Part shown: piece by piece, positions 1 to 50,261 of the stretch | How positions within the stretch are numbered: the first letter of the stretch is position 1 | Layout of the letters: each line of letters opens with the position of its first letter | DNA from: a virus | DNA length: 50,261 bases | Reading direction: 5' to 3' (one strand) | Virus record (IMG/VR): IMGVR_UViG_3300037508_000928 | Span: 1-50,261 of that record | Notes under the pieces: model-generated | The model's database searches: none | Told to the model about the DNA's origin: nothing | Seen by the model: only the letters and a program-made list of their open reading frames with translations | Position numbers and translations under genes: made by a program

Positions 1-785
1 CCATTATCGACCCTGACATTGTGGACATCCGGCGATTCAAGGACATGACCGCCCAGGGTGGCCCATTCATTATCCCGCTCCAGAAAGACCGCCCTCTCGA
101 AAAAAGCATCAAAGACGCCTATATGCCGATTGTCACGCCCGACACCACGCAGAACGTGTGGGGGGACGTGGCACAGATGTTGGCTCTCACCCGCGAGAAT
201 GACGGTGTGCAAGACCCCGGCAGCCTCCCCGAGCGTCCCACGGCGGCGGGTATTCATGCCCTAGAGCAGACGCCCCTTGGCCTGCTGCTGCTTACGGCGA
301 TGCGGATTGACGAGCAATCCTTCCAGCGCCAGGGCTACCACATGCTCTGCAACACCACGCAGTTCATGCAGGGCGAGGTAATGATCGACATCCTTGGTGA
401 GCAGGAAGCGATTATCCGCGAGCAGTACGGCCTCCTGCCCCACGAGCAGACGTTGAGCGTCACAAGCTGGGACATCGACCCTAATCTCGACGTGCAAGCG
501 GTGATGACCGGCGCGGACGGCGGTATCAACGTCCAATCCCTTGTCGAGTTTGGCAAGACCATCATGGCACAGGAAGGTGTCATGCCAGCATTCCTCCAGC
601 GCTACGACCTCGACGCCGTGCTTGACCGCATGTGGCGCGAGATGGGGTTGGGGGCACTCGATAACTACCGCATCCGGTTCATGGACGACGACATGGTAAA
701 CCAGATGGCCGCGTCTGGCCAGTTGGCAGGTATTGGCGTACAGAACCCCTCCGCCGCACCCGGCGCCGCAATGGTGGGCGCATGA
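1..785 (+). CDS. Portal protein, C-terminal part (gene continues from the right edge)
   Basis: The portal is the dodecameric ring at the capsid vertex through which DNA is packaged and ejected. The frame is already open at the left edge. Bases 50261, 1 and 2 form one codon, so the frame starting at 49157 runs straight into this one and the joined protein is 629 residues. This part gives about 261 residues ending in an Ala/Gly/Pro-rich tail. It begins with a segment about threading through fixed contacts (DIRRFKDM), followed by helical stretches typical of the crown and wing end of podovirus portals. The call rests mainly on position directly after the large terminase and before the scaffold-like and capsid genes. 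A GTG at 21 could look like a start, but it is an internal codon. The stop overlaps the next ATG (ATGA). Confidence 0.75.
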   Translation, partial: IIDPDIVDIRRFKDMTAQGGPFIIPLQKDRPLEKSIKDAYMPIVTPDTTQNVWGDVAQMLALTRENDGVQDPGSLPERPTAAGIHALEQTPLGLLLLTAMRIDEQSFQRQGYHMLCNTTQFMQGEVMIDILGEQEAIIREQYGLLPHEQTLSVTSWDIDPNLDVQAVMTGADGGINVQSLVEFGKTIMAQEGVMPAFLQRYDLDAVLDRMWREMGLGALDNYRIRFMDDDMVNQMAASGQLAGIGVQNPSAAPGAAMVGA

Positions 786-1159
786 AGCGCCCGCAGCCAC
801 AAAGAGAAGCCACGACGGCGGTGAACCCCCTTCGCCTGCACATCCTGCTTGGGGGGATCAGCGGCGACGTGCTTGGCACCGAGGAAGAACTGCGCGAGTA
901 CATCCACAACCCGTTCTACCTGCAACAGATTGTGAATGTCCTTGCTCTGATGGACCGCTACTCGTCCGCCATGTTCGAGACAAACGACCCGATGGAAGTT
1001 GCCCGGCTAAAGGCGAAGCTCGAAGTCTTGACCCTTGTGGCCGACTTCCCCGCGCGTGCGCTGGTTTCCGATAAGTCCTACCCCCCACACGAACAGCGCG
1101 AAGAAGTGCTGAATTACATCAAGGAGAAGTTCTATGCCAGACCCGGCAGAGACGAATAG
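782..1159 (+). CDS. Hypothetical protein between portal and scaffold
   Basis: The protein has 125 residues and no family I recognise. It starts at the ATG that overlaps the portal stop (ATGA) and runs 26 bases into the next gene, so it is translationally coupled on both sides. The sequence is mostly helical and charged, with a basic first ten residues and a basic end (KFYARPGRDE). Its place between portal and scaffold suggests a small head-assembly or head-maturation role. That is inferred from position only. Confidence 0.7.
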   Translation: MKRPQPQREATTAVNPLRLHILLGGISGDVLGTEEELREYIHNPFYLQQIVNVLALMDRYSSAMFETNDPMEVARLKAKLEVLTLVADFPARALVSDKSYPPHEQREEVLNYIKEKFYARPGRDE

Positions 1160-1946
1160 CGCGCCCGCCGAGGACTTTGCCACGGGCGTTGAATCCCCGG
1201 ACATTGAATCCCCGGATTTGGGGGACATTGAGCCGCTGATTCTTGGAGAGGAAAACTCTGCAGATGATGAACTGTTTTCCATTGAACCAGGCGAAGACGG
1301 CACCTACACCCGCGAGCAGGTTGAAGAGCTTCAGCGCCGTCTGGAAATGGCAGAAGGTCTTGTCGATTGGAACAAGATTGCTGAAGCTGAAAACGAAAAG
1401 GCGGTGGAAGCGCCGCCCCCCGATGGTGCCCAGATCATCGAGGACGCACTGACACCCCGCGATTTCTCCTACACGGATGACGAACTCGACGACATCCTGA
1501 CAGAGGGGAATGGCAAGACCTTGGTATCGCTGCTTCAGCGACAGGCCGAGGTGGAACGCCACAACAACAAAATCGAAACAGTAAACCTCGTGGCTCGAAT
1601 GCTTCAGGGGCGCTTGCCGGTGGCGGTTGCCACCAACAGTTTCTATGAGCGCTACCCCGAATTGGCAGGGCCGAAAGGCGAGGAACTGGTCGAGCGCGTG
1701 TTCGATACGGTATGGGCACAAAACCCCCGCCAGACGAGCACGCAACTCCTGCGCGCTGCGGAGAAGCAACTCTCCCATGTGATCTCCCGCGTGAAGCAGA
1801 TTGCTGCCAACGGCGGACAGAAGCACAACCTTGCCGCGCGAGATGCAGGAGGCAACGCAAACGGTACTGCACCGCAGTCGCGGCGACAGAGCCAAAACCA
1901 GAGAACCAACGCTCAGAGCCTTGCATCGCTTGGCTATGACGTTTAA
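1134..1946 (+). CDS. Putative capsid scaffolding protein
   Basis: The protein has 270 residues, a very acidic N-terminal 90 residues (repeated PDIESPDLGDIE-type runs), helical heptad-like segments around residues 60-80 and 125-150, and a basic, Gln/Asn/Arg-rich C-terminus (RRQSQNQR). An acidic helical body with a basic C-terminal tail that contacts the capsid protein is the known layout of many phage scaffolds (T7 gp9, P22 gp8). The gene lies between portal and capsid, the usual place. AAGGAG precedes the ATG. No direct sequence motif proves the call. A short near-repeat (GAATCCCCGGA, twice near 1190-1216) makes the ESPD duplication. Confidence 0.6.
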   Translation: MPDPAETNSAPAEDFATGVESPDIESPDLGDIEPLILGEENSADDELFSIEPGEDGTYTREQVEELQRRLEMAEGLVDWNKIAEAENEKAVEAPPPDGAQIIEDALTPRDFSYTDDELDDILTEGNGKTLVSLLQRQAEVERHNNKIETVNLVARMLQGRLPVAVATNSFYERYPELAGPKGEELVERVFDTVWAQNPRQTSTQLLRAAEKQLSHVISRVKQIAANGGQKHNLAARDAGGNANGTAPQSRRQSQNQRTNAQSLASLGYDV

Positions 1947-1963
1947 CACAGAAGGAATACCCC

Positions 1964-2332
1964 ATGTCTGCATGGCTTGACTCCAAGAATCGCACGCTTG
2001 AGGCGATTGACTACACCCCGCAGCTTCAGAACGCTACGGCCTCGATCTCTTACGAGAATCGCGGCAAGCTGCTGCATCACCTTTCCATGGCATCCGGCGA
2101 AGCCCTGGTGCTGACTCTGCCCCGAATCGCTGAAGCGATCATCGGCATCCCGTACATGTTCGTCTGCACCGTCGATGGCGGCGGTGGCGCGACGTTCACT
2201 GTGCAGGACAACGACGACGCTGTGCATTCTGGGCAGGACATCGCGCTTGTGTTCAAGGACGTTGGCGACAACGCAACGATCCTTTGCAACGGCCAGTGCT
2301 GGTCGGTCCTCTCCAGCGACTTGACGGCGTAA
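1964..2332 (+). CDS. Small head (decoration-like) protein
   Basis: The protein has 122 residues. After a short N-terminal arm it is a beta-rich domain with Gly-rich turns (VDGGGGATF) and alternating hydrophobic residues, as in small capsid decoration or head-fibre base proteins. It has two cysteines (CTV near residue 63, CNGQC near 108). The strong AAGGA site before the ATG and the place just upstream of the capsid gene suggest an abundant structural protein. The exact role is not shown by the sequence. Confidence 0.6.
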   Translation: MSAWLDSKNRTLEAIDYTPQLQNATASISYENRGKLLHHLSMASGEALVLTLPRIAEAIIGIPYMFVCTVDGGGGATFTVQDNDDAVHSGQDIALVFKDVGDNATILCNGQCWSVLSSDLTA

Positions 2333-2344
2333 GGAGAATCAACC

Positions 2345-3016
2345 ATGAGTCTCCCCACCCCCGGCAAGATTGACAACAGCGAAGACCTCCTTCGTCTGTT
2401 CGGTATCGAGCCTGCTGGAACTGACGCAGCCCCTTTGCCGAAACTGACGACTGGCTTGGTTGTTGGTACTGCCAACTACACCAACGCCGAGTTGAATGCG
2501 GCACTTGGCGGTGGAACGGTTTCCTTCGCCATGAAGACGCCTAACGCGGCAACTTCGAGCGCGCGGACTGGCACAACTGAAGCGATATTCTCGACCGGGA
2601 GCCAGTCTCTCACAACCGAGGAACTCAATCGCGTCGGTGCCGTCATCGAGTTTGAAGCCCGCATCCTGGTTACTGGCAGCAACGGCGCTGACACGCAGAC
2701 CTTTGCCATTCGGCTGGGTGGCGTTGGCGGAACTGTGATTCATTCCACTGGTCCAGTAGGCTTTGCTGCCGATGATATTGTGTTCCTGAGTGGTCGGATC
2801 ACGGTTCGCACGACAGGAGCGACAGGAACCATCGTTGCAGGCGGCAGGTCAATGGCCGAAGTTTCTGCGACGGCAGCAGCGGTTCCGTGGCGGCTTGCTT
2901 CGACAACCGTTGACCTCACAGCCAACGCGGTGCTCTGCGTTACCGCCGACGCTTCCAGCGCGAACGCAGGTAACACGGCGGTACTGGAGGACTTCCACGT
3001 CCGCGTCATTAACTAA
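2345..3016 (+). CDS. Virion surface or head protein, beta-rich
   Basis: The protein has 223 residues, AAGGAG before the ATG, and 12 bases to the gene upstream. The first 45 residues are a leader-like helical arm; the rest is Ala/Thr/Gly/Val-rich with strand-like alternation (TGATGTIVAGGRSMAEVSATAAAV), as in jelly-roll virion proteins. It ends just before a hairpin and the leader-terminator in front of the capsid gene, so it closes the upstream transcription block. A head-fibre or decoration role is likely from content and position; no specific family was recognised. Confidence 0.6.
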   Translation: MSLPTPGKIDNSEDLLRLFGIEPAGTDAAPLPKLTTGLVVGTANYTNAELNAALGGGTVSFAMKTPNAATSSARTGTTEAIFSTGSQSLTTEELNRVGAVIEFEARILVTGSNGADTQTFAIRLGGVGGTVIHSTGPVGFAADDIVFLSGRITVRTTGATGTIVAGGRSMAEVSATAAAVPWRLASTTVDLTANAVLCVTADASSANAGNTAVLEDFHVRVIN

Positions 3017-3021
3017 CCCCG

Positions 3022-3049
3022 ACCAGGCGCTCTAAGTGGGGCGTCTGGT
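3022..3049 (+). other. Hairpin after the 2345-3016 gene
   Basis: ACCAGGCGC at 3022-3030 pairs with GCGTCTGGT at 3041-3049 (nine pairs including one G-U), with a 10-base loop. It starts six bases after the stop codon. There is no T-run behind it, so it is more likely an mRNA 3'-end protector or processing signal than a full terminator. Confidence 0.5.
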
Positions 3050-3079
3050 GATTCGATAAACCGAAGCTACATAGGAAAA

Positions 3080-3142
3080 GACATAGCCCCCACGGAAAAC
3101 CGTCGCGGCCTACTCCTTACGGAGTGGGCCGCTTTCATTTTC
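3080..3142 (+). terminator. Conserved leader plus intrinsic terminator before the capsid gene
   Basis: The 17-base string CATAGCCCCCACGGAAA is followed by CGTCGCGGC and a 12-bp stem (3105-3116 with 3121-3132, loop TTAC) with a T-rich tail (TTTCATTTTCT). A near copy lies before the large terminase (47358-47420). The stem-loop ends about 40 bases before the capsid ATG at 3172, so transcription from upstream would be limited here unless an antiterminator or a promoter in the leader acts. Confidence 0.75.
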
Positions 3143-3171
3143 TCGGGGCTTCCAAGAAAAGGAGGCTTATC

Positions 3172-4503
3172 ATGGCCGGACCCTCTCTGATTACGACCGC
3201 TGGGCCGCTGGTGACGACCGACCGCATTGACGGAATCCGCCAGCCGTCCCGCAACCCGAACGTAACGAAGTACACGCCTTTCTCCAAGGCGTACCCGACC
3301 CTGTGGCGCATGGACAAGATCGCCAAGGGGTCGAAGGAAACCGTTGACGCTAACGAGCGCATCTGGTATCAGGCTGCCTACAACGGCCTGAACGGAACGG
3401 TGGGCGACATCCTGACCGAAGTAAGCGGTGCCGCTTACGTGTCGGGTGGTGTGGCCAACACCGTGCTCATTCTGAAGTGCGCCACGGCATCCATCCCGGC
3501 GTTCCGCAATGTGCAGCAGAACGATGTCCTAGTGATTCAGGACAGCGTGACTGGCTTGGACGTGTTTGCTCGCGTGACCGGCGCTCCGGTGTTCGGTGGC
3601 GACAGCAACACCTACGTCTCGGTGACGTTGCTCACGGCAGACGCCAGCGCGATTCTGGCGAGCGCCAGCCTGACGTGGTGCATCACCCAGCGCGCCGAGA
3701 AGGAAATCTACGAGCTTGGAGACGCTGTTTCCGAGCACGAGACGCCCTTCATGAACTACGTGCAGGAGATGAGCGAGGCTCACGAAATCTCCGAGCGCGA
3801 ACTCATGGTCAAGAGCGAACTCAACGAGAACCGCAAGGCCGACCGCGCGCGGGAATCGTTGGTGCGCCTGATGCAGAAGCGTTTCCGCACGCTGCTCTAC
3901 GGCCAGCGTCTCTCTGCCGGAAGCGGGCGTTTCTACGCCGGTGGCCTCCGTTGGTTCCTTGAAACCTACGAGTCGGCCAACTTGGTCAACTGGGCCACGG
4001 ACACGACCTACTCGGCGGCAACTGACCGTGTATCGAGCGGAACCATCCCGTTCCTGCGCGAGATTGCGATTCAGGCGTCGAAGTACACCGACCCCACCGA
4101 CACGCTGACCATGCTCATGAGCCAGACGAAGAAGAACATCCTCTCTTCGTGCGTGCTCAACTCTGGCCACTACACGATCTCGAAGGAAACGAATTCCTTC
4201 GGGTTGGAAGTGGACATGCTGCTTGGTGTGGGCCCGAAGATCGAACTGATGGTCGAGGCTGAGTTCAACACCAACCCGGTGCTTGCTCAGGCCACGCCGC
4301 TGTTCCCGACCAAGTTCATCAAGGTTTGCCCGTTCAAGAACGGCGCCGTGACCCAGATTCCCTGGAGTTCGATGCCCGCACAGCGCGACGGCGACAACTT
4401 CAAGACCTCGATCAAGGGTGGCCATCGCGTCATTGAGACGTATGAGTTCCACCACATCGACTCGATGTTCTGGATTCGCAACCTCGGCGTTGACAAGGCC
4501 TAA
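3172..4503 (+). CDS. Major capsid protein
   Basis: The protein has 443 residues. I chose the ATG at 3172 because AAGGAGG lies nine bases upstream and the start falls after the terminator hairpin; an in-frame ATG at 3124 is inside that hairpin. The sequence has an N-terminal arm, a helix-rich domain around residues 195-250 (AHEISERELMVKSELNENRK) like the spine helix of HK97-fold capsids, and a beta-rich C-terminal half. It is the largest gene in the head block and lies between scaffold-like and adaptor genes. It is followed by a 13-bp perfect hairpin, as often seen behind highly expressed capsid genes. HK97-fold membership is inferred. Confidence 0.8.
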   Translation: MAGPSLITTAGPLVTTDRIDGIRQPSRNPNVTKYTPFSKAYPTLWRMDKIAKGSKETVDANERIWYQAAYNGLNGTVGDILTEVSGAAYVSGGVANTVLILKCATASIPAFRNVQQNDVLVIQDSVTGLDVFARVTGAPVFGGDSNTYVSVTLLTADASAILASASLTWCITQRAEKEIYELGDAVSEHETPFMNYVQEMSEAHEISERELMVKSELNENRKADRARESLVRLMQKRFRTLLYGQRLSAGSGRFYAGGLRWFLETYESANLVNWATDTTYSAATDRVSSGTIPFLREIAIQASKYTDPTDTLTMLMSQTKKNILSSCVLNSGHYTISKETNSFGLEVDMLLGVGPKIELMVEAEFNTNPVLAQATPLFPTKFIKVCPFKNGAVTQIPWSSMPAQRDGDNFKTSIKGGHRVIETYEFHHIDSMFWIRNLGVDKA

Positions 4504-4512
4504 CCTAACCTG

Positions 4513-4546
4513 ATCGGGGGGAGCGGCACGGGTCGCTCCCCCCGAT
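4513..4546 (+). other. Strong GC hairpin after the capsid gene
   Basis: A 13-bp perfect inverted repeat (4513-4525 with 4534-4546) has an eight-base loop and six consecutive G-C pairs. No T-run follows, and the next gene starts 12 bases later. It probably stabilises the capsid mRNA 3' end or partly reduces read-through into the tail genes. Confidence 0.6.
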
Positions 4547-4557
4547 ACGAGGGAACA

Positions 4558-5664
4558 ATGAGCACAGCACTCGACATCGTAACGCAGGTACGCAGCCAGA
4601 CCGGCAAGAAGAATCTTCTGAACGCCGGGGCTACCGACCTGTCCACGGATGCTTACTGGCACCTAAATGCGTGCTTGAAGTGGCTATCCCGCCGTGGCCC
4701 TGCCCACTCGAAGGACGAGCGGTACGAGGTTGACCTTGCTGTTGGCGCGATAGGCATTACGCCGCCCCGCTTGCGCTACATCAACGAGGTGGCGATTTAT
4801 AACGAAACAGACGACGAAGAGACTTACTTAGAACGTCTTGATCTGCACCAACTGCGCCGCCGCTATCCCGAGCAAACAGTCGAGCAGGGGCAGCCTGCCT
4901 ACTGGGCTCGCAACAACGAGCGCACGCCGCGAATCATCGGTGACACGATTATCAACGGTAGCTTCGCCAACGGGCTGACTGGCTGGGACACGGTTAACGG
5001 CGCCCCCAGCGTGTCCGGTGGAACACTCACCTTGGCCTACGCGGGCGTGGGTGTAGATCAAGACGTTATTCGGCAAGTGCTTTCTTATACCTACCCCAGC
5101 ACGGTGACGGTGACGGTTGTGGTATCGACGATTACAGCGGGCGAAACTCTCCGGTTGATACTCGGGAACTGGGACGGAACCACTTATACCGACAGCGAAT
5201 ATCTTGCGATTACTGCGGCGGGGACGTACACCTTCGAGGCAACCACCCTGGATACCTTCAACGCGATCCAGTTGAGCCAACTGGGGGCTGCACTCCCGGC
5301 CACCGTGACGGTTGCATCGGTATCCATGAGTGCGACAGCAACCCCCCAGGGCGAGACTGACCCGTGGTATGGGTACGAGATTGTTTTCAATCCCCCGGCA
5401 GATGCTGTCTACAAGATGCGCGTCTATGGCGGGTACTACCCGATCAGCGTTACCGCCCACACCGACGAAACGTGGTGGATGGAGAAGGAGCCCGAGTGCG
5501 TCATTGATGCAATGCGACTTTCCCTCGAAGGGCGCCTGCACCGCAACGCTGAGGGTGAGGACCAAGAACTGCGCCGTCTTATGGCGGAAGTCACCCAGAT
5601 CAAATCAGCGCTTCACTGGGAGGAAGCGTTTGGCTCCAACCAAGACTTGAGGCTCGGACTATGA
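4558..5664 (+). CDS. Head-tail adaptor with inserted jelly-roll module
   Basis: The protein has 368 residues. Residues 1-130 and 265-368 read as a helical gp4-like connector: helices with WLSRRG, a TPPRLRYINEVAI strand and, after the insert, VIDAMRLSLEGRLHRNAEG. Between them, residues about 132-261 form a Thr/Val-rich beta domain that opens NGSFANGLTGWDTV, the usual start of CBM4/9-like galactose-binding folds. The adaptor extends the portal and holds the tail nozzle; the insert probably points outward and may bind sugar. Similar modules occur in the proteins at 7428 and 45849. It overlaps the next gene by four bases. Confidence 0.65.
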   Translation: MSTALDIVTQVRSQTGKKNLLNAGATDLSTDAYWHLNACLKWLSRRGPAHSKDERYEVDLAVGAIGITPPRLRYINEVAIYNETDDEETYLERLDLHQLRRRYPEQTVEQGQPAYWARNNERTPRIIGDTIINGSFANGLTGWDTVNGAPSVSGGTLTLAYAGVGVDQDVIRQVLSYTYPSTVTVTVVVSTITAGETLRLILGNWDGTTYTDSEYLAITAAGTYTFEATTLDTFNAIQLSQLGAALPATVTVASVSMSATATPQGETDPWYGYEIVFNPPADAVYKMRVYGGYYPISVTAHTDETWWMEKEPECVIDAMRLSLEGRLHRNAEGEDQELRRLMAEVTQIKSALHWEEAFGSNQDLRLGL

Positions 5665-5876
5665 AGATGCACGGCAGCGTCCCCAAGCCCATAGAGCGTA
5701 TCTCGAAAGAGGAACTGCGGGCACGGCATATCGCGCGCGCGCAGCGCCGGAAAGACGCCGAGAAGCGCGAAGTGGACCTCCTGCGCGAGCAGGTCAAAGA
5801 ACTCGAAGAACAGGTAGCAGACAGCATTGGAACCATTGTCATTCAAGATAGCGTGCAGGACGGGGATAAGGCCTGA
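5661..5876 (+). CDS. Small coiled-coil protein between adaptor and tail genes
   Basis: The protein has 71 residues, starts at an ATG overlapping the adaptor stop, and is highly charged. Residues 15-55 form one long helix with heptad spacing (VDLLREQVKELEEQVAD). The last 50 bases are shared with the start of the next gene in another frame. A small assembly or tail-length factor is possible; I recognise no family. Confidence 0.65.
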   Translation: MKMHGSVPKPIERISKEELRARHIARAQRRKDAEKREVDLLREQVKELEEQVADSIGTIVIQDSVQDGDKA

Positions 5877-7422
5877 AGCGTTCAACGGACGCAACACCCA
5901 AGCCTTCGTCAATGCCAAGGGACACCGTGTTACGGAACACGGGTTTAAGGCGTTCCATGCCCTGACGGCGCTCCCTGATGATGCCACGATTGCTGGACTC
6001 GGTGAATCAAAGGCGTGGCCATTCCCTCAGACGTTCATTGGAAAAGCCATCTCACTTGTCTGCTTCTCGGATGCGATCTATGAATACAGCCTGGGTGGTG
6101 GCACGTATACCCAGTTGAACACGAAGGACGCTGCCGATACTACGGGGACCACCTCGAAGGCAATCACTGCCGGAAAGGACTGGCACTTCGTTGATCTCTA
6201 CGACTCGTGGATGCTGTTCAACACCGCCTGCGTCGTATTCAAGACCAAGTGGAGCGAGCATGTCTTTGTGCAGGACGCGGTGACGGTTACTACCGGCTGT
6301 GTCCACAAAGAAGGCAGGGTTCTACTCGGCGGCTTCAACCCGGCTGACTACCTCTCGTCGGTGAACTGGGCAACCTTCTGGGAAACCTATGCTGCCGACC
6401 GGCCTGACCAGGCTGCGCTGATGGAGTCTGCTGGCGCTGGGGTCAACTGGGTTTGGTGGTCGAGCTACTTCGCCCCGGACATGCTTCACCTGTTCTGGCA
6501 GGACATCATGATCCACCAGTCATTGAGCGCCAGCAACACAGGGTATGGCGCGAGCAACCCGTTCATGCTCGAACTGGAAGAACTCAACCAGTCGGGCCTG
6601 CGCCCAATGCCGTGGCAGGGGGCGGTGCAAGGAATGCTCCCGCTTGGCCGTGGGGTAGCTGTGTATGGCTCTCTTGGAACCTCCGTTCTGAATCCCTACG
6701 GCGACACCTATGGAGTTATTGCACCGAGGGATTTGCCTCCGAATTTCGCTCTTATGAACGGCAGTGACACGCGCACCAACTTTGCTGGGAATGAGCAAAT
6801 GCACGTTGTCGTAGATTCCAGTGGGGAACTCTGGACTATCGACGAGTCGTATCTGGCAAAACGGATAGGCCGCAAGGCAGAGATCGGGGCGCTAGACCCT
6901 GATACCCTGATGGTGGTTCACGAGCACTACCACAACGAATTCTATATTGGCGATGGCAGCGGGGACGCCTTCCTTTTTAACAAGCAAGGTTTCAGTCGCG
7001 CCCCTTGGATGCCGACACAGGTGACAACCCTGTCAGCATCTCAGATTTACTCTGTTTCCTTTGCTACAGACAATGCCGCTGCTTACACCACCGAGAAGTT
7101 TCGCGGGCGTAGCCAGGGCATTGAATGCCTTGAGCGCATTCTTATCGTGGGGCTCAACGAAGGAACCACGCACGGCTGGGAATGTTCCCTGAAGTACCGA
7201 CTTCGCCCGCAAGACGACTTCACCTCAACCGATTGGTTTGAACTCGATGCCGAGGGCGGCGTTGATTTCGGCCTCCCTTACCTTGAAGCAGAAATTGCCC
7301 TTCGCAGCGATGACCGAACCAAGGTCACGCTGGAAGACATCCTTGTCTATTCCGGCCCCATGAACAACCCGGCGATGGGGCATTGGATGCGTGCATCTAC
7401 CCCGGCAGCCGCAACGGAGTAA
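5827..7422 (+). CDS. Tail/nozzle-like protein A (first of three related genes)
   Basis: The protein has 531 residues and probably starts at TTG 5827. The two following proteins open with the same pattern (about 12-14 residues, then G-I/L-x-P); this one gives FKIACRTGIRP, so the TTG start fits, and no in-frame ATG lies near it. The body is rich in beta strands, Trp and Tyr, with repeated short sheets such as GELWTIDESYLAKRIG and FYIGDGSGDAFLF, like propeller blades. Nozzle proteins (T7 gp12 class) form a hexameric tube under the adaptor. The role is inferred from fold impression and position. A frameshift join to the 71-residue gene is not needed. Confidence 0.6.
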   Translation: MEPLSFKIACRTGIRPEAFNGRNTQAFVNAKGHRVTEHGFKAFHALTALPDDATIAGLGESKAWPFPQTFIGKAISLVCFSDAIYEYSLGGGTYTQLNTKDAADTTGTTSKAITAGKDWHFVDLYDSWMLFNTACVVFKTKWSEHVFVQDAVTVTTGCVHKEGRVLLGGFNPADYLSSVNWATFWETYAADRPDQAALMESAGAGVNWVWWSSYFAPDMLHLFWQDIMIHQSLSASNTGYGASNPFMLELEELNQSGLRPMPWQGAVQGMLPLGRGVAVYGSLGTSVLNPYGDTYGVIAPRDLPPNFALMNGSDTRTNFAGNEQMHVVVDSSGELWTIDESYLAKRIGRKAEIGALDPDTLMVVHEHYHNEFYIGDGSGDAFLFNKQGFSRAPWMPTQVTTLSASQIYSVSFATDNAAAYTTEKFRGRSQGIECLERILIVGLNEGTTHGWECSLKYRLRPQDDFTSTDWFELDAEGGVDFGLPYLEAEIALRSDDRTKVTLEDILVYSGPMNNPAMGHWMRASTPAAATE

Positions 7423-7427
7423 ATACC

Positions 7428-9368
7428 ATGCCTGAGCAATCTATGAACTTGGACCCACATTTGACGAATGGCCTGCGCCCCTACGCGGACCTGCCGAAAG
7501 ATGCCCTCTTCATGCAGAAGATGCGCAACATCATGGCCACGGAGCGGCGCGGCAAGCAATTGCCTACCTTCAGTTGGCCTGTGGGCTTTCAGACGCTTGG
7601 CTCCACCTTCCCCCACGCGGAGTTGTTCTACGACGACCGAGTGGCGCTGGCGGCGATTGACAGCGCCCTGTACACCGTGGACCCGTCTGCACTGACGACT
7701 ACGGCAATCACGACTTACGGCCCCGAGGGCAACGTCCTGACAAACGGAACCTTCACCGGCGCGCTCACCGGCTGGACCGAGGCCAGTCCCGACATCGCCT
7801 ATGGAACGAACAACGTAGCGTTCGTTAATGCCACGGCTACCCTGAAGCAGCTTCTGGCCAGCATGACAACGGCCTGGACGGCAGCGGCCACGTATCGCGT
7901 GGTGTTCACCATCTCGGGGTATTCGGGTGGCGGCAACATCACGGTCGGCACGAACACGAACGCGGCTCAGGGTGGCTCGGCTGTGACTGCGAACGGAACC
8001 TATACGCGCCTCGTGACGGCGGACGCGCACGCAGACGGCCTTGTGTTCACGGCAACGGGCTTTACAGGCAACCTCGACACCGTGACGGCCACGCGGGTAT
8101 TCACGAACACCACGGGCGACGCCTACCAGTTTGCCTCGTTCCTCGACATCTGGTTTGCCACGAACAACTCAGGCCTCGTCTGGCGTATCCCCGGCGCAAC
8201 GCAGGGGAACACGGTCGGCAGTTCCACCACCGTCTGCAAAGGCGTGGCCAACTGGAACAACCGCCTGGTGCTCATCGGGGTTTCCGGCGCGGCAGTCAGC
8301 AATGCCAGCTTCCTTGCCGCTGTGAACAAGTGGAAGAAGAAGCAGAAGGTCAATGTGGTGACTGCCGAGGATGACGCCTTCGACACAAGCTGGATCATCA
8401 TCGGCCCCCCGGTCCTTGGCGAAAGCGACGTACCAGCATCGGGCTTGATGGCGCTTCTGGGCTACCCGAGCGAGACGTTCTACTACGACAAGTACGAGCC
8501 CATCGTCTCGAAGTGGATTGAGCAGGGAATGCTCGACTTCCTTCCCATGCGCCACACGGGCGCGGGACTGGCGGGAAAGCAGCACGGCAACGACCTCATC
8601 ATCTACGGCACCGAGGGTGTCTCGAAGGTAACAGGCACCGAGGTTGGCCCGGTCGAGACGAAGCTGCTGGATGTCGGTATTCCGTTCAACGGCTGCTACG
8701 CTGGCGACGAGAAGGAGCATGTCTTTGTCTCCAAGCACAACGAGATGTTCTTCCTGGGCGAGCGCGGGCAGAGCTTCCCCGAGGCGAAGTCCATGGGGAA
8801 CGGCCTGTACCGGCTGGGCTATGCCGAATACCTGAGCACCCTGACGCTCACGGCAGCGCGGATGACCTTCGACCCGACCGAGCGCTACTTCTGGGTCTGT
8901 GACGCGGACGAGGCATTTGTGCTCTCGCGGACAGGCCTTTCCAACCCGAAAGGGCTCTTCCCTGTCAGCGTGATCCGCACCCCCGGCTACAACGGCCTTG
9001 TGGGCTCCAGCGTGAGCGCCCAAGCCGATGACGTTGAAATGCAGCCGCACCCGTTCGGTATGGGGCGCAGTGATGCGTTCGAGATTTTCTGGTGGGATAT
9101 GCGGACCAGCGACACGGCAGCGACCGCAGCAGATCGCTGGAAGGTGACGCCGATTGCGAAGCTGCACAAGCAGAACGCCTTCACCACCTTCACCAGCTAC
9201 GCGAAGCTGTTCGACGTGCGCGGGCGTGCGGAAGTGACCACGACGGGCATTGAGCACCAACCCTCGTTTACGGCGGCAGACCGAACCGCCGTTGACTGCG
9301 ACGGGCTGCAAGCGTTTATCAGCGCGCCCGGCGCGGCACCTTCAATGAGGATGTGGATGGATGCGTGA
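7428..9368 (+). CDS. Tail/nozzle-like protein B with inserted jelly-roll module
   Basis: The protein has 646 residues. It starts at ATG 7428, five bases after the previous stop, with GGAG upstream. The N-terminus (NGLRPYADLPKDALFMQKM) matches the pattern in proteins A and C. Residues about 102-225 are an insert opening TNGTFTGALTGWTEASPD, a CBM4/9-like jelly-roll signature absent from A and C. After it, blades such as DIWFATNNSGLVWRIPG and HVFVSKHNEMFFLGERG resume. GQSFPEAKSMGNGLY and the long C-terminal sheet match a propeller-type tail component. It overlaps the next gene by eight bases. It is likely part of a mixed nozzle ring or stacked rings with A and C. Confidence 0.6.
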   Translation: MPEQSMNLDPHLTNGLRPYADLPKDALFMQKMRNIMATERRGKQLPTFSWPVGFQTLGSTFPHAELFYDDRVALAAIDSALYTVDPSALTTTAITTYGPEGNVLTNGTFTGALTGWTEASPDIAYGTNNVAFVNATATLKQLLASMTTAWTAAATYRVVFTISGYSGGGNITVGTNTNAAQGGSAVTANGTYTRLVTADAHADGLVFTATGFTGNLDTVTATRVFTNTTGDAYQFASFLDIWFATNNSGLVWRIPGATQGNTVGSSTTVCKGVANWNNRLVLIGVSGAAVSNASFLAAVNKWKKKQKVNVVTAEDDAFDTSWIIIGPPVLGESDVPASGLMALLGYPSETFYYDKYEPIVSKWIEQGMLDFLPMRHTGAGLAGKQHGNDLIIYGTEGVSKVTGTEVGPVETKLLDVGIPFNGCYAGDEKEHVFVSKHNEMFFLGERGQSFPEAKSMGNGLYRLGYAEYLSTLTLTAARMTFDPTERYFWVCDADEAFVLSRTGLSNPKGLFPVSVIRTPGYNGLVGSSVSAQADDVEMQPHPFGMGRSDAFEIFWWDMRTSDTAATAADRWKVTPIAKLHKQNAFTTFTSYAKLFDVRGRAEVTTTGIEHQPSFTAADRTAVDCDGLQAFISAPGAAPSMRMWMDA

Positions 9369-10914
9369 GTACGCCTTCGAGATCGGGCAAGCCCTCGTCA
9401 ACGGGATAGTTCCGCACGAGCATGTCCCGGCAGGCGCTCCCTTTGCGGAGAGCATGGGTAATCTTGTCCCGCGCACGTTGGCTGGCTGTGCCACGAACCC
9501 CGAGCAGATTGTGCAGGGCGTATCGGCCACGCCAGTATGGCCGACTTCGCGCCTCTACTACGGCGACCAGACGATGTTGCTGCTGGAGGCGGCGGGTATC
9601 AGCACGGTTGACCCAGCCACGAACGCCAAAACGGCGATCACGCTTTACAACAGCGCCGACAACACCAGCGCGGCAACGCTTGCTGGGGGCGGTGGCTACT
9701 GGCAGGCGGTTTCGGCTGAAGACATCTGGTTCGCCTGCGACGGCGTGAACCTGGTGGGCAATCTCCCGCGCAACACGGACGGCCTGAAGAATACCCAGAT
9801 AATGACCCCCATCACCTGTAAAACGGTGGGGATGCACTTGGACCGGCTTGTCCTTGGTGGGCTCGGTGGCGCGTGGTTCAGCAGTTCGCGTTTCCTCTCC
9901 CTGTTCAGCGTATTCCGCAACAGGAAGCAGCACTTCACGCACGACCTTCAGACGTGGAGCACGCGCTGGATCGTTTACGGTGAGCCTATCGGTGGTGACA
10001 CGAGCGCGCCGTATCAGCTTCTCCTGACGGCGCTTGGCTGCTATGGGAATGCCGTCTTCGACAAGGTGGAAGGCGAGATTCGCCAGCAGATCGAGCGGGG
10101 GGCTATTGGCTTTGCCAGTATGCGGCGTGGCGGTGTCCCGCAAGTCATCATTCCGCAGGGCCAGCGTATCCTCGTCTTCGGGGAACGTGCCCTCTACGAA
10201 TTCAACCCCGAGCAGGGGGGCCCCGGCTACGTGGGGCGCATGGAACGCGAGACGCAGATTGCTGGCCGTGGTGCGGCTTTCGGTGTCGAGCGGGATACGG
10301 TTTGGCTGTCTCAGAATGGGAATCTATCCCGCTGGGTGCTCGGCCAGGGCATAGGGGAACCGCTTGGCTGGAAGCACAAACTGGCCAGCCTCTCGAACCC
10401 TGTCATCTCCTACGACACCGAGCTTGGCGAATATTGGATATCCGATGCCACGAGCGCCTATGTCTTGACGGCCAACGGTCGGCTGGGTGGTCCAATGACA
10501 GCGCGCCCGACAGGTGTTTTCCGGTATAATGGTGTCCTTCGAGGCACGGGCCTTGGATTGACAAGTCAAGACGCTTTGGACGTTGAATTCCAGCTTCATC
10601 AAACGGACATGAATTACCGTGGGACGAAGGCCACCACTGTTGTCGAGGTTCTGTATGAGAACTTGTCCGATTTGGAAGTCGAGATATACGCCCGCGATGG
10701 TGCGGGCGAGGATTATTCGTTATTCCCCGCTGCGGAATCCGTCAACTCTGAAGGGGTTGCCTTTCCTAAGCGTAGCTCGAACGACTTCCGACCAACCATT
10801 AAAGGAACGGGCGATGCAAGCACAGGCTACTCCTTCCAAGGTGCAACCGTTCGATACAACGGCGAAGACCGAAAATACCGCCGAGGCGCTACCGCCCCCG
10901 CCGAAGGTACTTGA
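9361..10914 (+). CDS. Tail/nozzle-like protein C (third related gene)
   Basis: The protein has 517 residues and starts at ATG 9361 inside the end of protein B. It opens EIGQALVNGIVPHEHVPAG, aligning with A and B, and keeps the core motifs of B without its insert: DIWFACDGVNLVGNLPRN (B: DIWFATNNSGLVWRIPG), DRLVLGG (B: NRLVLIG) and YYGDQTMLLLEAAGISTVD (B: FYDDRVALAAIDSALYTVD). The shared order shows B and C are paralogues; A is more distant. The last 101 bases also encode the start of the next gene. Confidence 0.6.
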   Translation: MREYAFEIGQALVNGIVPHEHVPAGAPFAESMGNLVPRTLAGCATNPEQIVQGVSATPVWPTSRLYYGDQTMLLLEAAGISTVDPATNAKTAITLYNSADNTSAATLAGGGGYWQAVSAEDIWFACDGVNLVGNLPRNTDGLKNTQIMTPITCKTVGMHLDRLVLGGLGGAWFSSSRFLSLFSVFRNRKQHFTHDLQTWSTRWIVYGEPIGGDTSAPYQLLLTALGCYGNAVFDKVEGEIRQQIERGAIGFASMRRGGVPQVIIPQGQRILVFGERALYEFNPEQGGPGYVGRMERETQIAGRGAAFGVERDTVWLSQNGNLSRWVLGQGIGEPLGWKHKLASLSNPVISYDTELGEYWISDATSAYVLTANGRLGGPMTARPTGVFRYNGVLRGTGLGLTSQDALDVEFQLHQTDMNYRGTKATTVVEVLYENLSDLEVEIYARDGAGEDYSLFPAAESVNSEGVAFPKRSSNDFRPTIKGTGDASTGYSFQGATVRYNGEDRKYRRGATAPAEGT

Positions 10915-11356
10915 GCGCGTTGATGCGCGCCTGATCACGCCCGAGGAAGCTGGGCGCCCATTGACCCAGCGAATCCTGCTATCCATGATCACGCAGGTAC
11001 TCCCCGAGTCCCAGATGAATGGGGATGTCCTTGGCCACCTTGCAACGGCCATGCAGAACGGCACACTCCGCGCCTACTGGATACTCGCCCCCAATGGGCA
11101 GAAGGCGGGGATGTTCACGGGCACGCTTGCGCAGGCTGGGGCGGAGAAGCTGTTTTACATCAACGCAATGGTCATGGCGAACAACGTGCTGCCTGGAGCG
11201 TGGTGCGAAGCGTTTGATCGCTACCTGAAGCCTCACGCGAAGACGCTGGGCTGCACACACATCCAGTTCGACTCGATGCCCGGAAACAAAGCTATTGCCG
11301 CTATCGCTGAAAACCTCGGGGCAACACTCTCGCTCCGTTACACTGTGGAGTTATAA
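10814..11356 (+). CDS. GNAT-like acyltransferase fold protein
   Basis: The protein has 180 residues. I chose ATG 10814, with AAAGGA upstream, although it lies 101 bases inside the previous gene; earlier in-frame starts have no ribosome site. The first 45 residues are Thr/Pro-rich and disordered. The rest has an acyltransferase-like order: a strand pair around GQKAGMFTGTL, then FYINAMVMAN, a helix, CTHIQFDSMPGNKAIAAIAENLGA with its late helix, and a final strand. Such proteins occur in tail blocks of several podoviruses with unknown substrates. The classic acetyl-CoA Q/R-x-x-G-x-G/A loop is not clear, so activity is uncertain. Confidence 0.5.
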   Translation: MQAQATPSKVQPFDTTAKTENTAEALPPPPKVLERVDARLITPEEAGRPLTQRILLSMITQVLPESQMNGDVLGHLATAMQNGTLRAYWILAPNGQKAGMFTGTLAQAGAEKLFYINAMVMANNVLPGAWCEAFDRYLKPHAKTLGCTHIQFDSMPGNKAIAAIAENLGATLSLRYTVEL

Positions 11357-11359
11357 ACC

Positions 11360-12367
11360 ATGGGCGGAATCAAAGAATGGGCATCTCAGGCAGCAGGTGC
11401 TCCCCCGACAGGGTACGACAGACATGTCATGTATCCGTGGGCTTCGATTGCATTCAATATCGACCCTGGGGCTGCATCTTCGGTCCCCACTTGGGGAGAC
11501 TACGACAACTTCTTCGGCAACGATGAGGCTGGCACGGGCGATCTGACGGCGGGCAACTTCAACATGATGGACCTGTTGTACGCGGCAGCTTCTGAAGTGG
11601 GTGGTTCGCCCTACGAGAACATGGTGGCCTTTGACCCGGAAGAAATGCTTGCCGCTGTCACCGATGCCATCAATGAGTTCCAGGACGCTGTGCGCAACTA
11701 CGATGCGTCGGAAGTCGTTCGGACTGCCGTTAATGAGGCAACGGTCAATATCTCGAATCTCATTCCCGAGGATGCCATCAACGATGCCGTGGATGTCTAC
11801 GCTGAGAAGTCCAAGTCTGAGTACCAGCGGGCCGTTACGGATACGCTGACGGGGCTGTGGGAAGCGGGAGCAATCCTCTCGACACAGACCCTTGGCAAGA
11901 TTGCCATTCTCGGCAAGGGGCGGCTGCTGGCCAATCGGGAGTACGAGGCGCGTCTTCGATTCCAATGGCGAAGCGAGCAGCTTTCGGCGCAGGCCCAACT
12001 TGTCAGTGCGGCAGTTCAAGCCTCTGGCACGAAGCTCGATGCCAACCGCGCCTTTGTCCTGACAATGATGGACCGGGCGAAGCTGCACGTTACCTCGATG
12101 CAGGACCAGCGCGAGAAAGACCTCGAATACCTTGTCAAGCACATCACTTGGGACATGAACATCCTTCAGGAATACGGCTTCTCCAGCATCGGCGCACTCT
12201 ACGGGGCGCAGGTGGTGAATCGTTCACAGACCAAGGGCGAGCGCCTGATGGCACTGATTACCGGGTCAGCCTCTGCTGGCATTCAAGGTGGCATGGCCAT
12301 GGGTAGCCCGCAGGCGGGTGTCGGCATGGGAGCATTGCAAGCAGTCGGCGGCGCATTGCTGCTGTAA
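11360..12367 (+). CDS. Internal virion / DNA ejection protein 1
   Basis: The protein has 335 residues. Residues 90-250 are a long helical region (AQAQLVSAAVQASGTKLDANRAF and flanks). The C-terminal 45 residues are Gly/Ala/Met-rich and hydrophobic (GSASAGIQGGMAMGSPQAGV), as in ejection proteins that line a membrane channel. GGAG precedes the ATG. It is the first of three similar-sized genes that lead into the giant transglycosylase gene, the layout of podovirus internal core proteins (T7 gp14-16, P22 gp7/20/16). Confidence 0.6.
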   Translation: MGGIKEWASQAAGAPPTGYDRHVMYPWASIAFNIDPGAASSVPTWGDYDNFFGNDEAGTGDLTAGNFNMMDLLYAAASEVGGSPYENMVAFDPEEMLAAVTDAINEFQDAVRNYDASEVVRTAVNEATVNISNLIPEDAINDAVDVYAEKSKSEYQRAVTDTLTGLWEAGAILSTQTLGKIAILGKGRLLANREYEARLRFQWRSEQLSAQAQLVSAAVQASGTKLDANRAFVLTMMDRAKLHVTSMQDQREKDLEYLVKHITWDMNILQEYGFSSIGALYGAQVVNRSQTKGERLMALITGSASAGIQGGMAMGSPQAGVGMGALQAVGGALLL

Positions 12368-12379
12368 AGGAAAAATTAC

Positions 12380-13417
12380 ATGGCAGACGCACTAAAGTTG
12401 TCTCAACTCTCGACGATACTGGCCCAGCAGGGCTTGCAGGGGACGGCGTACAACCCCGGAATGCAGGCCTACATGCAAAGCCTTGTCGGTTCTGGTCAAA
12501 GTGCCACGCAGGCCGAGGCGCAGAAGAAGGCGGAGAAGGATGCAAAGAAGAAGAACGGCGGGGCAAGTACGCTTCTGGGCGCGGCGGGGACTGTTGGCGG
12601 TGCAATGATCGGTGGTCCAGCAGGTGCAGCCATTGGCGGTTCGCTGGGTTCCGCAGCGGGGCAGGCTGTAAGTGGTGGCAGTGTTGACCCTGCCGCAATC
12701 GCTCAGGCGGGCGTGAGCGGCTACGCTGGCCAGATGGCTCCCGACATTGGGACGCTTTTCAAGACGGCACAGGCAAATGCTGGCCCTACAAGCCCGATAG
12801 CCCCCAAGGGTGGGATGCCCATGGAGACAAAAATGAATCCTGGTCCCACAAGTCCCATGGCGCCCAGTGGCGGTTCCTCCAACATGGCGGGCAACGCTGG
12901 CAGCGCCGGGATGTCGGGCGCTCCTGCTCCCACTCCTGGCGGCGGCGCCGGTAATGCTCTCCTGAGTGCAGCCCCTCTCATCGGCGCTGGGCTCGGTGCG
13001 ATGGCTGGCGGAAAGTCTGCCTATACCAGCCCGGTAAGCGCACCGAAGAACATGCAGCGCGTGGCAGACGGTGGTGGGACGGGTGCTGGCACGGCCAGAT
13101 ACGGCGGTGGCAACGTTGAGGGCATGAGCCCGCAGGAACTCCGCGAGTTCATGAAGAATGACCCGAACGCCAATGAAGCGATGATGAACTACCTTCAAGG
13201 CGGTGGCTCGCTCACCAACCAGCAAGCATCTATGATCCCGAGGAATATGCAGAAGGTGTACCGGAGTGCGGGTATGGTCGGGATGCCCACCAGCGGTGCT
13301 GTCGCTAAGGAGCGTGTCAAGAAGGCACTGATGGGCCTTGCCGTTGGCTATGGCGTGTCGGGGGGGATGGGCGGTGGCGGCGGAGCTGTCCCGTCTGGCA
13401 CCTACGATTACCAATAA
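12380..13417 (+). CDS. Internal virion / DNA ejection protein 2 with glycine zipper
   Basis: The protein has 345 residues. A lysine-rich helix (residues 45-60) precedes a glycine zipper at about residues 65-95 (GGAMIGGPAGAAIGGSLG), a membrane-insertion motif known from channel-forming ejection proteins. A second Gly/Ala hydrophobic stretch follows near 190-215 (LLSAAPLIGAGLGAMAGG), and the C-terminus is Gly-rich. The middle is Pro/Gly/Met-rich and disordered with imperfect repeats of GPTSPxAPxGG (two copies near residues 134-160). AAAGGA lies before the ATG. It probably joins the ejectosome across the host envelope. Confidence 0.6.
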   Translation: MADALKLSQLSTILAQQGLQGTAYNPGMQAYMQSLVGSGQSATQAEAQKKAEKDAKKKNGGASTLLGAAGTVGGAMIGGPAGAAIGGSLGSAAGQAVSGGSVDPAAIAQAGVSGYAGQMAPDIGTLFKTAQANAGPTSPIAPKGGMPMETKMNPGPTSPMAPSGGSSNMAGNAGSAGMSGAPAPTPGGGAGNALLSAAPLIGAGLGAMAGGKSAYTSPVSAPKNMQRVADGGGTGAGTARYGGGNVEGMSPQELREFMKNDPNANEAMMNYLQGGGSLTNQQASMIPRNMQKVYRSAGMVGMPTSGAVAKERVKKALMGLAVGYGVSGGMGGGGGAVPSGTYDYQ

Positions 13418-13429
13418 CGGAGACGCGCA

Positions 13430-14557
13430 ATGCCGATTACGGTCAACTTCAAGAGCCTGGGCGAGTCTGCCACGTATCCCGATGGCACGACCGAGGATGT
13501 GATCCACGACGATTACCAGCGCCGTCAATTCCGTGGTGGGTACAAGGCCAACCCGATTCAGTCGATCATGGGGCTGATGGAACACATCACCTCGCGCCCG
13601 ACTGCCCCTACGCCAGCGAGCGTAGACGGGGCCAGCGTTATCGGCCTAGCGCCTGACCAGACGACGGCGCTCCTGGACCGCGTGCAGCGCACCAACGAAG
13701 TTGAGCAGAACGCCTACCAGCAGGAGATTGCACGCGCGGCACAGGTCAAGGAGGCACAGGCCCAGCGCCAGTTCTCGATGCAGTCCCAGCAGCAGGACCA
13801 GCAGTTCCAGCTTGACCGAGACAAGGAGCAGGATGCCAAGACGACGAAGGAGAAGCTGGAAGGGACAGTGAAGCCAGACGGGCAAGGGGGCTACGACTGG
13901 GTACGCCCTGACCCTGTAACGGGTAAGCCACTCATCGACAAGCTCCAGAAAGGCTCGAACCAGTGGAAGTCGCTCAACATGCCCGATGGCGGCGTGTCAC
14001 AGGTGGAGATGGACCCCAGCGGCAGGATGCTCGGCACTCCCCAGACCGTTATTGCTGGCCAGAAGGACACAACGAACTGGCAGCAGGTAGGAAGCCCCTA
14101 TCAGACCGCTGATGGGCAATTTGTCCAGAACCTCATCAATCCCGAGACGCGGCAAATGGAAACCAAGGCTTTGCCCATGCCAGCAGCAAAGCCGCAGGCG
14201 CTCAAGATGGTAAAGGATACGGCTGGCAACCTGTTCGCCCAGTACACAGACCCGACGACCGGGGCAGTCACCCTCCGCAAAGCTGAGGTTCCCCCCGAGT
14301 GGGTGACTGAGCAAGCGAAGAAGGACGGGATTAACCTCGACGACTTCAACTCCGAGTGGGATGCCACGGTGATGGAAGAATTCGACGGTGTTATCGAGGC
14401 TGAAGATGTCCCCGCCGTCACGGAGCGGGTGCAGGCGAGGCTGTTGGCCAAGCAGACAGCAGTGAATTCCATGAACACGCCAGCGGAAGTAATCTTCGTG
14501 GGTAAGGACGGCAAACGGTATCTCGATCTCGGAGACGGTACAGCGGAGGAGCTTTAA
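13430..14557 (+). CDS. Internal virion / ejection-associated protein 3
   Basis: The protein has 375 residues. It has a Gln-rich coiled helix at about residues 85-135 (QFSMQSQQQDQQFQLDRDK), then a Gly/Pro/Asp-rich region with short strand repeats (GQGGYDWVRPDPVTGKP), and a helical end. The stop overlaps the start of the giant gene (TAATG), so the two are translated together. I take it as a partner or linker of the giant ejection protein; no enzyme motif is visible. Confidence 0.55.
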   Translation: MPITVNFKSLGESATYPDGTTEDVIHDDYQRRQFRGGYKANPIQSIMGLMEHITSRPTAPTPASVDGASVIGLAPDQTTALLDRVQRTNEVEQNAYQQEIARAAQVKEAQAQRQFSMQSQQQDQQFQLDRDKEQDAKTTKEKLEGTVKPDGQGGYDWVRPDPVTGKPLIDKLQKGSNQWKSLNMPDGGVSQVEMDPSGRMLGTPQTVIAGQKDTTNWQQVGSPYQTADGQFVQNLINPETRQMETKALPMPAAKPQALKMVKDTAGNLFAQYTDPTTGAVTLRKAEVPPEWVTEQAKKDGINLDDFNSEWDATVMEEFDGVIEAEDVPAVTERVQARLLAKQTAVNSMNTPAEVIFVGKDGKRYLDLGDGTAEEL

Positions 14558-17500
14558 TGGCTAAGGGCGATATTGTCCCGATTGCGAGTGTCCAGCAAGG
14601 CGGAACCGCGACTGCACCAATGGAATCTCAGACTGCAAAGCGGCGAGTTCCAATTGAAAGCGTCGCAGACCCTGTTGTATCTAAAGTCTTGGCTGCCGCA
14701 AAGCGCTACAACGTAAACCCTACCTTGGCCACTGCCGTTGCCAAGGCGGAATCGAACTTCGTCCAGCAGTCTGTCTCCCCGGTAGGAGCCACGGGCGTGA
14801 TGCAGCTCATGCCGGGAACGGCCAAGGACTTGGGCGTTGACCCGTGGAACGAGGACCAGAACATTGACGGCGGCGTGCGCTATCTCGGGCAGATGCTCGA
14901 ACGGGCCGGTGGCGATGTGGACAAGGCGCTCGAATACTACAACTTTGGCATGGGCAACGTGGATGCCGGGAAGCCCTTACCCGCTGAGACGGTGCAGTAC
15001 AAGGCCCGCATCAAGAAGCTCATGGGGATCACCGACCCGCCCATCACGGCGGCGCAGGCTGAAGCGATAATCCCGAAGCAGCAGAGCAATTTCTCGAAGG
15101 CCATGGGCATGGGGGACGTTCAAGCCCCTGTAGGCTGGCAGCCAACCGGCGAGGATGTCGCTGCCCCGGTGGCGGCGGTGCAAGACGCGCTACATGCAAT
15201 CCCCAAGTTCCCCGGCGAACGAGCACTGGCCGCGCAGGGCGAGCGCTACATGGAGTTCCTCAACCCTACGACCCCAGCAGGCCCGTGGGAACGAGGATTC
15301 ACTCAAGGGGCGACAAACGCCGCTACCCAAGGCAATGCCGTCAAGCGCGTAGTGGTCGGCGGGCTTGCTGACGCTGGCAGCGGCTTACTGAGCAGCGTGG
15401 CCACTTTGGGTGCTGACCGTAAGACCGCCGACCAGATCGCGGCGGACAAGGCTATTCTCTCGGAAGCGTCGTTAGAAACCGACAAACAGAATCTCGGTGC
15501 AGTCGGGCGTGTGCTCCGACCTGCCACTCAGAATGCCGTGTCGAACATAGCCCAAGTGGGCGTAGCGTCGGCTGGTGGCTTCCCCGTCATCGCTACCCAG
15601 TTCATGACGACCTCCTACGATGACGGGCTCCGCCAAGCGCAGGCCGCTGGCTTGCAGGGCGAGGACATGCTGAACTACGCACGGCGCCAGTCTCTCTACG
15701 AGGGCGGTGTCATGGCGGCATTCCAGGCCGTTGGCCTGCCCGGCCTTGAGAAGCTGCCGTTTATGGCCATCGCCCCCGCCGTGGTCAACCAGGTGAAAAC
15801 CTCACTCGCTCCCGCCATGAAGCGCACGCTCATGACCTTTGGGCAGGAGTTGCCTGAAGAGACTATCACCTGGGCGCTCCAGACGGCAGATTCCCAGATG
15901 TCGAACGTCAGAAAGCCGATGACGACAGAGGAATACACGAAGGAGTGGTTGAACCTCGCACTTGAAACGGCGCTGAGTGTCGGGGCGTCCAGCACTCGCG
16001 ACCTTGCCCGTGGCGTGCGCGACTCTGTGGTCAGCGACTTCAGCGGGATTGTCCAGCCGGATACCTTCAACCCTGAAATGCAGCTTGGCGGGGTTCTTCC
16101 CCAGCCCGCAGCCGAGGTGCCGGTCGAGGCGGACATAGCTGCCAGCCAGCAGGCCACGACCCCCGAGTCTCCCATCGTGGATATTCCAGCCGGGGAGGCC
16201 AACCCCGAGGAGCCTGAGCAGCCGAAGAAGAAGGCCAAGCTGATCTACGCCGACATGCCCACCGAGCAGCTTCAGTCGTTGCTGGAGCAGGGCGGCATGG
16301 CCAACCCTGTCAAGGTGGCGATCCAGCGGGAGTTGGCGAATCGGATCGCGCCCGAGCAGCCAGTGGCTCCCAAGCAGCCGTGGGATATGACGCGGGAGGA
16401 GTATGACCAAAGCCGCGTTGACGAACTTAATGCCCTCAACCCGCAACTTGGGGGGCGGTTGAAGCTGGAAATACTTAGTGAAGAAGAGCAGGCGCAACGT
16501 CCAACTCTTGATTCTGCGCCCGGCGCAAAATCGGTAGGCGGGCATTACGGTTCAACGATAACACGAGCTCAAAATGCGCCAAGCGGGACAGCCTCGCATG
16601 AAATACGGCACATGATTGATTTACTTCTTGGTGGAAACCAAGTTACTGCCTATGTTAATGACCTAAAAACAAAGTTTAAGGATCGATTTTCATTACTGAC
16701 AGACTATCTTAAATCAGCAAGAAAAGACGGAAAGATAGGCGGCAGGACGACGGTAGATGAAGAAACAGCACAAATGGTTCTTCATGCCTTTTATAAGGAT
16801 CGTGAAGGGCTAAGATCAGCCTCTCCAGATATTGTGCAGTTCTTAGAAGAGATGGGTGCTGATAAATATTCACACCTTCAAGATTCTCACAAATCAAAAG
16901 TGGAACAAGCCCTCCGTGACGGCAAGCCCGTCCCGCCCGCCGTGCTCGCTGAGTACCCCGACCTCGCGGAGAAGTACGGGAAGCCGACTCCCGGCCAGCA
17001 AATGCTGCGCAGGCCGGTAGCCGAACGGCTTGTGCCTGAGTTACAGCGTCTCCATTTCCCCACCACGTTCACGGGCCAGCCGACTCCCGGCCAACAGATG
17101 CTGCGCAGGCCGCAAGGGGAGGCTCCACAGGACACACTTTCGCAGCCGGAGACTTCCGAGCAAGTCCAAGGGAATACCCCTGCACAGGCAGATACCCCGG
17201 AAAGTACCCCGATAGCGGCTCCGGTGAATCAACCGTTGGAACTGCAATCGCCCGATGCCGTTCGTAAGGCAGCAGCAGCCCCAAAGATTGAAGAACTAAA
17301 GAGGCAATATGAGGAGGCGCGGCTCGTAAACAATGTGCGCGATGGGCTACGCATTGAGGCGCAGTTGCAGGGAGGACCAGAGTTTACTGACCCAGCAGCG
17401 CAAGCCGCTGTCAAGCAGCAACTGGTAGCCGTGGACCAAGCGATCAGTGAACGCAGGCCAGTGAATGCCGAAGCCATGAGAGATTGGGCCAATGTCGCTA

Positions 17501-20500
17501 CATCTAATGGTTTTGACGAAAGCGGCAACATACCGCGCCGTGGCATTCCTTCGGGCTACGCGCAAGACGGGGATGTTTACACCTTTCAACTTGACTCCCC
17601 CACCCCCGGCTTCCTTCCCCAAGCACAGGAACTCGCCAACCCCAACTGGAACAAGCCAGCCGCTCCTGACGCCAAGCAGCAAGCCCTCAAGGATGCCGCT
17701 CAGAACCTTGCAGCCATCGAGGGCAAGGCCGAGCCAGTCATAAGCGCTGGGCAGAATACCGCGTTCGACAAGCTGACGGAGAAGCCGAAGGAGCGTAAGC
17801 CGTGGTTTGAAAGCTATGAAGAGCTTTCTGAGCACTTGGCTACCGCCCTTCCCGATCACAGCGTTTCCCACGTTGGTCAATCAGTTTCAGTTTACGGGAA
17901 GTACAACGACCAGCAGTTGGTGAAGGAGTGGGCCGAAGCCCTTCCAATGCGCAGCGACGTGGACGCACTGGTCAAGAAGTTGCGCCCGCAAGAGCAGCCT
18001 GTAACTGATTCTGCTCCTGCCCCCACCCGCGCTGAGAAGATAGCCCAGCGCCGCGCGCGCGCCAAGGCAGAGCTTACGTCCGTTCCTGATGTGGCGCCGC
18101 AGACGGCTGGCCCCCGTGGACAGTACGCAATCCCTGGGGAAGAGGAAACGGTTCGGGCTCAGGAACAGGAAGTCGTGGACCGTGCGGCGTTCCGGGACAG
18201 GGTGCTGAGTGAATTCGAGGATCAGGAACTGACTGACCGTATTGTCACGGACCTTTGGCCCGCCGCGCGCAAAGCACCGGAATACATCAAGAAGGGAATG
18301 AGTATCGAGGAGACGACGACGACGATTCGGAATAACACCGACGAAACCTACCTTCGAGACTATCCCGACCTAAACGAGAACGCCCTCCTGCGCGTGCTGG
18401 ATGGACACGCTGAAGACATTGGCGCCAAGGACACCGCAGGGTTCCGTAGGCAGGTGGACAACCTTCAGACCATGCACCCCGACCTGCCCCGCAAGTCCAT
18501 TGAGCGCATGGTCGAGGCTGTTGACGCCGGTGATGCGAGAGCCGTCAAGGCGATCCTTCACCCAGGCAACCCCGGCTCTCACGACATATTCCAGGCCATA
18601 ACTGGCTATGAGTTGCCTTCTAAGAGCAAACGCACCCAGAAGGCAGTCCACGCAATTGTTGACGAGTGGTGGGGGAAGCTGGCGCCTGAGTCGCGGGTGC
18701 CAGAACTGGAACTAGACACATCACTTCCTCGTGAAAAATACATCAAGCTGTTTGTGGACAGGGACCCTGCTGTCCAGGCGGCAGCGGACGATCAGGTTGA
18801 GGATGCACGCCATCACGCTGAACGTGTAGCAGAAGGCCGCTGGCTTGCTGCTAATCCGAAAGCCCCCGTCGATGACATGAATGGGTTCCTTGCTGGAAAG
18901 ATTCCGATGCAGGCCGGGAACATCAAGAAGCAGTTGGCCAAGACGTACAACTTCAACGGCACGGAGTTGCAAACCTACCAAAGCTTCATCGAGAAGCATT
19001 GGTCGGACGGCAGCCTGATTGCGCAAATATACGATGACGGTGAAACGCGGCAGCACATCGTCAATGGCTACAACCTGCCAAAGACTGCATTCGATTATGC
19101 CCAGCACCTTCTCGGTGACAGAGCAATTCAAGAAACTCCCTTGCAGGCCAAGCAGGCGGAACTGCGTGACCTGATGCAGAAGATCAGAAATGAGAGTCAA
19201 TTCAACCGTAAGATTGAGCTCAATCAGAAGATCAACAAGGTGCGGTCTGAGATAGGTGAACTCAAGCGCCCCGACTGGGTAAAAGACGCGATTGCTGATA
19301 CAATCAATACGGAGACACCGACCGATGGACGCGAAGATATTCAAGGACAGCCTGACGAACAGCCCGATGTGGTGGGAGGCACTGGCGCACCTCGAAGAGA
19401 TGCAGCCCCGTCTTCTGGAGACTCTTCTGGCGAAACCGGAGAAGCTGGTGGAACTGCTGGATCACAGGACACAGCAGGCGATAGACGCGATATACGACCT
19501 TCAACAGAAGGGGATGAGCTACGAGGAAGCGGCGGAGCGGGTAAGCCCGGACGTACTTCGCCCAGGGTGGGAAGCCCAAGGGGGACTGCCGGAGATTCCA
19601 CTGAACGGGATGGGGGAACGGAAGCTGGCGGCGTTCAGAAAGGCAGCAATGGAGTAAAGGCGGAGAAGGTTGACGACGGCAAGCGGAACCACCGCATTGG
19701 CGAAGATGACACCATCGCGCCCGATGGCCAGATTTCCAAGATTAAAGCCAACCTGCGCGCGCTGCGAATCCTCAAGGAACTCGACCAGCAGGAGCGGGAT
19801 GCCACTCCCGAAGAACAGAAGGCTCTTGCCCAGTACACGGGTTGGGGACATTCCCCACAGGTCTTCGATGAAAAGAAGGCGCAATGGTTTGAAAACGAGT
19901 ACCCCTACTCCGTCTCCCAGCGGGACACCAAATGGGGCGACAAGTTCTACCAGCACTACAAGGAGGCTAAGGAGCTTCTTTCCCGCTCCGAGTGGATGGC
20001 TGGGCTCAAGTCCACGCAGTACGCGCACTACACGGCGAAGAACGTCGTGCAGTCCATGTGGAAGATCGCGGAGCGGCTTGGCTTCTCGGGCGGGCGCGTG
20101 CTCGAACCCGGCGCCGGTGTGGGCAACTTCCTTGGCCTGATGCCGGACGGCTTCAAAGGCACCACCTTCGTTGCCGTCGAACTTGACGACACGAGCGGGC
20201 GTATCCTGCAAAAGCTGTATCCGAAGGCCAAGATATTCATTAAGGGCTTCCAGGACGCCAAGATTCCGCCTAACTCCGTTGACTTGGTGATAACGAATGT
20301 CCCGTTCTCTTCCAATGGGCCGAAGGATACGCCGTATCCCACGCTGAACCTGCACAACTACTTCTTCGCCCGGAGCCTTGATGTGCTCAAACCTGGCGGC
20401 ATAGTGGTGGCAATCTCTACCCATTACACGATGGACGCCAATCCGAAGCAGCGGGAGTTTCTGGCGAGCAAGGGCAATCTTGTCGGCGCGATTCGATTGC

Positions 20501-23500
20501 CCAACAATGCTTTCAAAAAGAACGCAGGCACCGATGTAACGACCGACATCATCATCATGCAGAAGCCTACACAGAATTTTACCAAGGGCGAGTCATGGGC
20601 TGCCTTGGCCAACGTCGGCACGGACGATGCACCGATCATGGTGAACGAGTATTTTGCCGCGCATCCTGAAATGGTGCTCGGCACTCATTCCATGGAAGGC
20701 AGTATGTACGGCGGTGACGGCAAGGAGTACACCGTACTGCCCACAGGCGACGACCTGACCGAGCAGATACGCGCGGCAATCGAGAAACTGCCCGAGGGCA
20801 TAGTTGGAGCCCACGTCGCTGACGACATTGATTTCGGCGCTATCGACGAAGCTGCTGGTGAGAAGGAGGGTTCCTTCCACGTCAAGGGCGGCAAGGTCGT
20901 GCGCGTTGAAAGTGGTAGCTTCGTCGATGCTGAATTATCTGCCGATTTGCAGGCGCGCGCCAAAGGCTTCATTGGACTGCGCGATCATTACATCAAGCAT
21001 CTGGCGCTGATGCGCAAGCCAGAAACCACCGACGAGCAATTTGCTGACTCGATGGCCGAACTGAATCGGCTCTATGATGCCTATGCAAAGAAGCACGGCG
21101 GCGTCAACGAGAAAAATACCAGACCCTTCCGCAGCGACCCAGGCTACTTCCTGCTGGCCGGTACGGAGAAAGTCACAACAACCATCAATCCTTTAACGAA
21201 GAGGAAACTCGAAACCACTTCAAAGGGTGACGTTTACTCGAAGCGCACCATTGACCCCAGCGTGCGCCCGACCAAGGCAGGTAATGCCGAAGACGCCCTT
21301 AGAATCTCGCTCACATATCGCGGGCAGATTGATTCGGATTACATGGCGCAACTCACAGGGGAGAGCGCAGAGGATACGCTCGCGGAGTTATCTTCCAGTG
21401 GGCTTATCTTCATCAACCCTGAGAATGGACTCGCAGAGCTTTCCGCGTTCTACCTGAGCGGCAACGTCAAAAAGAAGCTGGCCATAGCAAAGGATGCAGG
21501 CGAGGACTACAAGGCGAACGTCGAAGCGCTGGAGAAGGTGCAGCCGTCCCGCGTTCCGTATTCGAAGATCAAGCCTCAACTGGGGGCAACTTGGATACCC
21601 TCGACGCTGGTACAGGAGTTTGCCGATAAGGTGCTGGGACGCGGCTTTGGGGCAATCAAGGTTTCCTATCTTGGGAAGGCTGCTGACGCTTGGCTTATCG
21701 AAACCAAGGGTAGTGGCGCCAAGCGCGACTTTCTTGGTCCGCGTGGGCTCCAAGAATTTGCGGTAATCGAGAAGTCAAAGACCAACCCTGATGCTCCCGG
21801 CTACATGCGGCGACATGCACTGGACGTTCTTAATGGCGTGCTGAATCTGAAAGACCTCATCATCAAGGACGAGGTGGAAGATAAGAAGTACGTTACAAAC
21901 GAAGAAATGACGCGGGTGGCGCGCATCAAGGCCGAGCAACTTAAAGAAGCGTTCATAACCTGGATAAACAGCAACCCCGACCGTATGCTCGCCATCGAGG
22001 ATGCTTACAACGAGCTCTACAACTTCTACGTTCCTCCCGTTTATGACGGCTCGCATTTGGTCTTGCCGGGTAAGTCGAACACCGTCAAGTTATATGACCA
22101 CCAGTACAATGCCATCTGGCGCATGATCGTGGAACGCCGTGGGATGGTGGCCCATGCGGTAGGTGCTGGCAAGACCTTCGAGATTATCGGGGCATGTATG
22201 GAAATGCGCCGATTGGGCATCTCCAAGAAACCAATGATCGTGGTTCAGAATTCTACGATGGAGCAGTACGCGCGCTCCTTCACAAAACTCTATCCTTCTG
22301 CGAATGTCCTCGTGGCAGACGTGGAAAGTCTGAAGAAGAATAAGCGCAAGCAGTTCCTTGCACACATCGCCGCGAGCGACTACGACGCGGTGATCATCGC
22401 TCAAAGCCAGTTTGACCGTCTGCCCAGCGACCCCGTTACTGAGACGACCGTGACCCAGAAACTCATTGATGAACTGCGCATATCGCACAACGAATTGAAA
22501 GAGGCCGAGGGAGAGCGTAGTCAGTCGGTGAAACAACTGGCGAAGTCCATCGAAAAGCTGGAAGACAGACTTAGCAAGATCACGGCAAGCATGAAAGGGC
22601 GGCAGGACGACGTAATCTACTTCGAGAGCCTTGGCGTGGATACGCTGTTCATTGATGAGGCGCACAACTACAAGAAGCCGCCATTCGTCACGAAGATGCC
22701 CAGCCTCCTCGGGCTGAACAAAGACTCATCGGATATTGCCACGAACCTGATGTTGAAAGCGCATTACATCCGGCATATCAATGCTGGGAAGGGCGTCTTC
22801 CTTGCCACTGGCACGCCGGTAACCAACACGCTTGGTGAAGCGTGGCACATGCTGAACCTTACGAGCCCAGACGTACTCGCGGAATTCAACGCAGAGACAT
22901 TCGACCGCTTTGCTTCTACCTTTGCCAAACGCACAGTGGAGTGGAGCCAGAACGCGGGCGGTTCATGGGTGCCCAAATCGGCACTGACCAGATTCACCAA
23001 CGGGCAGGAATTGATAAAGCTCATACGTTCCCAGTGGGACGTGCTCATGAAAGACGACCTTGATGAGCAGATGATTGCAGCAGGCAAGGACATGCCCAAG
23101 CTGGAGGGGGGCGCGCCGAAGATTATTTCAGTAGAAGCCACGCCCAGAGTCAAGGAATTCTCCGATTGGGCTACGCGCGTCTATCAAGACTTCACGAAAC
23201 TGACCGGAGAGGCGAAGCAAGAGTTCGGCTATATCCCTGTAATGCTTTACGGCGCCATGAAAGCGGTAGCCACTGATTCACGCCTCGTGGACCCGACTGC
23301 CCCTGACGAGGCAGGTTCCAAAGTAAACGTGATGCTGAAAAATGTTATCGAGATTTACGATGACACCAAAAAAAACAAGTCCACGCAGATGATCTTCTGC
23401 GATATGTTCAACCCCTTCAAGATGGATAAGTTACACGCCTTCGCTGGGGGTATTAAGGACGATGATGCAGACGGAGACATCATCCTTAATGATGGTGAGG

Positions 23501-26500
23501 ATGTCGAGGAAACTGCCGCCGATAAGGAAAAAGAGCGCGAGTCCGAGGTCAACGGCTTTGTGGTGAACGACATCATAGCCAAGCTGGTAAAGGCGGGGGT
23601 GAAGCGGGAAGAGATTGGCGTAATGGCCACGGCGAACACCGACGCTAAGAAGCAGGCCATATTCGACGGCATGAATTCTGGGTCAATTCGCATCCTGATT
23701 GGTAGCTCGCAGCGCATGGGCGTCGGCGTGAACGCCCAGGACAAGATGATAGCCCTGCACCATCTGGATACTCCGTGGTATCCAGCGCTGCTTGAACAGC
23801 GCGAGGGTCGTATCCTCCGCCAAGGGAATGAGAACCCAGAGGTAAAAATCTTCTCCTATGGAATGAAGAAGACGCTCGACTCTGCCATCTACTCCAAAGT
23901 GCTCTACAAATCAAAGTTCATCCAGCAGATTCTCAGTGGCAAGATGAATGATGATGAATTTGAAGACCCGGCTGGGCAGATTGTCGTCTCTATGGAAGAG
24001 GCGATGGCCGCATTTGCTGACGACCCGAGACTCTTCCGAAAGCTGGACATACAGAACGAACTACGCGATCTGGAAATCCGCCGACGTTCCTACCTCGACA
24101 ACGTGGTGCGCGCCAAAGAAAAGATAGCCGAGCTTGCACGCGGTATCGAATACTGGAACGCCCGCATTAAAGACGCGGCAGAAGCTATTCCTGGCTCCAA
24201 GGTAAGCGGCAACCCCACCATAACGGTGGACGGCAAAGACTACACGGCGAAGACGTTCAAGGACATCTTCGAGAAGCAGGTAGAGACTGTACCGGCGAAA
24301 CTTGCCGCCGACAACATCGCGGCGGCAGACAGCTATACAATACAGCAATGGGCAGAGGGTAAAGCTGAAAAGCCAGCAAGCGTCTTCCTTTATGGCGAGA
24401 TTGGTGGGAGCGATATTAAATTTGCCGTGGTCGCTGGGAGGGCTCCAGGACAGATTACTGATGGCGATTCGATAAAGACCGATTACTCCATACGCATTTG
24501 GACCCCCAGTGTCGGTGTGCGGTCGGAAGCGAAGAAGATCGAATCGTTCATCAACGCCTTGCAGGCAGTTGAACGTGAAACGCAGAAGAAACTGCGCGAG
24601 GCCCAGGATACGCTTGCGGCTAGGAAGCAAGACCTTTCTGTCGCTGAGGAGATGGCGAAGGGTAGAACCTTCCCACAGGAAGATGAATACCAGTCCTTGA
24701 AGAAGGAACTGGACGAATTAAATGAATCGCTGGCCAAGGCACAGGAACTGGACTCGGACGGCCCAGCGCCAGCCACGGCCATGGACCCGATTGGTGATCT
24801 CGCTCGGCTGCTGGATGCAGGGAAGCCGTTCGCCCAGGCTACCTACGAGCGGGCCAAGCCATACCTGCGGGCACTGTACGACGCGGCCAAGGACGCCAAG
24901 GCCTTCATCGCCACGGTGGTGAAGCAGATTGGCGAGCACGCCCGCCGCTATGCCACCAAGGCCGCAATCGAGTTTCGCCGCGCTGGGAACCGGGGGGCGG
25001 CGCTGAATCCGTTCGGTGAGAAGCCCAAGCCAAAGGTTACGCCCTCGGGCGCACCGCCTGTTGGGGAATTCCGCCAGGATGGCGACGACCCCGACCAGCC
25101 AGCACGCCTGCCCCAGTCCGCCATGCTGCGCATGGTCAAGAACCTTCTGGGGAACACGCCCGACATTGTGAAGCGTTTCCCGAGGAAGCCTGAAAGACTG
25201 GGCGTGTTCAATCATGGCTTAGGCGATGCCACTATCCGCCTGCGGGCTGACCTTGCCATTGGCGAGCGCGTATCTGAGAGCGTCTCGAAGAAGCCTTTCG
25301 GTGAAGATGAGAAATCCGACTTCATTGAGGCAGTGGCCGAGCAGCTTGACGTTTCCACTGACGAGATTGTGGTGCGCACCGAGACTGAGCGCTCGGGCGG
25401 TCGCACGGTATACGTCATGCGGGCCTACCTGCGCGACGAGGATTACGCCGCGCGCGTGTTCGCCCACGAGTTGGGGCACGCGATTGACTACCTGCCAGAC
25501 GGAACACTCAAGCGCGGCAATCTCCTTGGGCGCATTGCCAAGCTGCAAATGTACCTGAAGACGTCCCTGGCGCCTGATCCTGAATCGCTGGAGGAACCCT
25601 TCACGAAGCAGGAGCGCGCGAAGTGGCGCCGGGAGGCTGCTGCTGATGCAAAGCGGGACTATGGCCCGTTCGACAAAGACCAGAGCGATGAACGGTCCTT
25701 CTACACGAGGGAGTATTACAGGTATCGTCTCATTCAGGAAGCCGAAGATCGTGGGATGCTGCTGGAGAACGAGATCAAGTCTGCGATTCCGGGCGCATGG
25801 AAAGTAAAGTATCCCGGCGTCCGCGACGAACTAAAGGCACTCACCCACTGGTGGAACCCCTTCGACGCAGACCGTGACCCGAAGTACACCAAGTATCGGT
25901 ACTCTGGCAAGGAACTCTATGCCGAGGCCATGAGCGTGCTTCTCAACAATCCGCGCATGTTCGAGGCGAAAGCCCCTGAGTTTGCGCGCGGCTTCTTCGC
26001 CTACCTTGAGCGCAACCCCAAGGTGCAGGAACTCTATGAGCAGATTCAGACCGAACTCCACGGTGGGACCTTCGAGGGCACCGTGCTCGATGACCTGTAC
26101 GCCATGCAGGAGCGAGGCGAGATCAAGCGCAAGGCAAAGCACAAGCGCGATAAGCAGCCACTAAGCAAGCAGGTCAACGACTTCTTCCACGATCTGAAGC
26201 TCACCCTGATTGACCGGCAGGCAGATGTTTGGCGGACGGGCGATTCCTGGCTTGACCCCTACGTGTGGTTGCGGGAGATGAAATATCTCCACTCGTCTCA
26301 TCATGGGTTTCAGCGCGATATTCAGAAGATGGTATTGAACCCGCTCCGTGTTGTCGGGTTGAGCGAGAAAGACTTTGGCGTCTTCCTGTTCTTGCGCCGT
26401 ACCTCAACCGAGCGCAAATACCTATTCAACCCTATGGGCGTTACCGAGTCCGAATCTAAGAATTTGCTAGAGGAACTAGAGGGGCGCGTGGGTAGTGATG

Positions 26501-28620
26501 GAATGGATGCTCTGCGGAAGGCTGCCAACGAGTACCACGATTTGCGCAAGGAGTATGTTTTCCCGCTGCTTCGCAAATCACGGATATTCTCCAAGGAGAT
26601 GCTGGAGCTCATTGAGAGCAACGAGAACTACGCCACGTTCAACGTGATTGAATATATCGAGGAATTCTATTCCACGAAGTCAAACGCAGACAATGCTCGT
26701 ATCTTCCATCAGTTGGGCACACTGAAGGATGTCGAGAACGTCTTCGAGGCCACGATCCTGAAGGACATGGCTCTGATGCGGCAGGCCACGAAGAACAAGG
26801 CCAAGATGACGGTGATTGATGTCGGCAAAGACATGGGCGAAATCGAAGATGCCCCGATGCGCCGCAAGGCGGGTGGGGAGGCATTCTACGAAGAGCCGAA
26901 AGACCCGAACCTGACGGTCATGAAATACTCGCTGGACGGCAAGGTGCAGGCCGTTATCATCAACAAGGACATCGCACAGAATTACGAGAGTAATCTGGTC
27001 GAGATGAACAATTTCACCAACATCGTCCAGTCACTCTACTTCTCTGGCTGGTTCCGCAAGTCGCTCACCACATGGAACCCCGGCTTTGGCCCGATTGCTT
27101 TCGGGAAGGATGTCTGGGGCAGTTACAAGAACCTTCCTGGAAAGAACCCGCTCCGTACTATCGAGAGCCTTATCATGACGGCACGGGATGCCTACATTGA
27201 TGTTGCCTTAAAACAGTCCACGATGCTGACGCATTTCGCTTACAAGAACAACTTGCTGATCCCCGACATCTCCTACGACGCTGGAAGTGAACTTGATTAT
27301 GAGACGGAACTTGAGCGACAGACTTGGGTCCATGGGCTGATTGCTGATAAACACCCAAACAGAAACATTTTCTTGCGCACGCTCAAAAAGACGGGCGATA
27401 CAGTAGAAGCGTGGAACCTGTTCTTCGAGCGCTGGTCGAAACTGGCTGGCACCTACCGCATGATCAACGAAGGTTACTTCGAGCGGGAGGGTATGCAGGC
27501 CAGCCAGCGCATCCGCACACAAGCAGGCACTCCTGATGCGCTTGCTGGGGGCAAGTGGCGGCGCCCCATGAACGGCATATTCCTGTTCTCGAATATCGGG
27601 ATACAAGGCCTGGAGGCTACGTACCGGGCTGCCAAGGAACAGAAGCTGTCCTATCTGTTCAAGGTGGCTGCGGTCGATGTCGCTCCCAAGCTGCTGATGC
27701 GCGGCTTCCAAATGGGGCTGGCAGGCTGGCTGTTTGGGCTGGACGAGGAAGATGACTGGCTGAAGCGATTCTACAACGCGGTTCCCGACAGGGACATGGC
27801 GAACTACACTATCATCCCTCTTGGTTTCAGGAAGGATGGCACGCCGGTCTATATCCCACTTCCTTCAGACCACGTTGGCATGTTCTTCGGTGGGCTGGCA
27901 TGGGGCGTAACGCGCCCATTGGTCGATGAAAATATCGACATGAGCGAAATTGGACGCACGTTCGTAAACCAGAGCCCAATCAAGCCTGACGGATTGACGC
28001 TTCCTCCTGCGCTGGCCCTTGACCTCATGCTGCTGGCCACGGGGGTATCTCCCTACGACACGTGGCGTGGGACCCCTGCGATTAGCCGTGGTGCGATGGA
28101 TGCGGGTGTCGTTGCTCCCGCCATGCGAGGAGAGATTCCTCCCGCCGTCAAGGAAATAGCCTTGTACGAAGCACAGAAATACTTCAGCACGGTATTCGTT
28201 TTCAACAGCGATGCTGCAAAGGACGATATGTTTAACGAGATAGGGCGTATGCCGGTTGTCGGCCCCATCCTGCGTCGGTACGTTCGAGCCTCAGACAAGG
28301 GTATCGAGCAGCGCATGAGGCGGGAGAAGTCGAGCATCCTGGCCGAGCAGGCAGCGACTTCCGAGCAGATTGGCGGCATCATCACGAAGCAGATCAAGGC
28401 GGCTGGCCGGGGCGGGGACCGCATCGACGCCTGGCGCGAAGTGAACCGGCAGGTCCGAGAGGGGAAGTTGCTGTATGATGGCCACAACTGGCGCACGATG
28501 ACGGGGCTGGTGCAGCGGCGATTCAATCACGCTTGGACCATGACCTACGGCACGCCAGAAGAGAAGCTGAAGGCGACCACGAGCAAGGCGGTTCGGCGGG
28601 AAATGACGACCGACAACTGA
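14557..28620 (+). CDS. Giant virion protein: transglycosylase, metallopeptidases, DarB-like methylase-helicase
   Basis: The 4687-residue protein takes up 28% of the genome. Residues 37-157 are an SLT transglycosylase (catalytic E65 in AKAESNF, GVMQLMP 80-86). Residues 660-780 hold HEIRH (681-685) with E735/E736, in AT-rich DNA. Residues 1590-1700 are a disordered linker that overlies a nested gene. Residues 1720-2030 are an N6-adenine methylase-like domain (LEPGAGVGNF 1849-1858, NVPF 1914-1917). Residues 2500-3110 are an SNF2-like helicase (GAGKT 2536-2540, DEAH 2700-2703, QREGR 3081-3085). HELGH is at 3637-3641 with E3790. The C-terminus (about 4150-4687) resembles polyvalent-protein end domains such as LPD38. 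P1 DarB, which rides in the virion and blocks restriction, has the same methylase-helicase pair. Likely role: ejected with DNA to cut peptidoglycan and protect it. A GGAGGAG site precedes the ATG. Confidence 0.85.
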   Translation: MAKGDIVPIASVQQGGTATAPMESQTAKRRVPIESVADPVVSKVLAAAKRYNVNPTLATAVAKAESNFVQQSVSPVGATGVMQLMPGTAKDLGVDPWNEDQNIDGGVRYLGQMLERAGGDVDKALEYYNFGMGNVDAGKPLPAETVQYKARIKKLMGITDPPITAAQAEAIIPKQQSNFSKAMGMGDVQAPVGWQPTGEDVAAPVAAVQDALHAIPKFPGERALAAQGERYMEFLNPTTPAGPWERGFTQGATNAATQGNAVKRVVVGGLADAGSGLLSSVATLGADRKTADQIAADKAILSEASLETDKQNLGAVGRVLRPATQNAVSNIAQVGVASAGGFPVIATQFMTTSYDDGLRQAQAAGLQGEDMLNYARRQSLYEGGVMAAFQAVGLPGLEKLPFMAIAPAVVNQVKTSLAPAMKRTLMTFGQELPEETITWALQTADSQMSNVRKPMTTEEYTKEWLNLALETALSVGASSTRDLARGVRDSVVSDFSGIVQPDTFNPEMQLGGVLPQPAAEVPVEADIAASQQATTPESPIVDIPAGEANPEEPEQPKKKAKLIYADMPTEQLQSLLEQGGMANPVKVAIQRELANRIAPEQPVAPKQPWDMTREEYDQSRVDELNALNPQLGGRLKLEILSEEEQAQRPTLDSAPGAKSVGGHYGSTITRAQNAPSGTASHEIRHMIDLLLGGNQVTAYVNDLKTKFKDRFSLLTDYLKSARKDGKIGGRTTVDEETAQMVLHAFYKDREGLRSASPDIVQFLEEMGADKYSHLQDSHKSKVEQALRDGKPVPPAVLAEYPDLAEKYGKPTPGQQMLRRPVAERLVPELQRLHFPTTFTGQPTPGQQMLRRPQGEAPQDTLSQPETSEQVQGNTPAQADTPESTPIAAPVNQPLELQSPDAVRKAAAAPKIEELKRQYEEARLVNNVRDGLRIEAQLQGGPEFTDPAAQAAVKQQLVAVDQAISERRPVNAEAMRDWANVATSNGFDESGNIPRRGIPSGYAQDGDVYTFQLDSPTPGFLPQAQELANPNWNKPAAPDAKQQALKDAAQNLAAIEGKAEPVISAGQNTAFDKLTEKPKERKPWFESYEELSEHLATALPDHSVSHVGQSVSVYGKYNDQQLVKEWAEALPMRSDVDALVKKLRPQEQPVTDSAPAPTRAEKIAQRRARAKAELTSVPDVAPQTAGPRGQYAIPGEEETVRAQEQEVVDRAAFRDRVLSEFEDQELTDRIVTDLWPAARKAPEYIKKGMSIEETTTTIRNNTDETYLRDYPDLNENALLRVLDGHAEDIGAKDTAGFRRQVDNLQTMHPDLPRKSIERMVEAVDAGDARAVKAILHPGNPGSHDIFQAITGYELPSKSKRTQKAVHAIVDEWWGKLAPESRVPELELDTSLPREKYIKLFVDRDPAVQAAADDQVEDARHHAERVAEGRWLAANPKAPVDDMNGFLAGKIPMQAGNIKKQLAKTYNFNGTELQTYQSFIEKHWSDGSLIAQIYDDGETRQHIVNGYNLPKTAFDYAQHLLGDRAIQETPLQAKQAELRDLMQKIRNESQFNRKIELNQKINKVRSEIGELKRPDWVKDAIADTINTETPTDGREDIQGQPDEQPDVVGGTGAPRRDAAPSSGDSSGETGEAGGTAGSQDTAGDRRDIRPSTEGDELRGSGGAGKPGRTSPRVGSPRGTAGDSTERDGGTEAGGVQKGSNGVKAEKVDDGKRNHRIGEDDTIAPDGQISKIKANLRALRILKELDQQERDATPEEQKALAQYTGWGHSPQVFDEKKAQWFENEYPYSVSQRDTKWGDKFYQHYKEAKELLSRSEWMAGLKSTQYAHYTAKNVVQSMWKIAERLGFSGGRVLEPGAGVGNFLGLMPDGFKGTTFVAVELDDTSGRILQKLYPKAKIFIKGFQDAKIPPNSVDLVITNVPFSSNGPKDTPYPTLNLHNYFFARSLDVLKPGGIVVAISTHYTMDANPKQREFLASKGNLVGAIRLPNNAFKKNAGTDVTTDIIIMQKPTQNFTKGESWAALANVGTDDAPIMVNEYFAAHPEMVLGTHSMEGSMYGGDGKEYTVLPTGDDLTEQIRAAIEKLPEGIVGAHVADDIDFGAIDEAAGEKEGSFHVKGGKVVRVESGSFVDAELSADLQARAKGFIGLRDHYIKHLALMRKPETTDEQFADSMAELNRLYDAYAKKHGGVNEKNTRPFRSDPGYFLLAGTEKVTTTINPLTKRKLETTSKGDVYSKRTIDPSVRPTKAGNAEDALRISLTYRGQIDSDYMAQLTGESAEDTLAELSSSGLIFINPENGLAELSAFYLSGNVKKKLAIAKDAGEDYKANVEALEKVQPSRVPYSKIKPQLGATWIPSTLVQEFADKVLGRGFGAIKVSYLGKAADAWLIETKGSGAKRDFLGPRGLQEFAVIEKSKTNPDAPGYMRRHALDVLNGVLNLKDLIIKDEVEDKKYVTNEEMTRVARIKAEQLKEAFITWINSNPDRMLAIEDAYNELYNFYVPPVYDGSHLVLPGKSNTVKLYDHQYNAIWRMIVERRGMVAHAVGAGKTFEIIGACMEMRRLGISKKPMIVVQNSTMEQYARSFTKLYPSANVLVADVESLKKNKRKQFLAHIAASDYDAVIIAQSQFDRLPSDPVTETTVTQKLIDELRISHNELKEAEGERSQSVKQLAKSIEKLEDRLSKITASMKGRQDDVIYFESLGVDTLFIDEAHNYKKPPFVTKMPSLLGLNKDSSDIATNLMLKAHYIRHINAGKGVFLATGTPVTNTLGEAWHMLNLTSPDVLAEFNAETFDRFASTFAKRTVEWSQNAGGSWVPKSALTRFTNGQELIKLIRSQWDVLMKDDLDEQMIAAGKDMPKLEGGAPKIISVEATPRVKEFSDWATRVYQDFTKLTGEAKQEFGYIPVMLYGAMKAVATDSRLVDPTAPDEAGSKVNVMLKNVIEIYDDTKKNKSTQMIFCDMFNPFKMDKLHAFAGGIKDDDADGDIILNDGEDVEETAADKEKERESEVNGFVVNDIIAKLVKAGVKREEIGVMATANTDAKKQAIFDGMNSGSIRILIGSSQRMGVGVNAQDKMIALHHLDTPWYPALLEQREGRILRQGNENPEVKIFSYGMKKTLDSAIYSKVLYKSKFIQQILSGKMNDDEFEDPAGQIVVSMEEAMAAFADDPRLFRKLDIQNELRDLEIRRRSYLDNVVRAKEKIAELARGIEYWNARIKDAAEAIPGSKVSGNPTITVDGKDYTAKTFKDIFEKQVETVPAKLAADNIAAADSYTIQQWAEGKAEKPASVFLYGEIGGSDIKFAVVAGRAPGQITDGDSIKTDYSIRIWTPSVGVRSEAKKIESFINALQAVERETQKKLREAQDTLAARKQDLSVAEEMAKGRTFPQEDEYQSLKKELDELNESLAKAQELDSDGPAPATAMDPIGDLARLLDAGKPFAQATYERAKPYLRALYDAAKDAKAFIATVVKQIGEHARRYATKAAIEFRRAGNRGAALNPFGEKPKPKVTPSGAPPVGEFRQDGDDPDQPARLPQSAMLRMVKNLLGNTPDIVKRFPRKPERLGVFNHGLGDATIRLRADLAIGERVSESVSKKPFGEDEKSDFIEAVAEQLDVSTDEIVVRTETERSGGRTVYVMRAYLRDEDYAARVFAHELGHAIDYLPDGTLKRGNLLGRIAKLQMYLKTSLAPDPESLEEPFTKQERAKWRREAAADAKRDYGPFDKDQSDERSFYTREYYRYRLIQEAEDRGMLLENEIKSAIPGAWKVKYPGVRDELKALTHWWNPFDADRDPKYTKYRYSGKELYAEAMSVLLNNPRMFEAKAPEFARGFFAYLERNPKVQELYEQIQTELHGGTFEGTVLDDLYAMQERGEIKRKAKHKRDKQPLSKQVNDFFHDLKLTLIDRQADVWRTGDSWLDPYVWLREMKYLHSSHHGFQRDIQKMVLNPLRVVGLSEKDFGVFLFLRRTSTERKYLFNPMGVTESESKNLLEELEGRVGSDGMDALRKAANEYHDLRKEYVFPLLRKSRIFSKEMLELIESNENYATFNVIEYIEEFYSTKSNADNARIFHQLGTLKDVENVFEATILKDMALMRQATKNKAKMTVIDVGKDMGEIEDAPMRRKAGGEAFYEEPKDPNLTVMKYSLDGKVQAVIINKDIAQNYESNLVEMNNFTNIVQSLYFSGWFRKSLTTWNPGFGPIAFGKDVWGSYKNLPGKNPLRTIESLIMTARDAYIDVALKQSTMLTHFAYKNNLLIPDISYDAGSELDYETELERQTWVHGLIADKHPNRNIFLRTLKKTGDTVEAWNLFFERWSKLAGTYRMINEGYFEREGMQASQRIRTQAGTPDALAGGKWRRPMNGIFLFSNIGIQGLEATYRAAKEQKLSYLFKVAAVDVAPKLLMRGFQMGLAGWLFGLDEEDDWLKRFYNAVPDRDMANYTIIPLGFRKDGTPVYIPLPSDHVGMFFGGLAWGVTRPLVDENIDMSEIGRTFVNQSPIKPDGLTLPPALALDLMLLATGVSPYDTWRGTPAISRGAMDAGVVAPAMRGEIPPAVKEIALYEAQKYFSTVFVFNSDAAKDDMFNEIGRMPVVGPILRRYVRASDKGIEQRMRREKSSILAEQAATSEQIGGIITKQIKAAGRGGDRIDAWREVNRQVREGKLLYDGHNWRTMTGLVQRRFNHAWTMTYGTPEEKLKATTSKAVRREMTTDN
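16500..16915 (+). other. AT-rich inserted cassette within the giant gene (HEIRH domain)
   Basis: By hand count, 16621-16900 is about 39% GC, while both flanks are clearly near 60%. The frame stays open and encodes the HEIRH metallopeptidase-like domain. Codons here favour A/T endings (AAA, TTA, GAT, CTT) unlike the rest of the gene. This marks a recent horizontal insertion of a single domain. Confidence 0.7.
16983..17112 (+). repeat. Direct repeat encoding PTPGQQMLRRP twice
   Basis: Two copies of about 32 bases (16983-17014 and 17079-17110) differ at two or three positions and encode PTPGQQMLRRP at residues 810-820 and 842-852 of the giant protein. The 64 bases between them encode a different linker. 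The pair sits right behind the AT-rich cassette, so it may mark a duplication or recombination junction. Confidence 0.7.
19325..19657 (+). CDS. Nested out-of-frame gene inside the giant gene
   Basis: ATG 19325 opens 110 codons in the +1 frame relative to the giant gene, with GGAG ten bases upstream and a TAA stop at 19655-19657. The product is compact, helical and non-repetitive: MDAKIFKDSLTNSPMWWEAL, then LLETLLAKPEKLVELLDHRT, QQAIDAIYDLQQKGMSYEEA and a basic end RKLAAFRKAAME. In the same DNA the giant frame reads as Gly/Ser/Asp/Thr/Arg low complexity. By hand count, third positions are G or C in about 81 of 110 codons here, against about 42 of 110 in the giant frame. That is what a real gene in this frame predicts. 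The function is unknown. It may also be an ancestral separate gene bridged when two larger genes fused. Confidence 0.65.
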   Translation: MDAKIFKDSLTNSPMWWEALAHLEEMQPRLLETLLAKPEKLVELLDHRTQQAIDAIYDLQQKGMSYEEAAERVSPDVLRPGWEAQGGLPEIPLNGMGERKLAAFRKAAME

Positions 28621-28725
28621 TACCTCAAAAGTACCAATTGACGGTAAAAAGGGCACGATTTGAAATGTAAATCCAGTGTTTCCGTAGGGTAAGCTATACT
28701 GCGTCAACATCATGTCAAGAGTCTC
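28621..28725. other. Gap after the giant gene with possible promoter
   Basis: The stretch lacks a clear terminator. TTGACG at 28638-28643, 17 bases and TGAAAT form a moderate sigma70-like promoter. GCGTCAACATCATGTCAA at 28701-28718 resembles the GCGTCAACACCCTGTCAA found in the divergent promoter at 41841-41858 (two differences in 18 bases), so the same regulator may act at both places. Confidence 0.4.
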
Positions 28726-28765
28726 CTATACTGTAAGTGTTTGCAGCACAACACTTAAAGAATCG
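28726..28765. other. Candidate attP core: lox-like inverted repeat
   Basis: Two 16-base arms (28726-28741 and 28750-28765) match as inverted repeats at 13 of 16 positions, including a perfect inner TAAGTGTT/AACACTTA. They flank an asymmetric eight-base centre TGCAGCAC. Inverted arms of 11-13 bp around a 6-8 bp crossover region are the normal core of tyrosine recombinase sites. It lies 67 bases upstream of the integrase gene. An RNA hairpin or operator is the alternative; no T-run follows. Confidence 0.5.
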
Positions 28766-28767
28766 CC

Positions 28768-28797
28768 TTGACGTACCTGATACCATAACGATACCAT
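28768..28797 (+). promoter_or_regulatory. Integrase promoter with GATACCAT direct repeats
   Basis: TTGACG at 28768-28773, an 18-base spacer and TACCAT at 28792-28797 form a moderate sigma70 promoter. Two GATACCAT copies (28779-28786 and 28790-28797) are 11 bases apart, about one helix turn, and overlap the -10 box. They could be integrase arm sites or an autoregulatory operator. Confidence 0.5.
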
Positions 28798-28832
28798 CCT
28801 GCCAGCTTAATCGCGTTGATTTTGGAGGCAAT

Positions 28833-29885
28833 ATGGCTATCAAGAAGGCAGTCGAATACCGGGGAGTCACGCTCTCCAAGCCGAAGGGGAGCAAGTTCTA
28901 CTCGATGCGCTGGCGCAATGCGGCAGGCCAGCAGGTGCGCCGCTCGACGGGGACATCTGACCCGGCGCTGGCCAAGCAGATTCGAGACTCCCTGGCGGAA
29001 CAGCTTCTCCGCTCGCGCTTCAACATCGAGCCCACGGCGAAGGACTTCACTCCTGACGACGCTTGGGACTTCTACATTGAGCACCAGTCCGAAGTGTCCG
29101 AGAGGACGCTCTATCACGCGCTTAGTGCCTGGAGGCGCTTCTGGAAGGTGACGGGCTCACCTACGCTGGCTTCCGTGCAGCCAGTTGACATCCTTCGCTT
29201 CCAGAAGCTAATGCAGGCCGAGGGGCGAAAGCCCAGCTACGTGAACAACATCATGCGGGTTGTCTCATCGGTCTACGTCAAGTTGGTGCGCTGGGGGGAA
29301 CTCACTTGCGCCAATCCCTTTGCCGCTGTGGACAGGGTAAAGGAAGGAGCGCCCGCCCCGAAGTATCGCCCGTGGCCAGAAGTCGAGGCGATGCTCACCG
29401 TGGCGAAGAAGCAGGGCGACGACATCTACCTGTTTTGCATCCTGTGTTCTCATGCCGGAGCCCGCCACGGGGAGGCTATCGCCAGTCGGTGGGAAGATGT
29501 TGGATGGGAAAACGGCAGCTTCCGCATCCGTGGAACAAAGACGCGGGGGAGTGCAGCCACAATCCCGCTCCACGACGCGCTACGGGCTGCGCTGTGGCCT
29601 TATCGCAAAGAGAGCGGGTACATCGTGGCAAATGGCACCGACGCCCATCCTGACCCACTACGCCCTCACGCGCGCTGGGGGTATCAGTCACGCTGGGAGA
29701 CATTGGTGAAGGCAACCGGATTCAAGGGGTCGCCGCACACCCTTCGCCACTCGTTTGCAACTCACTTGCTCGAACTGGGATATGACCCAGTGTTGCTTGT
29801 GAAGCTGATGCGGCATACGAATCTGGCGATGACTTCGCACTACGCAAACCTGCTGGCCGTCGTCCCCACGATGGACAGATTCTAA
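28833..29885 (+). CDS. int: Tyrosine-family integrase
   Basis: The protein has 350 residues and integrates the phage by strand exchange between attP and attB. The catalytic set is visible: R211 (in AGARHGE), H302-x-x-R305 (HTLRHSFATHLLELG), H328 (LMRHTN) and the nucleophile Y337 (SHYANL). An N-terminal arm-type domain (residues 1-60) and core-binding SAM-like domain (70-165) precede the catalytic half. I chose ATG 28833 for the TTGGAGG site nine bases upstream; an in-frame ATG-like start 96 bases earlier lies inside the candidate attP. It shows that the phage can be temperate. It follows the giant late gene in the same direction. Confidence 0.93.
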   Translation: MAIKKAVEYRGVTLSKPKGSKFYSMRWRNAAGQQVRRSTGTSDPALAKQIRDSLAEQLLRSRFNIEPTAKDFTPDDAWDFYIEHQSEVSERTLYHALSAWRRFWKVTGSPTLASVQPVDILRFQKLMQAEGRKPSYVNNIMRVVSSVYVKLVRWGELTCANPFAAVDRVKEGAPAPKYRPWPEVEAMLTVAKKQGDDIYLFCILCSHAGARHGEAIASRWEDVGWENGSFRIRGTKTRGSAATIPLHDALRAALWPYRKESGYIVANGTDAHPDPLRPHARWGYQSRWETLVKATGFKGSPHTLRHSFATHLLELGYDPVLLVKLMRHTNLAMTSHYANLLAVVPTMDRF

Positions 29886-29903
29886 GGTGATGGTTTGCCA
29901 CTG

Positions 29904-29926
29904 AACATCTTGACGATGTTTTTATT
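29904..29926 (+). terminator. Weak terminator after the integrase gene
   Basis: AACATC at 29904-29909 pairs with GATGTT at 29915-29920, with a five-base loop and a TTTATT tail. The stem is short and AT-rich, so termination is probably partial. The loop TTGACG plus 17 bases and ATACTG could also act as a promoter for the small gene at 30018. Confidence 0.4.
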
Positions 29927-30017
29927 CTCGTGATACTGTGAGCATTAGGCAGGTGCGAGTCGCGCGGGGAAGTTGCCTGCGCCAATGATCTCGCATATTC
30001 ATTAATTAGAGGTGTTC

Positions 30018-30179
30018 ATGATGGAAACCATTATTCTTAAATGGTTGGCAGAATCATGCCCAAACCCCCCCGCAGTAAACTACGAGCGGGCTGAAGAATC
30101 ATGCCCAAACCCGCCCGCAGTAGACTACGAGCGGGCTGAAGAGGCTGGGAAGCATTTGTTGGTGCTGGAGAAGGATTAG
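30018..30179 (+). CDS. Small protein with a tandem 15-residue repeat
   Basis: The 53-residue gene starts at ATG 30018 with GAGGT upstream. A hydrophobic helix (METIILKWLA) is followed by two copies of a 15-residue unit, ESCPNPPAVNYERAE and ESCPNPPAVDYERAE, then a helical tail. Each unit has one Cys and a CPNPP turn. It is too short for family assignment. It converges tail to tail with the next minus-strand gene by four bases. Confidence 0.55.
   Translation: MMETIILKWLAESCPNPPAVNYERAEESCPNPPAVDYERAEEAGKHLLVLEKD
30051..30140 (+). repeat. Two tandem 45-bp repeats
   Basis: Units 30051-30095 and 30096-30140 differ at two positions only. The unit length is 15 codons, so the frame is kept. Each holds a CCCGC...GCGGG inverted pair that could fold. 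High identity suggests a recent duplication. Confidence 0.9.
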
Positions 30180-30316
30180 GAATCCTTGCCGGTGCCCTTC
30201 GACTGACAGATGTAGATGTACTCTCCATCATCGCCAGCGATCTTCCCGACAATGAGCGCCTGGACTGCGTTGCATTCAGCGATCTTCGGAATGGTGAGTG
30301 TCTTGACGTGCTTCAT
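30176..30316 (-). CDS. Small hypothetical protein next to the repressor
   Basis: The 46-residue protein MKHVKTLTIPKIAECNAVQA... starts at 30316, with AAGGAG ten bases upstream, and ends at 30176. It is beta-rich with two cysteines (ECN, ICQ). A possible promoter (TTGCGG, 17 bases, TACACT) lies between it and the repressor gene, in the same direction. As a small gene behind the repressor it may be expressed in the lysogen; the function is unknown. Confidence 0.6.
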   Translation of the reverse strand: MKHVKTLTIPKIAECNAVQALIVGKIAGDDGEYIYICQSKGTGKDS

Positions 30317-30369
30317 TGAAGTCTCCTTGTTGTGACAAGTGTAGTACAGATACCACCCAGCCGCAAGGT

Positions 30370-30750
30370 TTATTCTGCCTGCTTGCGAATCTCAGCTTCG
30401 TAACCGCGCGCGTAGTTCGTGACAAAGCCAAGAAAGCGGTTGGCCACGAACTCGTCACTCATGTCGCTGAATATCAATTCCGTAAGCAGCCGCATCTCTT
30501 CACCCAGCATACGTCGGGGCTCCGATACTCGCTTCGTACTTACTTGAGGTAGGTCTACCCAGTAGTCGTGCTCGCGCAGCCACTCTTCAAGCGCTTCGCG
30601 GTATTCCACGCCGAGCGGCCCGCCAGACATGAACGTCGAAAATGTCTGGCGGCTGCATCCGATAGCCTCTGCGATTTCATATCGTCGATGCTTTCGGATG
30701 GCCACCTGCGCATATTTTCTGAGCGCCTGCTTGTAATCTTCTTCATCCAT
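30370..30750 (-). CDS. Phage repressor, HTH type without protease domain
   Basis: The protein has 126 residues. I chose the ATG at 30750 (MDEEDYKQ) because AAAGG lies ten bases upstream and the longer frame would run through the operators. Residues 15-45 contain a helix-turn-helix (RRYEIAEAIGCSRQTFSTFM). The C-terminal half is helical and likely forms the dimer. There is no LexA/CI-type Ser-Lys peptidase domain, so RecA-driven self-cleavage is not expected. It is leftward and divergent from two HTH genes across the CACGTAC sites, the usual immunity switch layout. Confidence 0.75.
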   Translation of the reverse strand: MDEEDYKQALRKYAQVAIRKHRRYEIAEAIGCSRQTFSTFMSGGPLGVEYREALEEWLREHDYWVDLPQVSTKRVSEPRRMLGEEMRLLTELIFSDMSDEFVANRFLGFVTNYARGYEAEIRKQAE

Positions 30751-30786
30751 TAAGTCAATACCTTTCAACAACTTACACCGTATAAG

Positions 30787-30848
30787 CACGTACTCACACG
30801 TACAAACGCGAAAATGTGCTTGACAATACACGTACAAACGATTACTAT
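30787..30848. promoter_or_regulatory. Immunity operators and early promoter
   Basis: CACGTAC occurs three times (30787-30793, 30797-30803, 30829-30835), about one and three helix turns apart; the last two extend to ACACGTACAAACG. The rightward promoter is TTGACA 30820-30825, 17 bases, TACTAT 30843-30848, with the third site inside the spacer. A leftward promoter for the repressor (TTGTAC...TATACG) overlaps the first two. Repressor binding would block the rightward genes. Confidence 0.65.
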
Positions 30849-30869
30849 TCGGCCATTGGAGGCCGTACA

Positions 30870-31166
30870 TTGATTATACACCAAGAATCACCGACTTATC
30901 CGGCGAATGAGAAAATATTTAACGTAAAGTCACTGGCGCAACACCTTGACATCTCGCGCGATGCCGTTCGGCGCCTTGTTGCCGAGGGTATGCCGCACCT
31001 TCGTATCGGCTATCGCACTGTGCGCTTTGATCTGCCTACCGTCATGGCGTGGCTGGACAAGCGCAAGCAAATCTCCCTCTCTGAGTGTGCCAAGGGTGCC
31101 TCCCCTTGCACACGCTCTCTCCCGGCTGGCACCGAAGGCGCCCCCTCCCTCGGTGCCAGCTCATGA
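30870..31166 (+). CDS. Excisionase/Cro-like HTH protein 1
   Basis: The protein has 98 residues. I chose TTG 30870 because GGAGG lies eight bases upstream and the promoter's start point falls near 30855; the longer frame would start inside the promoter. Residues 14-65 are a winged HTH of the excisionase/MerR type (FNVKSLAQHLDISRDAVRRL, then RTVRFDLPTVMAWLDKR). The end is Ser/Pro/Ala-rich and disordered. As the first gene after the operators it may be the lytic regulator or excisionase. The stop overlaps the next ATG (ATGA). Confidence 0.65.
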   Translation: MIIHQESPTYPANEKIFNVKSLAQHLDISRDAVRRLVAEGMPHLRIGYRTVRFDLPTVMAWLDKRKQISLSECAKGASPCTRSLPAGTEGAPSLGASS

Positions 31167-31438
31167 TTACCAAGTACCTCTCTGTCCGTGATGTGGCAAC
31201 CGCGCTTTCGATGACGAGCGCTGGCGTCATAGCCATGATTCACGAAGGGGTGTTCGATAGCGCCTTCCGCACCGGCGACCACAAGCGTTGCCCGTGGAAG
31301 ATTGCCCGCGACGAAGTTGACTCCTTCATTGCCAATCGCCAGGAAGCTGCTCGCCGGGAGATCAACCTGCGGCGCACGGGGCAGGCGATGGCCAGCCAGA
31401 TACTCCGCGAACTCGAACGACCTCGCCGGTCGGCTTAA
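31163..31438 (+). CDS. Excisionase-like HTH protein 2
   Basis: The 91-residue protein starts at ATG 31163, overlapping the previous stop. An N-terminal HTH (YLSVRDVATALSMTSAGVIA) followed by a wing-like segment (RTGDHKRCPWKIARDEVDSF) matches the excisionase/MerR layout. A basic C-terminal helix follows. Tandem with the preceding HTH gene, the pair could split Cro and Xis work. Which does which cannot be seen. Confidence 0.6.
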   Translation: MITKYLSVRDVATALSMTSAGVIAMIHEGVFDSAFRTGDHKRCPWKIARDEVDSFIANRQEAARREINLRRTGQAMASQILRELERPRRSA

Positions 31439-31509
31439 TCCCCTCAACGTATCGAGGGGAGAACCCCTTTGATGACATCACTTTAGCGTGTTAATAGCTT
31501 AGGAGAAAC
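31439..31509 (+). other. Short gap with small hairpin
   Basis: CCCCTC...GAGGGG (31440-31460) folds into a six-pair hairpin without a clear T-run (ACCCCTTTG follows). It may give partial termination after the two HTH genes. AGGAG at 31500 begins the ribosome site of the next small gene. Confidence 0.35.
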
Positions 31510-31608
31510 ATGAACATCATTCCAAACACGCCCCACGACTTCTACGTAATCTTCCTCTTCTTTGTCATAGCAACCGCTGGCTACGCCGTCGGGCGGTGGA
31601 GACGTTAA
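31510..31608 (+). CDS. Tiny membrane peptide 1 (32 aa)
   Basis: ATG 31510 with AGGAG eight bases upstream; MNIIPNTPHDF, a hydrophobic span YVIFLFFVIATAGYAV, then the basic end GRWRR. It is a single-pass peptide, with positive-inside rule placing the C-terminus in the cytoplasm. It sits at the head of the early replication block, where phages often carry host-directed or superinfection peptides. The function is unknown. Confidence 0.55.
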   Translation: MNIIPNTPHDFYVIFLFFVIATAGYAVGRWRR

Positions 31609-31612
31609 ACCT

Positions 31613-31702
31613 ATGTACATCGACACTCTGGTCGCACTTTGCACCCTAGCCTTCTTGGCATTGCTAACCGTATTTGCCGCGTGGATGGACTCGCGTCATT
31701 AA
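31613..31702 (+). CDS. Tiny membrane peptide 2 (29 aa)
   Basis: ATG 31613, four bases after the preceding stop, encodes MYIDTLVALCTLAFLALLTV and FAAWMDSRH. It is one transmembrane helix with almost no soluble part. GGAG of the preceding gene's end is its ribosome site, so the two peptides are coupled. The function is unknown. Confidence 0.5.
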   Translation: MYIDTLVALCTLAFLALLTVFAAWMDSRH

Positions 31703-31719
31703 CCTGAAAGGATGGACGT

Positions 31720-33042
31720 ATGGCGGTAACAATCAACAGTCTCCAACTGGAGAACGTCAAGCGCGTTAAGGCCTTCGCGCTTGAACCGAACAAGACAGGC
31801 TTGACCATCATTGGTGGCAAGAACTGTGCGGGCAAGTCTACCGTGCTGCACATCGCTGCATGGCTGCTGGGCGGTGGCAAGTTTGCGCCGAGCAATCCCC
31901 AGCGAGACGGGGCAATGAACCCGCCAGCCATGAACATGACGTTGAGCAACGGCCTCGTGGTGGAGCGCAAGGGCAAGAACGCGACCTTGAGCGTGACTGA
32001 CCCGTCTGGCAAGCGCCACGGGCAGCAGTTGCTGGACTCGTTCGTGTCCACCTTCGCGCTGGACCTGACGAAGTTCATGAACGCCAATGACAAGGAGAAG
32101 GCGCAAATCCTTCTGCAAATCCTTGGCATCGGTGATGCACTGCGCAGCCTCGACGAAGTGGAACAGCGCCTGACTGCCGACCGGCGCGCCTTCTACCCTT
32201 TGAAGGAATCGAAGGTGAAGCACGCCGCTGAACTTCCCGAGTTTGCTGACGCGCCCCCCGAGCACATCAGCATGTCTGAACTCATCCAGCAGCAGCAGGC
32301 CATCTTCGCAAAGAACGGCGAGAACCAGCGCCTGCGCCAGAAGCGCGAGCGGCTTGAACTCGACCTTGGAATCGTGAACGAGCAAATCATGGAACTTGCC
32401 GCGAAGCTGCAAGAGCGGCGGGAGTTTGCAGCCCAGGTGGTTGCTGACCTCGAAACTGCGGCGAAGAGCACTGCCCAGCTTCAGGACGAGAGCACGGCAG
32501 AGATTGAATCCAGCTTGGCCAACATCGAGAACCTGAACGCCCAGGTGTCTGCCAACGAGGCGAAGGCCAAGGCCATCGAGGAAGCGGCAGAGTTTGAGCG
32601 GAAGTACGACGAGCTTGGTCGTGAAGTCGCGGACGTTCGGACGAAGCGCATGGAATTGCTAAACGGCGCGGAACTTCCGCTCCCCGGCCTGACCGTCGAG
32701 GAAGGCATCTTGCTTTACCAGAACAAGGCTTGGGACTGCATGAGTGGCGCGCAGCAACTTCAGGTGGCCGTGGCCATCGTGCGGAAGCTGAACCCCGAGT
32801 GCGGGTTTGTGCTCATCGACAAGCTGGAACAGTTCGACACGGACACGCTGGAAACATTTGGCAACTGGCTTGTCGAGCAGGAACTTCAAGCAATCGCCAC
32901 GCGCGTAAGCACGGGCGAGGAATGCACGATCATTATCGAGGACGGCTTGCCTGCGGGACAGACTTACATCGAGACGGTTGCGCCGATTCCTGCCGCTGCT
33001 GCCGTGGCTGACAACAAGTGGGGAGACGACAAATGGGACTGA
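31720..33042 (+). CDS. SMC/RecF-like AAA ATPase
   Basis: The protein has 440 residues. Walker A is GGKNCAGKST (about 33-42). A long helical/coiled-coil middle (180-305) separates it from the signature MSGAQQLQVAVA and a Walker B-like strand GFVLIDKLEQFD, where the usual Asp-Glu is Asp-Lys. This is the SbcC/RecF layout in short form. With the next two genes it forms a phage recombination set (ATPase, RecA-like, ssDNA-binding-like). It ends in an acidic-aromatic tip, GDDKWD. The stop lies inside the start of the next gene. Confidence 0.7.
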   Translation: MAVTINSLQLENVKRVKAFALEPNKTGLTIIGGKNCAGKSTVLHIAAWLLGGGKFAPSNPQRDGAMNPPAMNMTLSNGLVVERKGKNATLSVTDPSGKRHGQQLLDSFVSTFALDLTKFMNANDKEKAQILLQILGIGDALRSLDEVEQRLTADRRAFYPLKESKVKHAAELPEFADAPPEHISMSELIQQQQAIFAKNGENQRLRQKRERLELDLGIVNEQIMELAAKLQERREFAAQVVADLETAAKSTAQLQDESTAEIESSLANIENLNAQVSANEAKAKAIEEAAEFERKYDELGREVADVRTKRMELLNGAELPLPGLTVEEGILLYQNKAWDCMSGAQQLQVAVAIVRKLNPECGFVLIDKLEQFDTDTLETFGNWLVEQELQAIATRVSTGEECTIIIEDGLPAGQTYIETVAPIPAAAAVADNKWGDDKWD

Positions 33043-34067
33043 ATGTTACGAGCGGCGTAATGCACAAGCCGGGGAAGTTCGTGTTTCACGGGCCCGCTGG
33101 ATTGGGGAAGTCCACCTTGGCCGCGCAGTTTCCAAATCCGGTGTTCATCGACACCGAGGAAGGGACACAGCAAATGAACGTAAGCCGTCTGGACCGGCCA
33201 ACAAGCGTTCCCCACTTCATTGGCATGATTAACTCGCTCACGAAGGATCATCAAGGATTCAAGTCGCTCATCATCGACACGCTGGACTGGTTGCAAGACC
33301 TGTACATCAGCAGCGCCCTTGCCCAAACAGGCCTGAAGGTGATGGGCTGGACGAAGGACGACAACGCCTACACGCTGCTTTACCAAGAATGGAATCAGAT
33401 GCTGGATGCGCTCAGTGAATTGCGCAACAGCGGCATGATCATTGTCCTGGTGGCACATTCCGAAGTGAAGAAGCGCGAGGTGCCAGAGGAATTCGGCGCC
33501 TACGACCGATACCAGTTGAAGCTGCTCAAAGGTGCTGCGGCCAAAACTTGCGAGTGGGCCGAGTACCTTTGGTTCATCAACATGCGGATTGAGGTGGTGA
33601 AGAGCGGCGACGGCAAACATGCCCCCATGAAAGCCACTGGGGGAGAGCGCGTCATCTATACGGGACAGCATCCTTGCTGGGATGCAAAGAGCCGCCCAAC
33701 AGTTCCTCCAGTCCCTGCGGAAATCGTGTTTCGTGACGGCAAGATGCCTGACGTCATGCGCGATCTCATCAAGCAGCAGTTGGCTGGAGCGCAAGCCCCC
33801 GCCCCTGCTGCACCTGCCCCTACGCAGAAGCCAGTCATGCACGTGTCCGCTGGCAAGGAACCGAGCAAGGCGCTCTATCAGTTGCTGGACCTGATGGAGC
33901 AAGACGCCGTGACGGGCGATCAGCTTATCGCAGAAATCAGCAGCAAGGGTTATTTCCCTGCCGACACACCCGTTGATGGGCTGGGGGACGATTTCCTGAC
34001 CGAGAAGCTGATACCCAACTGGAAAAATGTCGTGAAGAAGATCAAGGGAGAACCTGCCAATGTCTGA
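33033..34067 (+). CDS. Sak4-like RecA-fold recombination protein
   Basis: The protein has 344 residues. ATG 33033 has GGGAG upstream. Walker A HGPAGLGKST (about residues 19-28), Walker B-like SLIIDTLDW and a RecA-type IVLVAHS strand fit the AAA_24/Sak4 family, which anneals or pairs single-stranded DNA in phage recombination. The core ends near residue 235. A Pro/Ala linker (PAPAAPAPTQKP) leads to a helical C-terminal domain. It overlaps both neighbours. Confidence 0.75.
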   Translation: MGLNVTSGVMHKPGKFVFHGPAGLGKSTLAAQFPNPVFIDTEEGTQQMNVSRLDRPTSVPHFIGMINSLTKDHQGFKSLIIDTLDWLQDLYISSALAQTGLKVMGWTKDDNAYTLLYQEWNQMLDALSELRNSGMIIVLVAHSEVKKREVPEEFGAYDRYQLKLLKGAAAKTCEWAEYLWFINMRIEVVKSGDGKHAPMKATGGERVIYTGQHPCWDAKSRPTVPPVPAEIVFRDGKMPDVMRDLIKQQLAGAQAPAPAAPAPTQKPVMHVSAGKEPSKALYQLLDLMEQDAVTGDQLIAEISSKGYFPADTPVDGLGDDFLTEKLIPNWKNVVKKIKGEPANV

Positions 34068-34593
34068 CACGGGAAGAGCATACGACTGGGACGATACGGT
34101 TGAAAACCCAAACGAGGGTGGTGGCGACTTTGTGTTGCTGCCTCCTGGTGAATATCCATTCAAGGTGGTGAAGTTTGAACGGGGGCAGTATGCGCCGTCT
34201 GCGGATAGCAAGACCCCAGCCTGCAAGAAGGCAATTTTGACGCTTGAAATTGACGGTGGGGGACATGGGACCACGAGCTTGACCGTGGACATGATCCTTC
34301 ACTCCAACTTCGAGTGGAAGCTGTGCCAGTTCTTCAAGGCCATTGGGGACCGTAAGAGTGGTGAACCCCTGACCATGAACTGGAAGGCGGTGATCGGCAA
34401 GTCTGGCCGCTTCAAGCTGAAGCATCGCGTTGGCACAGGGCAGTACAAGGACAAGAAGTACAACGAAGTTGATAAGTACCTCGACCCTCTTGACCCACCA
34501 ACCACAACCGCTGCTGCGTTCCCGGCACAGGAGCCACCTGCTTGGAACCCCGAAGAATACATGGCTGCCCCGGCGAGCGATGGTTGGGACTGA
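34060..34593 (+). CDS. DUF669-like ssDNA-binding partner protein
   Basis: The protein has 177 residues. Features are LLPPGEYPFKVVKFERG at about 27-43 and GRFKLKHRVGTGQYKDKKYNEV near 117-138, typical of DUF669 proteins that travel with Sak4/RecA-like phage proteins. The fold is probably OB-like. The last 35 residues are Pro/Ala-rich and disordered, ending in ASDGWD, an acidic-aromatic tip like those by which SSB proteins dock partners. It overlaps both neighbours. Confidence 0.65.
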   Translation: MSDTGRAYDWDDTVENPNEGGGDFVLLPPGEYPFKVVKFERGQYAPSADSKTPACKKAILTLEIDGGGHGTTSLTVDMILHSNFEWKLCQFFKAIGDRKSGEPLTMNWKAVIGKSGRFKLKHRVGTGQYKDKKYNEVDKYLDPLDPPTTTAAAFPAQEPPAWNPEEYMAAPASDGWD

Positions 34594-34886
34594 TGGATTG
34601 GATCAATCTCTGGGAGTGGGTGCAGGACATAGAGCCTGAGCAGCTTCCAGAAGTGCCGTGGGAGTACCTGCCGGGGCGAGTGATAACGGACAACAAGGCA
34701 TTCGCTGAGTATGCCAGTAACGTTTGCCGCCCCGGCGATGGAGCCGAGCGTTCAGGGAGAGCGCAAGAAATGATGCGCGCCTTACATCGTGTGATTCAGA
34801 AGAAAGAGTACACCTGCCCCGTATGGGGACGGGAATGGATGGAGCGACAGAATGCAAAGCGTAATGCAAAGTGTAATAAGCGCTGA
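34593..34886 (+). CDS. Hypothetical early protein
   Basis: The 97-residue protein starts at ATG 34593 overlapping the previous stop (TGATG). It is Trp-rich at the front (MDWINLWEWVQDIEPEQL) and basic at the end (RQNAKRNAKCNKR), the latter from a 12-base tandem repeat (ATGCAAAGYGTA). It overlaps the helicase gene by 35 bases. I recognise no family; a small nucleic-acid-binding protein would fit the basic tail. Confidence 0.6.
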   Translation: MDWINLWEWVQDIEPEQLPEVPWEYLPGRVITDNKAFAEYASNVCRPGDGAERSGRAQEMMRALHRVIQKKEYTCPVWGREWMERQNAKRNAKCNKR

Positions 34887-36498
34887 GAGCAAAGGCATGA
34901 ACCTGCGCCCCTACCAGGTTGAGTCCGCTTTTGCCATTCGCAAAGAGTGGCGGAAGGGCAATAAGCGCACGTTACTGGTGCTCCCAACAGGCACAGGCAA
35001 GACCATCGTGTTCTCGGCGGTAATCCGCGACGAGGTACGCGAGGGCGCTCGCTGCCTAATCCTTGCACACCGAGGGGAACTGCTCGACCAAGCTGCAGAC
35101 AAGCTGAAGAAGTCCACAGGCTTGGGTTGCGCCGTTGAGAAGGCTGACGTTACTTGCAAGGGGGAATGGTTTCGTGTTGTCGTGGGCTCGGTTCAAACCA
35201 TGATGCGCCAGAAACGGCTCGACACGTTTCCCAATGATTACTTCGATGTCATCATTGTGGACGAGGCCCACCACGTCCTGGCCGACAGCTATCAGCGCAT
35301 TCTCAACTACTTTGAGAATGCGAAGGTGCTGGGTGTTACAGCGACCCCTGACCGGGGGGACATGCGGGAACTGGGGGAGTTCTTCGACAGCTTGGCCTAC
35401 GAATACACGCTGCCGAAGGCGATCAAGGAAGGATTCCTCTGCCCTATCAAGGCCTTGACAATCCCCATCAAGATTGACTTAGGCGCCGTTGCCGTGCGCG
35501 CTGGGGACTTTCGCGCCGAAGATGTCGGCTCCGCTCTGGACCCCTACCTGCACCAGATAGCCGACGAGATGACTACGCATTGCCGGGGACGCAAGACAGT
35601 GGTATTCCTGCCACTGATTGCCACAAGCCAGAAGTTTTGCAACATCCTGGCCGACAAGGGATTCCGCGTGGCCGAGGTCAATGGGCAGTCCTTTAACCGC
35701 AAGCAAATACTGGACGACTTTCAAGAGGGCAGCTTCGATGTGCTCTGCAACTCGATGTTGCTGACCGAGGGCTGGGATTGCCCTACAGTAGACTGCATCG
35801 TTTGCCTGCGGCCTACGAAGATTCGCTCACTCTACTGCCAGATCGTCGGACGCGGTACTCGTATCCTCCCCGGCAAGGACCATTTGCTTTTGCTCGACTT
35901 CCTCTGGCTCTCCGAGCGCCACGAGCTTTGCAGGCCTGCGCACCTGCTGGCGCCGGATAAGGACGTGGCGGACATGATGACAAAGAACATAGCCGCTGCC
36001 GGGACTCCGGTAGACCTCGAAGAAGCCGAGGAACAGGCTATCTCCGACTCGATTGCCGAGCGTGAAGAAGCACTAGCCAAGAAGCTGGCAGAGCAACGCG
36101 GCAAGAAACTGAAGCTGGTAGACCCACTTCAATTTGAGATGTCCATTCATTCCGAAGAGCTCGTGAATTATGTGCCCGCCTTTGGTTGGGAGAGCAAACC
36201 GCCCACTGAGAAGCAGCGCCGCGACCTTGAAACGGCTGGTATCTTCAGCGCGGAGATAGACCACGCTGGCAAGGCAGAGAAGCTGCTGGAGACGGTAGCA
36301 GCACGGCGCCGGGACGGACTGACCACGCCAAAGCAGATACGGTTCCTCGAAGGCAAGGGATTCCGTGATGTGGGGACATGGGAATTCGACGCGACTAAGA
36401 AGCTGATTGACCGGATTGCAAGCAACAACTGGAAAGTGCCCTACGAGATTAACCCCCGCGACTACCGCCCTGTTCCAACACGAGAGATGGCGTTCTGA
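34852..36498 (+). CDS. SF2 DEAD/DEAH-box helicase
   Basis: The protein has up to 548 residues. Motif I LPTGTGKT, motif II DEAH, motif III TATPDRG, and the late motifs LLTEGWDCPTVDC and QIVGRGTRI are all present, as in SSL2/UvsW-like phage helicases that remodel forks and recombination structures. RPYQVESAF is the Q-motif-like front. ATG 34852 has GGAG upstream; ATG 34897 (MNLRPYQ) is a good alternative and would remove the repeat-derived front. The C-terminal 150 residues are helical and family-variable. The stop overlaps the next ATG. Confidence 0.85.
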   Translation: MQSVMQSVISAESKGMNLRPYQVESAFAIRKEWRKGNKRTLLVLPTGTGKTIVFSAVIRDEVREGARCLILAHRGELLDQAADKLKKSTGLGCAVEKADVTCKGEWFRVVVGSVQTMMRQKRLDTFPNDYFDVIIVDEAHHVLADSYQRILNYFENAKVLGVTATPDRGDMRELGEFFDSLAYEYTLPKAIKEGFLCPIKALTIPIKIDLGAVAVRAGDFRAEDVGSALDPYLHQIADEMTTHCRGRKTVVFLPLIATSQKFCNILADKGFRVAEVNGQSFNRKQILDDFQEGSFDVLCNSMLLTEGWDCPTVDCIVCLRPTKIRSLYCQIVGRGTRILPGKDHLLLLDFLWLSERHELCRPAHLLAPDKDVADMMTKNIAAAGTPVDLEEAEEQAISDSIAEREEALAKKLAEQRGKKLKLVDPLQFEMSIHSEELVNYVPAFGWESKPPTEKQRRDLETAGIFSAEIDHAGKAEKLLETVAARRRDGLTTPKQIRFLEGKGFRDVGTWEFDATKKLIDRIASNNWKVPYEINPRDYRPVPTREMAF

Positions 36499-36713
36499 TG
36501 GATTGGCACACAGGCTATGAGGTTGACATGCCCACGCCTGGGACGCCCATGCAGGATTACACGGTCAGACAATTACTACAAGCTCTAAGCGATGCGGAGG
36601 CGAAACAAAAGGTTGCAGTAAAAGGCAAGCGCTGGGATAGCTCTGTAAGAATAGCGCAACGACAAATCCGGCTGGCAATAGAACTAGAAATGAAAACAAG
36701 AGGCTCAGATTGA
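36498..36713 (+). CDS. Small hypothetical protein between helicase and primase
   Basis: The protein has 71 residues, coupled to both neighbours by overlap. Residues 20-65 form charged helices (VRQLLQALSDAEAKQKVAV). No family recognised. The position suggests a replication accessory role, by inference only. Confidence 0.6.
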   Translation: MDWHTGYEVDMPTPGTPMQDYTVRQLLQALSDAEAKQKVAVKGKRWDSSVRIAQRQIRLAIELEMKTRGSD

Positions 36714-39115
36714 ACGCACACGAACTGCTCGACTACATCGACCCCACGACACTGGACTACCAGGAGTGGGTAAACGTAGGCATGGCGCTCCAGCACGAAG
36801 GCGGTAGCGTGTCCGATTGGGATGCGTGGAGCCAGCGTGACACTCCCCGCTACCAAGCGGGCGTGTGCCAGAAGAAGTGGGCTGGCTTTCAAGGTTCCGC
36901 AAACCCGGTGACAGGCGGGACGCTGGTGGAACTGGCAAAGCGTGGTGGATGGCGCCCTGAGCGCAAGCAGAACGGGCCGGGACGGGAGTATGACTGGGAT
37001 GACGTTATTGGTGGCAGTGATTCCCTAAAGGTGGTGGACGCGGAGTGGGTCGAGGACACAGAAGTTTCCGCTGTCCATGCTGCTGACTGGCGCCAGTTGC
37101 AGATGTACCTAGAAACGCTGTTTGAGGCTAACGACCATGTTGCCTATGTCTGCCAAGCGCGACAGGTAGAAGATCGCTGGATTCCTGGTGGGAAGGGAGT
37201 GTTTCACCGGACTGCTGGTGATCTCATTGCAGACCTTTCCAAGTACAAAGACATAGGGGCTGCCCTGGGCGACTTCAACCCCGAGGTCGGCGCGTGGATT
37301 CGGTTTAATCCGCTGGACGGCAAAGACATCAAAGACGCCAATGTTTCGGCCTTCAGGTACGCGCTCATCGAGTCAGACACACTGGCCATTGAGAAGCAGG
37401 CTGCGATTTATGAAGAAATGGAACTGCCCATCGTGGCCTTGGTGCATTCGGGCAAGAAGTCGCTCCACGCCATTGTGCGCATCGAGGCGACTACTAAAGA
37501 GGAATACCGCGAGCGCGTCAACTTCCTCCACAAGGCCTGCGAATCAAATGGCCTGCAGATTGACAAGCAGAACAAGAACCCTTCGCGCCTCTCCAGAATG
37601 CCGGGTGTCATGCGCAATGGGATTCAGCAATCGCTGGTGGGCTTGAACAAAGGCAAAGCATCGTGGGAAGAGTGGAAGGAATGGATTGAGGAACTGAACG
37701 ACGACCTACCCGACATCGAACCCTTGGATGCTGTATGGGACGACCTCCCCCAGCTTGCAGCACCGCTAATCGACAAGATATTGCGAAAAGGCCACAAGCT
37801 GCTGCTCTCGGGCCCATCCAAAGCGGGGAAGTCGTACATCCTCCTACAACTGGCAATGGGTGTGGCAGAAGGTAAGGACTGGCTGGGTTGGCCGTGCGCC
37901 CGTGGCCGCGTGCTCTATGTGAACCTCGAATTAGACCGACCCTCGTGCCTGCATCGTCTGAAGTTGCTCTACCAGGCCAAGAAGTGGGCTCCGACAGGCT
38001 TGGGTAACATCGACATCTGGAACCTTCGTGGCAAAGCTGTACCTATGGACAGGCTGGCTCCCAAGCTAATCCGCCGCGCCATGAAGCGTGATTATGCCGC
38101 AGTCATCATAGACCCCATCTACAAGGTTATCACAGGCGACGAGAACGCCGCTGACAAGATGGCATTTTTTTGCAACCAGTTCGACCGGGTGTGCGCGGAG
38201 CTAGGCTCTGCCGTCATTTACTGCCACCACCACAGCAAAGGCGCCCAAGGGCAGAAGTCTTCCCGCGACCGTTCCTCTGGCTCGGGCGTGTTTGCGCGTG
38301 ACCCTGACGCAATACTCGATCTCATAGAGTTGAAGCTGGAGAAGTCCCACCGGGATGTGCTGGACAATCGTTATATCTGCCCGCTCATCGAGGCGTTCAT
38401 GAACCAACACGCGCCCGAGTGGCGGGTCAGTATTGGTCAAGACACAGCAATCGTCTCACAGAAGTTCATCGAGGCGGCACAACCGCTCCTGCATCCTGAT
38501 GCTTACGGTGACTTGATGGAAGCCATAGCAACACGGCGTAACAGCCTAGCGTATGTCAGTGGGTGGAGAATGGAAGGCACGCTCCGAGAGTTCCCACCAT
38601 TCCCCCCGCGTGAAATCCTGTTCACCTACCCCACGCACACCGAAGATGCAGAACATATTCTCAGGTCTGCCAAAGCAGACGGTGAAGAGGCGCCGTGGGC
38701 TGCTGCCCAGCGGGAGAAGCGTGATGGGGGGAAGGACAAGAAGCAGAGCCAGATAGAAACGCTCCTGGCCGCGTACAGCAGCCTTAGTTCGTTTGATGAT
38801 GAGCCCGTTATGGTTGGCGACCTAGCAGAGAGCATGGGCATTACCCCCGCTAGTTTGAAGCGCCAGCTAAAAGCCACACAAACACTTGTCCTCGGTGACG
38901 ACAACGTGATCCGCACCAAGGTGCAGGCTGACCAGCACACGCTAGACACCGCCATAGAGAAAGCCCGTGACGTGTTAGGCGTGGTGAAGCTGCTCGACGT
39001 GGCAGCGGCACTCGGGCTGTCAACGGGAAACGACTTCGGCACCCGCAAGAAGATTCAACGCGATGGGCGATACCGCATAGAGAACGGCTTAGTAAAACTG
39101 AAGGAGGAACAGTGA
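36710..39115 (+). CDS. Primase-helicase with PriCT-like and RepA-like ATPase domains
   Basis: The protein has 801 residues and starts at TTG 36710, overlapping the previous TGA. Residues 1-80 resemble a PriCT_2 domain (DYQEWVNVGMALQHE, SQRDTPRY). Residues 130-315 look like an archaeo-eukaryotic-type primase fragment (LIESDTLAIEKQ, SGKKSLHAIVRIE, NPSRLSRMPG). Residues 350-570 are a RepA/AAA_25 helicase (GPSKAGKS 368-375, AAVIIDPIYKV, GSAVIYCHHHSKG). Two HTH-like segments close it (LAESMGITPASLKRQL; LLDVAAALGL). With no phage polymerase present, it likely loads the host replisome. Confidence 0.8.
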   Translation: MNAHELLDYIDPTTLDYQEWVNVGMALQHEGGSVSDWDAWSQRDTPRYQAGVCQKKWAGFQGSANPVTGGTLVELAKRGGWRPERKQNGPGREYDWDDVIGGSDSLKVVDAEWVEDTEVSAVHAADWRQLQMYLETLFEANDHVAYVCQARQVEDRWIPGGKGVFHRTAGDLIADLSKYKDIGAALGDFNPEVGAWIRFNPLDGKDIKDANVSAFRYALIESDTLAIEKQAAIYEEMELPIVALVHSGKKSLHAIVRIEATTKEEYRERVNFLHKACESNGLQIDKQNKNPSRLSRMPGVMRNGIQQSLVGLNKGKASWEEWKEWIEELNDDLPDIEPLDAVWDDLPQLAAPLIDKILRKGHKLLLSGPSKAGKSYILLQLAMGVAEGKDWLGWPCARGRVLYVNLELDRPSCLHRLKLLYQAKKWAPTGLGNIDIWNLRGKAVPMDRLAPKLIRRAMKRDYAAVIIDPIYKVITGDENAADKMAFFCNQFDRVCAELGSAVIYCHHHSKGAQGQKSSRDRSSGSGVFARDPDAILDLIELKLEKSHRDVLDNRYICPLIEAFMNQHAPEWRVSIGQDTAIVSQKFIEAAQPLLHPDAYGDLMEAIATRRNSLAYVSGWRMEGTLREFPPFPPREILFTYPTHTEDAEHILRSAKADGEEAPWAAAQREKRDGGKDKKQSQIETLLAAYSSLSSFDDEPVMVGDLAESMGITPASLKRQLKATQTLVLGDDNVIRTKVQADQHTLDTAIEKARDVLGVVKLLDVAAALGLSTGNDFGTRKKIQRDGRYRIENGLVKLKEEQ

Positions 39116-39174
39116 TGAAGGCAGAATGGTTTGAGGAAGTCGACCGCATCATGGAGGGGCACACCAATGCCTAA
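39115..39174 (+). CDS. Micro-gene, 19 aa
   Basis: ATG 39115 shares a base with the primase stop and has a near-perfect AAGGAGG eight bases upstream. It encodes MKAEWFEEVDRIMEGHTNA and overlaps the next gene by eight bases. The strong site may serve mainly to bring ribosomes to the next gene. Confidence 0.45.
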   Translation: MKAEWFEEVDRIMEGHTNA

Positions 39175-39661
39175 CCCATCCACCCCCGCCCAGCTTGCCG
39201 CGCTGGCGGAACTGCTGGCGATAACCCCGGATACGCATCCTCATTGTTTCCAGTCGTGGTGGAAGTGTTCCGAGTGTCAGCGCACAGACGAATACTTCAA
39301 ACCTGCCGGTGGCGCGAAACATCCGGGCTATGGCTACTGGCACTACCACTCTCACGCAGTAGGCGTTGATTGCGGCCCGATGTTTATAGACCATCAACCT
39401 GATATGCCCTGCCCGTTCTCCGGCACGCTCGATGCTGATGACGTGTGGCTGGCTCCGCTGATGAGGTGGCTAGCCAAGAACGAGAATGAACCTATGGTGT
39501 CTGGCTCGCATGTGAACAGCCCATGCTGGGGATGTGTGACTTCAAGAAAAGGCGACTCGGACTGCGATGGAAAAGCATATGTATATTCCCTCCTCCACGC
39601 CGCGCTATCCGCCCGCGTGTCTGAACTGATCGCTATCTACCCAGAAGGAATCCCCCAATGA
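39167..39661 (+). CDS. Cys/His-rich hypothetical protein
   Basis: The protein has 164 residues; ATG 39167 has GGAGGGG upstream. CSEC near residue 35, several HxH and C residues (HYHSHAVGVDC, CWGC, CDGK) suggest one or two zinc sites. A helical front and end flank them. Such ruminant-type host-factor roles cannot be named; I recognise no family. It overlaps the micro-gene in front and the next gene behind. Confidence 0.6.
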   Translation: MPNPSTPAQLAALAELLAITPDTHPHCFQSWWKCSECQRTDEYFKPAGGAKHPGYGYWHYHSHAVGVDCGPMFIDHQPDMPCPFSGTLDADDVWLAPLMRWLAKNENEPMVSGSHVNSPCWGCVTSRKGDSDCDGKAYVYSLLHAALSARVSELIAIYPEGIPQ

Positions 39662-39822
39662 CCAATGACCAACTAGCCGTGATTCGTGCGCGCACTTGGC
39701 TGGCAGGGCTGGCGATGCAGGGGTTGTGCAGCCGCAAGGACTATGAGGGCGATGCTCCTATCCGAGTAGCGATGGAAGCTATTGAACACGCAGACGCGCT
39801 GATAGAGGAGTTGAACCAATGA
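39658..39822 (+). CDS. Small helical protein, 54 aa
   Basis: ATG 39658 overlaps the previous stop (ATGA). MTNDQLAVIRARTWLAGLAM leads two helices ending ADALIEELNQ. It is acidic overall. No family recognised. Confidence 0.55.
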   Translation: MTNDQLAVIRARTWLAGLAMQGLCSRKDYEGDAPIRVAMEAIEHADALIEELNQ

Positions 39823-39884
39823 CCCACAACCCCTGCCACGCGCTCGCCAAGGCCATCGCGGAGGTGATGAATGTCAGCCTCTAA
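39819..39884 (+). CDS. Micro-gene, 21 aa
   Basis: ATG 39819 overlaps the previous stop. It encodes MTHNPCHALAKAIAEVMNVS plus L and ends inside the next gene. It may be a coupling leader, because the ribosome site of the next gene lies within it. Confidence 0.4.
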   Translation: MTHNPCHALAKAIAEVMNVSL

Positions 39885-40023
39885 GTACACAACAGCAGGC
39901 ACCGCCGTATGGCTAGGCACTTCGCGGATCATCTGCGAGGCAGACACTGACACGATGGCAAAGTTCATTGCTGCTGCACTCAACAATCAAAACGAGAAAG
40001 CCCCCACTCGCGGGAGCAAGTGA
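39871..40023 (+). CDS. Small protein, 50 aa
   Basis: ATG 39871 has GGAGG seven bases upstream. The product has a beta hairpin (TAVWLGTSRIICEA) and a helix (DTMAKFIAAALNNQ), an order common in very small phage proteins of unknown role. The stop lies inside the stem of the leftward terminator (40000-40027). Confidence 0.55.
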   Translation: MSASKYTTAGTAVWLGTSRIICEADTDTMAKFIAAALNNQNEKAPTRGSK

Positions 40024-40027
40024 GGGC
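40000..40027 (-). terminator. Terminator of the leftward accessory operon
   Basis: GCCCCCACT (40000-40008) pairs with AGTGAGGGC (40019-40027) over nine positions with one mismatch. On the minus strand it is followed by TTTCTCGTTTT. It lies between converging operons and probably stops leftward transcripts. Confidence 0.65.
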
Positions 40028-40048
40028 GGAGAGAGTTCCTGGTCGGTG

Positions 40049-40264
40049 CTAACGAGGGTTCAACAGGCCGTCGAGCTTCGCTCGCTTGGCCTTCATGTCA
40101 CGCATTTCCTTAGCAGAGGGTTTCCAATACCCTTTGTTGGCATCGTCGATAGCTGCATCGACAGCACGCCATTCCCGGTAGAGGCTATCTCGCACCGATG
40201 CAGGGGCTGGGGTTGGGCAATACATGCGCGGACCACCAATTCCTTGGTTCTTGTAGCCGCTCAT
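40049..40264 (-). CDS. Accessory protein 6, basic, 71 aa
   Basis: It starts at 40264, overlapping the preceding gene's stop, with AGGTGG upstream. A Gly/Pro front (MSGYKNQGIGGPRMYCPTPA) leads a charged helix ending AKRAKLDGLLNPR. Last gene of the leftward operon. No family recognised. Confidence 0.6.
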   Translation of the reverse strand: MSGYKNQGIGGPRMYCPTPAPASVRDSLYREWRAVDAAIDDANKGYWKPSAKEMRDMKAKRAKLDGLLNPR

Positions 40265-40560
40265 ACTTCCACCTTTGACCAGCCTGCAGGCACGTTGCCT
40301 TCTCCACAGACAGCCCCCTCATACTCCGGCGCCTCCGCCTCGATGATGTCCCCAATGGTGGTCAGGAGCCCGTAGGAATCCTTGCAGGGACAGTCGAGGC
40401 GCGTATAGAACGCATGAAGCGGTTCCGTGAGTGAGATGCACTCCGCATTGTTGCGGTATCCGCAACGTTCGACGCGCACAAGGCCATTGCCTTGCGGGCC
40501 TGTCACCCTGTACAGGTTCTCGCCCACCAGTGATTCAAAGTCCCAATCGAGTGTGTTCAT
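40261..40560 (-). CDS. Accessory protein 5, 99 aa
   Basis: I chose the ATG at 40560 (MNTLDWDF) for the AGGAG site upstream; the longer frame has none. The protein is acidic, with a beta-rich front (ENLYRVTGPQGNGLVRVERC) and C/C pairs (DCPCKD). Small acidic proteins in early phage operons are sometimes inhibitors of host enzymes, but nothing here proves that. Confidence 0.6.
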   Translation of the reverse strand: MNTLDWDFESLVGENLYRVTGPQGNGLVRVERCGYRNNAECISLTEPLHAFYTRLDCPCKDSYGLLTTIGDIIEAEAPEYEGAVCGEGNVPAGWSKVEV

Positions 40561-40570
40561 GATGTCGCTC

Positions 40571-40705
40571 CTAGTTGATTGTGAGGCCGTTGGCACGAAG
40601 GGTATCAACCAAGGACTGCGCCCACGAGGACGCATCCTTCAATTTGCCGCACCGGGCGTATGCGATTGCTTTGGCCCACTTGCGGGCGAGGTCTGCGTAG
40701 TCCAT
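40571..40705 (-). CDS. Accessory protein 4, 44 aa
   Basis: It starts at 40705 with AAGGAG eight bases upstream and ends at 40571. MDYADLARKWAKAIAYARCG and a second helix make a helical hairpin. No family recognised. Confidence 0.55.
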   Translation of the reverse strand: MDYADLARKWAKAIAYARCGKLKDASSWAQSLVDTLRANGLTIN

Positions 40706-40740
40706 GTCGTTCTCCTTGTCGTTGGTTCAATCTCGTTAGA

Positions 40741-40805
40741 GGGGCTGCAGGCCAGCGGATACAACCTGCAGCCCCAAGACACCGCTGGACAACAGGCCCA
40801 GCGGT
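40741..40805 (-). other. Two perfect hairpins between accessory genes
   Basis: GGGGCTGCAGG/CCTGCAGCCCC (40741-40751 with 40765-40775, 11 bp) and ACCGCTGG/CCAGCGGT (40781-40788 with 40798-40805, 8 bp) lie in tandem in the gap. No T-run follows either. They probably protect or define mRNA ends within the operon. Confidence 0.65.
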
Positions 40806-40814
40806 GGGAGGGAG

Positions 40815-41069
40815 CTACTCGCCGAGGGCAATCACTTGCTCAATGTGCTGGAATGTTGCGACTTCGCCATCGGTATGCGCTGCCGTGCGCAAGAGGTTGC
40901 GGTATGCTTTGGCAATCTCCAGCAATTCAGGAGCCGCCGCGATAAGCCGGGCCTCTTCTTCATCGAACACCGTTGCAATGCGCTTGCCGTCTGTGCCGTA
41001 CACCGTGATCTGTGTGACCCCATCCGGGACAGCATCGCGGGACGTTTCCCAATGTTTCGATTCGCTCAT
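40815..41069 (-). CDS. Accessory protein 3, 84 aa
   Basis: It starts at 41069. A beta hairpin (TQITVYGTDGKRIATVFDEE) is followed by helices (EARLIAAAPELLEIAKAYRN). The AxLIAAAPELLE segment is common in small phage proteins of unknown function. The ribosome site is weak (AGAGGG). Confidence 0.65.
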   Translation of the reverse strand: MSESKHWETSRDAVPDGVTQITVYGTDGKRIATVFDEEEARLIAAAPELLEIAKAYRNLLRTAAHTDGEVATFQHIEQVIALGE

Positions 41070-41108
41070 GTTCTCTACCCTCTCTCGTTTCGCCCAGCGG
41101 CCAATCCG

Positions 41109-41148
41109 CTGATCGCCTAGCCCCCAGTGAAGAGGGCTAGGCCATCAG
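41109..41148 (-). other. Strong hairpin between accessory genes
   Basis: CTGAT-C-GCCTAGCCC pairs with GGGCTAGGC-C-ATCAG (41109-41123 with 41134-41148), 14 pairs and one C/C mismatch. The loop has ten bases and no T-run follows. Confidence 0.65.
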
Positions 41149-41152
41149 AGGA

Positions 41153-41584
41153 CTACTCGCCGTTGTAGTCCGCGATTGTGTCGCGCACATCTTCAAGCGC
41201 GCTTGTCCACAATTCCGGCGTGCTGCGGTGTCCAAGCTCTAGGTCAAGTAAGCGCACTACGGCAGCACGGAGTGAGTCGTAGTGGTCGCTCAGGTAGTCA
41301 TAGCCCTCGGCCTTGATGCGCTGCTCTTCCGCGTCGATTCTTGCCGAGTCATCCTCACAGGCCACGAATGCAAGGTCGTTGCTGTCATCGAAGGTGGAGT
41401 AAATCTCGATGATTCCCGCTTTGATGAGGTCGTTCAGGTGCGTGTGAATGCTCGCAACGTAATAGATGGTCGGGCCCGATTCGGGGTAGGCGGTGTCCTG
41501 CTCCTTCAAGTGCTCGAGTATCTCCCCGAAACCGATAGGGCCGACAAGGTTAATGTGCCCGATGATGTGATCCTTGGTGTCCAT
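41153..41584 (-). CDS. Accessory protein 2, winged-helix-like
   Basis: The protein has 143 residues and GGGAG upstream of the start at 41584. Residues 1-70 read as a winged helix: GFGEILEHLKEQ, SIHTHLNDLIKAGII as recognition helix, then a wing EIYSTFDDSNDLAFVAC. The acidic helical C-terminus (LRAAVVRLLDLELG) may be a dimer part. It could be a transcription factor of the operon or a DNA mimic-type regulator; the first is more likely. Confidence 0.6.
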   Translation of the reverse strand: MDTKDHIIGHINLVGPIGFGEILEHLKEQDTAYPESGPTIYYVASIHTHLNDLIKAGIIEIYSTFDDSNDLAFVACEDDSARIDAEEQRIKAEGYDYLSDHYDSLRAAVVRLLDLELGHRSTPELWTSALEDVRDTIADYNGE

Positions 41585-41586
41585 GG

Positions 41587-41772
41587 TTATGCTCCCGCTT
41601 TGATGTAGGCGTTCAGGCCTATCGTCAGTGGCTTTCCGTTGACCACGCAGGTCGTGGTGACATTCCCATGGCTGGACGCAACCACGAGTGTCTTGCCGGA
41701 CGCGCTAGGCGCCGGGGTCTGTGTGTCGATGATGATGTGGAGCTTGTTGCCTTCAATCTTTGCCTCTAACAT
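41587..41772 (-). CDS. Accessory protein 1, beta-rich, 61 aa
   Basis: I chose the ATG at 41772 (MLEAKIEGNKLHIIIDTQ) for AAGGAG eight bases upstream. Strands alternate with Ser/Gly turns (GKTLVVASSHGN, CVVNGKPLTIGLN). First gene after the leftward promoter, with about 50 bases of leader. Similar short beta proteins are frequent in phage accessory operons; the function is unknown. Confidence 0.65.
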   Translation of the reverse strand: MLEAKIEGNKLHIIIDTQTPAPSASGKTLVVASSHGNVTTTCVVNGKPLTIGLNAYIKAGA

Positions 41773-41829
41773 TCTCTCTCTCCTTGCCCTCTCGGGCGTT
41801 ACCAGCCAGACCATCTGACTGACAAGGGG

Positions 41830-41910
41830 AGATTATCACAGCGTCAACACCCTGTCAACACATTTCTTTACAAGGTTGACACAGCGTTAATACTGGCGTA
41901 AACTCCCCTC
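41830..41910. promoter_or_regulatory. Divergent promoters with GTTGAC operators
   Basis: Leftward: TTGACA (complement of 41853-41858), 17 bases, TAATCT (complement of 41830-41835). Rightward: TTGACA 41876-41881, 17 bases, TAAACT 41899-41904. The TGTCAAC/GTTGACA half-sites (41853-41859 and 41875-41881) form an inverted repeat over 15 bases, and a further GTCAAC lies at 41843-41848. The ribbon-helix-helix protein encoded next is the obvious candidate to bind here. Confidence 0.75.
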
Positions 41911-42090
41911 ATGGCACCGAAGAACACAAGCAATCTCAACATCCGAGTGGCGCCGGACGAGCTGGAACGCTGGAACGCAGCAGCCCAAGCAGACGGGCGG
42001 ACGCTCTCCCAATGGGTGCGCTGGCATCTGAATCGAGCCCCCGGCGTCGAGCATCCTGCCGACCAGGAAGAGCGGCCAGAGCGGCCCTGA
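41911..42090 (+). CDS. Ribbon-helix-helix regulator, probably from a leaderless mRNA
   Basis: The protein has 59 residues. A short strand (SNLNIRVAP) is followed by two helices (ELERWNAAAQADG and TLSQWVRWHLNRA), the Arc/MetJ-type fold, which binds direct or inverted repeats as dimers. The disordered acidic end runs to residue 59. ATG lies exactly seven bases behind the -10 box, with no ribosome site, so transcription should start at or next to the A of the ATG. It likely represses its own and the divergent promoter. The stop overlaps the next ATG. Confidence 0.75.
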   Translation: MAPKNTSNLNIRVAPDELERWNAAAQADGRTLSQWVRWHLNRAPGVEHPADQEERPERP

Positions 42091-42479
42091 TGCAGTTCTT
42101 CCTACCGATGAACCCACCGCGCACCACCAAGCAGACCCAGCGCATGGGCAAGGCAGGTGGCAAGCTCATCTTCTACGACACACCAGAACTCCGAGCAGCC
42201 GAGCAGAAGCTCATAGCCGCATTCGCCCAGCACAGCCCCCCTGAACCCCTCACCGGGCCAGTCCGGCTCGTGGTCAAGTGGATATGGCACTCCAAGGACA
42301 AGCACCGGCATGGGCAGTACAAACCGACAAGACCAGACACTGACAACTTACAGAAACTCCTGAAGGACGTCATGGGCAAGGTCGGTTTCTATCACGATGA
42401 CGCTCAGGTGGCATCCGAAATAGCCGAGAAGTTCTGGGGAGCCCAACCCGGTATCTTCGTGCAGGTGGAGCAACTTTAG
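42090..42479 (+). CDS. rusA: RusA-like Holliday junction resolvase
   Basis: The protein has 129 residues, ATG overlapping the previous stop. KPTRPDTDNLQKLLKDVM and FYHDDAQV carry the acidic metal-binding residues of the RusA family (two Asp in DTDN, one or two in HDDAQ), which cuts four-way junctions. Basic residues (SKDKHRHGQYK) precede them. It completes the recombination set and may clear junctions before packaging. The length matches the family. Confidence 0.88.
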   Translation: MQFFLPMNPPRTTKQTQRMGKAGGKLIFYDTPELRAAEQKLIAAFAQHSPPEPLTGPVRLVVKWIWHSKDKHRHGQYKPTRPDTDNLQKLLKDVMGKVGFYHDDAQVASEIAEKFWGAQPGIFVQVEQL

Positions 42480-42860
42480 GTGGTGTTTGTTGCCTCAGTT
42501 GCCTCACAGGCCAGAAAGGCAACAAGTCAACTTTTGCAGGACGTCACCCTAGTTGGTTGCTTCTGCCCGGTGGTAATTGAATTCATGGATTCTGTGTCGC
42601 AAGTCCTTTGTTCCCAACAAATCAACCGAGGCAACTTTTCAACTCGTGTTGACTACCCTAAAGGGTATACAAAGTTGCGAGTTGCCTCACCCTCACCCAT
42701 TCGCGTGTGCTCCTGTAAGTCGTCGAGGGCCAAAGCCCCCTCGCCTCTATCGCTAGGCTATCGAGCAAGCGACTTCCAGACGCACACATCACCGAATTGC
42801 TCCCCGAACACCAAAACGGTAATGAGAAACCATTATCAGAAAGATAAGGATTCTTAGCGC
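42480..42860. other. 380-bp intergenic region with GTTGCCTCA repeats
   Basis: GTTGCCTCA occurs at 42489-42497, 42498-42506 and 42681-42689, and inverted (GAGGCAAC) at 42628-42635. GTCAAC (42526) and GTGTTGAC (42645) match the half-sites at the divergent promoter. ACCCTAAAGGGT (42655-42666) is a palindrome. Frames in it have poor codon use. It is probably regulatory or an origin. Confidence 0.55.
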
Positions 42861-43250
42861 ATGGCATGGCCGACCAAGAAACCACCCCAAGCCCCTGACA
42901 CTTCGACAGAAGGCCTAAAACGGCAGGCGGCGGATAACCGGCAAAGATTCCGCTCCCGGCCGGCTGCCGCTCGTCTGGACGCTCTGAGGGTCATTCCCTC
43001 CATCGAGGACTGTGAACCCACCACCCGGCGTGCAATCGAGATGTGGGCCGATGCCGTCCCCACCAAGGACATCCTTGAATCCACGGGCCTGCACTCCATC
43101 CAGTTCACCGCCCTGCTGGACAGCCCAGCAGCCCGAGCACACTATGCCAAGGTCCGGCGCCGGAAGGATACCGAGCGGGTGAACCTCGCTGCCGTGGTGC
43201 CATGGCTCGAAGTCTGGCAGGCAGTGAAGCGCAGCAGGTCACAGCCTTGA
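42861..43250 (+). CDS. Hypothetical protein, DNA-packaging side
   Basis: The protein has 129 residues, with AAGGA before ATG 42861. The front is basic and Pro/Gln-rich; residues 55-95 contain an HTH-like pair (AVPTKDILESTGLHSIQFTA), then a basic helix (YAKVRRRKDTERV). A DNA-binding role is plausible, for example a packaging or late regulator. No family recognised. Confidence 0.55.
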   Translation: MAWPTKKPPQAPDTSTEGLKRQAADNRQRFRSRPAAARLDALRVIPSIEDCEPTTRRAIEMWADAVPTKDILESTGLHSIQFTALLDSPAARAHYAKVRRRKDTERVNLAAVVPWLEVWQAVKRSRSQP

Positions 43251-43439
43251 AAATCGAGCTTGGGAGCCTCATTATCTCCAGTAGATAACACCAACCCCAT
43301 GTTTCATTGGGGTATTTGCCCAACTGATACCATTTCGAGCACGAATCACGGTATTCCGACCTCGTAGGATGACCAAGGAGACGCGCCGACCACCTCCAAG
43401 GTATCCCGGCAAGGCAGGTGCAGGGCGCCTCGGTCGAGT
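43251..43439. other. Gap with weak terminator-like hairpins
   Basis: TTATCT/AGATAA (43272-43288) and ACCCCA/TGGGGT (43294-43313, followed by ATTTG) are small hairpins behind the preceding gene. The rest up to the repeat cluster shows no gene. Confidence 0.4.
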
Positions 43440-43512
43440 TCGATGGGATGTCCGCCTCGACCTCGATGGACCCCGAACCCCATGACCATCGACCCACCAC
43501 CGCCACCATCGA
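43440..43512. repeat. Evenly spaced TCGATGG sites upstream of the putative small terminase
   Basis: TCGATGG lies at 43440-43446 and 43463-43469; its complement CCATCGA at 43486-43492 and 43506-43512. Start-to-start steps are 23, 23 and 20 bases, about two helix turns. The first two sit in a larger TCGANNTCGATGG unit, the last two in ACCATCGACC. This is the kind of array small terminases or replication initiators bind. Confidence 0.6.
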
Positions 43513-43614
43513 CCGAGGATGAGCCGACCGAGCGACCGGGGCAGGGGGGGAGCGGCGACACTCACCTCAGTACATCCAACCCCCCCGAAATTTTTGTACC
43601 CTGCAAAAAATGTC

Positions 43615-43650
43615 TTGACAAAGCTGGTCGTTCTGCTTTACGTTTCCGTC
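43615..43650 (+). promoter_or_regulatory. Late promoter, probably giving a leaderless start
   Basis: TTGACA 43615-43620 is followed, 18 bases later, by a weak -10 TACGTT (43639-43644). The ATG at 43651 is 36 bases from the first T of TTGACA and has no ribosome site. G- and C-runs (43535-43590) precede it. Confidence 0.45.
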
Positions 43651-44250
43651 ATGACTACGACAGCCGAGCAGGTCGATAGCGCGACCAGTATCGAAGACCT
43701 CCCGCCGCTCTGGGGTGAGGTAGCGAGTTTGGCTGGCACGGTTCCTCTTGTTGACGTGTCGATTCTGGCTGGCCACTTCAAGCGCCCGAAGAAGGAGATT
43801 GAGCGGATACTCGCTCATCCTGCGGTAGCGGAGCACGTCGAGTACCTGAAGGCTGAGATAGCCTTGCGGGTCGGCAAGGAAGCTGGGACGTTGACCGAGG
43901 CGCGCAGTTCTGCGATTCAGAAGATTGCGGAGCGTCTCCAGGACGACGACATTCCGTTGCCGGTGTTGATTAAGACAGCGCAGTTCCTGTGCGACTACAA
44001 CCCTGACCGGAAGTTCGTGAAGATTGAGAAGCGCGAGGAGCACCGGACGGTGGAGCACACTATCCGCGAGCACACGCTGCTGGACATCAAGGCTCGTGCG
44101 CTGGAGAATTTCCGCCGCGTCCCTGTTGAGCTTATCCCGGCTGCTTCGGTGGAGTACACCGAGGCTGACCCTGACGAGCGAGACGACTTTTCCGAGGCTG
44201 GGATTTGCGCGATTGAGAAGCAGCTTGAGGAAGAGGGGGTACTCAGCTAA
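43651..44250 (+). CDS. Putative small terminase subunit
   Basis: The protein has 199 residues. I chose ATG 43651 because upstream frame is Pro/Gly-rich nonsense from the repeat region and TTGACA sits at -36. Residues 25-60 contain an HTH-like pair (VDVSILAGHFKRPKKEIERI), then long helices (EARSSAIQKIAERLQDDD) for oligomerisation, and an acidic C-terminus. This order (DNA-binding front, helical core, acidic tail that meets the large subunit) is known for small terminases. It is first in the packaging/lysis block but not adjacent to the large subunit. Confidence 0.5.
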   Translation: MTTTAEQVDSATSIEDLPPLWGEVASLAGTVPLVDVSILAGHFKRPKKEIERILAHPAVAEHVEYLKAEIALRVGKEAGTLTEARSSAIQKIAERLQDDDIPLPVLIKTAQFLCDYNPDRKFVKIEKREEHRTVEHTIREHTLLDIKARALENFRRVPVELIPAASVEYTEADPDERDDFSEAGICAIEKQLEEEGVLS

Positions 44251-44504
44251 TGGAACCCTCCCTGAATCCCTTGAACCTGTCGCACCTCTCTTTCGAGGAG
44301 AAGGTCCGCCGCTTCAATCCGTCTCACGTTGTTGAGCAGTGGAAGAAAACCTTAGGTGATCAGCTGATGATTCCTAATCCCTTACTAGATCGCCTATCGC
44401 GTTTTGCTACTAAAAATGAACTTCCTTTCCCTTACTATTCGAGCACTATGGCGGAGTGGAACAAAATACTCTTGGCCGAACTCTTGAAAAGAGCCGCCCA
44501 ATGA
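44250..44504 (+). CDS. Small hypothetical protein of lower GC
   Basis: The 84-residue gene starts at ATG overlapping the previous TAA, with GAGGGGG upstream. By hand count 44341-44460 is about 43% GC, lower than both neighbours. The product is helical (FEEKVRRFNPSHVVEQWKKT, MAEWNKILLAELLKRAAQ). It may have been acquired separately. No family recognised. Confidence 0.6.
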   Translation: MEPSLNPLNLSHLSFEEKVRRFNPSHVVEQWKKTLGDQLMIPNPLLDRLSRFATKNELPFPYYSSTMAEWNKILLAELLKRAAQ

Positions 44505-45058
44505 GTGCCACCACCTACCGCCGCTTCATCTACGAGCTGTGCGCGAGCTGTGCCGAGGGCGTTTACAGCACGAAGGCCCCGAGCAAGGCTTACGCCGAGC
44601 GTGTGACGAGCCTGATGTTCATGACGATGGCACATGAGAGCGCGCAGTTCACGGCGACGCGGCAGTTCGGTATTCCCTGGGAGATTGACCTTGGCGCGTG
44701 GGGGCTTTGCCAGGTAGAGCGCGGGAGCGTAATTGACTCGCTGAAGCTGCTTGAGCGGACGCCCCTGCTTGCGGATAACGCTGCGAAGTGGGTGGCAATG
44801 AGCAATCGTGCCGAGATAGAGCCGTTGCTTGCGATGACACCGGGGCAGGTGCTTCGGATGCTCCCTATGAGCGAGCGCCTGAGTGTGTTGTTCTGCCGGT
44901 TGCACTACCTCCGCGTGCTGGCTCCTGTGCCGACCGGGATAGAGGCTTGTGCTGAGTATGCCAAGCGGTACTACAACACCTATGCCGGGAAGGCTACTCC
45001 TGAAGACTACTCCAACGCATACCGGACGGCTATGTCTGGGATAAAGGAAGCGGCATGA
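44501..45058 (+). CDS. Lysozyme-like endolysin candidate
   Basis: The protein has 185 residues, ATG 44501 overlapping the previous stop. TMAHESAQFTATRQFG has the His-Glu-Ser-x-x-F of lytic transglycosylases or lysozyme-like folds, and GAWGLCQVERGSVIDS the following Gly-Leu-x-Gln motif, so E47 or nearby is the likely catalytic Glu. The C-terminal half is helical with an Arg/Tyr-rich end (YAKRYYNTYAGKA). It stands before three small membrane proteins, the usual lysis block. It may instead be a virion-linked wall enzyme. Confidence 0.55.
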   Translation: MSATTYRRFIYELCASCAEGVYSTKAPSKAYAERVTSLMFMTMAHESAQFTATRQFGIPWEIDLGAWGLCQVERGSVIDSLKLLERTPLLADNAAKWVAMSNRAEIEPLLAMTPGQVLRMLPMSERLSVLFCRLHYLRVLAPVPTGIEACAEYAKRYYNTYAGKATPEDYSNAYRTAMSGIKEAA

Positions 45059-45168
45059 ACCTCGACATCCTGACTGCCCTTTTTGAGTGGGGCTTTGCCC
45101 TTGGCGCGAGCAGCTTGTTCCAGGCGTTCCTGTCGCTGCTGCTTCAACTGCTGGGGCTGGGCGCATGA
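45055..45168 (+). CDS. Small holin-like membrane peptide, 37 aa
   Basis: ATG 45055 overlaps the endolysin stop. MNLDILTALFEWGFALGASS is followed by LFQAFLSLLLQLLGLGA, which forms one long or two short membrane helices with only two acidic residues at the front. The stop overlaps the next gene. A holin or holin partner is likely by position and size. Confidence 0.55.
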   Translation: MNLDILTALFEWGFALGASSLFQAFLSLLLQLLGLGA

Positions 45169-45584
45169 GCGAGGAATACATCGAGATTACCGTTGCCGTG
45201 GTGCTTGCCGTGCTGGGTGCTGTCACCGGCACCGGATGGTATGCTCGCCAGCGTTGGCTTGTCCGCAAGAGCATCGACATCATCGGCTCCGTGGTTGAGC
45301 ACATGGCCCGCACGCGGGTTGCCAACATGAAGCAGGCGAACAAGGATGCTGGCGGTGAGTACGACCTGAACCTGAATCAAGGCTATCAGGTCATGCAGAT
45401 TGCCAAGGAGAAGATCATCGACGGTGCCAAGTTCATTGACGCGAACACGGCTTGGCACTTCCCGAGCGTGGCGAAGGCGGTTATGAACGACCCCAAGCTG
45501 ACCGAGAAAATTGAAAAGGCAGTGCAGAAGCGCAAGGAAACGAGGTTGAATCTCCACCCACGAACCGGCGCAAAGCCTTTCTAA
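45165..45584 (+). CDS. Holin- or spanin-like membrane protein
   Basis: The protein has 139 residues; ATG 45165 overlaps the previous stop (ATGA). Residues 7-26 are one transmembrane helix (ITVAVVLAVLGAVTGTGWYA), followed by a basic, helical soluble part to residue 139 with a basic end. It could be a holin with a large cytoplasmic tail (long-tail type). Confidence 0.55.
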   Translation: MSEEYIEITVAVVLAVLGAVTGTGWYARQRWLVRKSIDIIGSVVEHMARTRVANMKQANKDAGGEYDLNLNQGYQVMQIAKEKIIDGAKFIDANTAWHFPSVAKAVMNDPKLTEKIEKAVQKRKETRLNLHPRTGAKPF

Positions 45585-45585
45585 C

Positions 45586-45849
45586 ATGCCAGCAAACGAC
45601 CCTGGCACCTTCGACTTCATGCACGTAATGGCGGCTTATGCTGTGACAGCAGGCACGGCGGCACTTGGCTGGATTTGGAGGACCGACCGTAAGGTGGCAC
45701 TCATGGACAACGACCACGACCACCATCACAAGGCTTTCTTGGATTTGAAAGAGTCCTACATACGGCTGGACTCAAAGATCGACCACCTCAGCGACACGCT
45801 GAAGGAAATCCAGCACGACATGCCCAAGCGTAAGACGGAGCAGAAATAA
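45586..45849 (+). CDS. Membrane-anchored coiled-coil protein (spanin/holin-like)
   Basis: The protein has 87 residues. Residues 12-31 are a transmembrane helix (MHVMAAYAVTAGTAALGWIW), then a His/Asp cluster (DNDHDHHHK) and a coiled coil (residues 50-80, SKIDHLSDTLKEIQHDM). This is the layout of an inner-membrane spanin or of the SAR/holin class. The His/Asp cluster could bind metal. The stop overlaps the next ATG (TAATG). Confidence 0.55.
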   Translation: MPANDPGTFDFMHVMAAYAVTAGTAALGWIWRTDRKVALMDNDHDHHHKAFLDLKESYIRLDSKIDHLSDTLKEIQHDMPKRKTEQK

Positions 45850-46835
45850 TGGCCAACACGCGCCTGACAACGCCCGGTGAACTGGGGGATTCTCTGAAGA
45901 ATCTCTCCCGGTCCATTGAGTCTATCGCGCGCAAGATGGAGGCCGAGGAACGCTACTGGCAGTCCGAGCTTGCCCGAGGCGAGCACGCCCTGACACTCAA
46001 AACCCGCATGGACAATATGTTCGAGGGTACGAATGCCGAGCTTCGTCGGCTTGGTCAGGAGCTTGGCAACGAGTCCACGGCGCCATTGCTTTCGACGGTG
46101 TTCAAGACCCAGTGGCGCGCCGGGGTGAACAACTCCCTTCGCTACTTCACGACAGGGGCGAGCAACGGGCTGGTATTCACTTCGTCTGGCGCTGCCCAGG
46201 GGCTGGTGCTGATTGACTACCTCGACGTTGGCCCCAACTACGACATCTTCCTTGGGCTTGCCTTGAATGACGTGATCCGGGTTTCCGGCTGCTCTGAAGT
46301 TACCCATAACGGGTTGCGTTCCGTGCGCTGGGATGCGAAGGCAAAGGGCAACGGCGGCTCCGATTACGGGCTGACCCAGGGTGATTTCTCTGGTTCTGGC
46401 TCTGACTGGACTGGCGGTACGGATTGGACGGTGAACACGGGCGCGGGCATTTACACCTACGCTGCGGCTTCGCCCTCTACGCTGACCCAAGCGCTTGCCA
46501 GCATGACTACGACAGGCGCCTACGTGGTCCAGTTCACGGTGACGAAGATGAGTTCTGGAGTGGGGACGCTCCGCGCTTCCATCGGTGGGGACTACTACTG
46601 GGAAAAGACGTACACCGCTGATACTGCGGCAGCGAGGACATACAGCTTTGTGACCAACTCCCCGAGCACGACGCCGACGCTCACCTTTACGGCCACGCGC
46701 AGTTCTGGGGTGTTCTCGGTGACTATCGACAACGTGTACGTCTACGGCTATCAGGGGCTCGTGGTTTCTGAGGCTTTCCCGAGCGAAGAGACAGGGCTGA
46801 AGACCATCATCACACTGGAGCAGACGGCTGCATAG
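45849..46835 (+). CDS. Virion surface protein with jelly-roll module
   Basis: The protein has 328 residues. Residues 1-75 are a coiled helix (LSRSIESIARKMEAEERYW). Residues 80-170 are beta-rich. Residues about 176-300 form a jelly-roll like the adaptor and nozzle-B inserts (GDFSGSGSDWTGGTDWTV, later DNVYVYG). A helical base plus beta head suggests a short fibre or head spike. It sits between lysis and terminase genes, apart from the tail genes. Confidence 0.6.
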   Translation: MANTRLTTPGELGDSLKNLSRSIESIARKMEAEERYWQSELARGEHALTLKTRMDNMFEGTNAELRRLGQELGNESTAPLLSTVFKTQWRAGVNNSLRYFTTGASNGLVFTSSGAAQGLVLIDYLDVGPNYDIFLGLALNDVIRVSGCSEVTHNGLRSVRWDAKAKGNGGSDYGLTQGDFSGSGSDWTGGTDWTVNTGAGIYTYAAASPSTLTQALASMTTTGAYVVQFTVTKMSSGVGTLRASIGGDYYWEKTYTADTAAARTYSFVTNSPSTTPTLTFTATRSSGVFSVTIDNVYVYGYQGLVVSEAFPSEETGLKTIITLEQTAA

Positions 46836-46847
46836 AGGAACGATTCA

Positions 46848-47249
46848 ATGGACGTGACAGGATTTGCCATGCTGGCTCAGGCCCAGGACATCAACATGAC
46901 GGGCACGGTCGTCACGACCGACACCGACATTGGCTCCGCGCGGCTCGATAAGGGCGTTGAGATTGGTGTCTTCGAGGTGCTCAACAACAGTGCCACGAAG
47001 GCGCTCAACAACTTCGAGGTGTGGGTGAAGGCCCATGCTTCTGGTTCTTGGCGCTTGCTGGTGAGCGACTTCACGACCGAGGACAGCGTGATGCTCTGCT
47101 GCCCGGTTGCGGTTGATACGCTGGCGGCGGGAGCGGCTTCCATACTCATGCTTCGGACGGGCCCGATTGACGCGATCAAGTTTGTGGCTTCGACTTCCAG
47201 CGGCGGTGCTGCTGCGGCTTCGGTGACGGTACGAGGACGGATGCAGTAA
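46848..47249 (+). CDS. Small virion surface protein
   Basis: The protein has 133 residues, AGAGGAAC before the ATG. It is beta-rich and Thr/Ala/Val-rich (DINMTGTVVTTDTDIGSARL, ASVTVRGRMQ), similar in feel to the small head proteins at 1964 and 2345. It is probably a head decoration or fibre-tip protein with the gene before it. Confidence 0.55.
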   Translation: MDVTGFAMLAQAQDINMTGTVVTTDTDIGSARLDKGVEIGVFEVLNNSATKALNNFEVWVKAHASGSWRLLVSDFTTEDSVMLCCPVAVDTLAAGAASILMLRTGPIDAIKFVASTSSGGAAAASVTVRGRMQ

Positions 47250-47350
47250 TGACTGACCGCGTGTTCTGGATAGCAATTCGGCGCGCGTTGAAGATGGCCA
47301 TTTCGGCCATTGAGGTTCGATGGGGAATTATCCCCACCAAAGAAGGTTGA
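47249..47350 (+). CDS. Tiny basic amphipathic peptide, 33 aa
   Basis: ATG 47249 overlaps the previous TAA (TAATG). MTDRVFWIAIRRALKMAISA is an amphipathic basic helix; the end is IPTKEG. It ends eight bases before the leader-terminator of the large terminase gene. It may be a real peptide or a coupling leader. Confidence 0.4.
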   Translation: MTDRVFWIAIRRALKMAISAIEVRWGIIPTKEG

Positions 47351-47357
47351 CGAGAAA

Positions 47358-47421
47358 CACATAGCCCCCACGGAAACGTCGCGGCGTACCACTCCCCGGA
47401 GTTGGTGCGCCGTTTTTGTTT
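47358..47421 (+). terminator. Conserved leader plus intrinsic terminator before the large terminase gene
   Basis: It carries the same CATAGCCCCCACGGAAA and CGTCGCGGC as at 3080, then a stem from CGGCGTACCACTCC to GGAGTTGGTGCGCCG (one bulge) and TTTTTGTTT. The terminase GTG lies 12 bases later. The two copies differ inside the stem but keep pairing, so the structure is under selection. Confidence 0.75.
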
Positions 47422-47432
47422 GGAGTCTAACA

Positions 47433-49160
47433 GTGCCGAGAAAGAAGCGAGATGCCAAAGTACATGCGTGGGACTACGCCCAAGTAGCCCGCGAGCATGG
47501 CGTCACGCTCACGAACGACGCCGTGATGCAGGAGACGATTGTTCGTTGCCTGGAGCCCACGGGAGCGCGCGGCGATCTCGAATCCACTGGGACCGAGTTT
47601 TTCTCCCGCACCTTCTTCCCCGGCATGTTCAAGAAGCCCAACACCCATCAGCAGTACGAGTACCTTAGGCTGATTGACGATGACACGATCCCCTTCCTTG
47701 CCGTCCTCGCACGCCGCCGCTTTGCCAAGACCACGATTGGGCTTGGCTTCCTGACGCGGAGGCTTGCGCTCAGGTCGGAAAAGTTCATCCTGTACCACAG
47801 CGGCATTTACGACATTGCTGCCCAGCGCACAGAAGCCCTGAAGGGGATGCTGCTATCGCCACAGATTTCCGCCTATTTCGGGGACATGAACCCCGAGCGG
47901 TATCAGGGTCGGAGCCCAGCCTTCAGCAAAGACGCCTGGTTCCTCGTGAACCCGGCAACGAATACCCCTTTTGCCTGTGTGATGCCCAAGGGCGCACTTC
48001 AGGCCTGCAACGGGGCGCTGGCTCCCTTGGACGATGGTATGTCGCGCGTCACCCTCATCTGGGCGGACGACTCCCAGCCCCGCGCGAACATCGACAACGA
48101 AGCTGTGCGCCAGCGCTACGAAGACTGGGTATACGGCGAGCTCCTTCAGACGGTGGACAACGACGAGCAGCCGACCGGCAAAGACAGCCGCTGGGATGCC
48201 CCGGAGACTGGGGCTTGGACGGCGCCTTGGCGCGTCATTCTCAGCGACACCTGCAAGCACACAGACGCTTGGATGATGAATGCGCTGGCCGATGCTGAAT
48301 GGCATAGCCGGACGTATCCCCTGGCCATCGAGACTTCTCCTGGTGTGTATTCCAGCCTTGACGCCAATGTGTCGAACAAGAATGTTCAGGCGCTTGCCGC
48401 CCGCTTCAGGGCCCGCCCGGACGTTTTCGCCCGCGAGTACCTGTGCAAGCCCCGCTCCTCTGCCGAGAAGGGCTTCGACGAGAACTGGCTGAAGCACTAC
48501 AACGACCGGCGCGCTTCTCCCAATTGGGGTGAAGAACACAAGCGATTCCTTGTGGTTGACCCTGCCTGCACGAAGGATAAGAAGTCGGCCTGCACGTCGA
48601 TCCTTGGCTGTGCCGTCAATCCATACGGGCGCAAGATTCGTTTCCGCGACAACCTCGTTCGGAAGATGTACCCCGAGGAAATGTTCCGCAATCTCTTCGA
48701 CATGGCCCTCGCGCTCAAGACGCGCACGATTGCCGTTGAGGAAACAGGCGGCAGCAAGATGCTGCGCTACACCTTCGAGCAGGCCGCCAAGGCGCGCGGG
48801 CTTGGTGGCGAGATTCGCTGGATTTGGCTCAAGTCCAACCGTAGCGAGTACGACGGCGACGAGAGCATCAAGCAGCTTCGCGGCGAAATGCTGCTTCCTT
48901 ACTACGAAGACGGGCTGATTGAGCATGACGAATCCCTGCGCCATGGCCCGCTCGAACGTGCCCTGAAGCCTTTCCCCTTCTGCAAACAGTGGGACGCTGT
49001 GGATACCGCAGCGCACTCCCTGGCCGTGATGAAGGAAATGGGAATCCTCCTGCACCCGGACCCGAAGAAGGTGCTCTCTTTCGAGCTTGACGACTCGGAC
49101 GCCCGCAAAGACAAAGACCTTCAGGACTTCCTGAACAACCTCGAATGGTGTATGCCATGA
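47433..49160 (+). CDS. terL: Large terminase subunit
   Basis: The protein has 575 residues and starts at GTG 47433 with TGGAG upstream; earlier in-frame starts lie before the terminator. The ATPase has a variant Walker A ARRRFAKTT (93-101) and Walker B VTLIWADDSQ (D212, D213). The nuclease shows FLVVDPACT (D376), AVEETGGSK and WDAVDTAAHS, the RNase-H-like metal triad. It cuts and pumps DNA into the prohead through the portal. The basic first ten residues follow the start. The stop overlaps the portal start (ATGA). Confidence 0.93.
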   Translation: MPRKKRDAKVHAWDYAQVAREHGVTLTNDAVMQETIVRCLEPTGARGDLESTGTEFFSRTFFPGMFKKPNTHQQYEYLRLIDDDTIPFLAVLARRRFAKTTIGLGFLTRRLALRSEKFILYHSGIYDIAAQRTEALKGMLLSPQISAYFGDMNPERYQGRSPAFSKDAWFLVNPATNTPFACVMPKGALQACNGALAPLDDGMSRVTLIWADDSQPRANIDNEAVRQRYEDWVYGELLQTVDNDEQPTGKDSRWDAPETGAWTAPWRVILSDTCKHTDAWMMNALADAEWHSRTYPLAIETSPGVYSSLDANVSNKNVQALAARFRARPDVFAREYLCKPRSSAEKGFDENWLKHYNDRRASPNWGEEHKRFLVVDPACTKDKKSACTSILGCAVNPYGRKIRFRDNLVRKMYPEEMFRNLFDMALALKTRTIAVEETGGSKMLRYTFEQAAKARGLGGEIRWIWLKSNRSEYDGDESIKQLRGEMLLPYYEDGLIEHDESLRHGPLERALKPFPFCKQWDAVDTAAHSLAVMKEMGILLHPDPKKVLSFELDDSDARKDKDLQDFLNNLEWCMP

Positions 49161-50261
49161 TCGCTGAGAAGACCAACATTTCAGCGGAATTGACCCGCAA
49201 AATGCGGGATAAGGCCAGCGGGCATTACCCGAAGGATGTTGACCTGCGCGTTGGCAGCAAGACGCACGACAAGCTGCTGAAGATGCTGGAGCGCTGCGCC
49301 GAACGAGGCTACAACGCCAACACCGAGATCATCCCGGAACTCCGGCAGGTAGACCGCCAGATTGACGGCTACATGGAGACGGATTGGTTCGACAAGCAGA
49401 TGTTAGGGCGCGACCCCCGGCGCCCGATGACGATTGTGTTCCCCATGGCCGCTGCCGGTAACAACCGCTGGCTCACGGCCATGCACAGGACTTTCAACAA
49501 GCAGGCGACTCTGCACCGCTACGAAGGACCGGGTGGGCGCCGCCGTGCTGCTGCTGCCGATGTCGCTGCCAAGGTCATTGGCTACCAGTCCTCGAAATTC
49601 CACGAGCGCCGCGCGAACGACATCCACTGGGGACAAGCCCACGACCATGGCCGCGCCTATATGTGGGGTAAGTGGTCCAAGAAAACCGCTCCTTCCTACA
49701 CGATAACGAAGGTGGACGACATCATGGCGCTCGTCATGGAGCAGCAAGGCCTTGATGGCTACGCTTCTGGCGACCTTGTGCGGCACCTGAGCGACGAGAC
49801 GGAAGTGATCTGCGAGGGGACGGAATGGAAGCCCCTCGACAATTACCAGGTGCTCACCGACCAGAGCCGCGCGCCCGACGAATTCCATCTGTCTGGCTTC
49901 TTCGGCTGGGTGGCGACCACTGACAGCCAGTTGCTTCTGAGCGAAGAGAGTGACCCTGAAGAGAACCTGTTCAACTGCGAGGCGCTTCATGCCTTCGTAA
50001 GCGAAGAGGGTGGCAAGAGCCGCTGGTGGCGCAGCCAAGTAGACAGGGAAGAGCGTGCAGGCGTTGACCCTGACGCGGCGATGAACCACGGCGGCGAGAG
50101 CACCGAGGTTCACGTCGTCTACCTCATCGTGCGGCTGATTCCCCGTGACTTCAATCTCAGCGACTCGAAGAAACCCCAGCTTTGGATGTTTGCCTTCGCC
50201 GCTGACAACGTGATCATCATGGCCCACCAGTTACGCCATCGCCATGGGGAGTTCCCCGTGG
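49157..50261 (+). CDS. Portal protein, N-terminal part (gene continues at the left edge)
   Basis: ATG 49157 overlaps the terminase stop, and the frame is open to the edge for 368 full codons plus one base; the remainder is 1-785. The front is helical and basic (IAEKTNISAELTRKMRDKAS), followed by GRDPRRPMTIVFP, a Trp-rich middle (MWGKWSKK, SRWWRSQ) and strands VVYLIVRLIPRDF. Portal identity follows from position behind the large terminase, the joined length of 629 residues and the segment pattern; no single motif proves it. Confidence 0.75.
   Translation, partial: MIAEKTNISAELTRKMRDKASGHYPKDVDLRVGSKTHDKLLKMLERCAERGYNANTEIIPELRQVDRQIDGYMETDWFDKQMLGRDPRRPMTIVFPMAAAGNNRWLTAMHRTFNKQATLHRYEGPGGRRRAAAADVAAKVIGYQSSKFHERRANDIHWGQAHDHGRAYMWGKWSKKTAPSYTITKVDDIMALVMEQQGLDGYASGDLVRHLSDETEVICEGTEWKPLDNYQVLTDQSRAPDEFHLSGFFGWVATTDSQLLLSEESDPEENLFNCEALHAFVSEEGGKSRWWRSQVDREERAGVDPDAAMNHGGESTEVHVVYLIVRLIPRDFNLSDSKKPQLWMFAFAADNVIIMAHQLRHRHGEFPV

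Follow-up and report, generated by a model that had tools for sequence, protein, structure and literature searches.

Does the 110-codon open reading frame at positions 19325-19657 of the viral DNA analysed here encode a protein of its own, nested out of frame within the largest gene of this phage, or is it a by-product of the longer frame that surrounds it? The whole stretch of DNA, called the window below, comprises 50,261 nucleotides (IMG/VR record IMGVR_UViG_3300037508_000928, positions 1 to 50,261), and coordinates given without a locus or accession are window positions. The surrounding gene (14557-28620, forward strand) encodes a DarB-like polyvalent protein of 4687 aa, with a transglycosylase SLT domain (residues 45-136, 14689-14964; PF01464, E = 1.4e-17), a methyltransferase-like region (19741-21021) located directly 3′ of the nested gene and showing 30-46% identity to annotated DarB-like proteins (E down to 8e-49), and an SNF2-related helicase domain (residues 2526-2639, 22132-22473; PF00176, E = 2.4e-8), all on the forward strand. 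A phage integrase gene (28737-29885; PF00589, E = 1.1e-21) is located directly downstream of the giant gene, and the phage is therefore probably temperate.

The nested gene, also on the forward strand, runs from ATG to TAA in frame +1 relative to the giant gene (MDAKIFKDSL...FRKAAME*; 110 codons plus TAA), and its ATG lies 10 bases beyond a Shine-Dalgarno-like GGAG (19311-19314), so that the start, the stop and the GGAG described in the initial annotation are all present. G/C contents at codon positions 1, 2 and 3 are.676,.378 and.730 in the nested frame and.736,.682 and.382 in the giant frame across the same DNA, as compared to.612,.412 and.675 for the entire giant gene; for 330 bases, the normal coding signature thus belongs to the nested frame. 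The computed third-position values (73% and 38%) agree with the hand count made earlier (about 74% and 38%), and composition bears out the earlier description of the giant frame at this point (19327-19656) as a low-complexity linker of Gly, Ser, Asp and Arg. The stop-free run that contains the nested gene measures 124 codons and is only the second longest in the +1 frame of the giant gene (the longest being 160); length by itself is therefore no proof, and the case rests on relatives. A second forward-strand ATG frame of 110 codons is found within the giant gene at 25226-25558, and one stretch of the giant gene (16387-16957) has an unusually low GC3 (0.31-0.41), with no frame switch, and is perhaps an acquired segment.

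When the nested protein was used directly as a query against Pfam, PHROGs, phage genomes (tblastn), viral contigs and PDB sequences, no relative was found; matches of the protein or its family to UPF0181 and to Rz spanins were dropped as weak. Loci were therefore collected with the adjacent methyltransferase region as the query; this region is 32-41% identical to annotated DarB-like proteins and led to 168 loci from viral contigs and bacterial genome contigs. A tblastn search of these loci with the nested protein found similar sequence just 5′ of the methyltransferase region (38% identity over 103 residues in L014, 31% in L013, 35% in L090, and 40% over 67 residues in L020, L021, and L057). 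The earlier proposal to search the nested protein as a separate gene thus gave nothing by the direct route, and relatives appeared only among loci fetched through the methyltransferase region; when the four closest nested proteins served as queries in another scan of viral sequences, only loci already known came back. An iterated HMM seeded with the nested protein was run over the open frames of the loci in all six frames and, at convergence, comprised 116 matches, 111 of which lie inside a giant open frame, all in +1, in phages, metagenome-assembled genomes (MAGs), and mobile elements of Clostridia. Phage nested genes mostly end within ~260 bases of the methyltransferase region, and those of the Clostridia elements are found about 0.7 to 4.7 kb upstream of it. 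Several loci below the threshold, including BcepIL02, 8P, and USP_25, carry a +1 frame in the same slot that encodes other proteins, some of them similar to each other; these may be distant relatives, judging from weak matches between profiles and from a core that they have in common. Among phage-type relatives with an intact linker, we found no clear case in which the nested frame is closed by stops while the giant frame continues, the pattern that the initial annotation had named as evidence against the gene. No recognisable nested frame was identified in the Agrobacterium pTi methylase (L183).

This distribution also bears on the quality of the window sequence. Two compensating indels introduced by sequencing or assembly could shift a true linker out of frame and would account for a coding signature that changes frame for 330 bases; however, the same switch, with its own start and stop, recurs across contigs, MAGs, and genomes of cultured phages, over 100 of them, which already contradicts this explanation and leaves it a negligible probability.

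Because the window has no close relative (the nearest nested protein is only 38% identical), selection was measured in relatives of the window rather than in the window itself. A table of alignment-guided pairs was set aside as biased toward the nested frame, and DNA-level alignments and a permutation test were used instead. In the DNA-level alignments of 20 relative pairs, substitutions in the flanks fall mostly at third positions of the giant frame, whereas those in the nested segment mostly affect giant first positions, equivalent to third positions of the nested frame; for the pair L010/L012, counts by giant codon position are [27,14,9] in the nest and [70,49,221] in the flanks (p = 1e-9). 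Six of the 20 pairs (L003/L078, L023/L033, L040/L052, L112/L122, L144/L149, and L098/L152) presented no significant shift, some of them holding very few changes.

The initial annotation had called for a comparison of substitution rates in the two frames, which was carried out by redistributing the observed changes among like bases in 18 relative pairs that are partly non-independent (L086, L006, L080, and L025 were each used twice). Nested amino-acid changes were below expectation in all 18 pairs, with p <= 0.012, and mostly <0.002, in 16; giant-frame changes were significantly reduced in none (lowest p = 0.066). Observed and expected nested changes were, for example, 5 and 18.4 in L004/L038, 19 and 34.9 in L010/L012, 13 and 21.7 in the BcepIL02-type pair L088/L080, and 19 and 37.7 in the 8P-type pair L079/L006, with giant-frame changes over the nested segment near or above expectation in these pairs; the L024/L025/L028 group held few changes (p = 0.034 and 0.24). 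The giant frame contains no stop in 13,985 codons across the nested genes, as expected from how the cases were chosen. The sequence of the giant frame across the nested gene is thus nearly neutral, the frame only staying open, in line with the earlier claim that selection acts on the nested frame and that the low-complexity giant frame is its by-product.

A chance open frame, with a compositional artefact of the Gly/Ser-rich linker, would be compatible with the long stop-free alternative frames that are common in this GC-rich giant gene, but it is contradicted by conservation in remote relatives, by substitutions concentrated at nested third positions, and by purifying selection, and we give it next to no weight. 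The nested frame stands out from chance because relatives keep its frame, its position, and its sequence, and because of the substitution pattern and the start signals described below; a real conserved gene almost certainly overlaps the giant gene.

An ATG with a Shine-Dalgarno match of at least 4 bases was found near the start of the conserved part in 94 of 105 distinct nested genes (90%). Matches of at least 5 bases precede 76% of nested genes as compared to 4.9% of other +1 ATGs in the same giant genes, a contrast that is somewhat inflated since the best candidate per gene was taken. In L094, L008, L086, and L063, the open stretch of the nested frame begins no more than a few codons ahead of the conserved start, directly at an ATG. 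The start signals and the late-opening frames favour internal initiation over frameshifting, and a separate product is very probably made by internal initiation on the giant mRNA. Under a programmed +1 frameshift, the nested sequence would instead end a shortened N-terminal product as its C-terminal domain, with no separate protein. All cases do lie in the same +1 frame, and orf33 of Sinorhizobium phage PBC5 (L170, 1-6309) joins the N-terminal part of the giant protein in frame to TnpV-like sequence and then stops, with the methyltransferase frame open from 5733. However, the PBC5 arrangement may reflect a genuine one-base shift or a fault in the old sequence record, free-standing TnpV genes exist, and neither the frequent start signals nor the frames that open at the ATG fit a frameshift, which we consider improbable. 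Matches to the C-terminus of the "endolysin" profile phrog_938 were rejected as a link to lysis; the TnpV-like tail of this profile probably reflects the in-frame reading of PBC5 orf33.

The kinship to TnpV emerged from the clostridial members of the family, which are Pfam TnpV (PF14198) proteins with E values of about 1e-42 to 1e-45 (143-153 bits, cut-off 27); the nested genes from two phage contigs of faecal origin and from Virgibacillus likewise score far above the cut-off. Phage nested members reach at best sub-threshold scores against this model (13.9-23.7 bits), and TnpV is absent among the Pfam matches of the window protein up to E = 1. A profile of the phage nested family matched the TnpV profile with a probability of 93.5% over 53 columns, and the corresponding value for a profile of the nearest kin of the window protein alone was 50.7; an HLxExxPxxxxxL...L core is common to phage nested proteins and TnpV. 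A profile match to designed helical repeats was put down to chance similarity between helical sequences. As the initial annotation had proposed, the product is predicted to be helical, with a confident AlphaFold2 model (pLDDT 85; 87 for TnpV), and the models of the window protein and TnpV present three core helices in the same order (13, 8-9, and 24-26 residues). TnpV is modelled with extra N-terminal strands and without the C-terminal tail of the phage nested proteins. Fold searches of the PDB with both helical models gave no clear match. The model of the window protein aligned to 2apl (PG0816 of P. gingivalis, a DUF1896 protein) with Z = 6.3 and 1.9 A over 62 residues at 26% identity, hinting at a possible link to a Bacteroidetes mobile-element family; 2apl was not listed in the search with the TnpV model. 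The nested product is thus likely to be a remote relative of TnpV, and we put the probability that the frame is a conserved, separately started TnpV-like gene at roughly 0.85, a figure that excludes its function.

TnpV genes are also found outside an open giant frame. Among 20 TnpV loci from four Clostridia genomes, 11 have TnpV covered by an open giant frame at least about 780-900 codons long, and in the other nine both remaining frames are closed by stops, indicating that free TnpV is real and that nesting is no automatic property of TnpV sequence. The actinobacterial plasmid pACHL02 has a TnpV-like gene (L185:5585-5932; E = 1.8e-4) that is annotated separately; it directly precedes a helicase-methyltransferase gene, the open frame of which also covers it. 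In a tree, the free Clostridia forms fall among the nested ones with weak support; because this tree is poorly resolved and was sampled through nested cases, it was not used for polarity. The earlier suggestion that two genes fused across an older, still conserved gene is thus favoured in part, through the remote TnpV kinship and the free-standing family members; as regards history, the giant gene may have come to be fused over a gene that was already there, or free TnpV genes may have escaped from nested ones.

A comparable geometry was observed in Campylobacter. An unannotated 159-codon +1 frame lies within the SNF2/methyltransferase-helicase gene of C. jejuni plasmid pCJABK49 (L184:5474-5950) and of pTet from strain 81-176 (NC_006135.1:8635-9111), with AAGGAG six bases ahead of its ATG, and was found in 206 Campylobacter plasmid records. 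This frame is under strong purifying selection (33 nested changes, 62.9 expected; 74 giant-frame changes, 66.1 expected); comparison with the nested gene of the window did not demonstrate homology.

For the phage genes, we propose that ribosomes that initiate internally on the giant mRNA would produce a helical TnpV-like protein of ~110 aa, while those translating the giant frame would read through the nested DNA and produce a flexible linker joining the N-terminal (transglycosylase) part of the giant protein to its methyltransferase-helicase part. The nested product would be made together with the giant protein and may act in the same step, in which DNA enters the cell and is shielded from host restriction. 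This accessory role, in DNA entry or restriction evasion, is a tentative suggestion drawn from genomic association, as the small gene is almost always located 5′ of a DarB-like methyltransferase-helicase; the finding of TnpV without the giant gene counts against it. An excisionase role in phages appears less likely since the phage nested gene travels with a giant virion-type gene, an argument that is weak in the window, where an integrase gene follows the giant gene. A broader and rather doubtful extension would make the small gene a near-universal, unannotated partner in the DarB-like giants of phages, conjugative elements, and plasmids, the small and giant proteins forming one DNA-entry unit and transposon TnpV being a free-living descendant.

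DarB-like giants of Bcep22-like phages (BcepIL02 gp70 and JC1 gp69) likewise have an SLT domain, a methyltransferase region, and a helicase. In the BcepIL02 record, the giant gene is the sole entry at this slot, yet the nested frame is present (L007). In 21 phage records with a nested relative identified by tblastn, the listed feature is the giant gene, or orf33 in PBC5, and none has a separate nested gene annotated. Full-text searches of a collection of open-access papers for TnpV, DarB-like proteins, and nested or overlapping phage genes turned up no account of the arrangement; the paper that reportedly founded the Bcep22-like group, Gill et al. 2011, may mention it. The JC1 paper mentions no nested gene in the giant gene (PMC9144972), and neither TnpV nor "overlap" occurs in the text of a review of polyvalent proteins (PMC5512222). 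A gene that spans many phage groups and mobile elements would thus lie inside one with years of annotation and study behind it, adding an overlooked small protein to cultured phages such as BcepIL02, VvAW1, PEp14, Itty13, and POI1126, accounting for the low-complexity linker at this point of the giant proteins, and tying these proteins to TnpV, so that the action of a TnpV-like protein becomes directly testable.

In bacteria and phages there are, to our knowledge, few documented cases of long nested genes on the same strand for which a selection signal has been measured. TnpV, a small protein known from Tn4451-type elements and from mobile elements of Clostridia, is known as a free-standing gene, with a role in excision postulated from its similarity to lambda Xis (PMC3158075). 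The nearest precedent that we found is ShiLan, where an HNH endonuclease gene lies out of frame inside phage methylase genes (PMC11855218); both are small out-of-frame genes within a phage methylase gene, the host frame of which is still open. This shared geometry would also fit a selfish insertion, the nested gene being a passenger of the giant gene like the homing HNH genes; however, the gene is not sporadic but occupies one site in nearly every phage-type giant gene examined, and domain searches of the nested proteins for a nuclease domain (HNH or other) found none, making a passenger very improbable. Unlike the ShiLan homing nuclease, the conserved nested family of the window is thus TnpV-like and near-universal at one site. 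The embedded Rz/Rz1 spanin genes described for JC1 (PMC9144972) also encode two complete proteins in two frames of one stretch, but those proteins are unrelated to the nested family, in which the longer frame appears close to neutral over the overlap.

Follow-up and report, generated by a model that had tools for sequence, protein, structure and literature searches.

A probable phage attachment site with paired arm-type repeats and an overlapping putative integrase promoter upstream of a tyrosine integrase gene

Background

The intS promoter of KplE1 overlaps attL, with arm site P'1 covering part of the -10 element, and is repressed both by IntS and by the excisionase TorI (PMC2951348); overlap of int promoters with att sites was reported to be widespread in the same work. 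The P and P' arms of phage lambda measure approximately 140 and 80 bp, respectively (PMC7581858), and the attP of phage 186 comprises core, arm, and IHF sites as well as excisionase (RDF) repeats spaced by 10–11 bp (PMC7498355).

The locus described here resembles the KplE1/HK620/Sf6 intS module in three respects: its putative att precedes int, transcription of int leads away from att, and a putative arm site overlaps the int -10 element. It differs in its paired TACC arm motif; no sequence relation to that module was seen, and no tRNA target is known here. With lambda attP and Int it would share a heterobivalent integrase, arm sites flanking the core, a long P and a short P' arm, and int on the P' side, but it differs in having 2 + 2 arm sites, in int being read away from att, in a promoter inside att, and in its extent (~180 bp compared to ~240 bp in lambda).

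Repeats in the intergenic region

The window, i.e., the whole stretch of viral DNA analysed (50,261 nucleotides), carries a giant gene of 4687 codons (14557–28620), the stop of which is separated by 212 bases from an intact tyrosine integrase gene (28833–29885). Between the two, inverted arms at 28726–28741 and 28750–28765 agree at 13 of 16 positions around the centre TGCAGCAC (28742–28749), with the inner eight bases of the arms being perfect (TAAGTGTT/AACACTTA), and GATACCAT is present twice (28779–28786 and 28790–28797) at a start-to-start distance of 11 bp. Both observations, arms around an eight-base centre and two repeats one helix turn apart, had been made in an earlier reading of the letters alone (henceforth the sequence-only reading) and were confirmed at exactly these coordinates.

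When the 212-bp region was shuffled 2000 times, an inverted repeat with 13/16 matching positions around an 8-bp centre was never obtained (0/2000), a perfect 8 + 8 inverted repeat with a spacer of 6–8 in 0.65% of the shuffles, and an exact 8-mer recurring at 10–11 bp in 0.55%. As five inverted repeats of this kind (13/16, 8-bp centre) are present in the whole 50-kb window, the palindrome by itself is unremarkable and the case depends on its context; it is noteworthy because of its location, its conservation in a related phage, and a matching pair of repeats further to the left (28619–28637).

This left pair consists of GATACCTC (28619–28626) and AGTACCAA (28630–28637), again 11 bp apart, and was absent from the sequence-only reading. 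On the plus strand of the 50-kb window, TACC-N7-TACC occurs only at 28621 and 28781, i.e., once in each pair, with a single further occurrence on the minus strand. The repeats are part of a larger element that spans 28619–28797, in which repeated putative arm sites flank the core region to the left and right, as in a lambda-like complex attP. The left pair is the strongest evidence for an attP served by an integrase with arm sites.

Comparison with a related phage

Searches of IMG/VR with the integrase, the structural proteins, and the att motifs yielded just two related contigs, found via the terminase (76%) and the capsid protein (84%). One of these (3300025585_001602) reaches from the end of the giant gene across the intergenic region and through 157 integrase codons; the N-terminal half of the integrase covered by these codons is 68% identical to that of the window. 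Conservation of the region is consequently a single comparison, in which the giant gene is 65% and int 67% identical, with intergenic identity changing in blocks: 88% at 28654–28711, 35% at 28712–28731, 83% at 28732–28760, 67% at 28761–28778, 74% at 28779–28797, and 31% at 28798–28832. Blocks were thus kept while linkers diverged, which is the pattern expected of protein-binding sites.

The two TACC pairs are 160 bp apart in the window and 161 bp apart in the relative, where TACC-N7-TACC is found at just the two corresponding places of the locus. The left pair of the relative, GATACCAA-tat-GCTACCAA (at its position 4798), follows directly after the giant gene and corresponds to GATACCTC-aaa-AGTACCAA in the window; the right pair reads GCTACCAC-aaa-GCTACCAT. 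The palindrome, perfect over its inner eight bases in the window, has 6/8 matching arm positions in the relative, in which its left half and centre are altered.

Integrase

The 350-aa integrase (28833–29885, plus strand) matched PF00589 (8e-22) and phrog_1 (9e-54), and all six catalytic residues of a tyrosine recombinase are present (R211, K236, H302, R305, H328, Y337). Among solved structures, matches were obtained to a Xer-like recombinase (4a8e, 9e-15) and to the integrase 5c6k (4e-14), which we take to be P2 Int; the match of the catalytic part to the latter is a feature shared with P2/186. The full-length structural model had a mean pLDDT of 47, and owing to this low confidence only the N-terminal and core-binding parts were used. 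In fold comparisons of the predicted model, residues 68–158 matched core-binding domains including that of lambda Int (1z1b, Z 10.5), and residues 10–63 weakly matched an AP2 domain (Z 5.2, 2.1 Å) and the arm-binding domain of the HAI7 integrase (Z 4.2, 1.9 Å). Modelled alone, the N-terminal domain had predicted strands at 7–9, 12–15, 24–28, and 34–38 followed by a helix at 44–63 (pLDDT ~88 over 10–60), and gave no significant match in fold searches. Three domains are thus predicted for the protein: an extra one at the N terminus, made up of a beta sheet and a helix, followed by those for core binding and catalysis.

In the loxP site, inverted arms enclose an asymmetric centre of 8 bp, a design that the palindrome shares, as the integrase does the core-binding fold of Cre. 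In contrast to Cre/lox, an extra N-terminal domain precedes the core-binding domain here and repeat pairs flank the core region, so the resemblance is superficial.

Proposed attachment site

The repeats very probably belong to the attachment site of the phage itself, and the integrase promoter would lie in it as well. More specifically, 28619–28797 is read, with a probability of roughly 80%, as the attP of a temperate phage whose integrase binds two kinds of DNA site, comprising TACC arm pairs, a core between them (the palindrome being the likeliest), and an int promoter overlapping the right pair. The sequence-only reading had proposed a compact attP holding the integrase promoter; the flanking conserved pairs, the three-domain integrase, and the promoter-like overlap speak for this, while the site is longer than proposed, extending left to 28619. 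The N-terminal domain of Int would bind both TACC pairs (left, 28619–28637; right, 28779–28797) as arm sites, and its C-terminal part would bind the inverted half-sites of the core between them and exchange strands. The likeliest core is TAAGTGTT-TGCAGCAC-AACACTTA (28734–28757), nested within the 13/16 arms spanning 28726–28765 and located in the stretch with 83% identity to the relative. With the palindrome as core, a long P arm of ~126 bp would lie to the left and a short P' arm of ~52 bp beside int; the palindrome is favoured because this combination of a long left and a short right arm matches lambda, and because KplE1 likewise has int on the P' side.

The layout is known, and the sequences are new. 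Together with candidate excisionases and a candidate repressor (see below), attP and integrase would make up a nearly complete predicted integration module in a phage group almost without database relatives, and a further case, at sequence level, of an integrase promoter buried within its own attachment site. Were the target site found, the module could serve as a small integration tool.

Putative promoter and int expression

A putative sigma70-type int promoter, TTGACG-N18-TACCAT, is located at 28768–28797 on the plus strand (9/12 consensus positions); its counterpart in the relative, TTGACA-N18-TACCAT (10/12), is the sole promoter match in that region. It overlaps the right arm pair (28779–28797), which covers the -10 element, and this overlap, the one described for KplE1, is conserved in the relative. 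A ribosome-binding site, GGAGG (28824–28828), is situated four bases 5' of the int ATG. No counterpart was found in the relative for a weaker promoter candidate, TCAACA-N17-TATACT, which is situated to the left of the palindrome centre at 28704–28732.

Both candidate cores (the palindrome and the repeat discussed in the next section) are to the left of the best promoter candidate and the int ATG is to its right, so that this promoter would stay joined to int after integration. The proposal of the sequence-only reading that integration splits or silences int expression was accordingly not supported; it would apply to the weaker candidate alone. Silencing of int would rather come from Int, or perhaps excisionase, binding at the promoter. 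Since promoter and right arm sites are superimposed, Int probably represses its own gene, by analogy with what was shown for KplE1 intS (PMC2951348). The sequence, its conservation, the layout, and the integrase family are shown directly, and from them we infer Int binding to the repeats, the position of the core, promoter activity, and autoregulation.

Possible alternative core

The most conserved stretch of the region (28654–28711, 58 bp, 88% identity) contains the 50-bp segment with the highest identity in the 1.9-kb alignment and may hold excisionase or host-factor sites or a core of its own. Within it, ATGTAAA-TCCAGTG-TTTCCGT (28665–28685) forms a second inverted repeat, which competes with the palindrome, so that the palindrome's role as core is likely rather than settled. 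It is possible, though considerably less likely than not, that crossover takes place at this repeat in the same attP and that the palindrome is an accessory site for excisionase or Int regulation. The 7-bp centre is identical in both phages, the repeat is a perfect 7-7-7 in the relative, and its distance to the left arm pair is ~47 bp; against this, its arms match at only 5/7 positions in the window itself, and its near arm pair would lie on the side away from int. The corresponding 17-mer of the conserved block matched 37 genomes when searched against genome contigs, near the ~30 expected by chance from the size of the collection, and none of the matches extended.

Open frames on both strands were examined as a possible protein-coding source of the conserved block and of the palindrome, with no convincing case, and the open frame upstream of the int ATG is broken in the relative. 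Matches to the IHF consensus in the region were weak (two mismatches), and no IHF site is claimed.

Other readings of the repeats

For an attP with the palindrome as core, the TACC pairs are taken as Int arm sites; that they are excisionase (RDF) sites instead is unlikely. RDFs bind direct repeats spaced by one helix turn, as does Apl of phage 186 (PMC7498355), and RDFs are able to repress int promoters near att, both of which would suit the pairs. The pairs, however, flank the core region with two copies on each side, and the switch region of the phage (30787–30848) lacks the TACC motif and has CACGTAC repeats instead. In this respect the phage also differs from P2/186, as the P2-type RDF binds the switch with the same motif that it binds at att.

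It is more doubtful still that the palindrome serves as an operator for a repressor or as a transcription terminator and not as a recombination core: perfect 8 + 8 inverted repeats are a common operator shape, yet TAAGTGTT has no second copy in the phage genome, switch region included, which argues against an operator, and the RNA fold, no better than that of shuffles (z -0.5), and the lack of a T run argue against a terminator. With ~42–47 bp between each candidate core and one of the arm pairs, the layout is nearly mirror-symmetric, but that the conserved-block repeat and the palindrome are two alternative cores letting one integrase use two chromosomal targets or orientations is highly improbable.

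Searches for prophages, attB, and the host

No prophage, attL/attR, or attB was found in phages, plasmids, IMG/VR, or genomes. A DNA search for close phage relatives returned none, blastn of the att region against phages and plasmids gave nothing useful, and the best match of the integrase in phages and plasmids had ~25% identity. An additional 18-mer match in IMG/VR (L008) failed to extend and looks like chance. The terminase had no match in genome contigs. The integrase was searched in 369 + 399 + 385 sampled proteobacterial genomes with no hit at 1e-30, 1e-22, and 1e-20; the palindrome, allowing up to three mismatches, was absent from 399 genomes. No tRNA or Rfam RNA was detected within the window.

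In the alignment with the relative contig, ~142 bases separate the two ends of the window (1–4 and 50261), suggesting that the ends adjoin each other and that ~140 bases between them are missing; a simple check revealed no end repeats. The record is thus probably a nearly complete, circularly permuted genome, which fits an un-integrated phage with attP intact.

Neighbouring genes and other features

Downstream of int, a candidate lysogeny repressor (30370–30870, minus strand; weak HTH_23 match, E 0.004, below the Pfam cut-off) is divergent from two HTH_17 genes on the plus strand, both candidate excisionases. The first (30816–31166), the true start of which is probably further in, matched phrog_66 (excisionase and regulator) at E 5.5e-6 and scored better with phrog_57 (small terminase, E 1.7e-7). 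The second (31085–31438; HTH_17 E 8e-5, phrog_66 E 4e-4) probably also starts further in, at MITKYL. In the switch region between the divergent genes, CACGTAC is present in three copies (30787, 30797, and 30829), two of them 10 bp apart, and nowhere else in the window; the copies are placed around a good TTGACA-N17-TACTAT promoter (30820–30848). Between int and the candidate repressor, a small ORF (30012–30179) contains an in-frame 45-base tandem duplication (~95% identical) with the 15-residue repeat unit ESCPNPPAV-YERAE.

The giant gene encodes an N-terminal lytic transglycosylase as well as DarB-like helicase/methylase regions, and its product is ~34% identical, in the middle part, to giant proteins of several podophages. 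A DEAD/SNF2-type helicase (34852–36498) shares 64–68% identity with helicases of Paenibacillus, Bacillus, Streptococcus, and gut phages, whereas the terminase of the window had one distant phage match and the gene at 7383–9368 none; given this difference, the helicase is a widely exchanged replication gene. Directly after the major capsid gene, a strong inverted repeat (4510–4549; 14/16 positions, perfect inner eight, 8-base centre) is possibly a terminator.
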